From NCBI RefSeq assembly GCF_014306095.1, contig NZ_JACRWC010000074.1:1-39428 (forward strand): DNA of 39,428 nt. The letters run 5' to 3'. This stretch comes from Lentihominibacter faecis. GTDB taxonomy: Bacteria > Bacillota > Clostridia > Peptostreptococcales > Anaerovoracaceae. Shown here in pieces: positions 1 to 39,428 of the stretch; the stretch's first letter is position 1, and each line of letters begins with the position of its first letter. The notes beneath the pieces are model-generated. The model was not told the DNA's origin. It did not search any database and worked only from the letters and a program-made list of their open reading frames with translations. The position numbers and the translations under genes were made by a program.

Positions 1-126
1 CTTTAGTGCTGATTCACTAATCCCAAGATTTTCAGCACACTTACGAAGCGCAATCTCAGGATGTTCCAACCGATATCTTACTGCATCTTCCTTAAACTCT
101 TGTGAATACCTTGTACCTCTTGCCAT
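1..126 (-). mobile_element. IS3-type transposase OrfA, N-terminal part, cut by window edge
   Basis: The first 42 codons of a leftward gene are visible, and the rest lies outside the window. The peptide begins MARGTRYSQEFKEDAVRY and continues with an HTH (ALRKCAENLGISESALK), the usual start of the DNA-binding OrfA subunit of IS3-family transposases. I chose the ATG at 126 because AGGAG at 138-134 lies seven bases upstream; the in-frame ATG at 132 is too close to it. About 40 bases before the RBS the minus strand reads TGACC near 182, a possible element tip (IS3-type ends usually start TG), but the other end is not visible. Only the HTH half is seen, so IS3 subgroup is unknown. Confidence 0.75.
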
Positions 127-182
127 AACCATTCTCCTCTCTTGATCTATGACTATCATATAATATTTATTGAAAATGGTCA

Positions 183-550
183 TGTTTATTTTGTACTATT
201 TATATTCTAACACCAAAGTAGCTGCAACCTGCGTTAAGGATGGTAATGTTGGATATTATTTGTGTGAGAATTCCAAACTAATGTTTAATAATGCCGAAGG
301 AACTGAAATAATTACATCCGTAGTTATTCCGGCTACAGGTGAACATGTATATGCAAACGGAAAATGTACAATGTGCGAAGCAACAGATCCGGCAGCAACT
401 CCTGCAGAACCAGCCAAACCTGCAGACAAAGTTTCTGATGGTACAACAGAAACAGGTGATGACGCTAACATACTTCTTCCAATGGGTCTTGCACTTGCCG
501 CACTTCTTGGTATGGGAGCATTAGTCGCAACTAGAAGACGTAACGGATAA
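183..550 (+). pseudogene. 3' remnant of a cell-surface protein
   Basis: An open frame runs to the stop at 550 but has no credible start: the only candidates (TTG at 170, ATG at 176) have no RBS and lie in or next to the IS3 tip. The peptide shows one Cys-rich surface-protein repeat (ATCVKDGN..YYLCENS..MFNNAEGTE, then GEHVYANGKCTMCEATDP). A Pro/Ala linker follows, then a C-terminal anchor-like tail: TETGDD, a hydrophobic stretch (ILLPMGLALAALLGMGALVA) and TRRRNG. This matches the C-terminus of sortase-type or membrane-anchored proteins of Clostridia, though no canonical LPXTG is present. It was probably beheaded by the IS3-type insertion; the missing part may lie left of the window. Confidence 0.6.
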
Positions 551-587
551 ATAAGAAAAATAGATTTCAAAACAAAATACAAATTTG

Positions 588-626
588 AAAACCATCCTAG
601 TGTTCGACGCCGGGATGGTTTTTTAT
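588..626 (+). terminator. Rho-independent terminator after the surface-protein remnant
   Basis: AAACCATCC (589-597) pairs with GGATGGTTT (613-621) around a 15-base loop and runs into a T tract at 619-624. It sits 38 bases after the stop at 550. Confidence 0.8.
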
Positions 627-748
627 ATAGTGGCTCGGCGGGCGCCCGACAAAAACGATAAAAGTGGTCGAACATAAAAGAAAAATATTATCAGAGAATA
701 AGCAATATGGTAAAATATAAAATAAAAACGATAAAAACGGAAACAAGA

Positions 749-763
749 TGGCACGAGATTTGC
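749..763 (+). promoter_or_regulatory. Sigma-54 (-24/-12) promoter of the regulator gene
   Basis: TGGCAC (749-754), five bases, TTGC (760-763) is an exact match to the RpoN consensus, 73 bases before the start codon at 837. The gene behind it encodes a sigma-54 activator with the GAFTGA loop, so autoactivation is likely. The same element, with the same spacing, precedes the downstream operon at 3088. Confidence 0.85.
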
Positions 764-836
764 TTTAATTATAGATAAGGTTGTAATAAATGTTTAAGCT
801 GTATAAGGAAATATTATAAAAAGGGAAGGTTATAAG

Positions 837-2906
837 ATGGATAGAAGCGGGGTTGTGCTGGCTGAAAATATGGAAATAAATGAGGCATTTGGGCTGATGC
901 TTGATAAGAAGGCAGACTTTGCAGCCGTAGTTTCAGAAGATGAAAAACCTGTAGGAACGGTATCGTTTTTTGATGTTGCTGACTGCGCTGTTAACAGCAG
1001 CAGTGAAAGCAAAAATGTTGTTTCGGATATAATGAACGGGGCGTTTTCTACGATTGAGGAAAACAGCAGGAATGAACAGAAGAAAATAAAAGAAGCAATA
1101 AAAGACACTATGCCGATGGTTATAGTTGACGAGCAAGGCAGTTACAGAGGCATTCTTTCCATGTGGGAGATTGTGGATATATTGAAACAGTACCTGGATT
1201 ATCTGGAACGGATGCTTGACAACATAGATGACGGCATTATTGCCATTGATGAAAACAATAAAATAATCTATATGAATAAAACCTACAGGCAGATCCACTC
1301 AATCGAAGATAATGAGCTGATTGGGAAGAATGTCCAGGAGAATTTCCCGGAAAGCAGACTTATGGAGATTAGTGAAGCAAATGATAATATAATCGTTGAA
1401 GATCCTCTGCATCTTAATTTCTCCGGGGCAACAGTAATGCCACTTTATAAAGCTCTCAAAGGCGATGATGAAAAGTACCTTGGGGCAGCGGCAATAATTA
1501 AAGATTACAATGAAGCCAACAGCATATATATAGGGATTAACGAGATCAATCAGTTTAATAACCTTGTGGGACAGATTTTTGACAACCTGAAAGAAGCGGT
1601 TTTTATCGTCAACAGCAAGCTGGAAATCATTTATCATAATGAAAAGTTCCAGGAAACCGTGCCTCGCAGCTTTAATGGAACGATATATCAGAAAGAGATA
1701 AGAACAACTCTTGAAAATAAATTTAAAATAGGCAAAATAGATGTTTTCCATGAAAACATTGAGCTGAGCAACAACACGGAGCTTTCCCTTATTGGAATTC
1801 CTTTGTGCGGGATAAATCAGAACTTGAATAATATTGTAGTAATATTTCAGGATATCTCGCATATAAAAGAACTTAAAACGGAAATAAGCAAGCAGGAGAA
1901 GCTGCTTAGCTATTATAAGAATAAAATCACAAAACTGCCTGATGAAATGGTATGTGAAAGTGAAAACTTCAAGAAAGTGGTCACCACCGCATTAAAAGTA
2001 GCAGACTCATATGCAAATGTGATTATAGAGGGCGAAAACGGCGTGGGAAAAGAACTCATCGCCAACCTTATTCACAATAACAGCGGCAGAGCCGATAAAC
2101 CGTTTATCCCTGTAAACTGCGGCGCTATACCGGACTCCTTGTGGGAGAGTGAAATGTTCGGGTATGAAGAAGGTGCCTTTACAGGCGCCAATAAGAGCGG
2201 TAAAATGGGAATCTTTGAGATGGGTGACGGAGGAACGGTTTTCCTTGATGAAATCGGGGAGATATCTTTAGCCGGACAGGTTAAAATGCTGAGATTTCTT
2301 CAGAATAAGGAAATTGCTAAAGTCGGGCGAAAAGAAACCAAGAAAGTTGATGTAAGAATTATCGTTGCGACCAATAGAAATTTAAAAGAAATGGTAGGAA
2401 ACGGCACCTTCCGTGAAGACCTGTATTACAGATTGAGCGTGGTTAAGCTGGTGGTTCCGCCGCTTAGGAACAGAAAAGAGGAGATAAAACCTCTGGCTTT
2501 GAAATTCCTCAATTCCTTTAATGACAGGTATGGAAAATCATTAAATATTTCAAAAGATGCACTGAGGCTTCTTGAAAACTATGACTGGCAGGGAAACATC
2601 AGACAGCTTAGAAATGTTATGGAGCAGAGTGTCATAATGTGTGACAGAATAATTCAGACTTATGATATACTTATAGATAATATTGAAGAAGATAATGTTG
2701 AAAAAATAAAACAGCATCACCAGCTTAAAGGTATTTTTAATGATGATGACATACTTAACATTCCTTTAAGAACAAGGGCACTGGAGCAGGAACTCATTTT
2801 AGAAGCACTGAAAAGGAGTGACAATAACAAGAGCAGAGCTATAGAGATGCTGAACATAGGACGCAAGACATTTTATAAAAAACTGAAAGAATACGAGCTT
2901 ACATAG
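837..2906 (+). CDS. Sigma-54-dependent enhancer-binding regulator (CBS-PAS-PAS-AAA+-HTH)
   Basis: A 689-residue transcriptional activator that remodels sigma-54 RNA polymerase. In order it shows a CBS-pair-like N-terminus (about 1-120), two PAS-type sensor domains (about 122-230 and 240-345), a AAA+ domain (about 367-600) and a Fis-type HTH (about 662-686). Seen in the AAA+ part: Walker A GENGVGKE (399-406), the sigma-54 contact loop GAFTGA (446-451), Walker B VFLDEIGE (468-475) and the EDLYYRLSV region (527-535). The start at 837 follows a GGGAAGG-type RBS. No receiver domain is present, so it probably senses a small ligand directly through PAS or CBS. It has its own sigma-54 promoter and lies just upstream of the sigma-54 operon it presumably controls. 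Confidence 0.93.
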   Translation: MDRSGVVLAENMEINEAFGLMLDKKADFAAVVSEDEKPVGTVSFFDVADCAVNSSSESKNVVSDIMNGAFSTIEENSRNEQKKIKEAIKDTMPMVIVDEQGSYRGILSMWEIVDILKQYLDYLERMLDNIDDGIIAIDENNKIIYMNKTYRQIHSIEDNELIGKNVQENFPESRLMEISEANDNIIVEDPLHLNFSGATVMPLYKALKGDDEKYLGAAAIIKDYNEANSIYIGINEINQFNNLVGQIFDNLKEAVFIVNSKLEIIYHNEKFQETVPRSFNGTIYQKEIRTTLENKFKIGKIDVFHENIELSNNTELSLIGIPLCGINQNLNNIVVIFQDISHIKELKTEISKQEKLLSYYKNKITKLPDEMVCESENFKKVVTTALKVADSYANVIIEGENGVGKELIANLIHNNSGRADKPFIPVNCGAIPDSLWESEMFGYEEGAFTGANKSGKMGIFEMGDGGTVFLDEIGEISLAGQVKMLRFLQNKEIAKVGRKETKKVDVRIIVATNRNLKEMVGNGTFREDLYYRLSVVKLVVPPLRNRKEEIKPLALKFLNSFNDRYGKSLNISKDALRLLENYDWQGNIRQLRNVMEQSVIMCDRIIQTYDILIDNIEEDNVEKIKQHHQLKGIFNDDDILNIPLRTRALEQELILEALKRSDNNKSRAIEMLNIGRKTFYKKLKEYELT

Positions 2907-2915
2907 TTGTATCCC

Positions 2916-2962
2916 AAGGAAACGAGGAGTGTTTCGATTAGAAACACTCCTCGTTTCCTTTA
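2916..2962 (+). terminator. Long perfect hairpin terminator between regulator and operon
   Basis: A perfect 20-bp stem (2916-2935 with 2941-2960) with a five-base loop GATTA begins nine bases after the regulator stop. The 3' arm ends TTTCCTT, with only a short T run. It isolates the regulator transcript from the operon that starts at 3154. Confidence 0.8.
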
Positions 2963-2993
2963 GAAACAAAATAAGTGCCTCATATCATCAATG

Positions 2994-3007
2994 TTAAATG
3001 CATTTAA
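2994..3007 (+). promoter_or_regulatory. 14-bp perfect palindrome, candidate activator site
   Basis: TTAAATGCATTTAA is self-complementary over all 14 bases and centred about 113 bases upstream of the predicted start of transcription (near 3114). That is a normal distance for an enhancer-binding-protein site. A shorter palindrome, ATTTGCAAAT (3065-3074), lies closer to the promoter. Binding is inferred from position and symmetry only; the surrounding A/T richness makes chance palindromes easier. Confidence 0.4.
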
Positions 3008-3087
3008 AAAAATTCAAACAAAAAATATATTTAAATTTAAAGGATTAGAGTATCTTAGTGGGAAATTTGCAAATCCATAATGTGAAG

Positions 3088-3102
3088 TGGCACCGAATTT
3101 GC
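3088..3102 (+). promoter_or_regulatory. Sigma-54 (-24/-12) promoter of the TPP-enzyme/TRAP operon
   Basis: TGGCAC (3088-3093), five bases, TTGC (3099-3102) is an exact RpoN consensus with correct spacing, predicting transcription from about 3114 and a leader of about 40 bases before the start at 3154. It is near-identical to the element at 749 before the regulator gene. Confidence 0.9.
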
Positions 3103-3153
3103 GCTATTAAAAGGCAATAGTTAAAGAAGACATTAAAAAAGGAGGAGAATTTT

Positions 3154-4821
3154 ATGTCTAAACTAAAAGGATATGAGTACATTGGAGAGACATTAAAGGC
3201 TAATGGCACTACTCATGTTTTCTATGAAGAACTTGCTTTTTTCTATTCCACTAAAGAAATGAGAAAGTATGGTATAACACCGGTGCTGGCTCATTCGGAA
3301 GAAGCTGCAGGTTATATGGCAGACGGATATGCAAGAGCATCAAACAAAATCGGTGTTTGCATGTCACAGTCAATCGGTGCAGCAAACCTCGCAGCATCCG
3401 TACATGATGCATGGCTCGGCAACACTCCGGTACTGGCTATGACTGGATTTAAACAGGACAATGCTTATCAGAAGGGCGGATATCAGGAATCAAACCACAG
3501 AGCACATTTTTCAGGAGTAACTAAGTACAATGAAACTACATATGATGCTCAGCAGCTGCCGTTCCTGTTAAGCCAGGCTATAAGAGAAGCAACAACAGGA
3601 AAGCCAAGACCAGTACATCTTGATGTAATCGGATATGCTGGAGAAGTTGCTGAAAAGGCAGAGATGAATGCGAACTTTGTACCTGAACCGGGCTTCGCTT
3701 CAATACCGGCATTCAGACCTGCAGCAGATCCCGAGGCTGTAAAAAAAGCGGCAGAGATGATCAATGCGGCAGAACGTCCTGTATTTGTAGCAGGCAGAGG
3801 CGCTTTGATTTCAGATCCTGACGGCAAGGTATTATATGAAATGGCAACAAAGGCTGATGTACCTGTTTGTACAACTCCTGACGGAAAAACTATAATCAGT
3901 GAATATGACCCGCTTTGGGGCGGAGTAGTAGGCGGATATGGAATGGCATGCGCAAACCATATCACTACAGATTCCGATTTAGTTGTTTACATCGGCTCAA
4001 TGGTATCAGACCAGACAACACTGGCATTCACAGCACCGCCGCTCGACAGACAGATTATCCATATCGACATTGACGGAAGAGAGCTGGGCAAGAATTATAA
4101 GAACACATTCGGTCTTCAGGGCGACGCCAGAACAGTTATGGAACAGCTGCTTCCATTAATTGAGAAAAAGGACAGAAAAGACTGGAGAGACAAAGCAGCA
4201 GCATATGTTGCCAAATCCCTCAAAGAACTGGACGACATGTCCGGAGAAACAGTTCCTGTTCAGACAGGAAGACTCTGTCAGGAAATATCAAAAGCATTAC
4301 CTGACGATGCAATCGTTGTAGCAGATACAGGCTGGTCAGCAACTTGGGCTGATGTAGCAATCAGAATGAAAGACACTCAGAAATACATGAGAGCTGCAGG
4401 TTCACTTGGATGGTCATTCCCGGCTTCAATCGGTGCAAAGTGCGCTTGTCCGGACAGACCGGTATTCAACTTCAGTGGAGACGGAGCTTTCTATTATCAC
4501 CTTTCAGAGCTGGAATCATCAGTAAGAAACGGCATAAAAGTTATCGTAATCCTGAACAATAACTCACACTTCAATCAGTGCATCCCATATGTTTCAGAAG
4601 CTTATGAAGACGATCCGGAAGGATTTGAAGTTTATGCTGAAAAGGTTAAATTTGAGCCTACTGATTTCGTGGGTATCGCAAAGAGCTTTGGTGCCGACGG
4701 TGAAAAGGTAACTGATTCTGCTGATATAGGCAAGGCTATAGAAAGAGCTATGGCATCAGATGTGTCTTATGTTATCAACGTTATAACTGACCCTTCATGT
4801 GCGCCTATAATCACATTCTAA
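3154..4821 (+). CDS. Thiamine-diphosphate-dependent enzyme, acetolactate-synthase-like
   Basis: A 555-residue cytosolic enzyme of the AHAS/pyruvate oxidase/decarboxylase superfamily, which makes or breaks C-C bonds next to a carbonyl. The N-terminal pyrimidine domain carries the catalytic Glu in AHSEEAAGYMADGYAR (Glu49 by alignment). A central domain follows, then the cofactor-binding C-terminal domain with GDG (442-444) and the distal Asn cluster in VILNNNSHFN. It starts at ATG 3154 behind AAGGAGGAG and is the first gene of the sigma-54 operon. No AHAS small subunit and no ilv genes are nearby, so it is unlikely to make branched-chain amino acids. With a TRAP importer and a lactonase-like hydrolase alongside, a catabolic cleavage or decarboxylation of an imported organic acid or cyclic compound is the better guess; the substrate is unknown. 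Confidence 0.88.
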   Translation: MSKLKGYEYIGETLKANGTTHVFYEELAFFYSTKEMRKYGITPVLAHSEEAAGYMADGYARASNKIGVCMSQSIGAANLAASVHDAWLGNTPVLAMTGFKQDNAYQKGGYQESNHRAHFSGVTKYNETTYDAQQLPFLLSQAIREATTGKPRPVHLDVIGYAGEVAEKAEMNANFVPEPGFASIPAFRPAADPEAVKKAAEMINAAERPVFVAGRGALISDPDGKVLYEMATKADVPVCTTPDGKTIISEYDPLWGGVVGGYGMACANHITTDSDLVVYIGSMVSDQTTLAFTAPPLDRQIIHIDIDGRELGKNYKNTFGLQGDARTVMEQLLPLIEKKDRKDWRDKAAAYVAKSLKELDDMSGETVPVQTGRLCQEISKALPDDAIVVADTGWSATWADVAIRMKDTQKYMRAAGSLGWSFPASIGAKCACPDRPVFNFSGDGAFYYHLSELESSVRNGIKVIVILNNNSHFNQCIPYVSEAYEDDPEGFEVYAEKVKFEPTDFVGIAKSFGADGEKVTDSADIGKAIERAMASDVSYVINVITDPSCAPIITF

Positions 4822-4888
4822 AGCAAAATAACAGTTATTTTTAGAAGAAGTGTTTATATAAGTCGCTTTGTTGTTAAGGAGGCACATA

Positions 4889-5992
4889 ATGAAAGCTAAG
4901 AAATTAGTTGCAATAATTACAACGATGGTTCTTGTAATCACTATGGGTGTTTGTATGACATCGTGCGGAGACAATGGGGGTAAAGGCGAAGCTGAGGTAA
5001 TCGAGCTTAGAATAGGCTCGGGACATTCGGAAACAGGAATGCCTTATAATGTGGCGGCCAATGATTTCTTTGTTAAGGAAGTTGAAAAGAGAGTTGCAGA
5101 AAGAACAGACTATGAGATTAAATGGATTACTGCGTGGAGCGGATCTGTAGCAAAGCTGGCAGAAGTAGGTGATGCAGTAGGAGCAGGACTGCTTGATGTA
5201 GGCGCTGTATGCTCAGCATTTAACTCAAATATGATTTTGCAGAACTTGACGTACAACGTACCTTTCAACTCCCCGGACCTTGTAACGGTTAACAAGATTA
5301 TGGAACAGCTTTCGGAAGAGTATCCTGAAGATTTCAATAAAGTTTTTGATGACATGAACTCAATCTGCCTTGGCATAGGCGGTGTTGGCTGTTATCAGCT
5401 CATCACAACCATGCCGGTAGATGAAATCTCGGATCTTAAAAACGTCGGCGTTGCAGCTGCAGGACCTAACCTTCCTATGCTGAAGGGAACCGGTGCAGTC
5501 CCTATTCAGGGAGACCTGACGGAAGCTTACACTTCATTCCAGACAGGCGTTTATGATGGATGGGTAATGTACCCGGCATCATCAGACGGATATAAGCTTT
5601 ATGAAGTGGCGCCGTATCAGACAAACCTTGATTTAGGTGCAGTATCATGCGGATATATTACTGTAAACAAAGACAAATTCAACGAACTGCCAAAGGAAGT
5701 TCAGGAGATTTTCATAGAGGTAGGACGTGAATACACTGTTGAATCCGGAGTTATCGCCAACGAAATGGACGAAAAGGGTTTGCAGCATATGGTGGACAAC
5801 GGCCTTACAGTAGTAGAAATGAAGCCTGGCGAAAAGGAAAAGTATGCAGAGCTGATTCCTAACATGGCCAAGTCATGGGTAGAAGATGCAAACAAAGCCG
5901 GTTATAATGGCACGGAAATTATGAAGAGATATATCGAATTGCTTAAGGAAACAGGCTATGAACTGCCACGAGATTGGAGTGAAGAATTATAA
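4889..5992 (+). CDS. dctP: TRAP transporter solute-binding lipoprotein (DctP type)
   Basis: A 367-residue extracytoplasmic receptor that captures an organic anion and hands it to the DctQM membrane pair. The start is ATG 4889, six bases after AAGGAGG; an in-frame ATG at 4868 lacks an RBS. The N-terminus has a Lys pair, a hydrophobic segment and a lipobox ending MTSC, so it is a membrane-anchored lipoprotein. The body has DctP-type features (RIGSGHSETGMPYNVAA near the mature N-terminus, a ligand-binding helix region, and GYITVNKDKFNELPKEVQEI). It lies 67 bases after the TPP enzyme gene and 56 before dctQ, in the same operon. The ligand cannot be read from sequence; an organic acid is typical. 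Confidence 0.9.
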   Translation: MKAKKLVAIITTMVLVITMGVCMTSCGDNGGKGEAEVIELRIGSGHSETGMPYNVAANDFFVKEVEKRVAERTDYEIKWITAWSGSVAKLAEVGDAVGAGLLDVGAVCSAFNSNMILQNLTYNVPFNSPDLVTVNKIMEQLSEEYPEDFNKVFDDMNSICLGIGGVGCYQLITTMPVDEISDLKNVGVAAAGPNLPMLKGTGAVPIQGDLTEAYTSFQTGVYDGWVMYPASSDGYKLYEVAPYQTNLDLGAVSCGYITVNKDKFNELPKEVQEIFIEVGREYTVESGVIANEMDEKGLQHMVDNGLTVVEMKPGEKEKYAELIPNMAKSWVEDANKAGYNGTEIMKRYIELLKETGYELPRDWSEEL

Positions 5993-6048
5993 TTTCTGTT
6001 AAAAACCATTATATTAGTTACCTTGTTCTTTCTTAGGAGGTGAACGCT

Positions 6049-6591
6049 TTGGGTGTTATATTAAAAATTGATAAAGGCATAAGAAAGCTCTCAGAAGGGT
6101 TGAGCTTTGCCGGAGCTATATGGATTTTGATAATAATGCTGATCATCACATATGATGTAATTGCGAAGAACTTTTTCAATTCTTCATTTGTAGGAGCTTC
6201 TGAAATAGTAAGAAACTCCATTGTAGGAATAGCATTTTTCATGATTCCATGGGCGACAGCTACTTTGAGTCATGTCAGAACTACAATCGTAGTTGACAGA
6301 GTAGGATTTACAGGAGCAAAGATATTGAACATAATCTCATACACATTGGGATTTCTCCTGTTCGTATTTATTATTATATCTGCCTGGGAACCGTTCGTCA
6401 GTGCGATCGAAACTCATTCATATGAGATTACAGGCAACTTTAAATGGCCAAACTGGCCTGTTAGAGGAATAATTATCTTAGGGTCTCTGCTTTCAGCATG
6501 GAGCTGTGCCGTATATGTACTGCAGCAGATTACTCTAAAAAAAGAAGACAAGCTTGCGGGCGTAGAAAACGGAGGTGGCGTGAATGAGTAG
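6049..6591 (+). CDS. dctQ: TRAP transporter small membrane subunit
   Basis: A 180-residue integral membrane protein with four predicted helices, the usual DctQ size and layout. Visible segments include AIWILIIMLIITYDVIA, a second helix with FFMIPWATATL, a third around LGFLLFVFIIISAW and a fourth around IIILGSLLSAWSCAVYVL. The start is probably TTG 6049, eight bases after AGGAGG (6035-6040); a GTG at 6040 overlaps that RBS and is rejected. It overlaps dctM by eight bases, indicating translational coupling. It pairs with DctM for Na+-driven import of the ligand bound by the upstream lipoprotein. Confidence 0.88.
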   Translation: MGVILKIDKGIRKLSEGLSFAGAIWILIIMLIITYDVIAKNFFNSSFVGASEIVRNSIVGIAFFMIPWATATLSHVRTTIVVDRVGFTGAKILNIISYTLGFLLFVFIIISAWEPFVSAIETHSYEITGNFKWPNWPVRGIIILGSLLSAWSCAVYVLQQITLKKEDKLAGVENGGGVNE

Positions 6592-7957
6592 TTTAGCAGT
6601 AGCACTTATTGTGGTAGTCGGCCTATTTGTTTGCGTAATCGCAGGTGTTCATATAGGTTTTTCATTAGCACTTATGAGCGTGCTGGGAATAGTTCTCATG
6701 TCCGGCAATATCGATTCCGGATTGTACATTCTGGGAACAACTTCGTTTGAAGCCTTGAGAAGTTATTCCTTTGCGGTCATACCGCTGTTTATGCTCATGG
6801 GGGCATTCATGAGCAATTCGAATATAGCAAAGGACCTGTTCGCTTTCCTTGAAAAAATTCTTAAAAAGATTCCGGGAGGCCTTGGAGTAGCAACTGTACT
6901 TGCGAATGCAGTCTTTGCAGCAATAACAGGTGTAGCAATCGCATCAGCAGCTATCTTTGCTAAAATATCCGTTCCTGAAATGGAACGTCATCACTATAAG
7001 CCGCAGTGGGCAGCAGGATGTGTTGCAGGAAGTTCAACACTGGGAATGCTCATTCCGCCAAGCCTTATGTTTATCCTTTACGGTATGCTGGCGGAAGTAT
7101 CAATCGGAAAGATGTTCATAGCCGGTATACTGCCGGGTATATTACTGGCGGTAATGTTCTCCGTTCTTGTTTTGGGATATGCAATCTTCAAACCGGAGAA
7201 AATGTTTGAAGCGGGATATTATAAGAGAAGCAAGAAGGATATAGAAAACAAGCTGGATGAAAAGATTGAAGCCGCAGGCGGAATTGAAGAAGAAAGCTTT
7301 GCCAAGGTATGCATCAGCGTAATTCCTACAATTCTCCTTATCATCCTGGTTCTGGGCGGAATTTGGGGAGGATTTTTCACTCCGACAGAAGCTGCAGGTG
7401 TAGGTGCATTAGGCGCACTTATCATAGGATTTTTATCCGGTATGAATTTAAGCGGATTAAAGAATGCACTTCTTGAAACTGCTTCTTCAGCATCTTCGAT
7501 CCTGTTCCTGCTTATAGCAGCAACAATGTATTCCAGAATGCTGGCAATGAGTGGCGCAGTTGTATGGCTCAGTGATGTTGTTATGGGATTAAATGCCAAC
7601 AGATACCTGATACTGGCATTGCTCATGGTAGTAATCATCATACTCGGATGCGTACTCGACTCGACATCCATAATGCTTATTACGGTTCCTATGATGGCAC
7701 CGCTGATTGCAGATATGGGATTTGACCTTATATGGTTTGGTATTGTTATCGTATTGTTTGTACATATGGGACTTATTACACCTCCGTTTGGAATGTGCGT
7801 ATTCTCCGTTAAAGGAGCACTTCCTAAAAAATATGAAGGTGTTAAAGTTGAAGGAATGTTTGTTGCAGTAATTCCATTCCTGATCACAATGCTGATTCAT
7901 GCCATTATTATTGTGATATTCCCGTTCATTTCGCTGGTACTGACCGCGGGAATGTGA
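6584..7957 (+). CDS. dctM: TRAP transporter large permease subunit
   Basis: A 457-residue membrane protein with about 12 hydrophobic segments, the ion-coupled translocation subunit of a TRAP importer. Typical DctM features are visible: SFAVIPLFMLMGAFMSNS, the SSTLGMLIPPSLMFILYG loop, FFTPTEAAGVGALGALIIG and GLITPPFGMCVF. The cytoplasmic loop around residues 205-240 is charged and somewhat long. The start at ATG 6584 overlaps the end of dctQ, with GGAGGTGG as RBS. A complete P-Q-M set in one operon argues for a working transporter dedicated to the substrate of the flanking enzymes. Confidence 0.94.
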   Translation: MSSLAVALIVVVGLFVCVIAGVHIGFSLALMSVLGIVLMSGNIDSGLYILGTTSFEALRSYSFAVIPLFMLMGAFMSNSNIAKDLFAFLEKILKKIPGGLGVATVLANAVFAAITGVAIASAAIFAKISVPEMERHHYKPQWAAGCVAGSSTLGMLIPPSLMFILYGMLAEVSIGKMFIAGILPGILLAVMFSVLVLGYAIFKPEKMFEAGYYKRSKKDIENKLDEKIEAAGGIEEESFAKVCISVIPTILLIILVLGGIWGGFFTPTEAAGVGALGALIIGFLSGMNLSGLKNALLETASSASSILFLLIAATMYSRMLAMSGAVVWLSDVVMGLNANRYLILALLMVVIIILGCVLDSTSIMLITVPMMAPLIADMGFDLIWFGIVIVLFVHMGLITPPFGMCVFSVKGALPKKYEGVKVEGMFVAVIPFLITMLIHAIIIVIFPFISLVLTAGM

Positions 7958-7981
7958 TCAAGTTAAGAAAGGAGTTTAATT

Positions 7982-8809
7982 ATGAGTAAGCTTTGGAAAA
8001 TTTATTCACTTTATTATGGAAAGATTAACGTGCCTAAGGGCGTAATGACAGCCGGTTTAGACCCGGATCTGATGATCGATATTCCATACACTGGATTTCT
8101 TCTTCAGAACGGTGAAGAAAACATTCTGGTAGATACCGGTATTCATCAGGATAATATCGTAAACGGCCGTGCCTGGGGCGGATACGAAGCAGAAGGCGGA
8201 AACCAGTATGTACTCGATGCCCTTGCTAAGCATGGACTTAAGCCTGAAGACATCGGAACTGTTATGTACACACATCTGCATAATGACCATGCAGGCGGCC
8301 TCGCATTATTCCCGGATGCAAAGACTTATTTCCAGAGAGATGAATATATAAATCTTCTTTATCAGGTTCCGGGACAGAAAGTAAGAAGCGACTTTGACAA
8401 GAGAACACCTGATGATATGAAGGTTCTCAAGAACATATATCAGATTGACGGAGATCTTACTCTTCCTAACGGCATTGAGCTTTACAAAATTCCTGGACAC
8501 ACTAAGGGAAGTATGGCAATAGTAGTGCCTACTTCAGAAGGCAGATTTATTATTACAGGAGACCTTCCGCATATGAATCAGTGTCTGTTCCCTAAGCAGA
8601 CAAGCATGGTACAGCTTGACGGAACAGAAGTTGAGATAACACCTGCTCCGGACAATATGTCACCATATCTGTTCAACAGTGTTGTTTATGACCACTGGGA
8701 AGCATATGACAGCTACAATAAGCTGAAGGCAATTGCTGATGAATTTGACCCTAAATATTATCTGACCGGACATGATCCTTGGGTTATTCTCAAGGGCAGC
8801 TGGGGCTAA
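7982..8809 (+). CDS. Metallo-beta-lactamase-fold hydrolase, N-acyl-homoserine-lactonase-like
   Basis: A 275-residue Zn-dependent hydrolase. The metal ligands are all present: THLHNDH (His98, His100, Asp102, His103), His173 in IPGHTKGS, Asp194 in ITGDLPH and His264 in LTGHDP. This is the complete dinuclear set of the AiiA/AttM lactonase branch. It starts at ATG 7982 after AAAGGAG and is the last gene of the sigma-54 operon. In a catabolic operon with an importer, opening of a lactone or hydrolysis of another ester or thioester intermediate is more likely than quorum quenching, though the family name reflects the latter. No secretion signal is seen, so it acts in the cytoplasm. Confidence 0.88.
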   Translation: MSKLWKIYSLYYGKINVPKGVMTAGLDPDLMIDIPYTGFLLQNGEENILVDTGIHQDNIVNGRAWGGYEAEGGNQYVLDALAKHGLKPEDIGTVMYTHLHNDHAGGLALFPDAKTYFQRDEYINLLYQVPGQKVRSDFDKRTPDDMKVLKNIYQIDGDLTLPNGIELYKIPGHTKGSMAIVVPTSEGRFIITGDLPHMNQCLFPKQTSMVQLDGTEVEITPAPDNMSPYLFNSVVYDHWEAYDSYNKLKAIADEFDPKYYLTGHDPWVILKGSWG

Positions 8810-8895
8810 AAACAATTAAAACGAAAACTTTCAATATTGCATGCGTGACATTAAATTAATCTTCTTTTAGCATGGCAATAAGCCTGCAAACGAGA

Positions 8896-8933
8896 GATAC
8901 CGTGCCTACATTTATATATGTTGGTGCGGTATC
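8896..8933 (+). other. Hairpin downstream of the TRAP operon; rest of 8810-9000 shows nothing else
   Basis: GATACCG (8896-8902) pairs with CGGTATC (8927-8933) around a 24-base loop in which GCC/GGT can also pair. No T run follows, so this is an uncertain terminator. No gene is seen between 8810 and 9047. A second small hairpin, AAAAGTTG/CAACTTTT (9001-9020), sits just before the IS66 tnpA. Confidence 0.4.
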
Positions 8934-9047
8934 GTAAGTGGTAAACCAGTGGTATCTGTTCATGCTCCTCTAAATTTGAGATAATGTTAGGAAAGGTTTA
9001 AAAAGTTGGTTTCAACTTTTCCCTACATTTTCAAACAGGAGGCTATC

Positions 9048-9419
9048 ATGGACACCAAACTTGCAACTACAAATATTCGTCTTTCCCAGTGGAATGCTAT
9101 CATTCAGGATCGGATTCATTCCGGCCTGACGGTTGATGAGTACTGTGAAGACAAAGACATTACCAGGAATATGTATTACTACTGGCTTCGCAAAGTGAAA
9201 GAAGCAGCAATAGAAGCATGTCCGGAAACGTTTGCAGAACTATGCCCAACGGAAATCATTTCAGATGTAGAGTCAGGGTCTGCATTTTCACCACAAATGA
9301 TTATTCGTGCAAATAACCTGACCATTGAAGTAAACGGAAATACACCCCAAATGGTAGAGTACATTATGAATGTAGTTTATCTATTGATTCTGTACAGAAT
9401 TGTACGGGAAATAAAATGA
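9048..9419 (+). mobile_element. tnpA: IS66-family TnpA accessory protein, orphan remnant
   Basis: A 123-residue protein with the IS66 accessory TnpA pattern: an HTH-like region with SGLTVDEYCEDKDITRNMYYYWLRKVKEA written as SGLTVDEYCEDKD and YYYWLRKVKEA, and a C-terminal IRANNLTIEVNGNTP strand. The start is ATG 9048, five bases after AGGAGG. The tnpB and tnpC genes that normally follow are absent, and the last 20 or so residues look unlike the usual helix. It is therefore probably a decayed IS66 copy, the right-hand counterpart of the IS3 piece at position 1, and the two bracket the A/T-rich island. Its function alone is doubtful. Confidence 0.7.
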
Positions 9420-9452
9420 CCGCCTCCCATGCAGCCGGTAGCGGTCATTAAA
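9415..9452 (+). terminator. Hairpin after IS66 tnpA
   Basis: AATGACCGC (9415-9423) pairs with GCGGTCATT (9441-9449) around a 17-base loop. It overlaps the tnpA stop codon. The T run is poor, but the stem is perfect. Confidence 0.6.
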
Positions 9453-9496
9453 ACCAAAATTGGCTAGCCGTTTTCTACGGCTTTCCTCTTATTTTA

Positions 9497-9691
9497 TTGT
9501 ATCATATAGGATTTTACACGACAAGAAATATTCGTTTAAGTGGGAGAAAACTCAAAAACAGCAAAATCAAATTTGGAAAGTTGTCTCCAAGAACGTATTA
9601 CTATAGATACTGGGCGCACAGTGGTGACAAGGCATATAAAGCGTTTGATTACAAGTTTACTGTAAAGAAAGACAGTGTCAATCCGTTGTGA
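9497..9691 (+). pseudogene. Probable 3' fragment of a surface or repeat protein
   Basis: A 64-codon frame without a convincing RBS. The readable part (LSPRTYYYRYWAHSGDKAYK and FDYKFTVKKDS) has the rhythm of a C-terminal beta-sandwich (fibronectin-III-like) strand pair from a secreted protein. I do not recognise the parent gene. Its position between an IS66 remnant and the tRNA-Ala promoter fits a gene end left behind by rearrangement. It could also be non-coding. Confidence 0.35.
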
Positions 9692-9696
9692 AACAG

Positions 9697-9725
9697 TTGT
9701 GAACGAAATCCGGATGTGCTATAAT
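9697..9725 (+). promoter_or_regulatory. Sigma-A promoter of tRNA-Ala
   Basis: TTGTGA (9697-9702), 17 bases, TATAAT (9720-9725), followed about 13 bases later by the mature tRNA 5' end. Confidence 0.75.
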
Positions 9726-9737
9726 AAAATTCCATAT

Positions 9738-9813
9738 GGGGCATTAGCTCAGCTGGGAGAGCGCAAGGTTCGCAATCTTGAGGTCAGGGGTTCGATCCCC
9801 CTATGCTCCACCA
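9738..9813 (+). tRNA. tRNA-Ala (anticodon CGC)
   Basis: All arms fold: acceptor GGGGCAU with AUGCUCC (one G-U), D stem GCUC/GAGC, anticodon stem CAAGG/UCUUG with loop UUCGCAA, and T arm with GGUUCGAUCC-type loop. The anticodon CGC is at 9771-9773 and reads GCG alanine codons. CCA is encoded at 9811-9813. Confidence 0.96.
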
Positions 9814-9824
9814 ATTACAACGAA

Positions 9825-9862
9825 AAACTCTTTGGAATTTCAACGTTTCAGAGTTTTTTTTA
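9825..9862 (+). terminator. Terminator of tRNA-Ala
   Basis: AAACTCT (9825-9831) pairs with AGAGTTT (9850-9856), followed by a run of T to 9861. The loop contains AATTTCAACG, also found in the terminators of the two other tRNA genes here. Confidence 0.85.
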
Positions 9863-10054
9863 TTGCCTTTCGTTATGGTGGATTGTGTTGGTTTTTGTTA
9901 TGGCGCGGCATATTTTGCGTTGACACATTTATCATGAAAATGTAAGATGATAATATCAAATAGTTTTATATGATTCAATCTAAATTTGTGGGTTGTCAAC
10001 ATTGAGAAGTTTGAAAACCAAAGGCGTTTTTCTCCCAAAACCCGATAAAACCCC

Positions 10055-10083
10055 TTGAAATTCCAATATTTATATGATAATAT
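10055..10083 (+). promoter_or_regulatory. Sigma-A promoter of the rimP-nusA-infB operon
   Basis: TTGAAA (10055-10060), 17 bases, TAATAT (10078-10083), predicting transcription from about 10090. It is the only good promoter seen between tRNA-Ala and rimP. Confidence 0.7.
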
Positions 10084-10111
10084 AAATACAACAAACCTAA
10101 GTAATTCGAGT

Positions 10112-10136
10112 AAGAGTGGGTAAATCGCCCACTCTT
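10112..10136 (+). promoter_or_regulatory. Leader hairpin before rimP
   Basis: AAGAGTGGG (10112-10120) pairs with CCCACTCTT (10128-10136) around a seven-base loop, about 20 bases into the predicted transcript and 30 bases before the rimP start. The following bases (TCATTTTG) are only moderately T-rich. It may be an attenuator or NusA-responsive leader, since nusA lies in the operon; that role is inference. Confidence 0.55.
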
Positions 10137-10167
10137 TCATTTTGTCAGTGGAGCAAGAGGAGTTTTT

Positions 10168-10641
10168 ATGGCAAAGAAAAAAATAACGGTACTGGCCGAT
10201 GAACTGCTTTCTGAATTTCTGCAGGAAGAGGGGCTGGAGTTGTATCATTCCGAATTTGTGAAGGAAGGCAAGGACTGGTTCCTTCGGATCTACATCGATA
10301 AACCGGAAGGCGAAGGCTATATCGGGACAGAGGACTGCGAGAAGGTGAGTCGTTTTTTAAGCGAGAAGCTGGACGAAGCGGATCCTGTGGAGCAGAACTA
10401 CTATCTGGAAGTTTCTTCGCCGGGCATGGATCGGGAACTGGTCAAACCGGAACATTACCAGAGATATCTGGACAGTGAGGTGGAAATCCGGCTCTATAAG
10501 GGCAAGGACGGCACTAAAAATATACAAGGGGTCTTGCAGACAATGGAAGGTGATTCCATTACTGTGCAGGATCACGACGGAAAAGAATGGCATCTGCAGC
10601 TTGCTGAAATCGCAAAAGCAAAGCTGGCAGTTATTTTCTAA
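10168..10641 (+). CDS. rimP: Ribosome maturation factor RimP
   Basis: A 157-residue protein needed for assembly of the 30S subunit. The family's central signature is clear: YYLEVSSPGMDRELVKPEHY (about residues 77-96), then a C-terminal SH3-like barrel (EVEIRLYKGKDG, GDSITVQDHDGKEW). Length is normal. The start at ATG 10168 follows AAGAGGAG. It heads the operon with nusA 17 bases downstream, the standard order in Firmicutes. Confidence 0.96.
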   Translation: MAKKKITVLADELLSEFLQEEGLELYHSEFVKEGKDWFLRIYIDKPEGEGYIGTEDCEKVSRFLSEKLDEADPVEQNYYLEVSSPGMDRELVKPEHYQRYLDSEVEIRLYKGKDGTKNIQGVLQTMEGDSITVQDHDGKEWHLQLAEIAKAKLAVIF

Positions 10642-10658
10642 AGTGGGAGGAAAAAAAT

Positions 10659-11924
10659 ATGAATAAGGAATTCATCAATGCGATCAATGATTTAGTAAAA
10701 GAAAAGGGAATCTCGAAGGAGGTCCTGATCGAAGCGATCGAATCGGCACTTGTTTCCGCATATAAGAAAAACTACGGAACTTCTCAGAACGTGAGAGTGA
10801 ACATCGACCGTGAGGACGGTGATGTGGATGTGCTGATGCGCAGAGATGTCGTAGATGAAGTGGAAGACGAATTCACGGAGATCTCTTTAGAAGAAGCTCT
10901 GGAGATCGACCCGAGATACCAGGTAGGGGACGTGGTGGAATACCAGGTAACGCCGAAGGATTTCGGTCGTATCGCGGCACAGACTGCCAAGCAGGTAGTT
11001 GTGCAAAGGATCCGCGAGGCAGAGCGTGGTATGATCTTTGACAACTACATCAGCCGTCAGGGAGATCTGATCACAGGTGTGGTGCAGAGGATCAGCAACG
11101 AAACCATCTTTGTCAACATGGGTAATACCGAAGGCATCCTGGTGGCAGGGGAAAGAGCTTCTGGCGAACGGTACAAAGTCAATGACCGGATCAAGGCGTA
11201 CATCATGGATGTAAGAAAGAGCACGAAAGGTCCTCAGATCTTCCTTTCAAGAACACATCCGGGATTTGTAGAAAAGCTCTTTGAACTGGAAGTTCCTGAA
11301 ATCGAAGACGGCACGGTAGAAATCAAGAGCATTGCCAGAGAGGCTGGTTCCAGAACGAAGATCGCCGTATACACAGAGGATGAAAATGTAGATCCGGTAG
11401 GAGCGTGTGTCGGCACAGGCGGAAGCCGTGTCAAGAATATCGTCGATGAACTTTTCGGAGAAAAGATCGACATCACGACATGGGATGATGATCCGCACAT
11501 CCTGATCAAGAACGTTCTCAGCCCGGCAAAGGTAGAAAAAGTACTGATCGACGAGGAAGAAAAAGCGGCGACAGTAGTAGTCCCTGATTATCAGCTTTCG
11601 CTGGCTATCGGCAAAGAAGGTCAGAACGTAAGACTGGCAGCAAGACTTTGCGGCTGGAAAATCGATATCAAGAGCCATACGCAGTTCTTTGACGGGCCGG
11701 AATACATGGAAGAAATCGAAGTATATGAAGATGAAGATTTCGAAGAATACGAGGACGACATCCAGTACACGGAAGATGCTGCAGAGACGGAGACTTCAGA
11801 AGAACCTGAGCTGGTGGCAGCAGAAGATGCTGCAGAGCCTGAAGAGACCGACGATGCAGAGGATGATGGCATCCAGTATGTAGATGAAGATGACGCAGAT
11901 AGGGGCGATGAGATTGAAGAATAA
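10659..11924 (+). CDS. nusA: Transcription termination/antitermination factor NusA
   Basis: A 421-residue RNA polymerase-binding factor. It has the N-terminal polymerase-binding domain (about 1-125), an S1 domain (about 130-200), KH1 (about 205-275) and KH2 (about 280-345, with VVVPDYQLSLAIGKEGQNVR). Seen motifs include DPVGACVGTGGSRV. The C-terminus beyond about residue 350 is a strongly acidic Glu/Asp tail rather than the two AR repeats of E. coli NusA; Gram-positive NusA lacks those, but this tail is long. The start at ATG 10659 follows GGGAGG. It overlaps ylxR by 17 bases. Confidence 0.97.
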   Translation: MNKEFINAINDLVKEKGISKEVLIEAIESALVSAYKKNYGTSQNVRVNIDREDGDVDVLMRRDVVDEVEDEFTEISLEEALEIDPRYQVGDVVEYQVTPKDFGRIAAQTAKQVVVQRIREAERGMIFDNYISRQGDLITGVVQRISNETIFVNMGNTEGILVAGERASGERYKVNDRIKAYIMDVRKSTKGPQIFLSRTHPGFVEKLFELEVPEIEDGTVEIKSIAREAGSRTKIAVYTEDENVDPVGACVGTGGSRVKNIVDELFGEKIDITTWDDDPHILIKNVLSPAKVEKVLIDEEEKAATVVVPDYQLSLAIGKEGQNVRLAARLCGWKIDIKSHTQFFDGPEYMEEIEVYEDEDFEEYEDDIQYTEDAAETETSEEPELVAAEDAAEPEETDDAEDDGIQYVDEDDADRGDEIEE

Positions 11925-12192
11925 AAAGATCCCGATGCGAAGATGCGTAGGCTGTATGGAATCCAAACCAAAAAACAGTCTTGTGCGGATCGCATGCTAT
12001 GAGGGAAATCTCAGCGTGGATCCCAGCGGAAAAGCAAAGGGACGAGGCGTATATCTGTGTCCGAGCCGGGAGTGCATGGAAAAGGCGCGCAAGCGGCGTG
12101 CTTTGCAGCGAAGCTTTGACGTTGAGATCTCACAGGAACGGCTTGAAGAAATCTTTGAGGAGCTGATGACATATGAACAGAAAAGTGATTAG
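11908..12192 (+). CDS. ylxR: YlxR family RNA-binding protein (RnpM)
   Basis: A 94-residue protein of the YlxR family, in Bacillus reported as an RNase P modulator and nucleoid-associated regulator. It shows RRCVGCMESKPKNSLVRI near the start and KGRGVYLCPSRECMEKA in the middle, the family's two conserved blocks. I prefer the ATG at 11908, inside the end of nusA, over the ATG at 11884, because family members begin shortly before RRCVGC; an ATG at 11935 is also possible. It overlaps the next gene by 20 bases. Confidence 0.92.
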   Translation: MRLKNKKIPMRRCVGCMESKPKNSLVRIACYEGNLSVDPSGKAKGRGVYLCPSRECMEKARKRRALQRSFDVEISQERLEEIFEELMTYEQKSD

Positions 12193-12484
12193 CTATCTCG
12201 GATTCGCGAAAAAATCGGGAAATCTTCTGACCGGCGTCAACACCTGCAGCTTTGCCATGGCGAAGGGAAAGGTAAAACTGATGATCTTGGCGGAGGACAT
12301 CTCGGAAAACAGCCGAAAAAAAATCATGAAGGAAATCCGAAAGTACGGCGTAAATCATATAGAATACGGTAATAGTGAGGAATTATCACATGCCGTGGGA
12401 GCTTCCGGCAGAAACGTGTTCGCCATATGCGACAAGGGTTTTGCGGAAGCGATTACAAAGGAAATCGAGCGGGAGTTAGAATAG
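12173..12484 (+). CDS. ylxQ: L7Ae-like ribosomal protein YlxQ
   Basis: A 103-residue member of the L7Ae/L30e family of K-turn RNA-binding proteins, in its usual place between ylxR and infB. Visible features are the N-terminal LGFAKKSGNLLTGVNTC, the strand KLMILAEDIS and the C-terminal IEYGNSEELSHAVG and VFAICDKGFAEAI. The start at ATG 12173 lies inside ylxR, which suggests translational coupling. Confidence 0.93.
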   Translation: MNRKVISYLGFAKKSGNLLTGVNTCSFAMAKGKVKLMILAEDISENSRKKIMKEIRKYGVNHIEYGNSEELSHAVGASGRNVFAICDKGFAEAITKEIERELE

Positions 12485-12520
12485 AAAAAGTCCCTCGTGG
12501 ACAGTAAGGAGGAAGTGTGT

Positions 12521-15376
12521 ATGAAAATAAAGGATCTGGCCCGGGAACTGAGCCTGAGCGGCGATGAGGTTCTCGAAAAAGCGAAAGCCATGGGAATAAA
12601 AGTGTCCGGAACCAGCGATGATCTTTCGGACATCGATACGACAGCTGTAAAAAACACCATCTTAAAGGGTGGTACACATACGGAAACAAAGGTAGTGCGT
12701 ACCAGGGCGAAGAAATCGGATGCAGAAAAAAAGGACGGTGGCCCTAAGGTGACAGTCAAAGCGGCTAATATCAAGCTGCCTGAAAAGAAGAAGACGGTGA
12801 AGGCTGCTGCAAAGCCGGCTGCGCGGACTGCTGCAAAGCCTCCGGCAGGCAAGCCGATCGTGCCGAAGGAAGTCGAAGGAAGACCAAAGCCGCTGGAAGG
12901 CAAGCCGGTAGTCTCCAAGTCCATGCTGGAAAAGCGTATCGCAGAAGAAGAGGCTGCGAAGCAGGTGGCAGCAGAAGCGAAGGCTGATAAGCCGGCAGCA
13001 CCTGCAGAAGAACAGCAGAGCGCAGCGAAGGCACAGCCTGCAAAGAAGACTGCTGCAAAGCCGGAAACGAAAACAGAGCAGAAACAGGAAAAGACGGAGA
13101 AACCTGCTGAAAAGAAGCCGGAAGCTCCGAGAAGACAGACACGGCTTAAGGTGATCAAAAGAGCAGAAGACGTGCGAAGAGAAGAAGCGGAAGCGGCAGA
13201 GCGCCGTGCAGCAGCACGAGAAAAGCGTCAGGAAGAGAAAAAAACTGAAGAAAAGAAGCGGGGCGGAGATCGTGACCGCAAAACCGGCGATCGAAAAAAT
13301 GAAAAGCGTGGCGAACGGAAATCATTTGATCGCAAAGGCGGCAAGCCGGGCGAAAAGAAAGACGCTCGCCCGAGCCAGGATCGCAGCAGCAGACCTGCTC
13401 CGAGAAGAGATGATGCTGCCGGCGATGTGGCAGTATCCAAGCCGACTTCCCACAGAGGCGAGAAGAAGAACAAGGAAAAAGAACACGATAAGTTTTCCAA
13501 GCTGGAACGGGGCGGCCGCAAGGGCGGAAAGCCGCAGTCCCTGGAAAAACAGGTAAGAAACAAGAAGCACAACAAGCCGAAGGCTGCACCAGAACCGGAA
13601 GTAGAAACTGTAGAACTGCCGGCAGGAACCATTATGATCAATGTACCGATCACCGTAGCTGGCTTTGCAGAACAGACCAAGACATCTGTATCTAAGATCA
13701 TCATGACGCTGATGAAGATGGGCGTTATGGCTAACGTAAACCAGAATCTGGATGAAGATACAGTGGTGCTGCTGGCTGAAGAAATGGGTCTGCAGGTTGC
13801 CATCGGCAAGGTCAAGGAAGAGACAGAAGAGGAAGGAATCGAATCCTTCGAAGATAAAGAAGAAGATCTGAAGCCGAGAGCTCCGATCATCACCGTTATG
13901 GGTCACGTTGACCACGGTAAGACATCCCTGCTGGATGCGATCCGTAAAACTCACGTAACTGCCCAGGAATCCGGAGGGATCACTCAGCACATCGGTGCAT
14001 CCGAAGTTGAAATCAATGGTCAGAAGATCGTATTCCTGGATACACCGGGACACGAAGCATTCACGGCAATGCGTGCCAGAGGCGCTCATGCAACGGATAT
14101 CGCTGTACTGGTCGTTGCTGCTGACGACAGCGTCAAGCCGCAGACCATCGAATCCATCAGCCATGCCAAGGCAGCAGGTGTTCCGATCATCGTTGCTATC
14201 AACAAGATGGATAAACCAGGTGCAAATCCGGACATCGTAAAAAAGGATCTGGCAGAGCAGGGCGTCCTTGTGGAAGACTGGGGCGGAGATGTTATCAGCG
14301 TGCCGGTATCTGCCAAGACAGGGGAAGGGATCGTGAACCTTTTGGAAATGATCCTGCTACAGGCAGAAGTCCTGGAACTGAAGGCGAATCCGGACAGACT
14401 GGCTCTTGGTACCGTTCTGGAAGCTCGTCTGGACAAGGCAAAGGGTCCGGTAGCAAGTCTTCTGGTGCTCAATGGTACGTTAAAGGCAGGCATGAGCATC
14501 GTAGCAGGAACGTGTTCCGGCAAGATCAGACTCATGACCAATGATAAGGGAGAAAAGATCCGTCTGGCAGGTCCGGCAACTGCTGTGGAGATCCTCGGTC
14601 TGACCGATGTTCCACACGCAGGTGACGTGTTCAATGCCGTGAAGGATGACAAGGTCGCAAGAGAGATCGCAGAAAAACGACAGGATAAACTGAGAGAAGA
14701 AGTTCTGGCAAGAAACTCCAGCACAACGCTGGAAGAACTGTTCAGCCAGATCCAGGAAGGCGAAGTCAAGGAACTGAACCTGATCGTCAAGGGCGACGTA
14801 CAGGGTTCTGTCGGTGCTATCGTATCTTCTCTGGAAAAGCTGTCTAATGATAAAGTAAGAGTTAAGATCGTACACACTGGCGTAGGTGCGATCAATGAGT
14901 CCGACATCATGCTGGCAGGAACTTCAGATGCTGTAGTGATCGGCTTCAACGTAAGACCGAGCGCAGCTGTAAGTTCCATCGCAGAGCGTGAAGGGATACA
15001 GATCAGAACATATCGTGTTATCTACGATATCATAGATGATGTGGAAAACGCTATGAAGGGTATGCTGGATCCGGAATTCAAGGAAGTCGTTCTTGGTACA
15101 GTGGAAATCAGAAATACTTTCAAGGTTCCTGGTGTCGGTATCGTAGGAGGCGCATACGTAACGGACGGCAAAGTAGTTCGTAATGAACAGATCCGTCTGG
15201 TGCGTGACGGCATCGTTATCCACGAAGGCAAGATCTCATCTCTCAAGAGATTCAAAGACGATGCAAAGGAAGTTGCTCAGGGTTACGAATGTGGTATCGG
15301 CATTGAAAACTACAATGATATCAAGGAAGGCGATATCATCGAGTGCTTCACGATGGAAGAGGTAAAGAGAGACTAG
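12521..15376 (+). CDS. infB: Translation initiation factor IF-2
   Basis: A 951-residue GTPase that places initiator tRNA on the 30S subunit. The start is ATG 12521, eight bases after AAGGAGG; an upstream GTG at 12497 has no RBS. The N-terminus has an IF2-type SAP-like motif ([21 protein letters not shown] begins the protein; first part [17 protein letters not shown]). About 300 low-complexity residues rich in Lys, Ala, Glu and Arg follow, then a second IF2_N domain near 365-415. The G domain has GHVDHGKT (461-468), DTPGHE (507-512) and NKMD (561-564), followed by the beta-barrel and C-terminal fMet-tRNA-binding domains. The long charged linker explains the large antisense frames in this stretch. 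Confidence 0.98.
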
Positions 15377-15392
15377 TAAGGAAGGTAATCTT

Positions 15393-15776
15393 ATGGGAAA
15401 AGGATACAGACAGGGTCGGTTAGGTGAAGAGATCCGTAAGATCGTCAGTGAACTGCTTCTGCGGGAACTGAAGGATCCGGGGCTTTCGTCAATGATCAGT
15501 GTCACAGCAGTTGAAGTGACCAGCGATGGAAGCTATGCGACAGTATATCTTTCGGTGCTGAGCACCAGCGGTGCGGAAAACGAACAGGAAGAGCAGCAGA
15601 AGGCTCTGGATGCCATGAACCGTGCGAAAGGTTTTATCCGCAATGAGATCGGACGTCAGGTCAAGCTGCGTCATACGCCGGAACTGATCTTTAAGATCGA
15701 CCATTCCATGGAGTATGGACGACATATCTCCAAGATCATCCGGGATCTGGATATCGACCATGAGGATGAGGAATAG
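15393..15776 (+). CDS. rbfA: Ribosome-binding factor A
   Basis: A 127-residue KH-like protein that helps mature the 30S subunit at low temperature. Typical features are RQGRLGEEIRKIVSELL at the start, LKDPGLSSMISVTAVEVTSD and the terminal region with LRHTPELIFKIDHSMEYG. Start at ATG 15393 after AAGGAAGG. The gap to nrnA is only three bases. Confidence 0.96.
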   Translation: MGKGYRQGRLGEEIRKIVSELLLRELKDPGLSSMISVTAVEVTSDGSYATVYLSVLSTSGAENEQEEQQKALDAMNRAKGFIRNEIGRQVKLRHTPELIFKIDHSMEYGRHISKIIRDLDIDHEDEE

Positions 15777-15779
15777 AAC

Positions 15780-16763
15780 ATGATAGCAAATGTGTCATTA
15801 GAGAAAATCGGGAAAACAATCCAGGAGGCTGACAGCATCCTGATTTTCCCGCATATCAATCCGGACGGGGATGCCATCGGTTCGGCATGCGGACTTTGTG
15901 ATACACTGCGGGAGCATGGCAAGAAAGCAGCAGTGCTTTTAGAAGAGGATGCTCCGGAATATCTCAGTTTTCTGGATACCAGCTGCTGCATACAGGATGC
16001 GGAGAATTTCGGCAGACCGGATCTTTGCATCTGTGTGGACTGTAGCGATGAGGGCAGACTGAATAAGAGAAAAAAGACGTATCAAAGCTGCGGGAGCACC
16101 ATTTGCATCGATCATCATCTGGCAGCGGAGAATTTTGCAGAAAAAGGATTCTGCGATCACTATTATATCGACAGCAGTGAAGCGGCGTGCTCCCAGATCA
16201 TCTACAAGCTACTTCAGGCGATGGGACTGAAACCAACGCCGGTGGCAGCAGAGCTGCTTTATACGGGAATCGTAACAGATACGGGGAGCTTTCAGTATTC
16301 TAATACGACGGGAGATACTCACCGGATCGCAGCGGATCTGCTGGATCTGGGTGTGGATCACATGAAAGTGACGGTCGCACTGTATCAGAACATCAAACGT
16401 AATAAGCTGGATCTGGAGATAAAGATCCTGGATACGATGGAGAGTTTTGCAAAGGATCAGGCGGTCATTACCTATGTGACGGAAGATATGGCGGAGGCTG
16501 CCGGTGCGCTGATGGAAGATGCAGAAAGTGCCATTGATCTGTTGCGAAATATCGAAGGCGTGGAAATCGCGGCACTTCTAAAGCAGCGGGAAGAGGGCAT
16601 CAAGGTGAGTCTTCGGGCAAAATCCTGGGGCGGCGTCGATCAGATCGCTGCAAAGTTTGGTGGCGGCGGCCACAAAAAAGCGGCGGGATGCACGATGCAT
16701 ATGTCCCTTAAAGAAGCATGGGCTGCATTGAAGGAAGAAATAGAACGAGCGCTGGAGAAATAG
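15780..16763 (+). CDS. nrnA: DHH/DHHA1 phosphoesterase, NrnA-type oligoribonuclease/pAp phosphatase
   Basis: A 327-residue bifunctional enzyme that in Bacillus degrades nano-RNA and dephosphorylates 3'-phosphoadenosine 5'-phosphate. Manganese-binding motifs are present: INPDGDAIGSA (27-37), VDCSD (87-91), the DHH triad (111-113) and TDTGSF. The C-terminal DHHA1 domain has GGGGHKKAAG (about 293-302). Placement between rbfA and truB is standard for Clostridia. The next gene, truB, starts directly after its stop. Confidence 0.95.
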   Translation: MIANVSLEKIGKTIQEADSILIFPHINPDGDAIGSACGLCDTLREHGKKAAVLLEEDAPEYLSFLDTSCCIQDAENFGRPDLCICVDCSDEGRLNKRKKTYQSCGSTICIDHHLAAENFAEKGFCDHYYIDSSEAACSQIIYKLLQAMGLKPTPVAAELLYTGIVTDTGSFQYSNTTGDTHRIAADLLDLGVDHMKVTVALYQNIKRNKLDLEIKILDTMESFAKDQAVITYVTEDMAEAAGALMEDAESAIDLLRNIEGVEIAALLKQREEGIKVSLRAKSWGGVDQIAAKFGGGGHKKAAGCTMHMSLKEAWAALKEEIERALEK

Positions 16764-17717
16764 ATGGAAGGCATTTTAGTAATCAATAAGCCGCAGGAAT
16801 GGACTTCTCATGACTGTGTAGCGGTGTGCAGACGCGCGACCGGTGTGAAAAGAGTCGGGCACGGTGGCACGCTTGATCCTATGGCAGAAGGTGTGCTGCC
16901 TGTATTCATAGGCAGAGCTACCAGGATCATGGAGTACATGGATCTGGGGTGTAAAACATATCGTTGCTGCATGCGGCTAGGCATCGTGACGGATACGGAA
17001 GATATCTGGGGTGAGATCCTGGAGGAAAGAAGCACAGAAGGCATTACGGAAGATCAGATCCGGCAGACGGCAGAGTCTTTTTGCGGGGATATTTTGCAGA
17101 AACCGCCAATGTATTCTGCGCTGAAAATAAAAGGCAGGAAGCTTTATGAATATGCACGGCAGGGAATCACACTGGAGATCCAGCTAAGACCGGTGAGGAT
17201 CGAAAAACTGGAGATAGAGGAAATCAATCTGATGCGAAAGGAAGTCGTATTCGAAGTGACTTGCTCTAAGGGGACGTATATCCGGTCACTTTGCAGGGAT
17301 ATGGGCGAGAAACTGGGATGCGGAGCTGTGATGAGCGGGCTTACCCGGACGGTCAGCGGAGCTTTTTCACTGGAACGCTCTTTGCAGCCTGAGGAAGTAA
17401 AGCAGATGAGTCCTGAGGAAATAGAGGCGTATCTTTTACCGGTAGATTATCCATTGATCCATTTTGGGAAATGCACGATGCCCAAAGATCGGGCTCTGTA
17501 TTTTGCAAGCGGTAACAGCATCAGGTGGCATCAGGTGACGGTGACGAAAGAGCCGCAGCGAGAACTTTCCGGGAGAAATTCTCGTCAGACAGCATATAAC
17601 CAGATGTACTGTGTGTATGAGAAGGAGAGCGGTCTTTTTCTGGGAACAGGCTATTACAATGAAGAAGAGAAGACTTTAAAGGCAGATAAAATATTTGTAA
17701 CGAGGCAGGAATTATGA
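16764..17717 (+). CDS. truB: tRNA pseudouridine(55) synthase
   Basis: A 317-residue enzyme that makes pseudouridine 55 in the T-loop of tRNAs. The catalytic Asp38 sits in GHGGTLDPMAEGVLPV, and PPMYSALKIKGRKLYEYAR and CSKGTYIRSLCRDMG are conserved. The C-terminal extension (about 240-317) has a short PUA-like region. The ATG at 16764 follows the nrnA stop with no gap, and its end overlaps ribF by four bases (ATGA), so the three genes are translationally coupled. Confidence 0.97.
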   Translation: MEGILVINKPQEWTSHDCVAVCRRATGVKRVGHGGTLDPMAEGVLPVFIGRATRIMEYMDLGCKTYRCCMRLGIVTDTEDIWGEILEERSTEGITEDQIRQTAESFCGDILQKPPMYSALKIKGRKLYEYARQGITLEIQLRPVRIEKLEIEEINLMRKEVVFEVTCSKGTYIRSLCRDMGEKLGCGAVMSGLTRTVSGAFSLERSLQPEEVKQMSPEEIEAYLLPVDYPLIHFGKCTMPKDRALYFASGNSIRWHQVTVTKEPQRELSGRNSRQTAYNQMYCVYEKESGLFLGTGYYNEEEKTLKADKIFVTRQEL

Positions 17718-18646
17718 AAATTTTTAATTCACTGGAGGAAATCAAAGACATCGAGGAAACGGTGGTTGCTCTTGGAAATTTTGACGGAGTCCACCGGGGA
17801 CATCAGCAGATCATCGAAAGAACGGTGAAAAATGCGGAAGCTGCCGGGCTGAAGAGCGCGGTGTTTACTTTTTCCAATCATACGAGGACGTTGCTGAAAA
17901 ATGTGCCTCCGGTAAAAAATATTCTGTATGCGGAAGAGAAGGCAGAGATCATAGAATCTCTCGGGATCGATTATTTGTTCAACATTCCTTTTACACGGGA
18001 AATCATGAACATGTCACCGGAGCGTTTCGTACAGGAAATCCTGGTGGATAAATTCCGGATTCGGGAAGCGTACTGCGGGTTCAATTATACCTTTGGACAC
18101 AAGGCACAGGGGACACCGGAGGTGCTGATGCAGGAAGGCAGAAAGCACGGGTTCGGGATCCACATCCAGGAGCCGTTCAAAATCGATGGGATCGTGGTCA
18201 GCAGTACGTACATCAGAGAGCTGATCAAGGATGGCAAGCTGGAGGAATGTCACAGATTTATGGGCAGAATGTATGCTATTGGTGGAGAGGTCGTAGTGGG
18301 AAACAAGCTTGGAAGGACGATCGGTTTTCCAACGTCAAACATTATGATCGATGATACGATGGTAACGCCGCCAAACGGCGTTTATATCACGTACTGTACG
18401 TATAATGGCGTGCGGTATCCCAGCGTGACCAATGTGGGTGTCAAGCCGACCATAGGCTCTTATAAAAAGAATGTAGAGACTCATATCTTTGATTTTAATA
18501 AGGAATTGTACGGAAAAAAGATCAAGGTCGAATTTGTGAAAATGACTCGCCCGGAGCGAAAATTTGATAGTGTGGAAGAATTGAGCAAACAGATCCAGAA
18601 CGATTGTATCGCTGCCAAGGCGTATCATAGAGAACACTGCGAATAG
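17714..18646 (+). CDS. ribF: Bifunctional riboflavin kinase/FAD synthetase
   Basis: A 310-residue enzyme that phosphorylates riboflavin to FMN and adenylates FMN to FAD. The N-terminal nucleotidyltransferase domain carries GNFDGVHRGH (21-30) and ISSTYIRE-like SSTYIRELIKDG. The C-terminal kinase domain has GRTIGFPTSNI and PPNGVYITY. Its length is normal for RibF. Overlap with truB suggests it belongs to the same long operon. Confidence 0.97.
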   Translation: MKIFNSLEEIKDIEETVVALGNFDGVHRGHQQIIERTVKNAEAAGLKSAVFTFSNHTRTLLKNVPPVKNILYAEEKAEIIESLGIDYLFNIPFTREIMNMSPERFVQEILVDKFRIREAYCGFNYTFGHKAQGTPEVLMQEGRKHGFGIHIQEPFKIDGIVVSSTYIRELIKDGKLEECHRFMGRMYAIGGEVVVGNKLGRTIGFPTSNIMIDDTMVTPPNGVYITYCTYNGVRYPSVTNVGVKPTIGSYKKNVETHIFDFNKELYGKKIKVEFVKMTRPERKFDSVEELSKQIQNDCIAAKAYHREHCE

Positions 18647-18663
18647 CAGGGGAGATGAGTATC

Positions 18664-19692
18664 ATGAAGCAGAAAGACCATTTGGATTCGGATGATTTTA
18701 TGCAAAAAATGAAGCGGACGGTTGCGCTGAGGGAAGACTGTGGGATCTTTTTCGAACAGGAGCTTCCTCGTCCGGCGGGGGAGCTTTTTTATGCGATTGA
18801 AGATCAGAAGCTGGTGCGAAAAGATGAAAAACCGGCCTGCGGATATATTCAGATCGTATCAAAAGCGGAGTTTGCACAGCAGTACGGAATGCTGGATGAA
18901 AGTGGGCTGCTGCTGTATCATTACGAGGAAAACAGTATTGATAATATCGATGTATTTGAAGATCATGTAGTAGGCACTTTTGTCGTTCCAATGAAGGGAA
19001 GCGTGCTTGAAAGCAAGGTTTCTGTGGGGTTTTATGTAACGGAGTCCAGGATCCTGCTTTTAGATGAAACTTCCATGCTTTACAATGTCCTGGAACGTAT
19101 GACAAAACGGCAGAAGATACGTGATCTGGATATCTCTCACGTATTCGTGCGTATCCTGGACTGTATGATCTCGGATGATATGCTGCTTTTGCAAAAGTAC
19201 AGCATGGTGCTGGATCAGATGGAGGATTATCTGGAAGAGAATGTGAGTGATCTTCCCCATAATTTTACCAGCTTCATTATGCAGAATAAAAAAGAACTCC
19301 GGGCTTTGATGGTCTATTATCGGAGTTTAAACTATATGGTAGATGAGCTGGCTGAATCGGATATTTTTGACGGCATCGTGGAACGAAGACTTCAGTCATT
19401 TGATAACAAGGCGACCAAGCTGTATGCGGAAACTGCAAGCCTTCATGAGGCAGCACAGCAGCTTCGTGATGTGTATCAGGCTAAGATCGACATCCGGCAG
19501 AACAAAGTGATGTCTATTCTGACTATTGTTACTACCATATTCATGCCGCTGACTCTGATCGTAGGGTGGTATGGTATGAACGTGAAAATGCCGGAAGTGG
19601 GATGGCCGTACAGTTATCCGATCATTATTTTAGCTTCGATCGCAGTGACAATTATAGAAATCCTCATTTTCAAGAAGAAAAAGTGGTTTTGA
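18664..19692 (+). CDS. corA: CorA-type divalent cation transporter
   Basis: A 342-residue magnesium (or cobalt) transporter. The large N-terminal cytoplasmic domain is followed by two C-terminal membrane helices, and the signature Gly-Met-Asn is at residues 304-306 (GWYGMNVKMPEVG) between them. I place the start at ATG 18664, nine bases after GGGGAG; the ATG at 18655 touches the RBS. It follows ribF by 17 bases and may be read from the same operon. Its 3' end overlaps the convergent gene on the other strand by 63 bases, with no terminator visible. Confidence 0.92.
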   Translation: MKQKDHLDSDDFMQKMKRTVALREDCGIFFEQELPRPAGELFYAIEDQKLVRKDEKPACGYIQIVSKAEFAQQYGMLDESGLLLYHYEENSIDNIDVFEDHVVGTFVVPMKGSVLESKVSVGFYVTESRILLLDETSMLYNVLERMTKRQKIRDLDISHVFVRILDCMISDDMLLLQKYSMVLDQMEDYLEENVSDLPHNFTSFIMQNKKELRALMVYYRSLNYMVDELAESDIFDGIVERRLQSFDNKATKLYAETASLHEAAQQLRDVYQAKIDIRQNKVMSILTIVTTIFMPLTLIVGWYGMNVKMPEVGWPYSYPIIILASIAVTIIEILIFKKKKWF

Positions 19693-21405
19693 TGCATATC
19701 GGGCATAGATCTGCAGCTGCCTGGCTTCTGTCGTAATGCCTTTGCCTTCATTGGGATGAAAATGAGAATAGAGTACATCAGCACTGAACAACAACAGGAG
19801 TATTGCAGCTACAGCAAGCTTCTGTTTTTTTTGTACTTTTGACAGCAGGTTATCCAGAAATGGACCAGCGATGTAGACGAAGATAAATCCTCCAACTGCA
19901 AAGGTAAGGGCACCTTCCAGGCAGATACGACCGTTGAGATTCATAAAAAAACTGCTGTAGTCCCAGTAGTGCAGACCTGTCACCTGTTCCATGATCCAGC
20001 TTGTCATATATTCAAGCGTGCTGCAAAGAGTCATGATGCAGAGGAACAGTAGCGCAGGGCGCTTTGCAAGACGGCGAAGGAATACGAGGATCATAATTCC
20101 TCCCGAACCGTAGATCGGCAGCCATGGACCCATCAAAGCGCCTCGTTTGACAAAGACTCCTTGCTTGATCAGGTGAAGAAGCACTTCCCAGCACCATCCG
20201 ATCACAGAGAAGATAAAAAAAAGCAGAACCAGCGTCAGCAGGGTGTAATGGCGGGTCGGATTCATATCCTGGATGTGTTCGATGAGCCAGTTGTGACGTT
20301 TCGGAGCCAGCTGAGGGTAAGCTGTCGGATAGAGGATCATACTTTCATCCGGCTGGATCCCCTCTTCTTCAAGGAGTGGCTGCGGCGGCTGTTCCAGGTA
20401 CTCATCATTGAGACAGTAAGAGTATGGCAGATTCTCTTCGATGGCGTTTCGGCGCAGTGTCATATAGATCTCGGTCCTGCCCAGATAGCGCTGCGGTGTG
20501 ATGTAAAATACACTCAGCAGGCCAAAGGTGAACAGGGAGAGGATCCCCCAGACAATATAGGAAAGATCATAGTCGATGGCGTGGATCCGGTTTCCCTGCA
20601 TCATATCAGCGGAAAGCTGGAAGGCTTCCTTGCGGGTCACTTCTGGATTTTCTGCGAGGATATAGGGAACGAGGTAGAGGGCATAGCAGCGCGAGATCCA
20701 GTACCATGCAGCCGTTCCGGTTGCCAGGATCCCGATGGACAGCAGAAGGATGGAACTGGTCAATTGGGTCAGGAACAGGGTAAGCCCCAGGATCAAAAGT
20801 GTGGCAATGCCGCACAGAGCCAGCTGCAAAGTGCGCACGATCATGGTAAATGCTGAATACATGACACGTCCTTTGCCAAACAGGAAAAAGAGCCTGCGCA
20901 TCGGTGTTTTCGTGTAGGTCCTTGTTTCCATCAGAAAGCGGGAAAACCCTACGTGGAGGATATTCCGAAGTAAAAAAGCATAGGCGAGATAGCCGGCTAT
21001 AGCCAGGATCAGTGTGACACGAGCAGCCGCATCGTGAGTAAAGATAAACTGATCGACACGATACATGATGTTATATAGGAAGCCTCCGCTGCCTTTGAAG
21101 TTATCCATAGCTGCAGAGGCGATTTCCTGGCGGGAATCGGTAGTGGAGAAGTAATTTCCAAGATAGCTGACCAGCCCGGGTCTGATATCTGAGCTTTCCC
21201 AGGTATTGACGCCTTCGATTTTTTTATTCGTATGCTGCGTCTGGCCCAGTGCAATTTCTTCTGTGCTGGGCATTCCGATGAACTGTGAGCTTTCACTGGA
21301 AATGATGCCGAAGAATGCCAGCAGGAAGGTGATCATGATGATCGTAAAATAATTGGCTTTTAGAGATTTGTGTGCTCGTTGTTTGATTTGTTTATTCTTC
21401 CACAT
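19630..21405 (-). CDS. DUF975 - CmpB-type two-domain membrane protein
   Basis: A 591-residue polytopic membrane protein of unknown function. The N-terminal half (about 1-325) is DUF975-like: NKQIKQRAHKSLKANYF at the start, then helices and ILAENPEVTRKEAFQLSADMM followed by FGLLSVFYITPQ. A hydrophilic linker (about 325-385) leads to a CmpB/ABC-transporter type IV domain (about 395-540) with IGWCWEVLLHL, GPWLPIYGSGG, TSWIMEQVTGLHYWDYS and LNGRICLEGAL. The C-terminal tail ends inside corA. The RBS is weak; a TATAAT element on this strand lies at 21452-21447. No partner ATPase is nearby, so transport is not established. Confidence 0.85.
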   Translation of the reverse strand: MWKNKQIKQRAHKSLKANYFTIIMITFLLAFFGIISSESSQFIGMPSTEEIALGQTQHTNKKIEGVNTWESSDIRPGLVSYLGNYFSTTDSRQEIASAAMDNFKGSGGFLYNIMYRVDQFIFTHDAAARVTLILAIAGYLAYAFLLRNILHVGFSRFLMETRTYTKTPMRRLFFLFGKGRVMYSAFTMIVRTLQLALCGIATLLILGLTLFLTQLTSSILLLSIGILATGTAAWYWISRCYALYLVPYILAENPEVTRKEAFQLSADMMQGNRIHAIDYDLSYIVWGILSLFTFGLLSVFYITPQRYLGRTEIYMTLRRNAIEENLPYSYCLNDEYLEQPPQPLLEEEGIQPDESMILYPTAYPQLAPKRHNWLIEHIQDMNPTRHYTLLTLVLLFFIFSVIGWCWEVLLHLIKQGVFVKRGALMGPWLPIYGSGGIMILVFLRRLAKRPALLFLCIMTLCSTLEYMTSWIMEQVTGLHYWDYSSFFMNLNGRICLEGALTFAVGGFIFVYIAGPFLDNLLSKVQKKQKLAVAAILLLLFSADVLYSHFHPNEGKGITTEARQLQIYARYASKPLFLLENEDFYNCHCDRS

Positions 21406-21511
21406 TATAATGTTGCATCCCTGTATTGTATTCGTAAGATGTTCTGATTATATCATGGGAAGGGTGGCTCATGGAAAGATTTTAACACTTTTTTCACAAC
21501 TTTCTTATCTG

Positions 21512-21862
21512 CATCATGAATTCCCGGATCGAAAATTATCTGATCTAATTGGGAATCAATCTCTCGATTCAGATGTTTACTCACATCATGAATTCCCAGA
21601 TTTGATTTTTTCAAAGTCATATGGGAAGTTCAATGCTATAAATGTTTCAAGATCCAGGTGCAGCACTCGTTATGATTCCTCAAAAGACATAAAAACTGTT
21701 TATCCGGGAACTGTTTTCCTCTGCGCTGTAAATATCTCGTAAAGCAGTTCCTAGCTTGCTGTTTTATTTTGAAAAATGGGAATTCATGAAGGAAGGCACA
21801 GCCCATAAGCAGTAAAAAATCCAAATCAGGATCGTTTTTTTCGTGATCTGGGAATTCATGAT
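21512..21862. repeat. Four copies of a short repeat, TCATGAATTCCC[AG]GAT, two direct and two inverted
   Basis: Copies lie at 21512-21530 (plus), 21584-21601 (plus), 21778-21792 (minus, shorter match) and 21846-21862 (minus). The core TCATGAATTCCC is common to all. They occupy most of the gene-free stretch 21406-21881 between the DUF975-CmpB gene and tRNA-Pro, where no coding frame with an RBS is seen. The arrangement could fold large hairpins or be the remains of a small element. Its function is unknown. Confidence 0.6.
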
Positions 21863-21881
21863 TTCCCGGATATCCCGGGCA

Positions 21882-21919
21882 ACAAAAAACCCATTGAAAC
21901 GTTGAAATTTCAATGGGTT
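21882..21919 (-). terminator. Terminator of tRNA-Pro
   Basis: On the minus strand AACCCATTGAAA (21919-21908) pairs perfectly with TTTCAATGGGTT (21899-21888) around an eight-base loop and is followed by a T tract. It sits 12 bases after the tRNA CCA. Confidence 0.92.
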
Positions 21920-21931
21920 GATTGTTGATAC

Positions 21932-22008
21932 TGGTCGGGATGACAGGATTCGAACCTGCGGCCTTTGCGTCCCGAACGCAACGCTCTACCAAGCTGAGCC
22001 ACATCCCG
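21932..22008 (-). tRNA. tRNA-Pro (anticodon CGG)
   Basis: Acceptor CGGGAUG pairs with CAUCCCG, anticodon stem UUGCG/CGCAA encloses loop UUCGGGA, and the T arm has GGUUCGAAUCC. Anticodon CGG is at 21974-21972 and reads CCG. Discriminator A and an encoded CCA (21934-21932) complete it. Confidence 0.96.
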
Positions 22009-22026
22009 TTCTCAGCGAACATTATT

Positions 22027-22055
22027 ATTATAGTACAGCTTCATAATTTCGGCAA
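22027..22055 (-). promoter_or_regulatory. Sigma-A promoter of tRNA-Pro
   Basis: On the minus strand TTGCCG (22055-22050), 17 bases, TATAAT (22032-22027), about 19 bases before the mature tRNA end. Confidence 0.75.
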
Positions 22056-22164
22056 GTATTTTTTTCGTTTTGCAAAGGATTTTAAGAGGAATTTTTGATG
22101 ATAGTTGCTGTTTTTGGTCATTTGTGTCATAGTAGGGAGGACATAATATTTTAGGAGGCACGAT

Positions 22165-23256
22165 GTGAACGAGAGCAATATGTGGAAGGAGACGGATGAA
22201 GAAATTTTGCAGCAGATCCCGGAAAAGCTTCTGAAATGGTACGATCAGAATGCACGCATTTTACCGTGGCGTGAGAATCCGCAGCCGTACCGTGTATGGG
22301 TGTCGGAGATCATGCTGCAGCAGACACGTGTGGAAGCAGTCAAGCCGTATTTTGAGCGTTTTTTGAAAGCTTTACCGACTGTGGAGGATCTGGCACAGGC
22401 GCCGGAAGAACAGCTCCTGAAGCTATGGGAGGGTCTGGGCTATTACAACAGAGTGCGTAATCTGCAAAGGGGAGCACGGGCTGTCATGGCGGAGCACGGT
22501 GGTGTGATCCCGGCATCCTTTGAGGCATTAAAAAAGCTTCCGGGGATCGGTGATTATACGGCGGGAGCTATCGGATCCATTGCGTTTCAGATCCCTGTTC
22601 CCGCAGTGGACGGAAACGTGCTCCGGGTTATTTCCCGGGTGCTGTATCGCAGGGATAATATATTAGATGCAAAGGTGAAGCGGCGGATCGAAGGGGAGAT
22701 CAAGGAAATCCTGCCGGAGAGGACCGGAGATTTTAATCAGTCGCTGATGGAGCTGGGTGCTACTGTATGTCTGCCCAATGGAGCGCCGAAATGTAACGAA
22801 TGTCCTTTGCAGGAGCTTTGCAGAGCGCATCTTGTGGGAGATGAGGAGAGCCTTCCGGTCAAGACAAAAGCAAAGAAGCGAAAAATAGAGCAGCGTACGG
22901 TATTTTTACTGGTTTGTGATGGAAAAATCGCACTGCGGAAACGCCCGGAAAAAGGGCTTCTGGCGGGACTTTGGGAATTGCCGTCGCAGGAGGGAATGCT
23001 GGGGTGTGCAGAGGCCGGGAAGCTGCTTCAGACCTGGGGTGTGCGGACGCTGGGAGAGCTGCAGAAACAGACGGATGCAAAGCATATTTTTTCTCATGTG
23101 GAGTGGCATATGACGTGCTGGTATGTAGAGGCAGCATTGGATCCTGATGCTGATGTGAAGGAGCTGATCTGGGTTTCCAGAAAAGAACTGGATCAGGACG
23201 TTGCTTTGCCTGCAGCATTTAAAACGTATCGGAAGGTGATCGAGAAAATTTTATAA
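22165..23256 (+). CDS. mutY: Adenine DNA glycosylase MutY
   Basis: A 363-residue base-excision enzyme that removes A opposite 8-oxoguanine. The catalytic Glu48 lies in SEIMLQQTRVE, the HhH motif is LPGIGDYTAGAIGSIAF, and the catalytic Asp149 is in AVDGNVLR. Four Fe-S cysteines are present (202, 210, 213, 219), and the C-terminal Nudix-like 8-oxoG recognition domain has KRPEKGLLAGLWELPS. The start is GTG 22165, six bases after AGGAGG; the nearby ATG at 22163 runs straight into a stop. Confidence 0.96.
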   Translation: MNESNMWKETDEEILQQIPEKLLKWYDQNARILPWRENPQPYRVWVSEIMLQQTRVEAVKPYFERFLKALPTVEDLAQAPEEQLLKLWEGLGYYNRVRNLQRGARAVMAEHGGVIPASFEALKKLPGIGDYTAGAIGSIAFQIPVPAVDGNVLRVISRVLYRRDNILDAKVKRRIEGEIKEILPERTGDFNQSLMELGATVCLPNGAPKCNECPLQELCRAHLVGDEESLPVKTKAKKRKIEQRTVFLLVCDGKIALRKRPEKGLLAGLWELPSQEGMLGCAEAGKLLQTWGVRTLGELQKQTDAKHIFSHVEWHMTCWYVEAALDPDADVKELIWVSRKELDQDVALPAAFKTYRKVIEKIL

Positions 23257-23300
23257 AATTTTTCTGGCAAGAAAGAAGGCAGAGTTTTCAGCTATTTTTC

Positions 23301-23331
23301 AATGTTCCGGGGGTTTTCCGGAGCATTTATT
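23301..23331 (+). terminator. Hairpin after mutY
   Basis: AATGTTCCGG (23301-23310) pairs with CCGGAGCATT (23318-23327), with one G-U pair and a loop of GGGTTTT. The T run after it is short. It separates mutY from the biosynthetic operon. Confidence 0.6.
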
Positions 23332-23357
23332 CATATGCACCCTTCTGGATTATCCTA

Positions 23358-23386
23358 TTGACAGGAAGAAAAAAGAGAGATATTCT
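23358..23386 (+). promoter_or_regulatory. Sigma-A promoter P1 of the biosynthetic operon
   Basis: TTGACA (23358-23363), 17 bases, TATTCT (23381-23386), predicting a start near 23393, upstream of both operators. A second -10 (TATAAT, 23441-23446) lies inside operator 2 but has only a weak -35, so either or both may be used. Confidence 0.65.
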
Positions 23387-23402
23387 TTAATAGTTCTTTT
23401 GA

Positions 23403-23451
23403 GTTAGCGACAGCTAACTATATTTTTTCTGTCAAGTTAGTATAATCTAAC
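23403..23451 (+). promoter_or_regulatory. Two operators GTTAG-N6-CTAAC, the second enclosing a TATAAT
   Basis: Operator 1 is GTTAGCGACAGCTAAC (23403-23418) and operator 2 is GTTAGTATAATCTAAC (23436-23451). Both arms are identical with a six-base spacer, and the centres are 33 bases apart, close to three helical turns. In operator 2 the spacer is exactly a -10 hexamer. This looks like a dimeric repressor pair controlling the genes from 23480. No regulator gene is adjacent, so the protein must be encoded elsewhere; its family cannot be named from this. Confidence 0.75.
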
Positions 23452-23479
23452 CTAAGGCGGAGAGAAGGGAGAAAGCGGA

Positions 23480-24247
23480 ATGTTTGATTTGAAAGGAAGG
23501 ACGGTTGTCATTACGGGAGCATCTTCCGGACTGGGAAAGGCAGCTGTGTATGCATATGCAAAGGCTGGGGCTGCGGTATTGATCACAGCAAGAAGGTTTG
23601 AGCGTCTAGAGGCAATCAGGGAAGAACTGGCAGCACAGGATTACAGAGTCGAAGCAGTGGCATGTGATGTTCGTGAGGAAGAGCAGGTGCGTGAGACGGT
23701 AAAGCATGCTTTACGATCATTTGGGAAGATCGATGTCCTCTGCAGCTTTGCAGCCGTAACGGATGACAGGGATGTAGCGGAACTTGAGAGCGGGCAGTGG
23801 AATGATGTGCTGCAGACAAATCTGAGCGGGGTCTATTATTTTTCAAAGCATGTGATCCCTCATATGAAAGAGCGCGGATACGGGAGGATCATCAACATCG
23901 GATCGGTCAACGGGCTGGTGGGATCCAAGATGAAACCACGCCATGGATACAATGCTTCGAAAGGAGGTCTTCATGGACTGACGATCGGCATGGCGGCTAC
24001 ATACATGAAGTATGGGATCACAGTCAATGCCATCGCACCGGGGCTGTTTCGCACGGAAATGACAGAAGCGGTATTTGAAGATCCCGTATCACTGGCAACC
24101 TATAATCGTTTAGTGCCGGCGGGAAGAGCAGGTACTGAGGAGGAACTTAACGGAGCACTGCTGTTTCTGTCTTCGGAAGAGGCCGGCTATGTGACGGGAC
24201 AGATCCTCGCCGTTGATGGAGGATATACGATTTCACAGCTGATCTGA
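23480..24247 (+). CDS. Short-chain dehydrogenase/reductase, FabG-like
   Basis: A 255-residue classical SDR, first gene of the biosynthetic operon. NAD(P) binding is seen in TGASSGLG (12-19), and the catalytic Ser142, Tyr157 and Lys161 are in INIGSVNG and YNASKGG, with Asn114 in LQTNLSG. The usual NNAG stabilising motif is replaced by CSFAAV (88-93), a notable departure. The C-terminus has the conserved GYVTGQILAVDGGYT. In this context it would reduce a beta-keto or keto group on a carrier-bound intermediate. An RBS (GAAGGGAG) lies before ATG 23480. The substrate is not predictable. Confidence 0.9.
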   Translation: MFDLKGRTVVITGASSGLGKAAVYAYAKAGAAVLITARRFERLEAIREELAAQDYRVEAVACDVREEEQVRETVKHALRSFGKIDVLCSFAAVTDDRDVAELESGQWNDVLQTNLSGVYYFSKHVIPHMKERGYGRIINIGSVNGLVGSKMKPRHGYNASKGGLHGLTIGMAATYMKYGITVNAIAPGLFRTEMTEAVFEDPVSLATYNRLVPAGRAGTEEELNGALLFLSSEEAGYVTGQILAVDGGYTISQLI

Positions 24248-24280
24248 TGCAGCGTTACTGTAGAGAAGAAAGGAGAAACC

Positions 24281-24517
24281 ATGGAACAGAAAATCATAGA
24301 AATTTTAAAGGAGCATATCGAAGGCTTGGAAAATGCAGAGGTATGCGAGGATACACAGCTGATCGCAAAAGGCCTGCTGGAATCCTTTGATGTGATCAAC
24401 CTTTTACTTGTTTTGGAAGAAGCTTTTGACGTGGAACTGGTACCGGATCTTTTGCAGCTGGAGGATTTTAATTCCCCGAAAACGATTGCTGCGATGATTG
24501 AGCGGTGCAGAGGGTAG
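24281..24517 (+). CDS. Acyl carrier protein 1 (DltC-like)
   Basis: A 78-residue four-helix carrier protein. The phosphopantetheine site is Ser35 in GLLESFDVINLL, where the usual DSL reads ESF, closer to the DltC/aminoacyl-carrier type than to fatty-acid ACP. The acidic helix II and length are normal. It begins 33 bases after the SDR with AGGAG before ATG 24281. Together with the aaRS-like ligase at 28029 it is a candidate acceptor of an activated amino acid, though any of the three carriers in the operon could serve. Confidence 0.88.
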   Translation: MEQKIIEILKEHIEGLENAEVCEDTQLIAKGLLESFDVINLLLVLEEAFDVELVPDLLQLEDFNSPKTIAAMIERCRG

Positions 24518-24521
24518 AAGT

Positions 24522-25046
24522 ATGGAATTTCAGAGAGCGAAGGAAGCGGACTTTGAGGGGAAATGGATTCCTCAGCCTGCTCAGGAAAAGGACCTTGCAG
24601 AACTTGCCGCTATGATCTTTGATTCTGAGCTGGGGCGGAAGTATTATCCGACGGAGAAAACGCTGCTGGAAAAAATGCAGGCGGCCTGTCAGAATTCAGA
24701 CAGGATCATGGTGGTGCGGGAAAAGGAAAAAATCTGCGGCATGTTATGGTTTCAGATGAAGGGGGCGTTTGGCATGTACCCGTACCTGCATCTTATTTTT
24801 ATCCCGGACTCTATGAAGGGAAACGGCGTGGGACGGGAGCTGATGCGCTATCTTGAGTACTATGCTCTCAATGGTGAAGGCCAGAAAATCAAAAGCAGGA
24901 TATTTTTGACGGCAGGCAGCTGGAATGAGGGGACAATCGAATTTTATGACAGACTGGGTTACACCACGATCGGAGTGATTCCGTCTCTGTTCCGGAAAAA
25001 TGTGGAGGAGCGCCTGCTGATGAAGGTGTGCAACAGGGTATTGTAG
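24522..25046 (+). CDS. GNAT-family N-acetyltransferase
   Basis: A 174-residue acyltransferase. The acetyl-CoA loop is visible in PDSMKGNGVGRELMRYLE (the R/Q-x-x-G-x-G/A pattern as K-G-N-G-V-G) after the strand YLHLIFI, followed by FYDRLGYTTIG near the end. I place the start at ATG 24522, four bases after the ACP stop, since the longer frame begins at a TTG inside the ACP gene. In the cluster it could N-acylate the amino group of a carrier-bound amino acid or confer self-resistance by acetylating the product; both are inferences. Confidence 0.87.
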   Translation: MEFQRAKEADFEGKWIPQPAQEKDLAELAAMIFDSELGRKYYPTEKTLLEKMQAACQNSDRIMVVREKEKICGMLWFQMKGAFGMYPYLHLIFIPDSMKGNGVGRELMRYLEYYALNGEGQKIKSRIFLTAGSWNEGTIEFYDRLGYTTIGVIPSLFRKNVEERLLMKVCNRVL

Positions 25047-25067
25047 AAACGATGAAAGGAAAAAAGA

Positions 25068-25784
25068 ATGATCGATGTAAAGAATCTTAATAAGACTTAC
25101 GGTGAGAAGGAGGCTGCGGCACAGGTGCTGAAACATGTTTCCTTCTCTCTGGAAAAGGGCTGCTTCTGCTCCATTGTCGGACCTTCCGGGTCGGGCAAAT
25201 CCACCTTGCTGAATATACTGGGAGGCCTTGAGACAGCTGACAGCGGTATGATCACAGTGGATGGTGCTCCGGTCTGCGGATTAAGCAGCAGGCAGGAACT
25301 TAAATATCGGAGAGAGTATCTGGGCTTTATTTTTCAGTTTTATAATCTGATTCCGAACCTGACCGCGTATGAGAACATCAAGGTCTGTGAGGATCTCAGC
25401 AGTGATTCCCTTGACCTGGAGGAACTGATGAAACAGCTGGGAATCTGGGAGCATAGAAATAAATTTCCATCTCAGCTTTCCGGTGGACAGCAGCAGAGAT
25501 GCGCCATCGCAAGGGCACTGGTGAAAAATCCGAAGATCCTGCTTTGCGATGAGCCTACCGGGGCACTGGATTCCACAAATACGAAGGACATCATGTGCAT
25601 CCTGAAGGAAATCAATGAGAAATACAGCACCACGATTCTGATCGTGACACATAACGACCTGATCTGTGAGACTTCTGACAGGATCCTGCGTCTGGTGGAT
25701 GGAGAAATCGTGCAGGATCAGAGGAATGACCATCCGAAAAAGCCGGAGGACATCGACTGGACCGGCAGTGAGGGGGTCAGATAA
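25068..25784 (+). CDS. ABC transporter ATP-binding protein (LolD/MacB type)
   Basis: A 238-residue ATPase. It has Walker A GPSGSGKST (38-46), the Q-loop region FIFQFYNLIPNLTAYENI, signature LSGGQ (137-141), Walker B ILLCDEPTGALD and the H-loop His195 in VTHND. This profile matches ATPases that partner FtsX-like permeases. The permease gene begins directly at its stop codon (TAAGTG). It probably powers export of, or resistance to, the cluster product. Confidence 0.95.
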   Translation: MIDVKNLNKTYGEKEAAAQVLKHVSFSLEKGCFCSIVGPSGSGKSTLLNILGGLETADSGMITVDGAPVCGLSSRQELKYRREYLGFIFQFYNLIPNLTAYENIKVCEDLSSDSLDLEELMKQLGIWEHRNKFPSQLSGGQQQRCAIARALVKNPKILLCDEPTGALDSTNTKDIMCILKEINEKYSTTILIVTHNDLICETSDRILRLVDGEIVQDQRNDHPKKPEDIDWTGSEGVR

Positions 25785-28016
25785 GTGTATTACAGAAAAA
25801 TGTTTCGCGATTTAGGCGCGAATAAAGTTCGATATGGAATCATATTTCTCGTGCTGGCCATCGGGCTGATGATGGTCGTGGGAAATGTGATGGCTTCCTG
25901 CAATATTTCCGACCAGATGGACAGGTATTTTGACGATTGCAAGGTGGAATCAGGGGAGTTTGTAACGCTGATGAAGCTGAGCGATGATGAAGTGAATGAG
26001 CTTGAAGATAAGGGAACGCAGGTTCAGGAGCAGTTCTACCTGGATTGTGACCGGGAAGACACTACACTGCGTGTATTTCAGAACCGGGAGGCGATCAATA
26101 AGCTGAAGCTGATTTCAGGGCATGAGGCGGCTTCGGACTCGGAACTGGTGGTGGAAAAAAGCTATGCTGAGGCCCATGATCTGAAGCTGGGCGACAAACT
26201 GGAGCTGCACGGAACCAGTTATGAGATCTGCGGGATCGGCACCGTGCCGGACTACGTTTCCATCAAGAAAAATATAACAGATCTTAATTCGGACAGCAAA
26301 AGCTTCGGATTATGCTTTGCAGCAGATGCGGCATACGATGCGATCCGCGATGATCTGAGCGGAGATGAGGCAGAACACCTGCAGTATGCATACCGGATCA
26401 CCGGTGATGTCATCGATGATGAGATACGGGATTTCGTAAAAAACGATACGGGCACGAAGCTCCTGTCTTTTGTAACGAAAGAAGACAACGGGCGCATTAC
26501 CGCCTACCAGGCTGATAATGAAACGATATTATCCGTATCCATTATGATGGGTGGAATGCTGGCGGTATTATTTGCGTTTATCCTGGCGGTGTTTGCTGTT
26601 CACACTATCAACCGAGACAGGGTGGCCATCGGTACGCTGTATGCCTTAGGTGTAGGTCGTGCAAAGGTGATGCAGCAGTATCTGCTGCTTCCGGGTCTGG
26701 TGCTGACGGCAGGAGGTGCCGCGGGGCTTGCGCTGGGGCGTATTCTGTGTGGAGCATCTATTGCCAACAGCGGAGCATCGTATTCCTATCCGGAAATACA
26801 GCATGATTTTTACCCGGTATCGATTCTGTACGGACTGGTGCTCCCGGTTGTTCTGGGAGTCCTGATCAACTTCCTGGTGCTTCACGGGAAGCTGCGAAAA
26901 AAGCCGCTGGATCTGATTCGCGGGAAAAAGCGGAGCCTCCGCACGCCGAAGCTGAAACTGAAAAAAAAGAAATTCATTTCGATTTATCGGATCCGGCAGC
27001 TGATGCGGGAAAAAGCTATTTATATTTTAACGTTCCTGGGCGTGTTTTATGTGATCTGCATCATGATGTTCGCCTTTACGATTTACGCGGCTATGAACAA
27101 TTATGTAGAAAACTCCACCGGGCATGTTAAATGGAACTATATGTATGTCGTCAACGATCTGCAGGATCCTCAGGGGAACGCGGAAACAGGAGTCTACGAG
27201 AAAGCACAGGCTTCTAATGTGTACTCCGGAAAGGATACGGACGTGACGATCCTGGGAATACAGGAGGGCAGCCGCTATTTCGATTTTGATGTGGATTGCG
27301 AAGAAGATGAAATACTGATATCTGACTGTGCGGCACGCAAGTTCGCGTGGAAGACGGGAGATAAAATCACCCTCGATAATAAAGAGGATGGCGAGAAGCA
27401 TTCCTTTACCGTGAAAAATATCGTTCCTTACGATGCGGGACTGTTTGTATTCCTGCCGGTGAATGAAATGAGGGCAGTATACGATCTGGAAAGCGATTAT
27501 GACAATGTCGTTTTTTCAGAGCAGGAACAGGAGTCCGATGATCTGGGGACGATCCTGACAACGATACGTAAAAGTGATATTGAAGAATCCGGACATGCAT
27601 TGATGGATTCCATGATGCTGACGGTGATCGTCATGTTGTGTGCAGCGGTGATCGTTTTCGTGGCGGTCTTGTATCTGCTGCTGAAGCAGGCTATGGAAAA
27701 ATCCTCCTTCGGGATCTCCATCATGCAGATCTTCGGATACGGGCAGAAGGAAATCAACAGGATCTTTATCCATATCAATACGGTCCTGACAGCAGCAGCC
27801 TTCCTGTGTGCCGTCTTTTTAGGAAAGCCGGTGATCGATCAGATGTACCCGAATCTGGTGACCGATATCGATCTGGGATTCGATACCGGATTCAGCGGAG
27901 GCATCTACGGACTGCTGGCATTGATCACAGCGGCGGCATATGGAATTTCGATGCTTCTTCTGAAGCGGAGACTGAATCGGATGGACTATACCGAGGTTCT
28001 GAAAAACAGAGAATAG
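25785..28016 (+). CDS. FtsX-like ABC permease
   Basis: A 743-residue membrane protein with about eight helices (near 17-37, 250-275, 298-320, 345-367, 411-436, 610-633, 665-681, 705-726). Two large extracytoplasmic domains lie between them (about 40-245 and 440-605), giving two FtsX modules in one chain. The start is GTG 25785, immediately after the ATPase stop. It forms a MacB/BceB-style unit with the preceding ATPase. Such units export or remove lipophilic peptides and antibiotics, which fits a self-protection or secretion role for the product. Confidence 0.92.
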   Translation: MYYRKMFRDLGANKVRYGIIFLVLAIGLMMVVGNVMASCNISDQMDRYFDDCKVESGEFVTLMKLSDDEVNELEDKGTQVQEQFYLDCDREDTTLRVFQNREAINKLKLISGHEAASDSELVVEKSYAEAHDLKLGDKLELHGTSYEICGIGTVPDYVSIKKNITDLNSDSKSFGLCFAADAAYDAIRDDLSGDEAEHLQYAYRITGDVIDDEIRDFVKNDTGTKLLSFVTKEDNGRITAYQADNETILSVSIMMGGMLAVLFAFILAVFAVHTINRDRVAIGTLYALGVGRAKVMQQYLLLPGLVLTAGGAAGLALGRILCGASIANSGASYSYPEIQHDFYPVSILYGLVLPVVLGVLINFLVLHGKLRKKPLDLIRGKKRSLRTPKLKLKKKKFISIYRIRQLMREKAIYILTFLGVFYVICIMMFAFTIYAAMNNYVENSTGHVKWNYMYVVNDLQDPQGNAETGVYEKAQASNVYSGKDTDVTILGIQEGSRYFDFDVDCEEDEILISDCAARKFAWKTGDKITLDNKEDGEKHSFTVKNIVPYDAGLFVFLPVNEMRAVYDLESDYDNVVFSEQEQESDDLGTILTTIRKSDIEESGHALMDSMMLTVIVMLCAAVIVFVAVLYLLLKQAMEKSSFGISIMQIFGYGQKEINRIFIHINTVLTAAAFLCAVFLGKPVIDQMYPNLVTDIDLGFDTGFSGGIYGLLALITAAAYGISMLLLKRRLNRMDYTEVLKNRE

Positions 28017-28028
28017 AAAGGAGTATGT

Positions 28029-29210
28029 ATGTGGTATAAAACAGAGAAGATCCCGGCAGGCGATATAAACTTTTTTCTGGATATGATCCCGTATATCTCA
28101 AGGCATATTGAAGAGATCAGGCGGGGAGAAGATGGTGTGGAGATCCTTTGCAGCGAGGCTCATCAGGAAGAAGTGCTGGCAAGCCTTACGCGGCTTGAAA
28201 ACATGATCGGTGAAGGGAAATTCGCCAAGAAAGATGTAAAACCGACGATACTGGAGGATTTCACGGACGTTCCGATGCAGAATACAGAAAACATTTTTGA
28301 GGAACTGCTTGCACGGGGAATCATAAGGAAAATCACGGAAGGAGTATACGCGTACAGCGATATCTTCCTGAAGGTCTTCCGGTATTTCGACCGGAAGATC
28401 GAAGAGAACGGGTTCAAACAGTTTCCCGGTATCAGGGAGTATGAATTCCCGGTGTTGTATCCGCTGGATTCCTATCAGACCGGAGGCTATTTTGAATCGT
28501 TTCCGCATCATATCATGTTTCAGTCGGTGATGAAAAACGACCTTGAAGTCATCGACAGATTTGCGCAGAAAGGCGTGGAGAAAGAGACGCTGGGAACCGA
28601 TATGAAGACTCCTGTCAATGTGCTTCGTCATGCGGCCTGCGTTCCGGTCTATGAGTTTCTGAAAAACCAGATCATTTCACCGGATACGCCGGAGATCTAT
28701 CTGGTTTCCGGAAAATGCTTCCGCAATGAAGCGGGTAATGTAAAAGAGCTTGCACGGCTCAATGAGTTTTTCATGAAGGAGTACGTGTTTGTGGGAACGG
28801 CGGAGCAGTGTGAGGAAAGCGTGAAAAAAGCAAAGCGTCTGTGGCTGGAGTGGATCCGGGTATTTGGATTGAACTGCAGGATCTCTACGGCGACTGATTC
28901 CTTTTTCGCCAGCAATTACAAGAAGCTGAAGCTTTTTCAGATCCTGGGGAATTCCAAGCAGGAATTTCAGGTCTGCCTTCCGGGGAGCGATATGTTTTCG
29001 TCATGCGGCTCTGTGAATTTCCACAGAACGCATTTCACCAAACCGTATAATATCCGCAGCTCGGAGGACTCCTATTGCTACAGTGCCTGCTGTGCGTTCG
29101 GCATCGATCGGCTCAGCTATGCGCTGCTGTCCCAGAAAGGGCTGGATCCTGACAGATGGGATCAGGAGACCTATGATGAAATTTTCGGTATCACTAGAGA
29201 GAAACGATAG
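28029..29210 (+). CDS. Class II aaRS-like amino acid:[carrier protein] ligase
   Basis: A 393-residue protein related to the catalytic core of class II aminoacyl-tRNA synthetases (SerRS-like) but with no tRNA-binding domain. Motif 2 is visible as GKCFRNEAGN (Phe231, Arg232, Glu234) followed by LARLNEFFMKEYVFVG, and motif 3 as AFGIDRLSYALL (Gly358, Arg361). Known homologues activate a small amino acid with ATP and load it on a carrier protein's phosphopantetheine. It starts at ATG 28029 after AAAGGAG, 12 bases past the permease. Three carriers are encoded in the operon. Which amino acid it uses is not visible. It is the clearest sign that an aminoacyl-thioester enters this pathway. Confidence 0.85.
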   Translation: MWYKTEKIPAGDINFFLDMIPYISRHIEEIRRGEDGVEILCSEAHQEEVLASLTRLENMIGEGKFAKKDVKPTILEDFTDVPMQNTENIFEELLARGIIRKITEGVYAYSDIFLKVFRYFDRKIEENGFKQFPGIREYEFPVLYPLDSYQTGGYFESFPHHIMFQSVMKNDLEVIDRFAQKGVEKETLGTDMKTPVNVLRHAACVPVYEFLKNQIISPDTPEIYLVSGKCFRNEAGNVKELARLNEFFMKEYVFVGTAEQCEESVKKAKRLWLEWIRVFGLNCRISTATDSFFASNYKKLKLFQILGNSKQEFQVCLPGSDMFSSCGSVNFHRTHFTKPYNIRSSEDSYCYSACCAFGIDRLSYALLSQKGLDPDRWDQETYDEIFGITREKR

Positions 29211-29228
29211 AATATGAGGAGAACAACT

Positions 29229-30263
29229 ATGAAAAAAGCACTTGTTACAGGCGTGGGCAGATACCTGCCGGAGCGAAAAATCACAACAGAAGAAATGGAA
29301 GAAATGGCTGGATATGATAAATTCGGTGTGCGCTACGGATTATGCAAAATGCTGACCGGCTGTGAAACAAGATACTATGCGGCAGAGGATGAATACAGCT
29401 CGGATCTGTCGATGAAAGCAAGCCTTAAAGCAATGGAGCAGGCCGGTGTGCAGCCGTCGGATATCGATGCGGTGTTATTCTGCTCGATCACACAGGATTT
29501 TGCAGAGCCGGCGACAGCCAATGTGGTGGCAGATAAGCTGGACATACGGAACGCCTATGTGTTTGATGTGAAAAACGCCTGCAATGCCTTCATGAGCGGT
29601 GTGGATCTTGCAGACAGCCTTATCAAAACAGGAAAGGCGGAGACGATCCTGGTGACCTCGGGCGAAGCTCTGTCCAAGTGGATCCGCAGAGGCTTTGATT
29701 CCAAAGAAGAGCTGATGGAAAAAGCTCCGGTGACATTGTCCATGGGAGATGCAGGAGGCGCTTATATCCTGCAGGCAGGGGAAAATACGGAGCGAGGCGT
29801 CAACAAGACATATTTCCACACATTTACGGACATGTGGAACAACAACGTTGTCTGGGGCGGAGGTACCATGTTCCCACGGGATCCGGACAAGATGTTCATT
29901 CCGGGGACGACCAAGGAGATCGTGGACAAGCAGAAGGAAGTGTTTGCAGGACTGATTCCTAACTTTGAGAAAATTTTTGAAAGCAGAATAAGCGATATCG
30001 ACTGTTTCATACCGACGCAGGTGGCAAAGTGGCTCATCACAAACGGTGCAAAAAACTATTCTGCCGTGACAGGGATCGATGTAGATGTATTCCTGAAAAA
30101 GACGGTAAGTATCATTGACCGATACGGCAATATGGGAGCCAGCAATATTCCTGTGGCAACCAGTGTAGCCATGGAAGAGGGACTGATCAAAGAGAACACG
30201 CAGACGCTGTGCATGAGCGTAGGTGTCGGGATCAGCGAGGCTATGATGACGGTAACGTTCTAG
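29229..30263 (+). CDS. KASIII-like 3-oxoacyl-ACP synthase with altered triad
   Basis: A 344-residue thiolase-fold enzyme. The nucleophile Cys118 lies in DVKNACNAFMSG and the Asn in DRYGNMGASNIPVA (Asn301). The motif that normally carries the His (PHQAN) reads PTQVAKW, so His is replaced by Thr263. GGA/GDAGGAYIL and the C-terminal VGVGISEAMMTVTF are family-like. Loss of His suggests acyl transfer (C-O, C-N or C-S bond) or an unusual condensation rather than decarboxylative Claisen chemistry. The start is ATG 29229 with GAGGAG upstream; the ATG at 29214 overlaps that RBS. It sits 18 bases after the aaRS-like gene. Confidence 0.87.
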   Translation: MKKALVTGVGRYLPERKITTEEMEEMAGYDKFGVRYGLCKMLTGCETRYYAAEDEYSSDLSMKASLKAMEQAGVQPSDIDAVLFCSITQDFAEPATANVVADKLDIRNAYVFDVKNACNAFMSGVDLADSLIKTGKAETILVTSGEALSKWIRRGFDSKEELMEKAPVTLSMGDAGGAYILQAGENTERGVNKTYFHTFTDMWNNNVVWGGGTMFPRDPDKMFIPGTTKEIVDKQKEVFAGLIPNFEKIFESRISDIDCFIPTQVAKWLITNGAKNYSAVTGIDVDVFLKKTVSIIDRYGNMGASNIPVATSVAMEEGLIKENTQTLCMSVGVGISEAMMTVTF

Positions 30264-30264
30264 T

Positions 30265-31869
30265 ATGGAAGACAGGTTAAATATGATGAAAAATGGATTT
30301 CAGCAGCTCTATGAGTTTCTGTTTTTGGAGGATGAACGGATTCTGTTCGAGGTGATGCAAAAGGATGGGCAGACATCGGTTGACTGTCGCGGCTTCTGCG
30401 AGCTGGTCAGCGGTCTTGCTTTTTCTCTGAGGCAGGAACAGGCAGAAATGACTGCAGGTAAATCCCGCACACGATTTCTGGCAGTACAGATAAAAAATTC
30501 TCCGATCCTGTATGCCTCCGTATTTGCGGCACTTCAGGCAGGATTTGATGTGCTGCTGGTGGATCCGAAGCTGGGAGAGGAACCCAGGAAACAGCTTCTG
30601 CAGGAAGCAAACGCTAAAATTCTGTTAACCGACAGACCGGGAGCAGACGCTGACTGGAAATGTCTTTCTGCTGCAGAACTGCAGCAGAAAGCTTTGCAGG
30701 AACAGAAGAAGGTGAAAAACGCCGATAAGGAAGCACCTGCAAAGTGGGGACGATATCTGGCATTTGCCACGTCAGGAACGACGGGACCCGGCAGGATCAT
30801 TGCATATGAAGGGGCGGCTGTCTGCAGACAGGTGATGCGCACCGTGCAGTGGTTCCGGGAAACACCATTTATGACAGAGCTTCTGTCGGGAAAAGATCCG
30901 CAGGGAGAACGGGTGATGAGCATTCTGCCGATGCATCATATCTTTGGCTGTCTCTGCCCTTTGATTTTAATGGGCTATGGTTTTCGGATCCTCTTTCCTA
31001 AGAATGATGCCATCACTACGATTTTGGGTACCATGGCATCGGCGCAGGTGTGGGGCTGTATGAGTGTGCCTATGTTCTGGCAGACTGTTCTCAATCTCCT
31101 GCGGAGCAGATACGGAGAGGTTTCTGCGGATTCCATCGGACAGCTTGCCGGGGAAAATCTGAAGTTCTGTCTTACGGGAGGAACGTATGCCGATCCGGGG
31201 CTTAGAAGGAGTTTTCTGGAAGCAGGAATCGGGTTTTCTCTGGGCTTCGGGATGACGGAGACGGGATGCTGCACGATGCATTTTATGAGCGTGGAAAACA
31301 TGGATTCGGAAGGGTATGTTTATCCGTGGTATGAAGCGGAGATCTGCACGGAGGATGGACAGCAGCTGAAAAACGGAACCGGAGAGCTTCTGCTGAAAAG
31401 TGATGCGTTGTTCAGCGGATATATCCAGGGCGGAGATCTGATCCCGTGGGAGCCGGAAGGAGATGGATATTACCGGACGGGAGATATTTTCTGCAAAGAA
31501 GAGAGCCGGCTTACGTTTGTAGGTCGTTGTAAAAACCTGATCGTCAATGCATCGGGAGAAAACATTTATATCGAGGAGCTGGAACAGAGTTTTGAAGCTC
31601 TGGCAGGCTTCGGGCTCCTGTATGGCATAATCGAATGCAACAGTGAACCGGTACTTGTTGTGCAGCTGCGAGGCGGGGAAAACCGGGAGCAGCTTCTGCG
31701 ATGCATTACAGAAATCGTGGGGACACTGCCGGTCTATCAGCGCCCTCAGAGGGCTGTCCTGACGAAATCCGTGCTTCCGGTTACGGCAAAGGGCGAAATC
31801 AGAAGGCGGCAGATTACGGATGAAATGCTGGATGATCCCGGAAATACAGTACAGATTTATAAAAGATAG
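30265..31869 (+). CDS. AMP-forming acyl/aryl ligase 1 (stand-alone adenylation enzyme)
   Basis: A 534-residue member of the ANL superfamily that activates a carboxylic acid as its acyl-AMP. Motifs: A3 ATSGTTGPGR (168-177), A5 GFGMTETG (328-334), A7 YRTGD (403-407), A8-like VGRCKNLIVNASGENIY and the A10 Lys509 in TAKGEIRR. It begins two bases after the KASIII stop, with an alternative start at ATG 30283. The carrier protein starting at 31879 directly follows and is its likely acceptor. The acid is unknown; the sequence is not close to DhbE, unlike ligase 2. Confidence 0.9.
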   Translation: MEDRLNMMKNGFQQLYEFLFLEDERILFEVMQKDGQTSVDCRGFCELVSGLAFSLRQEQAEMTAGKSRTRFLAVQIKNSPILYASVFAALQAGFDVLLVDPKLGEEPRKQLLQEANAKILLTDRPGADADWKCLSAAELQQKALQEQKKVKNADKEAPAKWGRYLAFATSGTTGPGRIIAYEGAAVCRQVMRTVQWFRETPFMTELLSGKDPQGERVMSILPMHHIFGCLCPLILMGYGFRILFPKNDAITTILGTMASAQVWGCMSVPMFWQTVLNLLRSRYGEVSADSIGQLAGENLKFCLTGGTYADPGLRRSFLEAGIGFSLGFGMTETGCCTMHFMSVENMDSEGYVYPWYEAEICTEDGQQLKNGTGELLLKSDALFSGYIQGGDLIPWEPEGDGYYRTGDIFCKEESRLTFVGRCKNLIVNASGENIYIEELEQSFEALAGFGLLYGIIECNSEPVLVVQLRGGENREQLLRCITEIVGTLPVYQRPQRAVLTKSVLPVTAKGEIRRRQITDEMLDDPGNTVQIYKR

Positions 31870-31878
31870 GAGACATGT

Positions 31879-32136
31879 ATGAAAAAAGCAGGAAAAGAAG
31901 AAATAAAAACCTTTATTAAGGAACGGCTGGCGGAACTTTTAAATATAGATCCGCAGAGCATTGATGAAAATGCATTTCTGGTAGAGGATCTGGGAACGAC
32001 CAGCATTATGATCGTGGATCTTCTGGTTGCTGTTGAAGAAGAGTACGGAGTCGATATGCAGAGCAGATTCGATCTGGTCGAACCCGTATCGGTGAATCTT
32101 GTAACAGACCGGATCCTGGAAAACATGGAGGCATGA
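31879..32136 (+). CDS. Acyl carrier protein 2
   Basis: An 85-residue carrier protein. The modified residue is Ser42 in DLGTTSIMIVDLL; the aspartate that usually precedes the serine is Thr here. The remainder follows ACP layout, with a Lys-rich N-terminus and acidic helices. RBS TAGGAG precedes ATG 31879. It sits ten bases after AMP-ligase 1 and one base before the thioesterase gene, so it probably receives the acid activated by ligase 1. Confidence 0.88.
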   Translation: MKKAGKEEIKTFIKERLAELLNIDPQSIDENAFLVEDLGTTSIMIVDLLVAVEEEYGVDMQSRFDLVEPVSVNLVTDRILENMEA

Positions 32137-32137
32137 T

Positions 32138-32761
32138 ATGGAGATTTTATTCTGTATCCCGGGAGGCGGCACTTCATCACTGATGTATATGGGATGGCAG
32201 AAGCTGCTGAAGGATGAATTTACGATCATCCCGCTGGAGATCCCGGGTCGGGGACGGCTCAGGGAGATGGAGCGGGCATCTTCTCTGGAGGAAATCGCAG
32301 AGGGAATGGCAAGGCAGGTCTGTGAGCAGGCAAATGGCAGATCGTATGGCATTTTCGGATATTGCTATGGCGGGATCCTGGCATACGAGATCTGCAGGAT
32401 TCTGGCGGAGGAAGGAAAATGTCTGCCGGAGGATCTTTATCTTTGTGGAACATCAGCTCCTTTTGAGGAGATTTCTGTCACACCGCTGCTGAGCAGAAAG
32501 GAGCATCGTCAGGATCTGAAGGATATGCTGAGTCGTTTTTTTCCGGCGTATCTTACTGCGAATACGGTGGTAATGGAGCAGCTCTGCGAGAAATATATGG
32601 AAGCTCTTTTTCAGAAGTACGATGCGGAAAAACAGATATCGGACATTACAGAGGAGGATCTGAATCTGGAGAAACTGGAGGACGGCGAGGAGAAGCTGCT
32701 GGACTATATAGTATCGTTTGCCAATGATTTCTTTCGCAGCTACAGCGAGGATGAGGCTTGA
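32138..32761 (+). pseudogene. Type II thioesterase with Cys nucleophile, N-terminal part (probably frameshifted)
   Basis: A 207-residue frame with an alpha/beta-hydrolase of the type II (NRPS/PKS editing) family: CIPGGGTSSLMYMGW at the start and the nucleophile elbow GYCYGG with Cys76 in place of Ser. It stops after the lid region (SYSEDEA) without the catalytic Asp and His. These appear in the next frame (ICGGDD, EGNHF), so the enzyme is split by a one-base shift near 32755-32762. The frames share one base (TGATG). I call it broken rather than two genes because neither half is complete. Sequencing error is a real alternative; if so, the cluster has a working Cys thioesterase. Confidence 0.7.
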
Positions 32762-33213
32762 TGCTCCGTTACTGTAAAGCGTGCAGCAGCCCCTATTGCC
32801 TGGATAGCCGTATCACGGTGATCTGTGGGGGCGATGACCACATAGCAGGACAGAACGGGAACTGCTGGAAACGATGCTGCAGGAAGGAATTTATTCAGCA
32901 TACCATTGAAGGAAATCACTTTACTCTGATCGAGGATATGGAGAAAATCACATCGATCCTGCGGAGAAAAAACAGGTCGGATGTTGCGGAACAGCTGCGT
33001 GAAATCTGGCGAAAGGTATTGAATGCCGATGATTCTCTCGATATTGAAGCGGAAACGAATTTTTTTGAAGCAGGTGGAGACTCCCTGCTGTTAGGACTTC
33101 TGAACATCATGATCGAAAAGCAGATCGGTCGCAAGCTGAGAATCGAGACGTTTTTTGAACATCAGACGTTTGGCGGGATGGTTCGTGCAATTCAGGCGGA
33201 GCCTGCTGTCTGA
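32761..33213 (+). pseudogene. Thioesterase C-terminal part fused to a peptidyl carrier domain
   Basis: A 150-residue frame. Residues about 15-60 resemble the C-terminus of a type II thioesterase, with the likely catalytic Asp in ICGGDDH and His in EGNHFTLIED. Residues about 74-145 are an NRPS-type carrier with NFFEAGGDSLL (Ser108). Between them, the stretch NGNCWKRCCRKEF reads better one frame over: bases 32847-32903 encode RTERELLETMLQEGIYSAY, which fits a thioesterase helix. That implies a lost base near 32840-32850 and an extra one near 32900-32906. The intact ancestor was probably a thioesterase-carrier fusion of about 355 residues. The carrier itself looks intact. Confidence 0.65.
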
Positions 33214-33231
33214 TGCCGGAAAGGAGGAACT

Positions 33232-34833
33232 TTGAATCAGGAATTATATGAAAAGTTTTGTCATGAATATGAAAAGAAAGGTCTCTGGGAGCATAGCACT
33301 CACGGATCGAAACTAAAAAACTGTGCGGAGAAATACGGGGAGCGGATCGCGCTGATCGATGAACAGGAGGAAATCTCTTACCAGGAGCTGGATCTTCGAT
33401 CAGATCAGATGGCTGCCTGGATGCTGCATGAGGGGTTCGTGAAGGGAGAACGGATCGTGATTCAGCACGTGAACTGCATCGGATTTGCCGTGATGTGCTT
33501 TGCGATGTTTAAGATCGGGGTGATACCGGTGCTTGCAATGCCGTCTCACGGTATGCGTGAGCTTTCCGGTATTGTAAAGACAGCGCAGCCGAAGGGATTC
33601 ATTGTGATTGAAACGTATCACGGAGTGGATCATCTGGCAGAGGCGGCGGTTTTGCAGAAGGAGAATCCGTGTATTGAAAAGGTGATTCCGGCTGAGCGTC
33701 TGGAGCAGATGGATTTCTCTCAATGGGAGCTTGATGAGGAGCTTTATGAGAAGCCCTGCAGCCGGGATACTGCGATCCTTGTGCTTTCTGGAGGCTCTAC
33801 AGGAATCCCGAAGCTGATTGCCCGTCCGCATGCGGACTATCTGCATCTGCAGAAATACTGCGCTCTTTCCTGCGGGATGGATGAAAACAGCGTGAGTCTG
33901 ATCGCCATGCCTGTGACACACTGCTGGAATCTGTGCGGCCCCGGGCTGTTGGGCTCTTTGTTTGCAGGGGCAAAAACCGTCTTGTGCCGGAATGGAAGTG
34001 CAGATGAGATCCTGAACTGTATCGAAATGCACGAGGTGACGACGATGGCTCTTGTGCCGTCCCTTCTTCGTGCCTGCATAAGTCTGCAGGACCTCATGGA
34101 AAATGACCTCTCTTCTTTACAGATGATCCAGATCGGTGGAGCGATGTGTCCGCCGCAGCTTGCGGAGCTGGCGGTAGAGAAACTGGGATGTAAGGTGCAG
34201 CAGATTTATGGTATGAGCGAGGGATTTGTTTCTGCGACAAGACCGGAAGATCCATATGAGATCATGATCGGCACGCAGGGAATTCCGGTTTCGCCGGGCG
34301 ATATCATGAAAATCGTAGATGAAGAGGAGCAGGAGGTTCCGGCAGGAGAGGCAGGAGAAATACTGGCTCGAGGTCCATCTGTTGTCTGGGAGTACTATGA
34401 AAATCCTGTTATGAGCAGTGTAGCGTTTACGGAGGATGGATTTTACCGGACCGGTGATAAGGGCCGGATCGATCCGGATACAGGACGGCTTCAGATCCTG
34501 GGCAGGATCCGTGAGCAGATCAATCGTCTGGGCGAAAAGATCATGCCATCCGAGCTGGAAGAGTATCTGCTGGATCATCCGCAGATCCAGCAGGTATGTG
34601 TTGTTCCGGCGGATGATGAGAAGCTGGGACAGAGAATTTGCATCTGTCTTCCGGAAGCTCTTTCCGGGATCGGGCTGACGCAGCTGCGTCAGTTTTTAAA
34701 GGAAAAGGAGATCGCTTCTTTTAAGATGCCGGATCAGGTGATTTATATCAGGGAGTGGCCGTATACAGCGGTCAATAAGATTGATCGCGGCAGGCTGCGT
34801 GAAATGGCGGAAGGAAAGGTGGCGCTGTGTTAG
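33232..34833 (+). CDS. AMP-forming ligase 2, DhbE/EntE-like aryl-acid adenylation enzyme
   Basis: A 533-residue stand-alone adenylation enzyme that aligns well with DhbE (2,3-dihydroxybenzoate-AMP ligase) along its length. Motifs: A3 LSGGSTGIPK (185-194), A5 YGMSEG (326-331), A7 YRTGD (405-409), A8 GRIREQINRLGEK and the A10 Lys516 in TAVNKIDRG. The DhbE pocket stretch HNYPLSSP reads HCWNLCGP here (230-237). The residues that contact the DHB hydroxyls (Asn235 and Ser240 in DhbE) are Cys231 and Gly236, so the acid is probably not DHB. The start is TTG 33232 after AGGAGG. The carrier domain just upstream is its natural acceptor. Confidence 0.92.
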   Translation: MNQELYEKFCHEYEKKGLWEHSTHGSKLKNCAEKYGERIALIDEQEEISYQELDLRSDQMAAWMLHEGFVKGERIVIQHVNCIGFAVMCFAMFKIGVIPVLAMPSHGMRELSGIVKTAQPKGFIVIETYHGVDHLAEAAVLQKENPCIEKVIPAERLEQMDFSQWELDEELYEKPCSRDTAILVLSGGSTGIPKLIARPHADYLHLQKYCALSCGMDENSVSLIAMPVTHCWNLCGPGLLGSLFAGAKTVLCRNGSADEILNCIEMHEVTTMALVPSLLRACISLQDLMENDLSSLQMIQIGGAMCPPQLAELAVEKLGCKVQQIYGMSEGFVSATRPEDPYEIMIGTQGIPVSPGDIMKIVDEEEQEVPAGEAGEILARGPSVVWEYYENPVMSSVAFTEDGFYRTGDKGRIDPDTGRLQILGRIREQINRLGEKIMPSELEEYLLDHPQIQQVCVVPADDEKLGQRICICLPEALSGIGLTQLRQFLKEKEIASFKMPDQVIYIREWPYTAVNKIDRGRLREMAEGKVALC

Positions 34834-36215
34834 GACTTACAACCGTTCACTGGATTTATCTGCTGTTTTCGATTCTGATTTTTGTCGCACTGGTGAGGAA
34901 ACGTGAAATCGTACTGGTGGGTATTGCCGGGATACTGGCGGTTGTTCTGGTGTATACCGGCAGCCCGGTAACAGCGTTTCAGGCCTTATGTTCGTCCATC
35001 GTGGCCGGATTCAGTGAAGTTCTGTATATTTTTATCGGGATCGCTTTGATTCTTACGATGACGCTGGCGATGAAAGAGTGTGGAGTGGATCAGGCGCTTT
35101 CCCGGCCACTGGATCGGATCAGAACCGGGCCGGGGAGAACTTTTCTGATTTCAGGCGTTATCATGTTCGTTGTTTCACTCCTGATCTGGCCGTCTCCGGC
35201 GGTAGCACTGATGGGTGCATTTTTTATTCCGCTGGCGCAGAAGGCCGGGCTTCCGGCGATATACATGGCGGTGGCTTTGAATCTGTTTGGCCACGGGGCG
35301 GCTCTTTCCGGAGATTTTTTCATTCAGGGGGTTCCGGCTGTGGCAGCGGAAAGTGCCGGGTATACCAGCAGCGATCTGATGCCGTACCTTGTTCCGCTGT
35401 GGATCACGATGACGGTGATCACCATCGGCATGAGTTTTCTTCTGATGAAGCTGGATGTACGTCATATGAAAAAGGAAGATACTGTCTCTGGAAAGAATTC
35501 GCACGAGTGCAGGATGATTTCAAGCGATGAGACCGGAAAGAAAAGAAGAATCTTCTTTCTTGTGATGGGACTGTTACTGATGTTTGATATTGTCGTTGTA
35601 GTGACGTGTGATGTGAGCGGGGATGATGCTTTGACGCTGATTACCGGAACGGTTCTGGTGATTTCAGGGATTTTGTGTCTGCTGTTTTTCGGTATGTCCC
35701 AGGCGGCATCAAAGTTTATCGGATTTATGACAAAGGGTTTCGGCTCGGCAATGGAGATGTTTGCTCCAGCCGTTATCATCATCGCGTTTTTCTCCATCGG
35801 AAATCAGGAGACCGCACAGCAGATCTTGGGAGAGGATGTCAGCGGGATTTTAAGTGATCTGGTTCATGCGCTGGTCAGTGGACTGCATGTGCCGGAGCTT
35901 TGCCTGCCGGTGGTACAGTCTATGGCGGGGATCCTTTACAGTATGGATGGATCCGGATTCGCAGGGTTGACAGTGATTGGAGAAATCGCACAGAGCTACC
36001 ATGTTTCAGGAGAATGTGCCAAGATCCTGACTTCGCTGGGGCAGATCGTGATTATCTGGGTAGGAGGCGGGACTGTGATCCCTTGGGCTGTGATCCCGGT
36101 CTCTGCAATATGCGGAGTGTCACCGCGCGAACTTGCAAAGAAAAATCTCATCCCGGTAGCCTGCGGGCTTGTCGGCACGATCGTGTGTGCTGTGATTCTC
36201 ATGGCAGCTGTATAA
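34827..36215 (+). CDS. Multi-pass ion/organic-acid permease (GntP/CitMHS-like)
   Basis: A 462-residue protein with about 12 hydrophobic helices and paired half-repeats, as in anion:cation symporters of the GntP/CitMHS/DcuC type. A charged cytoplasmic loop lies near residues 215-245 and the sequence ends with SPRELAKKNLIPVACGLVG. The GTG start at 34827 overlaps the end of AMP-ligase 2 by seven bases, so it is translationally coupled to the biosynthetic genes. It may import a precursor acid or export a product. The family is an eye-level guess. Its stop lies only two bases from the end of the convergent zupT, with no terminator between. Confidence 0.75.
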   Translation: MLGLTTVHWIYLLFSILIFVALVRKREIVLVGIAGILAVVLVYTGSPVTAFQALCSSIVAGFSEVLYIFIGIALILTMTLAMKECGVDQALSRPLDRIRTGPGRTFLISGVIMFVVSLLIWPSPAVALMGAFFIPLAQKAGLPAIYMAVALNLFGHGAALSGDFFIQGVPAVAAESAGYTSSDLMPYLVPLWITMTVITIGMSFLLMKLDVRHMKKEDTVSGKNSHECRMISSDETGKKRRIFFLVMGLLLMFDIVVVVTCDVSGDDALTLITGTVLVISGILCLLFFGMSQAASKFIGFMTKGFGSAMEMFAPAVIIIAFFSIGNQETAQQILGEDVSGILSDLVHALVSGLHVPELCLPVVQSMAGILYSMDGSGFAGLTVIGEIAQSYHVSGECAKILTSLGQIVIIWVGGGTVIPWAVIPVSAICGVSPRELAKKNLIPVACGLVGTIVCAVILMAAV

Positions 36216-36217
36216 GG

Positions 36218-37018
36218 TTACAGCATCAGAAGACTGACAGCCATGACAGCCATGCCCAGCACCAGGCCATAGATGGAAAATTTGTGATTGCCGTATTCTC
36301 TGGCGGAAGGAAGCAGCTCGTCGAAGGACATGAAAATCATGACCCCGGCGACCCCGGCGTATAAAAATCCGAAGACCAGATCGCTCATAAACGGTACTAA
36401 AATCAGCCACCCGGCGAGGGCGCCTGCAGGCTCTGCAAGTCCGGATAAAAAGGAGTATTTTATAGCCTTCATGCGGGATCCGGTCGCGTGATAGATGGGT
36501 GAGGATATGGAAATCCCCGCAGGGATGTTGTGGATGATGATGGCAACAACGACAGGGATTGCGATTTTCATTCCCTGCAGTGCGGATACAAAGGTGGTCA
36601 GGCCTTCCGGAAAATTGTGGATAGCCAGAGCAATAGCGGTGAGCTGACCGATCCGCATCAGTTTGGAAGGATCGTGTATGGATTGTCCGTGGGAGCTTCC
36701 ATGAAATCCGCAACCATGATCATGACCATGGGGAGCGATGACCGCTTCTAAAAACCACATTAAAAGGATGCCGCCGAAAAAGGCTGCCAGCGTGAAGATA
36801 CCGCCCCTCAGTTCTCCTGAGGCATTGTCCAGATATTCTCGAGCTTCCGGCAGGATCTCCATCATGGATAGATAGATCATGACTCCTGCGGAAAATCCCA
36901 GGCTGACGGATAGGAATTTTTGATTTGTAAGCTTCGTCAGTACCGTAATACCGCTGCCGATCAGCATGCTGAGGCCGGCCAGTACTGTAAGCAGAAATGC
37001 CAGTGTATAATCGTTCAT
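36218..37018 (-). CDS. zupT: ZIP-family zinc transporter
   Basis: A 266-residue membrane protein with eight helices that imports zinc or other divalent metals. Conserved metal-site helices carry IHNFPEGL and IIHNIPAGISISSPIYHATG, and a His-rich cytoplasmic loop (HGHDHGCGFHGSSHGQSIH) lies between helices 3 and 4. The start at 37018 has only a weak RBS. A good sigma-A promoter lies at 37088-37060. It is transcribed towards the biosynthetic operon and looks unrelated to it. Confidence 0.93.
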   Translation of the reverse strand: MNDYTLAFLLTVLAGLSMLIGSGITVLTKLTNQKFLSVSLGFSAGVMIYLSMMEILPEAREYLDNASGELRGGIFTLAAFFGGILLMWFLEAVIAPHGHDHGCGFHGSSHGQSIHDPSKLMRIGQLTAIALAIHNFPEGLTTFVSALQGMKIAIPVVVAIIIHNIPAGISISSPIYHATGSRMKAIKYSFLSGLAEPAGALAGWLILVPFMSDLVFGFLYAGVAGVMIFMSFDELLPSAREYGNHKFSIYGLVLGMAVMAVSLLML

Positions 37019-37059
37019 TTTGTACTCTTTTCATCTTATTCATTCTATTTGCCTTATAC

Positions 37060-37088
37060 AAAATACCAAATTCATAAAAACCTGTCAA
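37060..37088 (-). promoter_or_regulatory. Sigma-A promoter of zupT
   Basis: On the minus strand TTGACA (37088-37083), 17 bases, TATTTT (37065-37060), predicting a start about 35 bases before the zupT ATG. Confidence 0.7.
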
Positions 37089-37288
37089 CCGTTGCGGCTT
37101 AATTGGTTTATGGCAGTGCTAGCACTTTTGGGGGAAGGGTCTGTTTTGAAAATTAGTACCGATTGTGGAGTTACGGCCGAACAGATTTTTGTTATCATTG
37201 CTACAGTGTTAAGGCGACAGAGCGTCGCGCAGAAGATCCTTTTTATGAATCGTATTGCTGAAAGCTTTGCCGCAGAAAGGAGTCAGCC

Positions 37289-37366
37289 ATGTCAATAACA
37301 GTTGGTATTATTTTTTTCTGTGTCGTTATTGCAGCACTGTACGGTTGTTTCTGGAAACTGTACTAG
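37289..37366 (+). CDS. Possible 25-residue membrane peptide
   Basis: ATG 37289 lies eight bases after AAAGGAG and opens a 25-codon frame to TAG at 37364. The peptide starts MSITVGIIFF, is one hydrophobic helix and ends CFWKLY with a basic C-terminus. A strong hairpin terminator follows at 37403. Small single-helix peptides like this can be real (regulators or toxins), but so short a frame could be chance. Upstream, 37110-37298 holds a 62-codon frame without an RBS and a 12-bp palindrome AGTGCTAGCACT at 37115-37126. Nothing else is recognised between 37089 and 37520. Confidence 0.35.
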   Translation: MSITVGIIFFCVVIAALYGCFWKLY

Positions 37367-37402
37367 GAAATTACATAGGGGCGTTCGATTTTCAGAAGCA
37401 GG

Positions 37403-37456
37403 ACTCCGGAAATGATCGTGAGGAAAAACTCCGACGGTTTCCGGAGTTTTATTTTT
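37403..37456 (+). terminator. Terminator with a competing inner hairpin
   Basis: ACTCCGGAAA (37403-37412) pairs with TTTCCGGAGT (37438-37447), followed by TTTATTTTT. A second 5' arm, AACTCCG (37427-37433), can pair with the same 3' arm instead. The final hairpin is therefore possible in two alternative forms. Confidence 0.7.
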
Positions 37457-37485
37457 GAGAACGGTGCAACGGAATCGCAGCAGTG

Positions 37486-37494
37486 TGTTATAAT
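37486..37494 (+). promoter_or_regulatory. Extended -10 promoter of the Nudix gene
   Basis: TGT-TATAAT (37486-37494) is an extended -10 element, 26 bases before the ATG. No convincing -35 is seen at 17 bases. Confidence 0.5.
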
Positions 37495-37520
37495 GAGAAG
37501 ACAGAAAGAAAAGGAGCGGC

Positions 37521-37937
37521 ATGATGCAGGGATATAATTGTATTTTGGTGTATAGTGAGGATCGAAGGGAGATCTTATTCTGCAAACGGCTCAATGATCC
37601 GTATGAAGGGATGTATAATCTGGTTGGCGGAAAGATCGAACCGGGAGAGGATGGCTTTCATGCAGCGTATCGGGAGCTTTTCGAGGAAACGGGGATTTCT
37701 CAGGAGGATGTCACTCTGTATCATATGATGGATTTTACATATTATAACCAGAACTGTTTCGTAGAGGTGTATACCGGTGTGCTGCAGGCTGACGTAGAGC
37801 TGCGCCCGGAGAAGCATCCGCTTCACTGGATCTCTGCTGAGGAAAATTTTTTTGATTTGGAAAAGTACGCGGGAGAAGGAAATATCGGGCATATGGTGGT
37901 ACAGGCGGAACGCTTTGGATCGGGAATCGCGAAGTAA
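37521..37937 (+). CDS. Nudix hydrolase
   Basis: A 138-residue enzyme with a complete Nudix box, GGKIEPGEDGFHAAYRELFEETG written in two parts GGKIEPGEDGFHAA and YRELFEETGI (36-59), matching Gx5Ex7REUxEExGU. It cleaves a nucleoside diphosphate linked to another group; candidates include 8-oxo-dGTP, which the family's MutT-like members remove, but the substrate cannot be read. RBS AAGGAG lies four bases before ATG 37521, with ATG 37524 an alternative. Single-gene transcript, followed by the tRNA-Gly promoter. Confidence 0.92.
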   Translation: MMQGYNCILVYSEDRREILFCKRLNDPYEGMYNLVGGKIEPGEDGFHAAYRELFEETGISQEDVTLYHMMDFTYYNQNCFVEVYTGVLQADVELRPEKHPLHWISAEENFFDLEKYAGEGNIGHMVVQAERFGSGIAK

Positions 37938-37951
37938 CCTGGAAAATATGT

Positions 37952-37980
37952 TTTACAAAAGCCGTAAAAAGTGGTAAAAT
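37952..37980 (+). promoter_or_regulatory. Sigma-A promoter of tRNA-Gly
   Basis: TTTACA (37952-37957), 17 bases, TAAAAT (37975-37980), 46 bases before the mature tRNA. Confidence 0.7.
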
Positions 37981-38026
37981 ACAGTGAAGTGTTTTAGAAG
38001 ACAGGAAACGCTGCGCTGTAATATTT

Positions 38027-38100
38027 GCGGATGTAGTTTAGTGGCAAAACCTCAGCTTCCCAAGCTGAAGTTGTGGGTTCGATTCCCATCATCCGCTCCA
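38027..38100 (+). tRNA. tRNA-Gly (anticodon CCC), likely integration site
   Basis: Acceptor GCGGAUG pairs with CAUCCGC, the anticodon stem UCAGC/GCUGA encloses loop UUCCCAA, and the T arm has GGUUCGAUUCC. Anticodon CCC is at 38059-38061 and reads GGG. CCA is encoded. The integrase gene ends 50 bases downstream, so the tRNA 3' end is the probable attachment site. Confidence 0.95.
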
Positions 38101-38103
38101 GGT

Positions 38104-38140
38104 AAAAGCCTTGCAATTTCAACGATTGCAGGGCTTTTTT
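38104..38140 (+). terminator. Terminator of tRNA-Gly
   Basis: AAAGCC and TTGCAAT (to 38117) pair with ATTGCAG and GGCTTT (38125-38137), with loop TTCAACG and a T run to 38140. If the att core ends inside the tRNA, this terminator belongs to the integrated element. Confidence 0.85.
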
Positions 38141-38149
38141 CTACTTTTT

Positions 38150-39370
38150 TTAAAAGGCGTGGTTTTGCTGTTTTTTACCGTGTTTTGCTACCTGTTCAGG
38201 CACGGAATCAGGCACGGTATGGCGTTGATTTATCAGGCTTCGAGCTGTTTCCAACGTCTCAAAACAGGCATGAGTATAGATTTTGGACGTTAGAGCAATG
38301 TCTGAGTGTCCCATGAGTCTACATGCGATGTTGATGGGAACCCCGGCTTTCTCTAAATCTGTGCAGTATGTATGACGGAGATTATACATGACGAAATCTT
38401 CTGCTAGCGGAAAAGGCGGGATCAGCTCGTCTTGTTCTACGCGGCATCCCATACCAATATTCATAAGCCGTCGGATATCGTCCCACATGGAACGTCTGCG
38501 TCCAATCGTAGGAGACTTGCCGTCGATCAGCGTGGCTGATTCAAATGGATCACGTTTGCAGCTGCATAGTTCATTCAGAAAAATTTCAGGAATTGGAATC
38601 TGCCGGAAGCCTGCATCGGACTTTGGGTATTTAGAGCGTCCCTTTTTATCCCATGCTCTGGAGACCGTAAGAATTCCTGTTTTAAAGTCGATATCTTTCC
38701 AAATCAATGCTGCGGATTCGCTAGGGCGCAGACCGCAGTACAGGCAAAATTTGCAGAACAGGTTTCCTCGGTGAGGCTTTGGATCTGAGACAAATGTATT
38801 CGTTTTATAAAAATCCTCGGTGATTTTTCCGGACAGTACCTGCAGCAGGACTTCACGCTCCCTGTCGGTGATACTCCGGCGGGGATTGCTCTTTTTCCCT
38901 TTCGGGCGGACTAGATCTTCGGAGAAATTTCGATCCAGACTACCATTCTTGTAGGCAGAGTCGAACAGTTCTTTCGTTGCACGAAAAATTTTATTTACAT
39001 ATTCCTGAGAGTAATGGGAACAGTCGTTTAGGAACTGCTGTACATGAAGCGGCTGGATGTTCCCCAGCGAACGGTTTCCGATACCTGGAACTACCTTCCG
39101 CAAGACGATATAAGAAAGGTTATCAAACCAGTCATCACCGACTGTCTCGGACTTATAGGTTTCAAGCCATTGCTCTGCGAAATCCTGCAGCCGTGTCTTG
39201 CGGTCGATGATACCGCGATCGATCTCATTGTGTTTCGCCTGCAGTTTCTGCATGAATTCCGACAGAGTGTGGGCACGAACGTCGATGGGAACGCCGTGAT
39301 AGATCTCCTGCTGGCGGAACTTGAAGCGGGAAGAGGTGTTGGCTGTGTTCTGTTTCTTCTTGGTTGCCAT
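38150..39370 (-). CDS. int: Tyrosine recombinase (integrase)
   Basis: A 406-residue phage/ICE-type integrase. It has an N-terminal arm-type region, a core-binding SAM-like domain (about 60-150) and a catalytic domain (about 165-375). The Arg in CGLRPSE (215), Arg332 in YNLRHTY, His355 in LMGHSDIA and Tyr365 in SKIYTH are seen; the first His of the HxxR box is Tyr, a common variant. A Lys near 250 (PKSDAG) is the probable beta-hairpin Lys. The start is ATG 39370 with AAGGAG nine bases upstream; the ATG at 39379 touches that RBS. The gene points at the 3' end of tRNA-Gly, so the element lies to the right, outside the window. Confidence 0.95.
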   Translation of the reverse strand: MATKKKQNTANTSSRFKFRQQEIYHGVPIDVRAHTLSEFMQKLQAKHNEIDRGIIDRKTRLQDFAEQWLETYKSETVGDDWFDNLSYIVLRKVVPGIGNRSLGNIQPLHVQQFLNDCSHYSQEYVNKIFRATKELFDSAYKNGSLDRNFSEDLVRPKGKKSNPRRSITDREREVLLQVLSGKITEDFYKTNTFVSDPKPHRGNLFCKFCLYCGLRPSESAALIWKDIDFKTGILTVSRAWDKKGRSKYPKSDAGFRQIPIPEIFLNELCSCKRDPFESATLIDGKSPTIGRRRSMWDDIRRLMNIGMGCRVEQDELIPPFPLAEDFVMYNLRHTYCTDLEKAGVPINIACRLMGHSDIALTSKIYTHACFETLETARSLINQRHTVPDSVPEQVAKHGKKQQNHAF

Positions 39371-39388
39371 ATGTATCATCTCCTTAAA

Positions 39389-39404
39389 AATGGGTATAAA
39401 AATA
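39389..39404. promoter_or_regulatory. Short inverted repeat upstream of the integrase
   Basis: GGGTA, six bases, TACCC, located about 20 bases upstream of the integrase RBS. It could be an operator or a small hairpin. The sequence ends too soon to judge. Confidence 0.3.
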
Positions 39405-39428
39405 CCCTGAATATTGACTGTCTCTTAT

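Follow-up and report, generated by a model that had tools for sequence, protein, structure and literature searches.

A stretch of 39,428 nucleotides from Lentihominibacter faecis (contig NZ_JACRWC010000074.1), referred to here as the window, carries a biosynthetic operon (23480-36215, forward strand) whose leader contains two perfect GTTAG-N6-CTAAC palindromes, a site that was also found upstream of feoB in genomes of relatives. These putative iron-type operators are the best clue to the function of the operon, which we consider rather likely to be iron-responsive and to make a small exported metabolite on free-standing carriers, most likely a metal-binding (metallophore-like) compound. We infer the term metallophore, because the operon showed no recognised metallophore importer or dedicated uptake system (Pfam), no condensation (C) domain or modular KS (Pfam search) and no EntCBA-type genes for aryl-acid biosynthesis. 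The features are listed in the table.

Features of the operon and its leader in the window
Feature	Position	Strand	Evidence
Sigma-70-like promoter, TTGACA-N17-TATTCT	23358..23386	+	Consensus match only
Candidate operator site 1, GTTAG-N6-CTAAC	23403..23418	.	Exact match
Candidate operator site 2, GTTAG-N6-CTAAC	23436..23451	.	Exact match
SDR oxidoreductase, FabG-like	23480..24247	+	PF13561 3.4e-57; YxxxK present
Carrier protein CP1, DltC/ACP-like	24281..24517	+	PF00550 E 0.0045, DltC-like 2e-9, both below cut-off
GNAT N-acyltransferase	24498..25046 (from TTG; ATG at 24522)	+	PF00583 1.5e-11
ABC exporter ATPase, LolD/MacB type	25068..25784	+	PF00005 1.3e-36
ABC exporter permease with FtsX domains	25785..28016	+	PF02687 4.7e-13, two stretches; MacB_PCD 5e-9
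aaRS-like enzyme, related to amino acid:[carrier protein] ligases	28029..29210	+	PDB 4h2w 2.6e-23; PRK07080 1.5e-43
KASIII-like enzyme	29214..30263	+	Active-site Cys and Asn conserved, Thr in place of His
LIG1, divergent AMP-ligase	30265..31869	+	PF00501 3.6e-34
Carrier protein CP2	31879..32136	+	PF00550 1.7e-9
Thioesterase (Cys nucleophile)-CP3, one interrupted gene	32138..33213	+	Pfam match split over two ORFs
DhbE-like acid-AMP ligase, altered pocket	33232..34833	+	PDB 1md9 5.5e-114
Polytopic membrane permease	34827..36215	+	Pfam, NCBIfam, PDB: nothing assigned

The earlier note on this DNA had described thirteen same-strand frames with small gaps. The 13 ORFs and their spacings, which range from overlaps of 4 and 7 bases to gaps of +33, were confirmed, but the operon has 12 genes, because ORFs 32138-32761 and 32758-33213 are two parts of one gene. 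For the GNAT gene, a start at TTG gives a 20-base overlap and the ATG start a gap of +4. The other components named in that note were all recovered, namely three carrier (PP-binding) domains, a class II aaRS-core protein, two AMP-binding enzymes, the SDR, the GNAT, the two-gene ABC exporter (ATPase and FtsX/MacB-type permease) and the separate polytopic permease. The last of these had no Pfam match above cut-off, no NCBIfam match and no PDB relative; an AlphaFold model built on an alignment of 3 sequences had too low a confidence to be of use (mean pLDDT 38).

The Cys-thioesterase and the third carrier, which had been taken as two genes, are both present as domains, but belong to a single gene whose reading frame slips near 32757-32761. 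The Pfam Thioesterase match covers profile positions 2-151 in the first ORF and 168-223 in the second, and the motif GYCYGG places a Cys at the nucleophile elbow. Both domains occurred in 4 of 13 database homologues, including the largest cluster, P0123 (353 sequences), a continuous 358-aa thioesterase-carrier fusion that is the commonest database copy. Further slips inside the thioesterase were rejected as candidates, since in that part the uninterrupted relatives P0123 and P0125 agree in frame with the second ORF.

By its sequence, the aaRS-like enzyme is related to the amino acid:[carrier protein] ligases. Residues 104-386 align to Bll0957 (PDB 4h2w) over the class II aaRS core, with residues 1-103 lying outside the aligned stretch. 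C204, E251 and C354 were invariant in the 28 sequences aligned, and they align with the Bll0957 zinc ligands Cys131, Glu176 and Cys279. The equivalog cut-off of NCBIfam PRK07080 was not reached (149 vs 357 bits). To our knowledge, ligases of this type occur in bacteria without a known product. CP1 scored below the PF00550 cut-off (17.6 vs 20.8 bits) yet carries the carrier serine, Ser35, which was invariant among 7 carriers aligned.

The triad of KASIII (FabH) enzymes is Cys-His-Asn. The KASIII-like enzyme of the operon, which scored below the curated cut-offs of the FabH profiles, lacks the His and therefore probably serves in acyl transfer or condensation, and not as a FabH with the normal decarboxylating activity; known KASIII-like acyltransferases include CerJ and PqsBC. 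A scan of viral contigs with this protein gave no match. In LIG1, the A10 Lys is replaced by Glu, with a Lys two residues earlier. The DhbE-like ligase has both the A3 and the A10 Lys motifs and did not reach the NCBIfam TIGR02275 cut-off (427 vs 723.55 bits). At the positions of DhbE Asn235 and Ser240 it has Cys and Gly. According to excerpts of two papers, Asn235 and Ser240 (Cys240 for salicylate) contact the substrate hydroxyls (PMC10296737, PMC12005286). The altered pocket therefore argues against 2,3-dihydroxybenzoate as substrate and makes it doubtful that this enzyme loads aryl acids, as had been proposed.

A family survey was made of 26 public loci holding a relative of the aaRS-like gene, several of which end before the operon start. 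The expectation that the aaRS-like, KASIII and ligase genes would occur together in other genomes was borne out. On the same strand, aaRS, CP1 and KASIII relatives were found in 26, 25 and 24 loci, respectively, and by best-family assignment a LIG1-type ligase was present in 18 loci, with two more weak, and a DhbE-type ligase in 17, including one locus where it is encoded on the opposite strand. Raw profile counts for LIG1 and DhbE (23 and 24) were discarded because the two profiles cross-match, and for the same reason the DhbE tree includes LIG1 proteins for some loci. As 24 of the 26 loci also hold a same-strand KASIII relative, they constitute a real, sporadic family of biosynthetic loci. 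A chance neighbourhood of unrelated genes, to which the scarcity of the permease (L003 and L007 only) and of the SDR (2/26 loci as fetched) might have pointed, is refuted by this co-occurrence: carrier, KASIII, ligase and aaRS genes stand together in 24 or more of the 26 loci, including those of Slackia and Gordonibacter. SDR relatives are the first gene of the operon, or close to its start, in L014, L005 and L006, the last of which gained its SDR once the locus was extended.

Other genes of the family were more variable. GNAT relatives were found in 11 loci and an ECF S-component in 10. Assembly without a modular NRPS, as first suggested, holds for the window operon but not for the whole family, as a C-A-PCP NRPS is present in 7/26 loci; an NRPS-like protein of 1134-1141 aa was seen in L002, L003 and L026. 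A WbuX-type amidotransferase is present in 21/26 loci and absent from the window operon, and the best match of the two amidotransferase relatives tested was the sugar amidotransferase WbuX. Among the 21 loci with this gene, 11 had only a GNAT, 7 only a formyltransferase, 3 neither and none both.

The single promoter region expected for the operon was found as one sigma-70-like promoter, a consensus match that is weak taken alone (1 found vs a shuffle mean of 0.7). Both palindromes, which the earlier note had overlooked, sit between this promoter and the first gene. The exact pattern is expected 0.007 times per window and was found twice; with one mismatch allowed, two sites also occurred in 6 of 100 shuffles of the window. 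A caveat is that the pattern was spotted in the window before it was looked for elsewhere. Across the genomes of 14 relatives, about 42 Mb together, the exact site was found 102 times, compared with 23 for a reversed control pattern. Nine of the 30 FeoB_N matches together had 18 exact sites within 1.5 kb upstream (about 0.11 expected), and at the 20 FeoB loci with both flanks the rest of the locus was free of exact sites. The exact site was absent at 21 of the 30 FeoB loci, 15 of the 30 had none even with up to one mismatch, and G005, G010 and G012 had no site at any FeoB locus. A DtxR-family gene was found in 13 of the 14 genomes; in L090 it is divergent from feoB with the site between them, and in L091 it lies behind feoB in one row.

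The site also occurs 5' of genes that encode an ECF S-component, an ABC half-transporter and a protein with a heme-binding-type domain, and 5' of enolase, peroxiredoxin (AhpC) and methyltransferase genes; because of these last three the regulon may exceed iron uptake. The half-sites GTTAG and CTAAC recurred across genomes with six variable middle bases, as would be expected of a site bound by protein. An automated test near the start of the aaRS operons found the site with up to one mismatch in 11 of 19 usable loci and the exact site in 4, compared with 3.2% and 1.25% of random 480-bp stretches. Eight loci had no site at the automated start; five of these have one further up by eye, and L021, L024 and L025 have none in either place. 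By eye, exact sites precede the first genes in L002, L006, L010 and L013, and a 1-mismatch site in L018. The automated test misplaced the starts in some loci, and its count was retained because a choice by eye is biased. One exact site falls inside an aaRS gene (L001).

In the proposed scheme, low iron would cause a DtxR-family repressor to leave the two sites just downstream of the promoter. The aaRS-derived ligase would then adenylate an amino acid and load it onto CP1, where the adjacent GNAT would acylate the amino group. LIG1 would load a second acid onto CP2, from which the KASIII-like Cys would take it and pass it on, and the SDR would reduce a keto group. A third acid would be loaded onto CP3 by the DhbE-like ligase; the thioesterase fused to CP3 would release the product, and the MacB/FtsX-type pump would move it out. 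Further points that speak against this reading are the missing WbuX-type gene, the interrupted thioesterase-carrier gene and a DhbE-like pocket that is not of the known DHB or salicylate type.

A more specific proposal is put forward only tentatively. Anaerobes with these operons may assemble metallophores under iron control by a new class of pathway, which in its window form has no modular synthetase and to which a synthetase-derived ligase would deliver the amino acid, bound to a carrier of its own. N-acetylation of this carrier-bound amino acid by the GNAT, or its N-formylation by the formyltransferase, might in relatives be followed by conversion of the amide to an amidine by the WbuX-type enzyme. 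Purine synthesis includes the steps GAR to FGAR to FGAM, of which the proposed route would be a carrier-bound echo; the window version would keep the GNAT step without WbuX.

The strongest competitor to a metal-binding product, although itself rather unlikely, is an iron-regulated compound of another kind, such as an antibiotic, a signal or a modified lipid, which the MacB/FtsX pump would export and for which iron would serve as the cue for competition in the gut. The window has an exporter but no recognised importer, the direction of the permease is unassigned, and a known chelating moiety is lacking, with the DhbE-like pocket altered. On the other hand, relatives of the core genes adjoin import-type ECF/ABC sets, and the palindrome precedes importer-type ECF/ABC genes as well.

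We regard it as improbable that the palindromes form an RNA stem (terminator-like or leader) or bind another regulator (Mn, peroxide, heme) rather than acting as an iron operator in the host. Site 1 has a terminator-like score when its T-rich tail is included (1 found vs 0.1 in shuffles), the leader RNA folds better than 200/200 shuffles (z -2.9), and the palindrome also stands before AhpC and enolase genes; the constant half-sites with their varying middle bases, and the concentration of sites before feoB and beside DtxR-family genes, argue against this alternative. Slightly less probable still is that the window holds a decaying, non-functional copy. The broken thioesterase-carrier gene and the loss of the amidotransferase would fit with decay, but the remaining frames are open, the key residues checked are in place save for family-wide changes, the 353-member cluster of the thioesterase-carrier gene is intact, and the lone slip may have arisen in assembly.

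The preferred reading is an iron-responsive operon whose exported product is probably metal-binding. No description of this gene set was found in the literature searched, which did not extend to subscription papers, preprints or MIBiG. The operon family places these relatives of the amino acid:[carrier protein] ligases in a pathway, together with partner carriers and with a regulatory cue that is testable in cultured strains such as Lachnospira pectinoschiza and Butyrivibrio sp. LB2008. A product that binds iron would represent a kind of metallophore, from strict gut anaerobes, that has no counterpart in the literature searched.

The window ligase shares the class II aaRS core, the Cys/Glu/Cys positions and a carrier gene close by (25/26 loci) with the amino acid:[carrier protein] ligases of the Bradyrhizobium Bll0957 type (PDB 4h2w/3mey; Mocibob 2010, as cited in an excerpt of PMC9437257), from which it differs in being embedded in a full biosynthetic operon and in its score below the equivalog cut-off. 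With KASIII (FabH) and KASIII-like acyltransferases, the KASIII-like enzyme shares the fold family and the active-site Cys and Asn; unlike FabH, 17 of the 20 aligned relatives carry Thr or Ser in place of the His, which is kept in L010, L020 and L021. The DhbE-like ligase is homologous over its whole length, including the A3 and A10 motifs, to the DhbE/EntE/BasE aryl acid-AMP ligases, and departs from them at the 235/240 positions, which are Ala and Gly in L007 and L013; the Asn is retained in the other 8 of 10 relatives aligned. An anaerobic host, free-standing carriers and thiotemplated assembly are shared with the closthioamide pathway (CtaC/CtaE/CtaH), as described in an excerpt of PMC6772006 that mentions no aaRS-like ligase; in contrast to that pathway, no CtaC-type thioamide synthetase was matched by Pfam among the window operon genes. 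Finally, the window operon differs from iron-regulated siderophore clusters in having no recognised importer, EntCBA-type genes or NRPS, but shares with them a DhbE-type ligase; in the genomes of relatives, its candidate operator also precedes feoB and ECF/ABC importers.

The operon consists of 13 ORFs on one strand, with spacing ranging from short overlaps up to +33 bases, and mutY is the gene on its 5' side. The Pfam order is SDR, carrier (CP1, with a score below the cut-off), GNAT, ABC ATPase, FtsX-type permease, class II aaRS core, KASIII, AMP-ligase (LIG1), carrier (CP2), thioesterase, carrier (CP3) and AMP-ligase (DhbE-like); the polytopic permease encoded by the last gene had no family above the cut-off in this domain search. 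The earlier note had counted thirteen frames, which holds for the ORFs but not for the genes, as two ORFs share a single thioesterase domain. When the first of these ORFs was compared with 13 homologues from the database, 4 combined the thioesterase and carrier domains in one protein, including the largest homologue cluster (P0123, 358 aa, 353 sequences). From the shared domain and the one-protein homologues, the window copy is, on sequence grounds, interrupted and the operon is one of 12 genes. The tRNA-Gly and phage-type integrase pair just past the operon is a layout typical of island attachment.

Coordinates of features in and around the operon
Feature	Position	Strand or orientation	Remark
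TTGACA-N17-TATTCT	23358-23386		between mutY and operon
Two exact GTTAG-N6-CTAAC sites	23403, 23436		between mutY and operon
Operon	23480-36215	+	13 ORFs
Thioesterase ORF, first part	32138-32761	+	profile 2-151
Thioesterase ORF, second part	32758-33213	+	profile 168-223
ZIP-type (ZIP-family metal transporter) gene	36218-37018	convergent with operon	2 bp past operon end
tRNA-Gly	38027-38100	+	just past operon
Phage-type integrase	38150-39379	-	adjoins tRNA-Gly

The expectation for exact copies of the palindromic operator GTTAG-N6-CTAAC was 0.007 per window (300 Markov simulations); with up to one mismatch allowed, two sites were also reached in 6 of 100 shuffles. At this tolerance no site was found in the window beyond the two before the operon, and none at the ZIP-family gene. 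In 14 relatives' genomes the exact pattern occurred 102 times, versus 23 for the reversed control. FeoB_N had 30 matches in these genomes, and 18 exact sites lay within 1.5 kb upstream, at 9 of the 30 loci (7 loci and 13 sites among 28 loci checked, and 5 sites at two further loci), with a chance expectation of 0.11 sites in 45 kb (from 102 in ~42 Mb). For the 20 FeoB loci with both flanks, the remainder of the loci were free of exact sites. Up to one mismatch, a site was present at 13/28 FeoB loci; genomes G005, G010 and G012 had none upstream of FeoB even then, and G003 had three exact sites 2.6 kb upstream. PF02742, used for DtxR-type genes, was present in 13/14 genomes. In one stretch (L090) feoB and a DtxR-type gene are transcribed divergently and a site separates them; in another (L091) the DtxR-type gene follows feoB, and three sites lie ahead of feoB. 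The small ORFs 5' of feoB in both are presumably feoA. In L089 a site lies 240 bp downstream of the DtxR-type gene.

The operator also preceded genes for an ECF S-component (L062), an ABC half-transporter (L056), a heme-binding-type domain (L060) and a methyltransferase (L059), with DUF6796 two genes in at L061 and DUF3793 between the sites and feoB at L057. Enolase directly follows it in two genomes, G002 and G013 (L058, 2397-3788; L061, 15346-16804), and a peroxiredoxin lies ~340 bp after it in G013 (L061), so that the regulon seems to extend beyond iron uptake. A 70-kb contig of Butyrivibrio sp. LB2008 (L005/L051; G004:C15) carries at least two ECF/ABC transporter sets and nine exact sites, and looks like several consecutive metal-acquisition loci.

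A profile scan of 84,980 species, one genome each, gave 26 loci with a relative of the aaRS-like gene, mostly in Lachnospiraceae and Oscillospiraceae/Ruminococcus, and also in Slackia, Gordonibacter and Peptoniphilus. Among 19 usable loci, an automated finder placed a site with up to one mismatch at the aaRS operon start in 11, of which 4 had an exact one, and none in the other 8; the frequencies in random stretches were 3.2% and 1.25%, respectively. With longer flanks, exact sites were seen immediately ahead of the first genes in L014 and L005, which the 11 already include, and in L006, which they do not; L001 had one exact site inside the aaRS gene. The co-occurrence of the aaRS-like, KASIII and DhbE-like genes, named as a check in the earlier note, was borne out: they were present in 26, 24 and 17 of the 26 loci, respectively, the first two by same-strand HMM maps and the last by best-family assignment, which also gave LIG1 in 18/26. 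The same maps placed CP1 in 25/26 loci, GNAT in 11, formyltransferase in 10, an ECF S-component in 10, a C-A-PCP NRPS in 7 and a WbuX-type amidotransferase in 21. The amidotransferase takes its name from matches to NCBIfam TIGR03573 in L014 and L007, each scoring under the cut-off. L008 has a KASIII end at the edge of its contig, and L019, on a short contig, has no core partner at this strictness. Beside the amidotransferase, a locus tends to have either GNAT or a formyltransferase-like gene in the other's place: of the 21 loci, 11 had only GNAT, 7 only formyltransferase, none both, and 3 neither (L009, L011 and L012, where the fetched stretch begins inside the operon). This swap hints at N-acetyl or N-formyl aminoacyl carriers turned into amidines. 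The window has GNAT without WbuX.

FastTree trees of aaRS and KASIII clustered the loci by the same subtypes, with LIG1, DhbE and CP1 concordant in part. The window formed a separate branch, its KASIII sister to the formyltransferase type (support 0.994) and its DhbE sister to L007/L013 (1.0); the aaRS placement was unresolved (0.27). The aaRS-like gene was sporadic, in 3/397, 1/394, 3/396 and 2/391 sampled genomes, each sample counting its own centre genome among the matches. Near-identical L014-type clusters in the Actinomycetota Slackia exigua (L011) and Gordonibacter sp. (L012) suggest transfer between phyla. The cluster of L016, recorded as an Alistipes senegalensis MAG, resembles the Ruminococcus ones of L015/L017; its contig may have been binned wrongly into a Bacteroidota MAG.

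The aaRS-like protein matched the Bradyrhizobium amino acid:[carrier protein] ligase Bll0957 (4h2w, 2.6e-23) and archaeal-type SerRS, and its best NCBIfam was amino acid--[ACP] ligase, under the equivalog cut-off. Its C204, E251 and C354 align with the zinc ligands of Bll0957 and do not vary across 28 sequences. The KASIII-like enzyme retains Cys and Asn, with Thr in the His position; among 20 aligned relatives, His is found in 3 (L010, L020, L021) and Thr or Ser in 17. In LIG1 the A10 Lys position is Glu, with a Lys two residues before; this Lys is present in 15/16 aligned relatives (exception L025). The carrier Ser is invariant in the 7 carriers aligned. The DhbE-like ligase matched 1md9 (5.5e-114), with Cys and Gly in place of Asn235 and Ser240, which bond the DHB hydroxyls according to PMC10296737 and PMC12005286. 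Asn is retained in 8 of 10 aligned relatives; in L007 and L013 the pair is Ala and Gly.

On balance, we lean slightly towards reading the operon as iron-responsive and metallophore-like. Three acids would be assembled on three free carriers into a small exported product. Family knowledge and gene order (CP1 adjoins GNAT, CP2 follows LIG1 and CP3 precedes the DhbE-like gene) suggest that the aaRS-like enzyme loads CP1, LIG1 CP2 and the DhbE-like ligase CP3. As there is no condensation domain, the KASIII-like enzyme, GNAT and thioesterase are candidates for bond formation. From the regulation and the importers in relatives, we infer that the product binds metal; the window itself has no recognised importer and no known ligand-forming genes. 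The component parts of the operon belong to known families, and no description of their combination with its iron operator was found in the literature searched. The operon may be assigned to the non-canonical thiotemplated pathways, a kind exemplified by closthioamide (PMC6772006).
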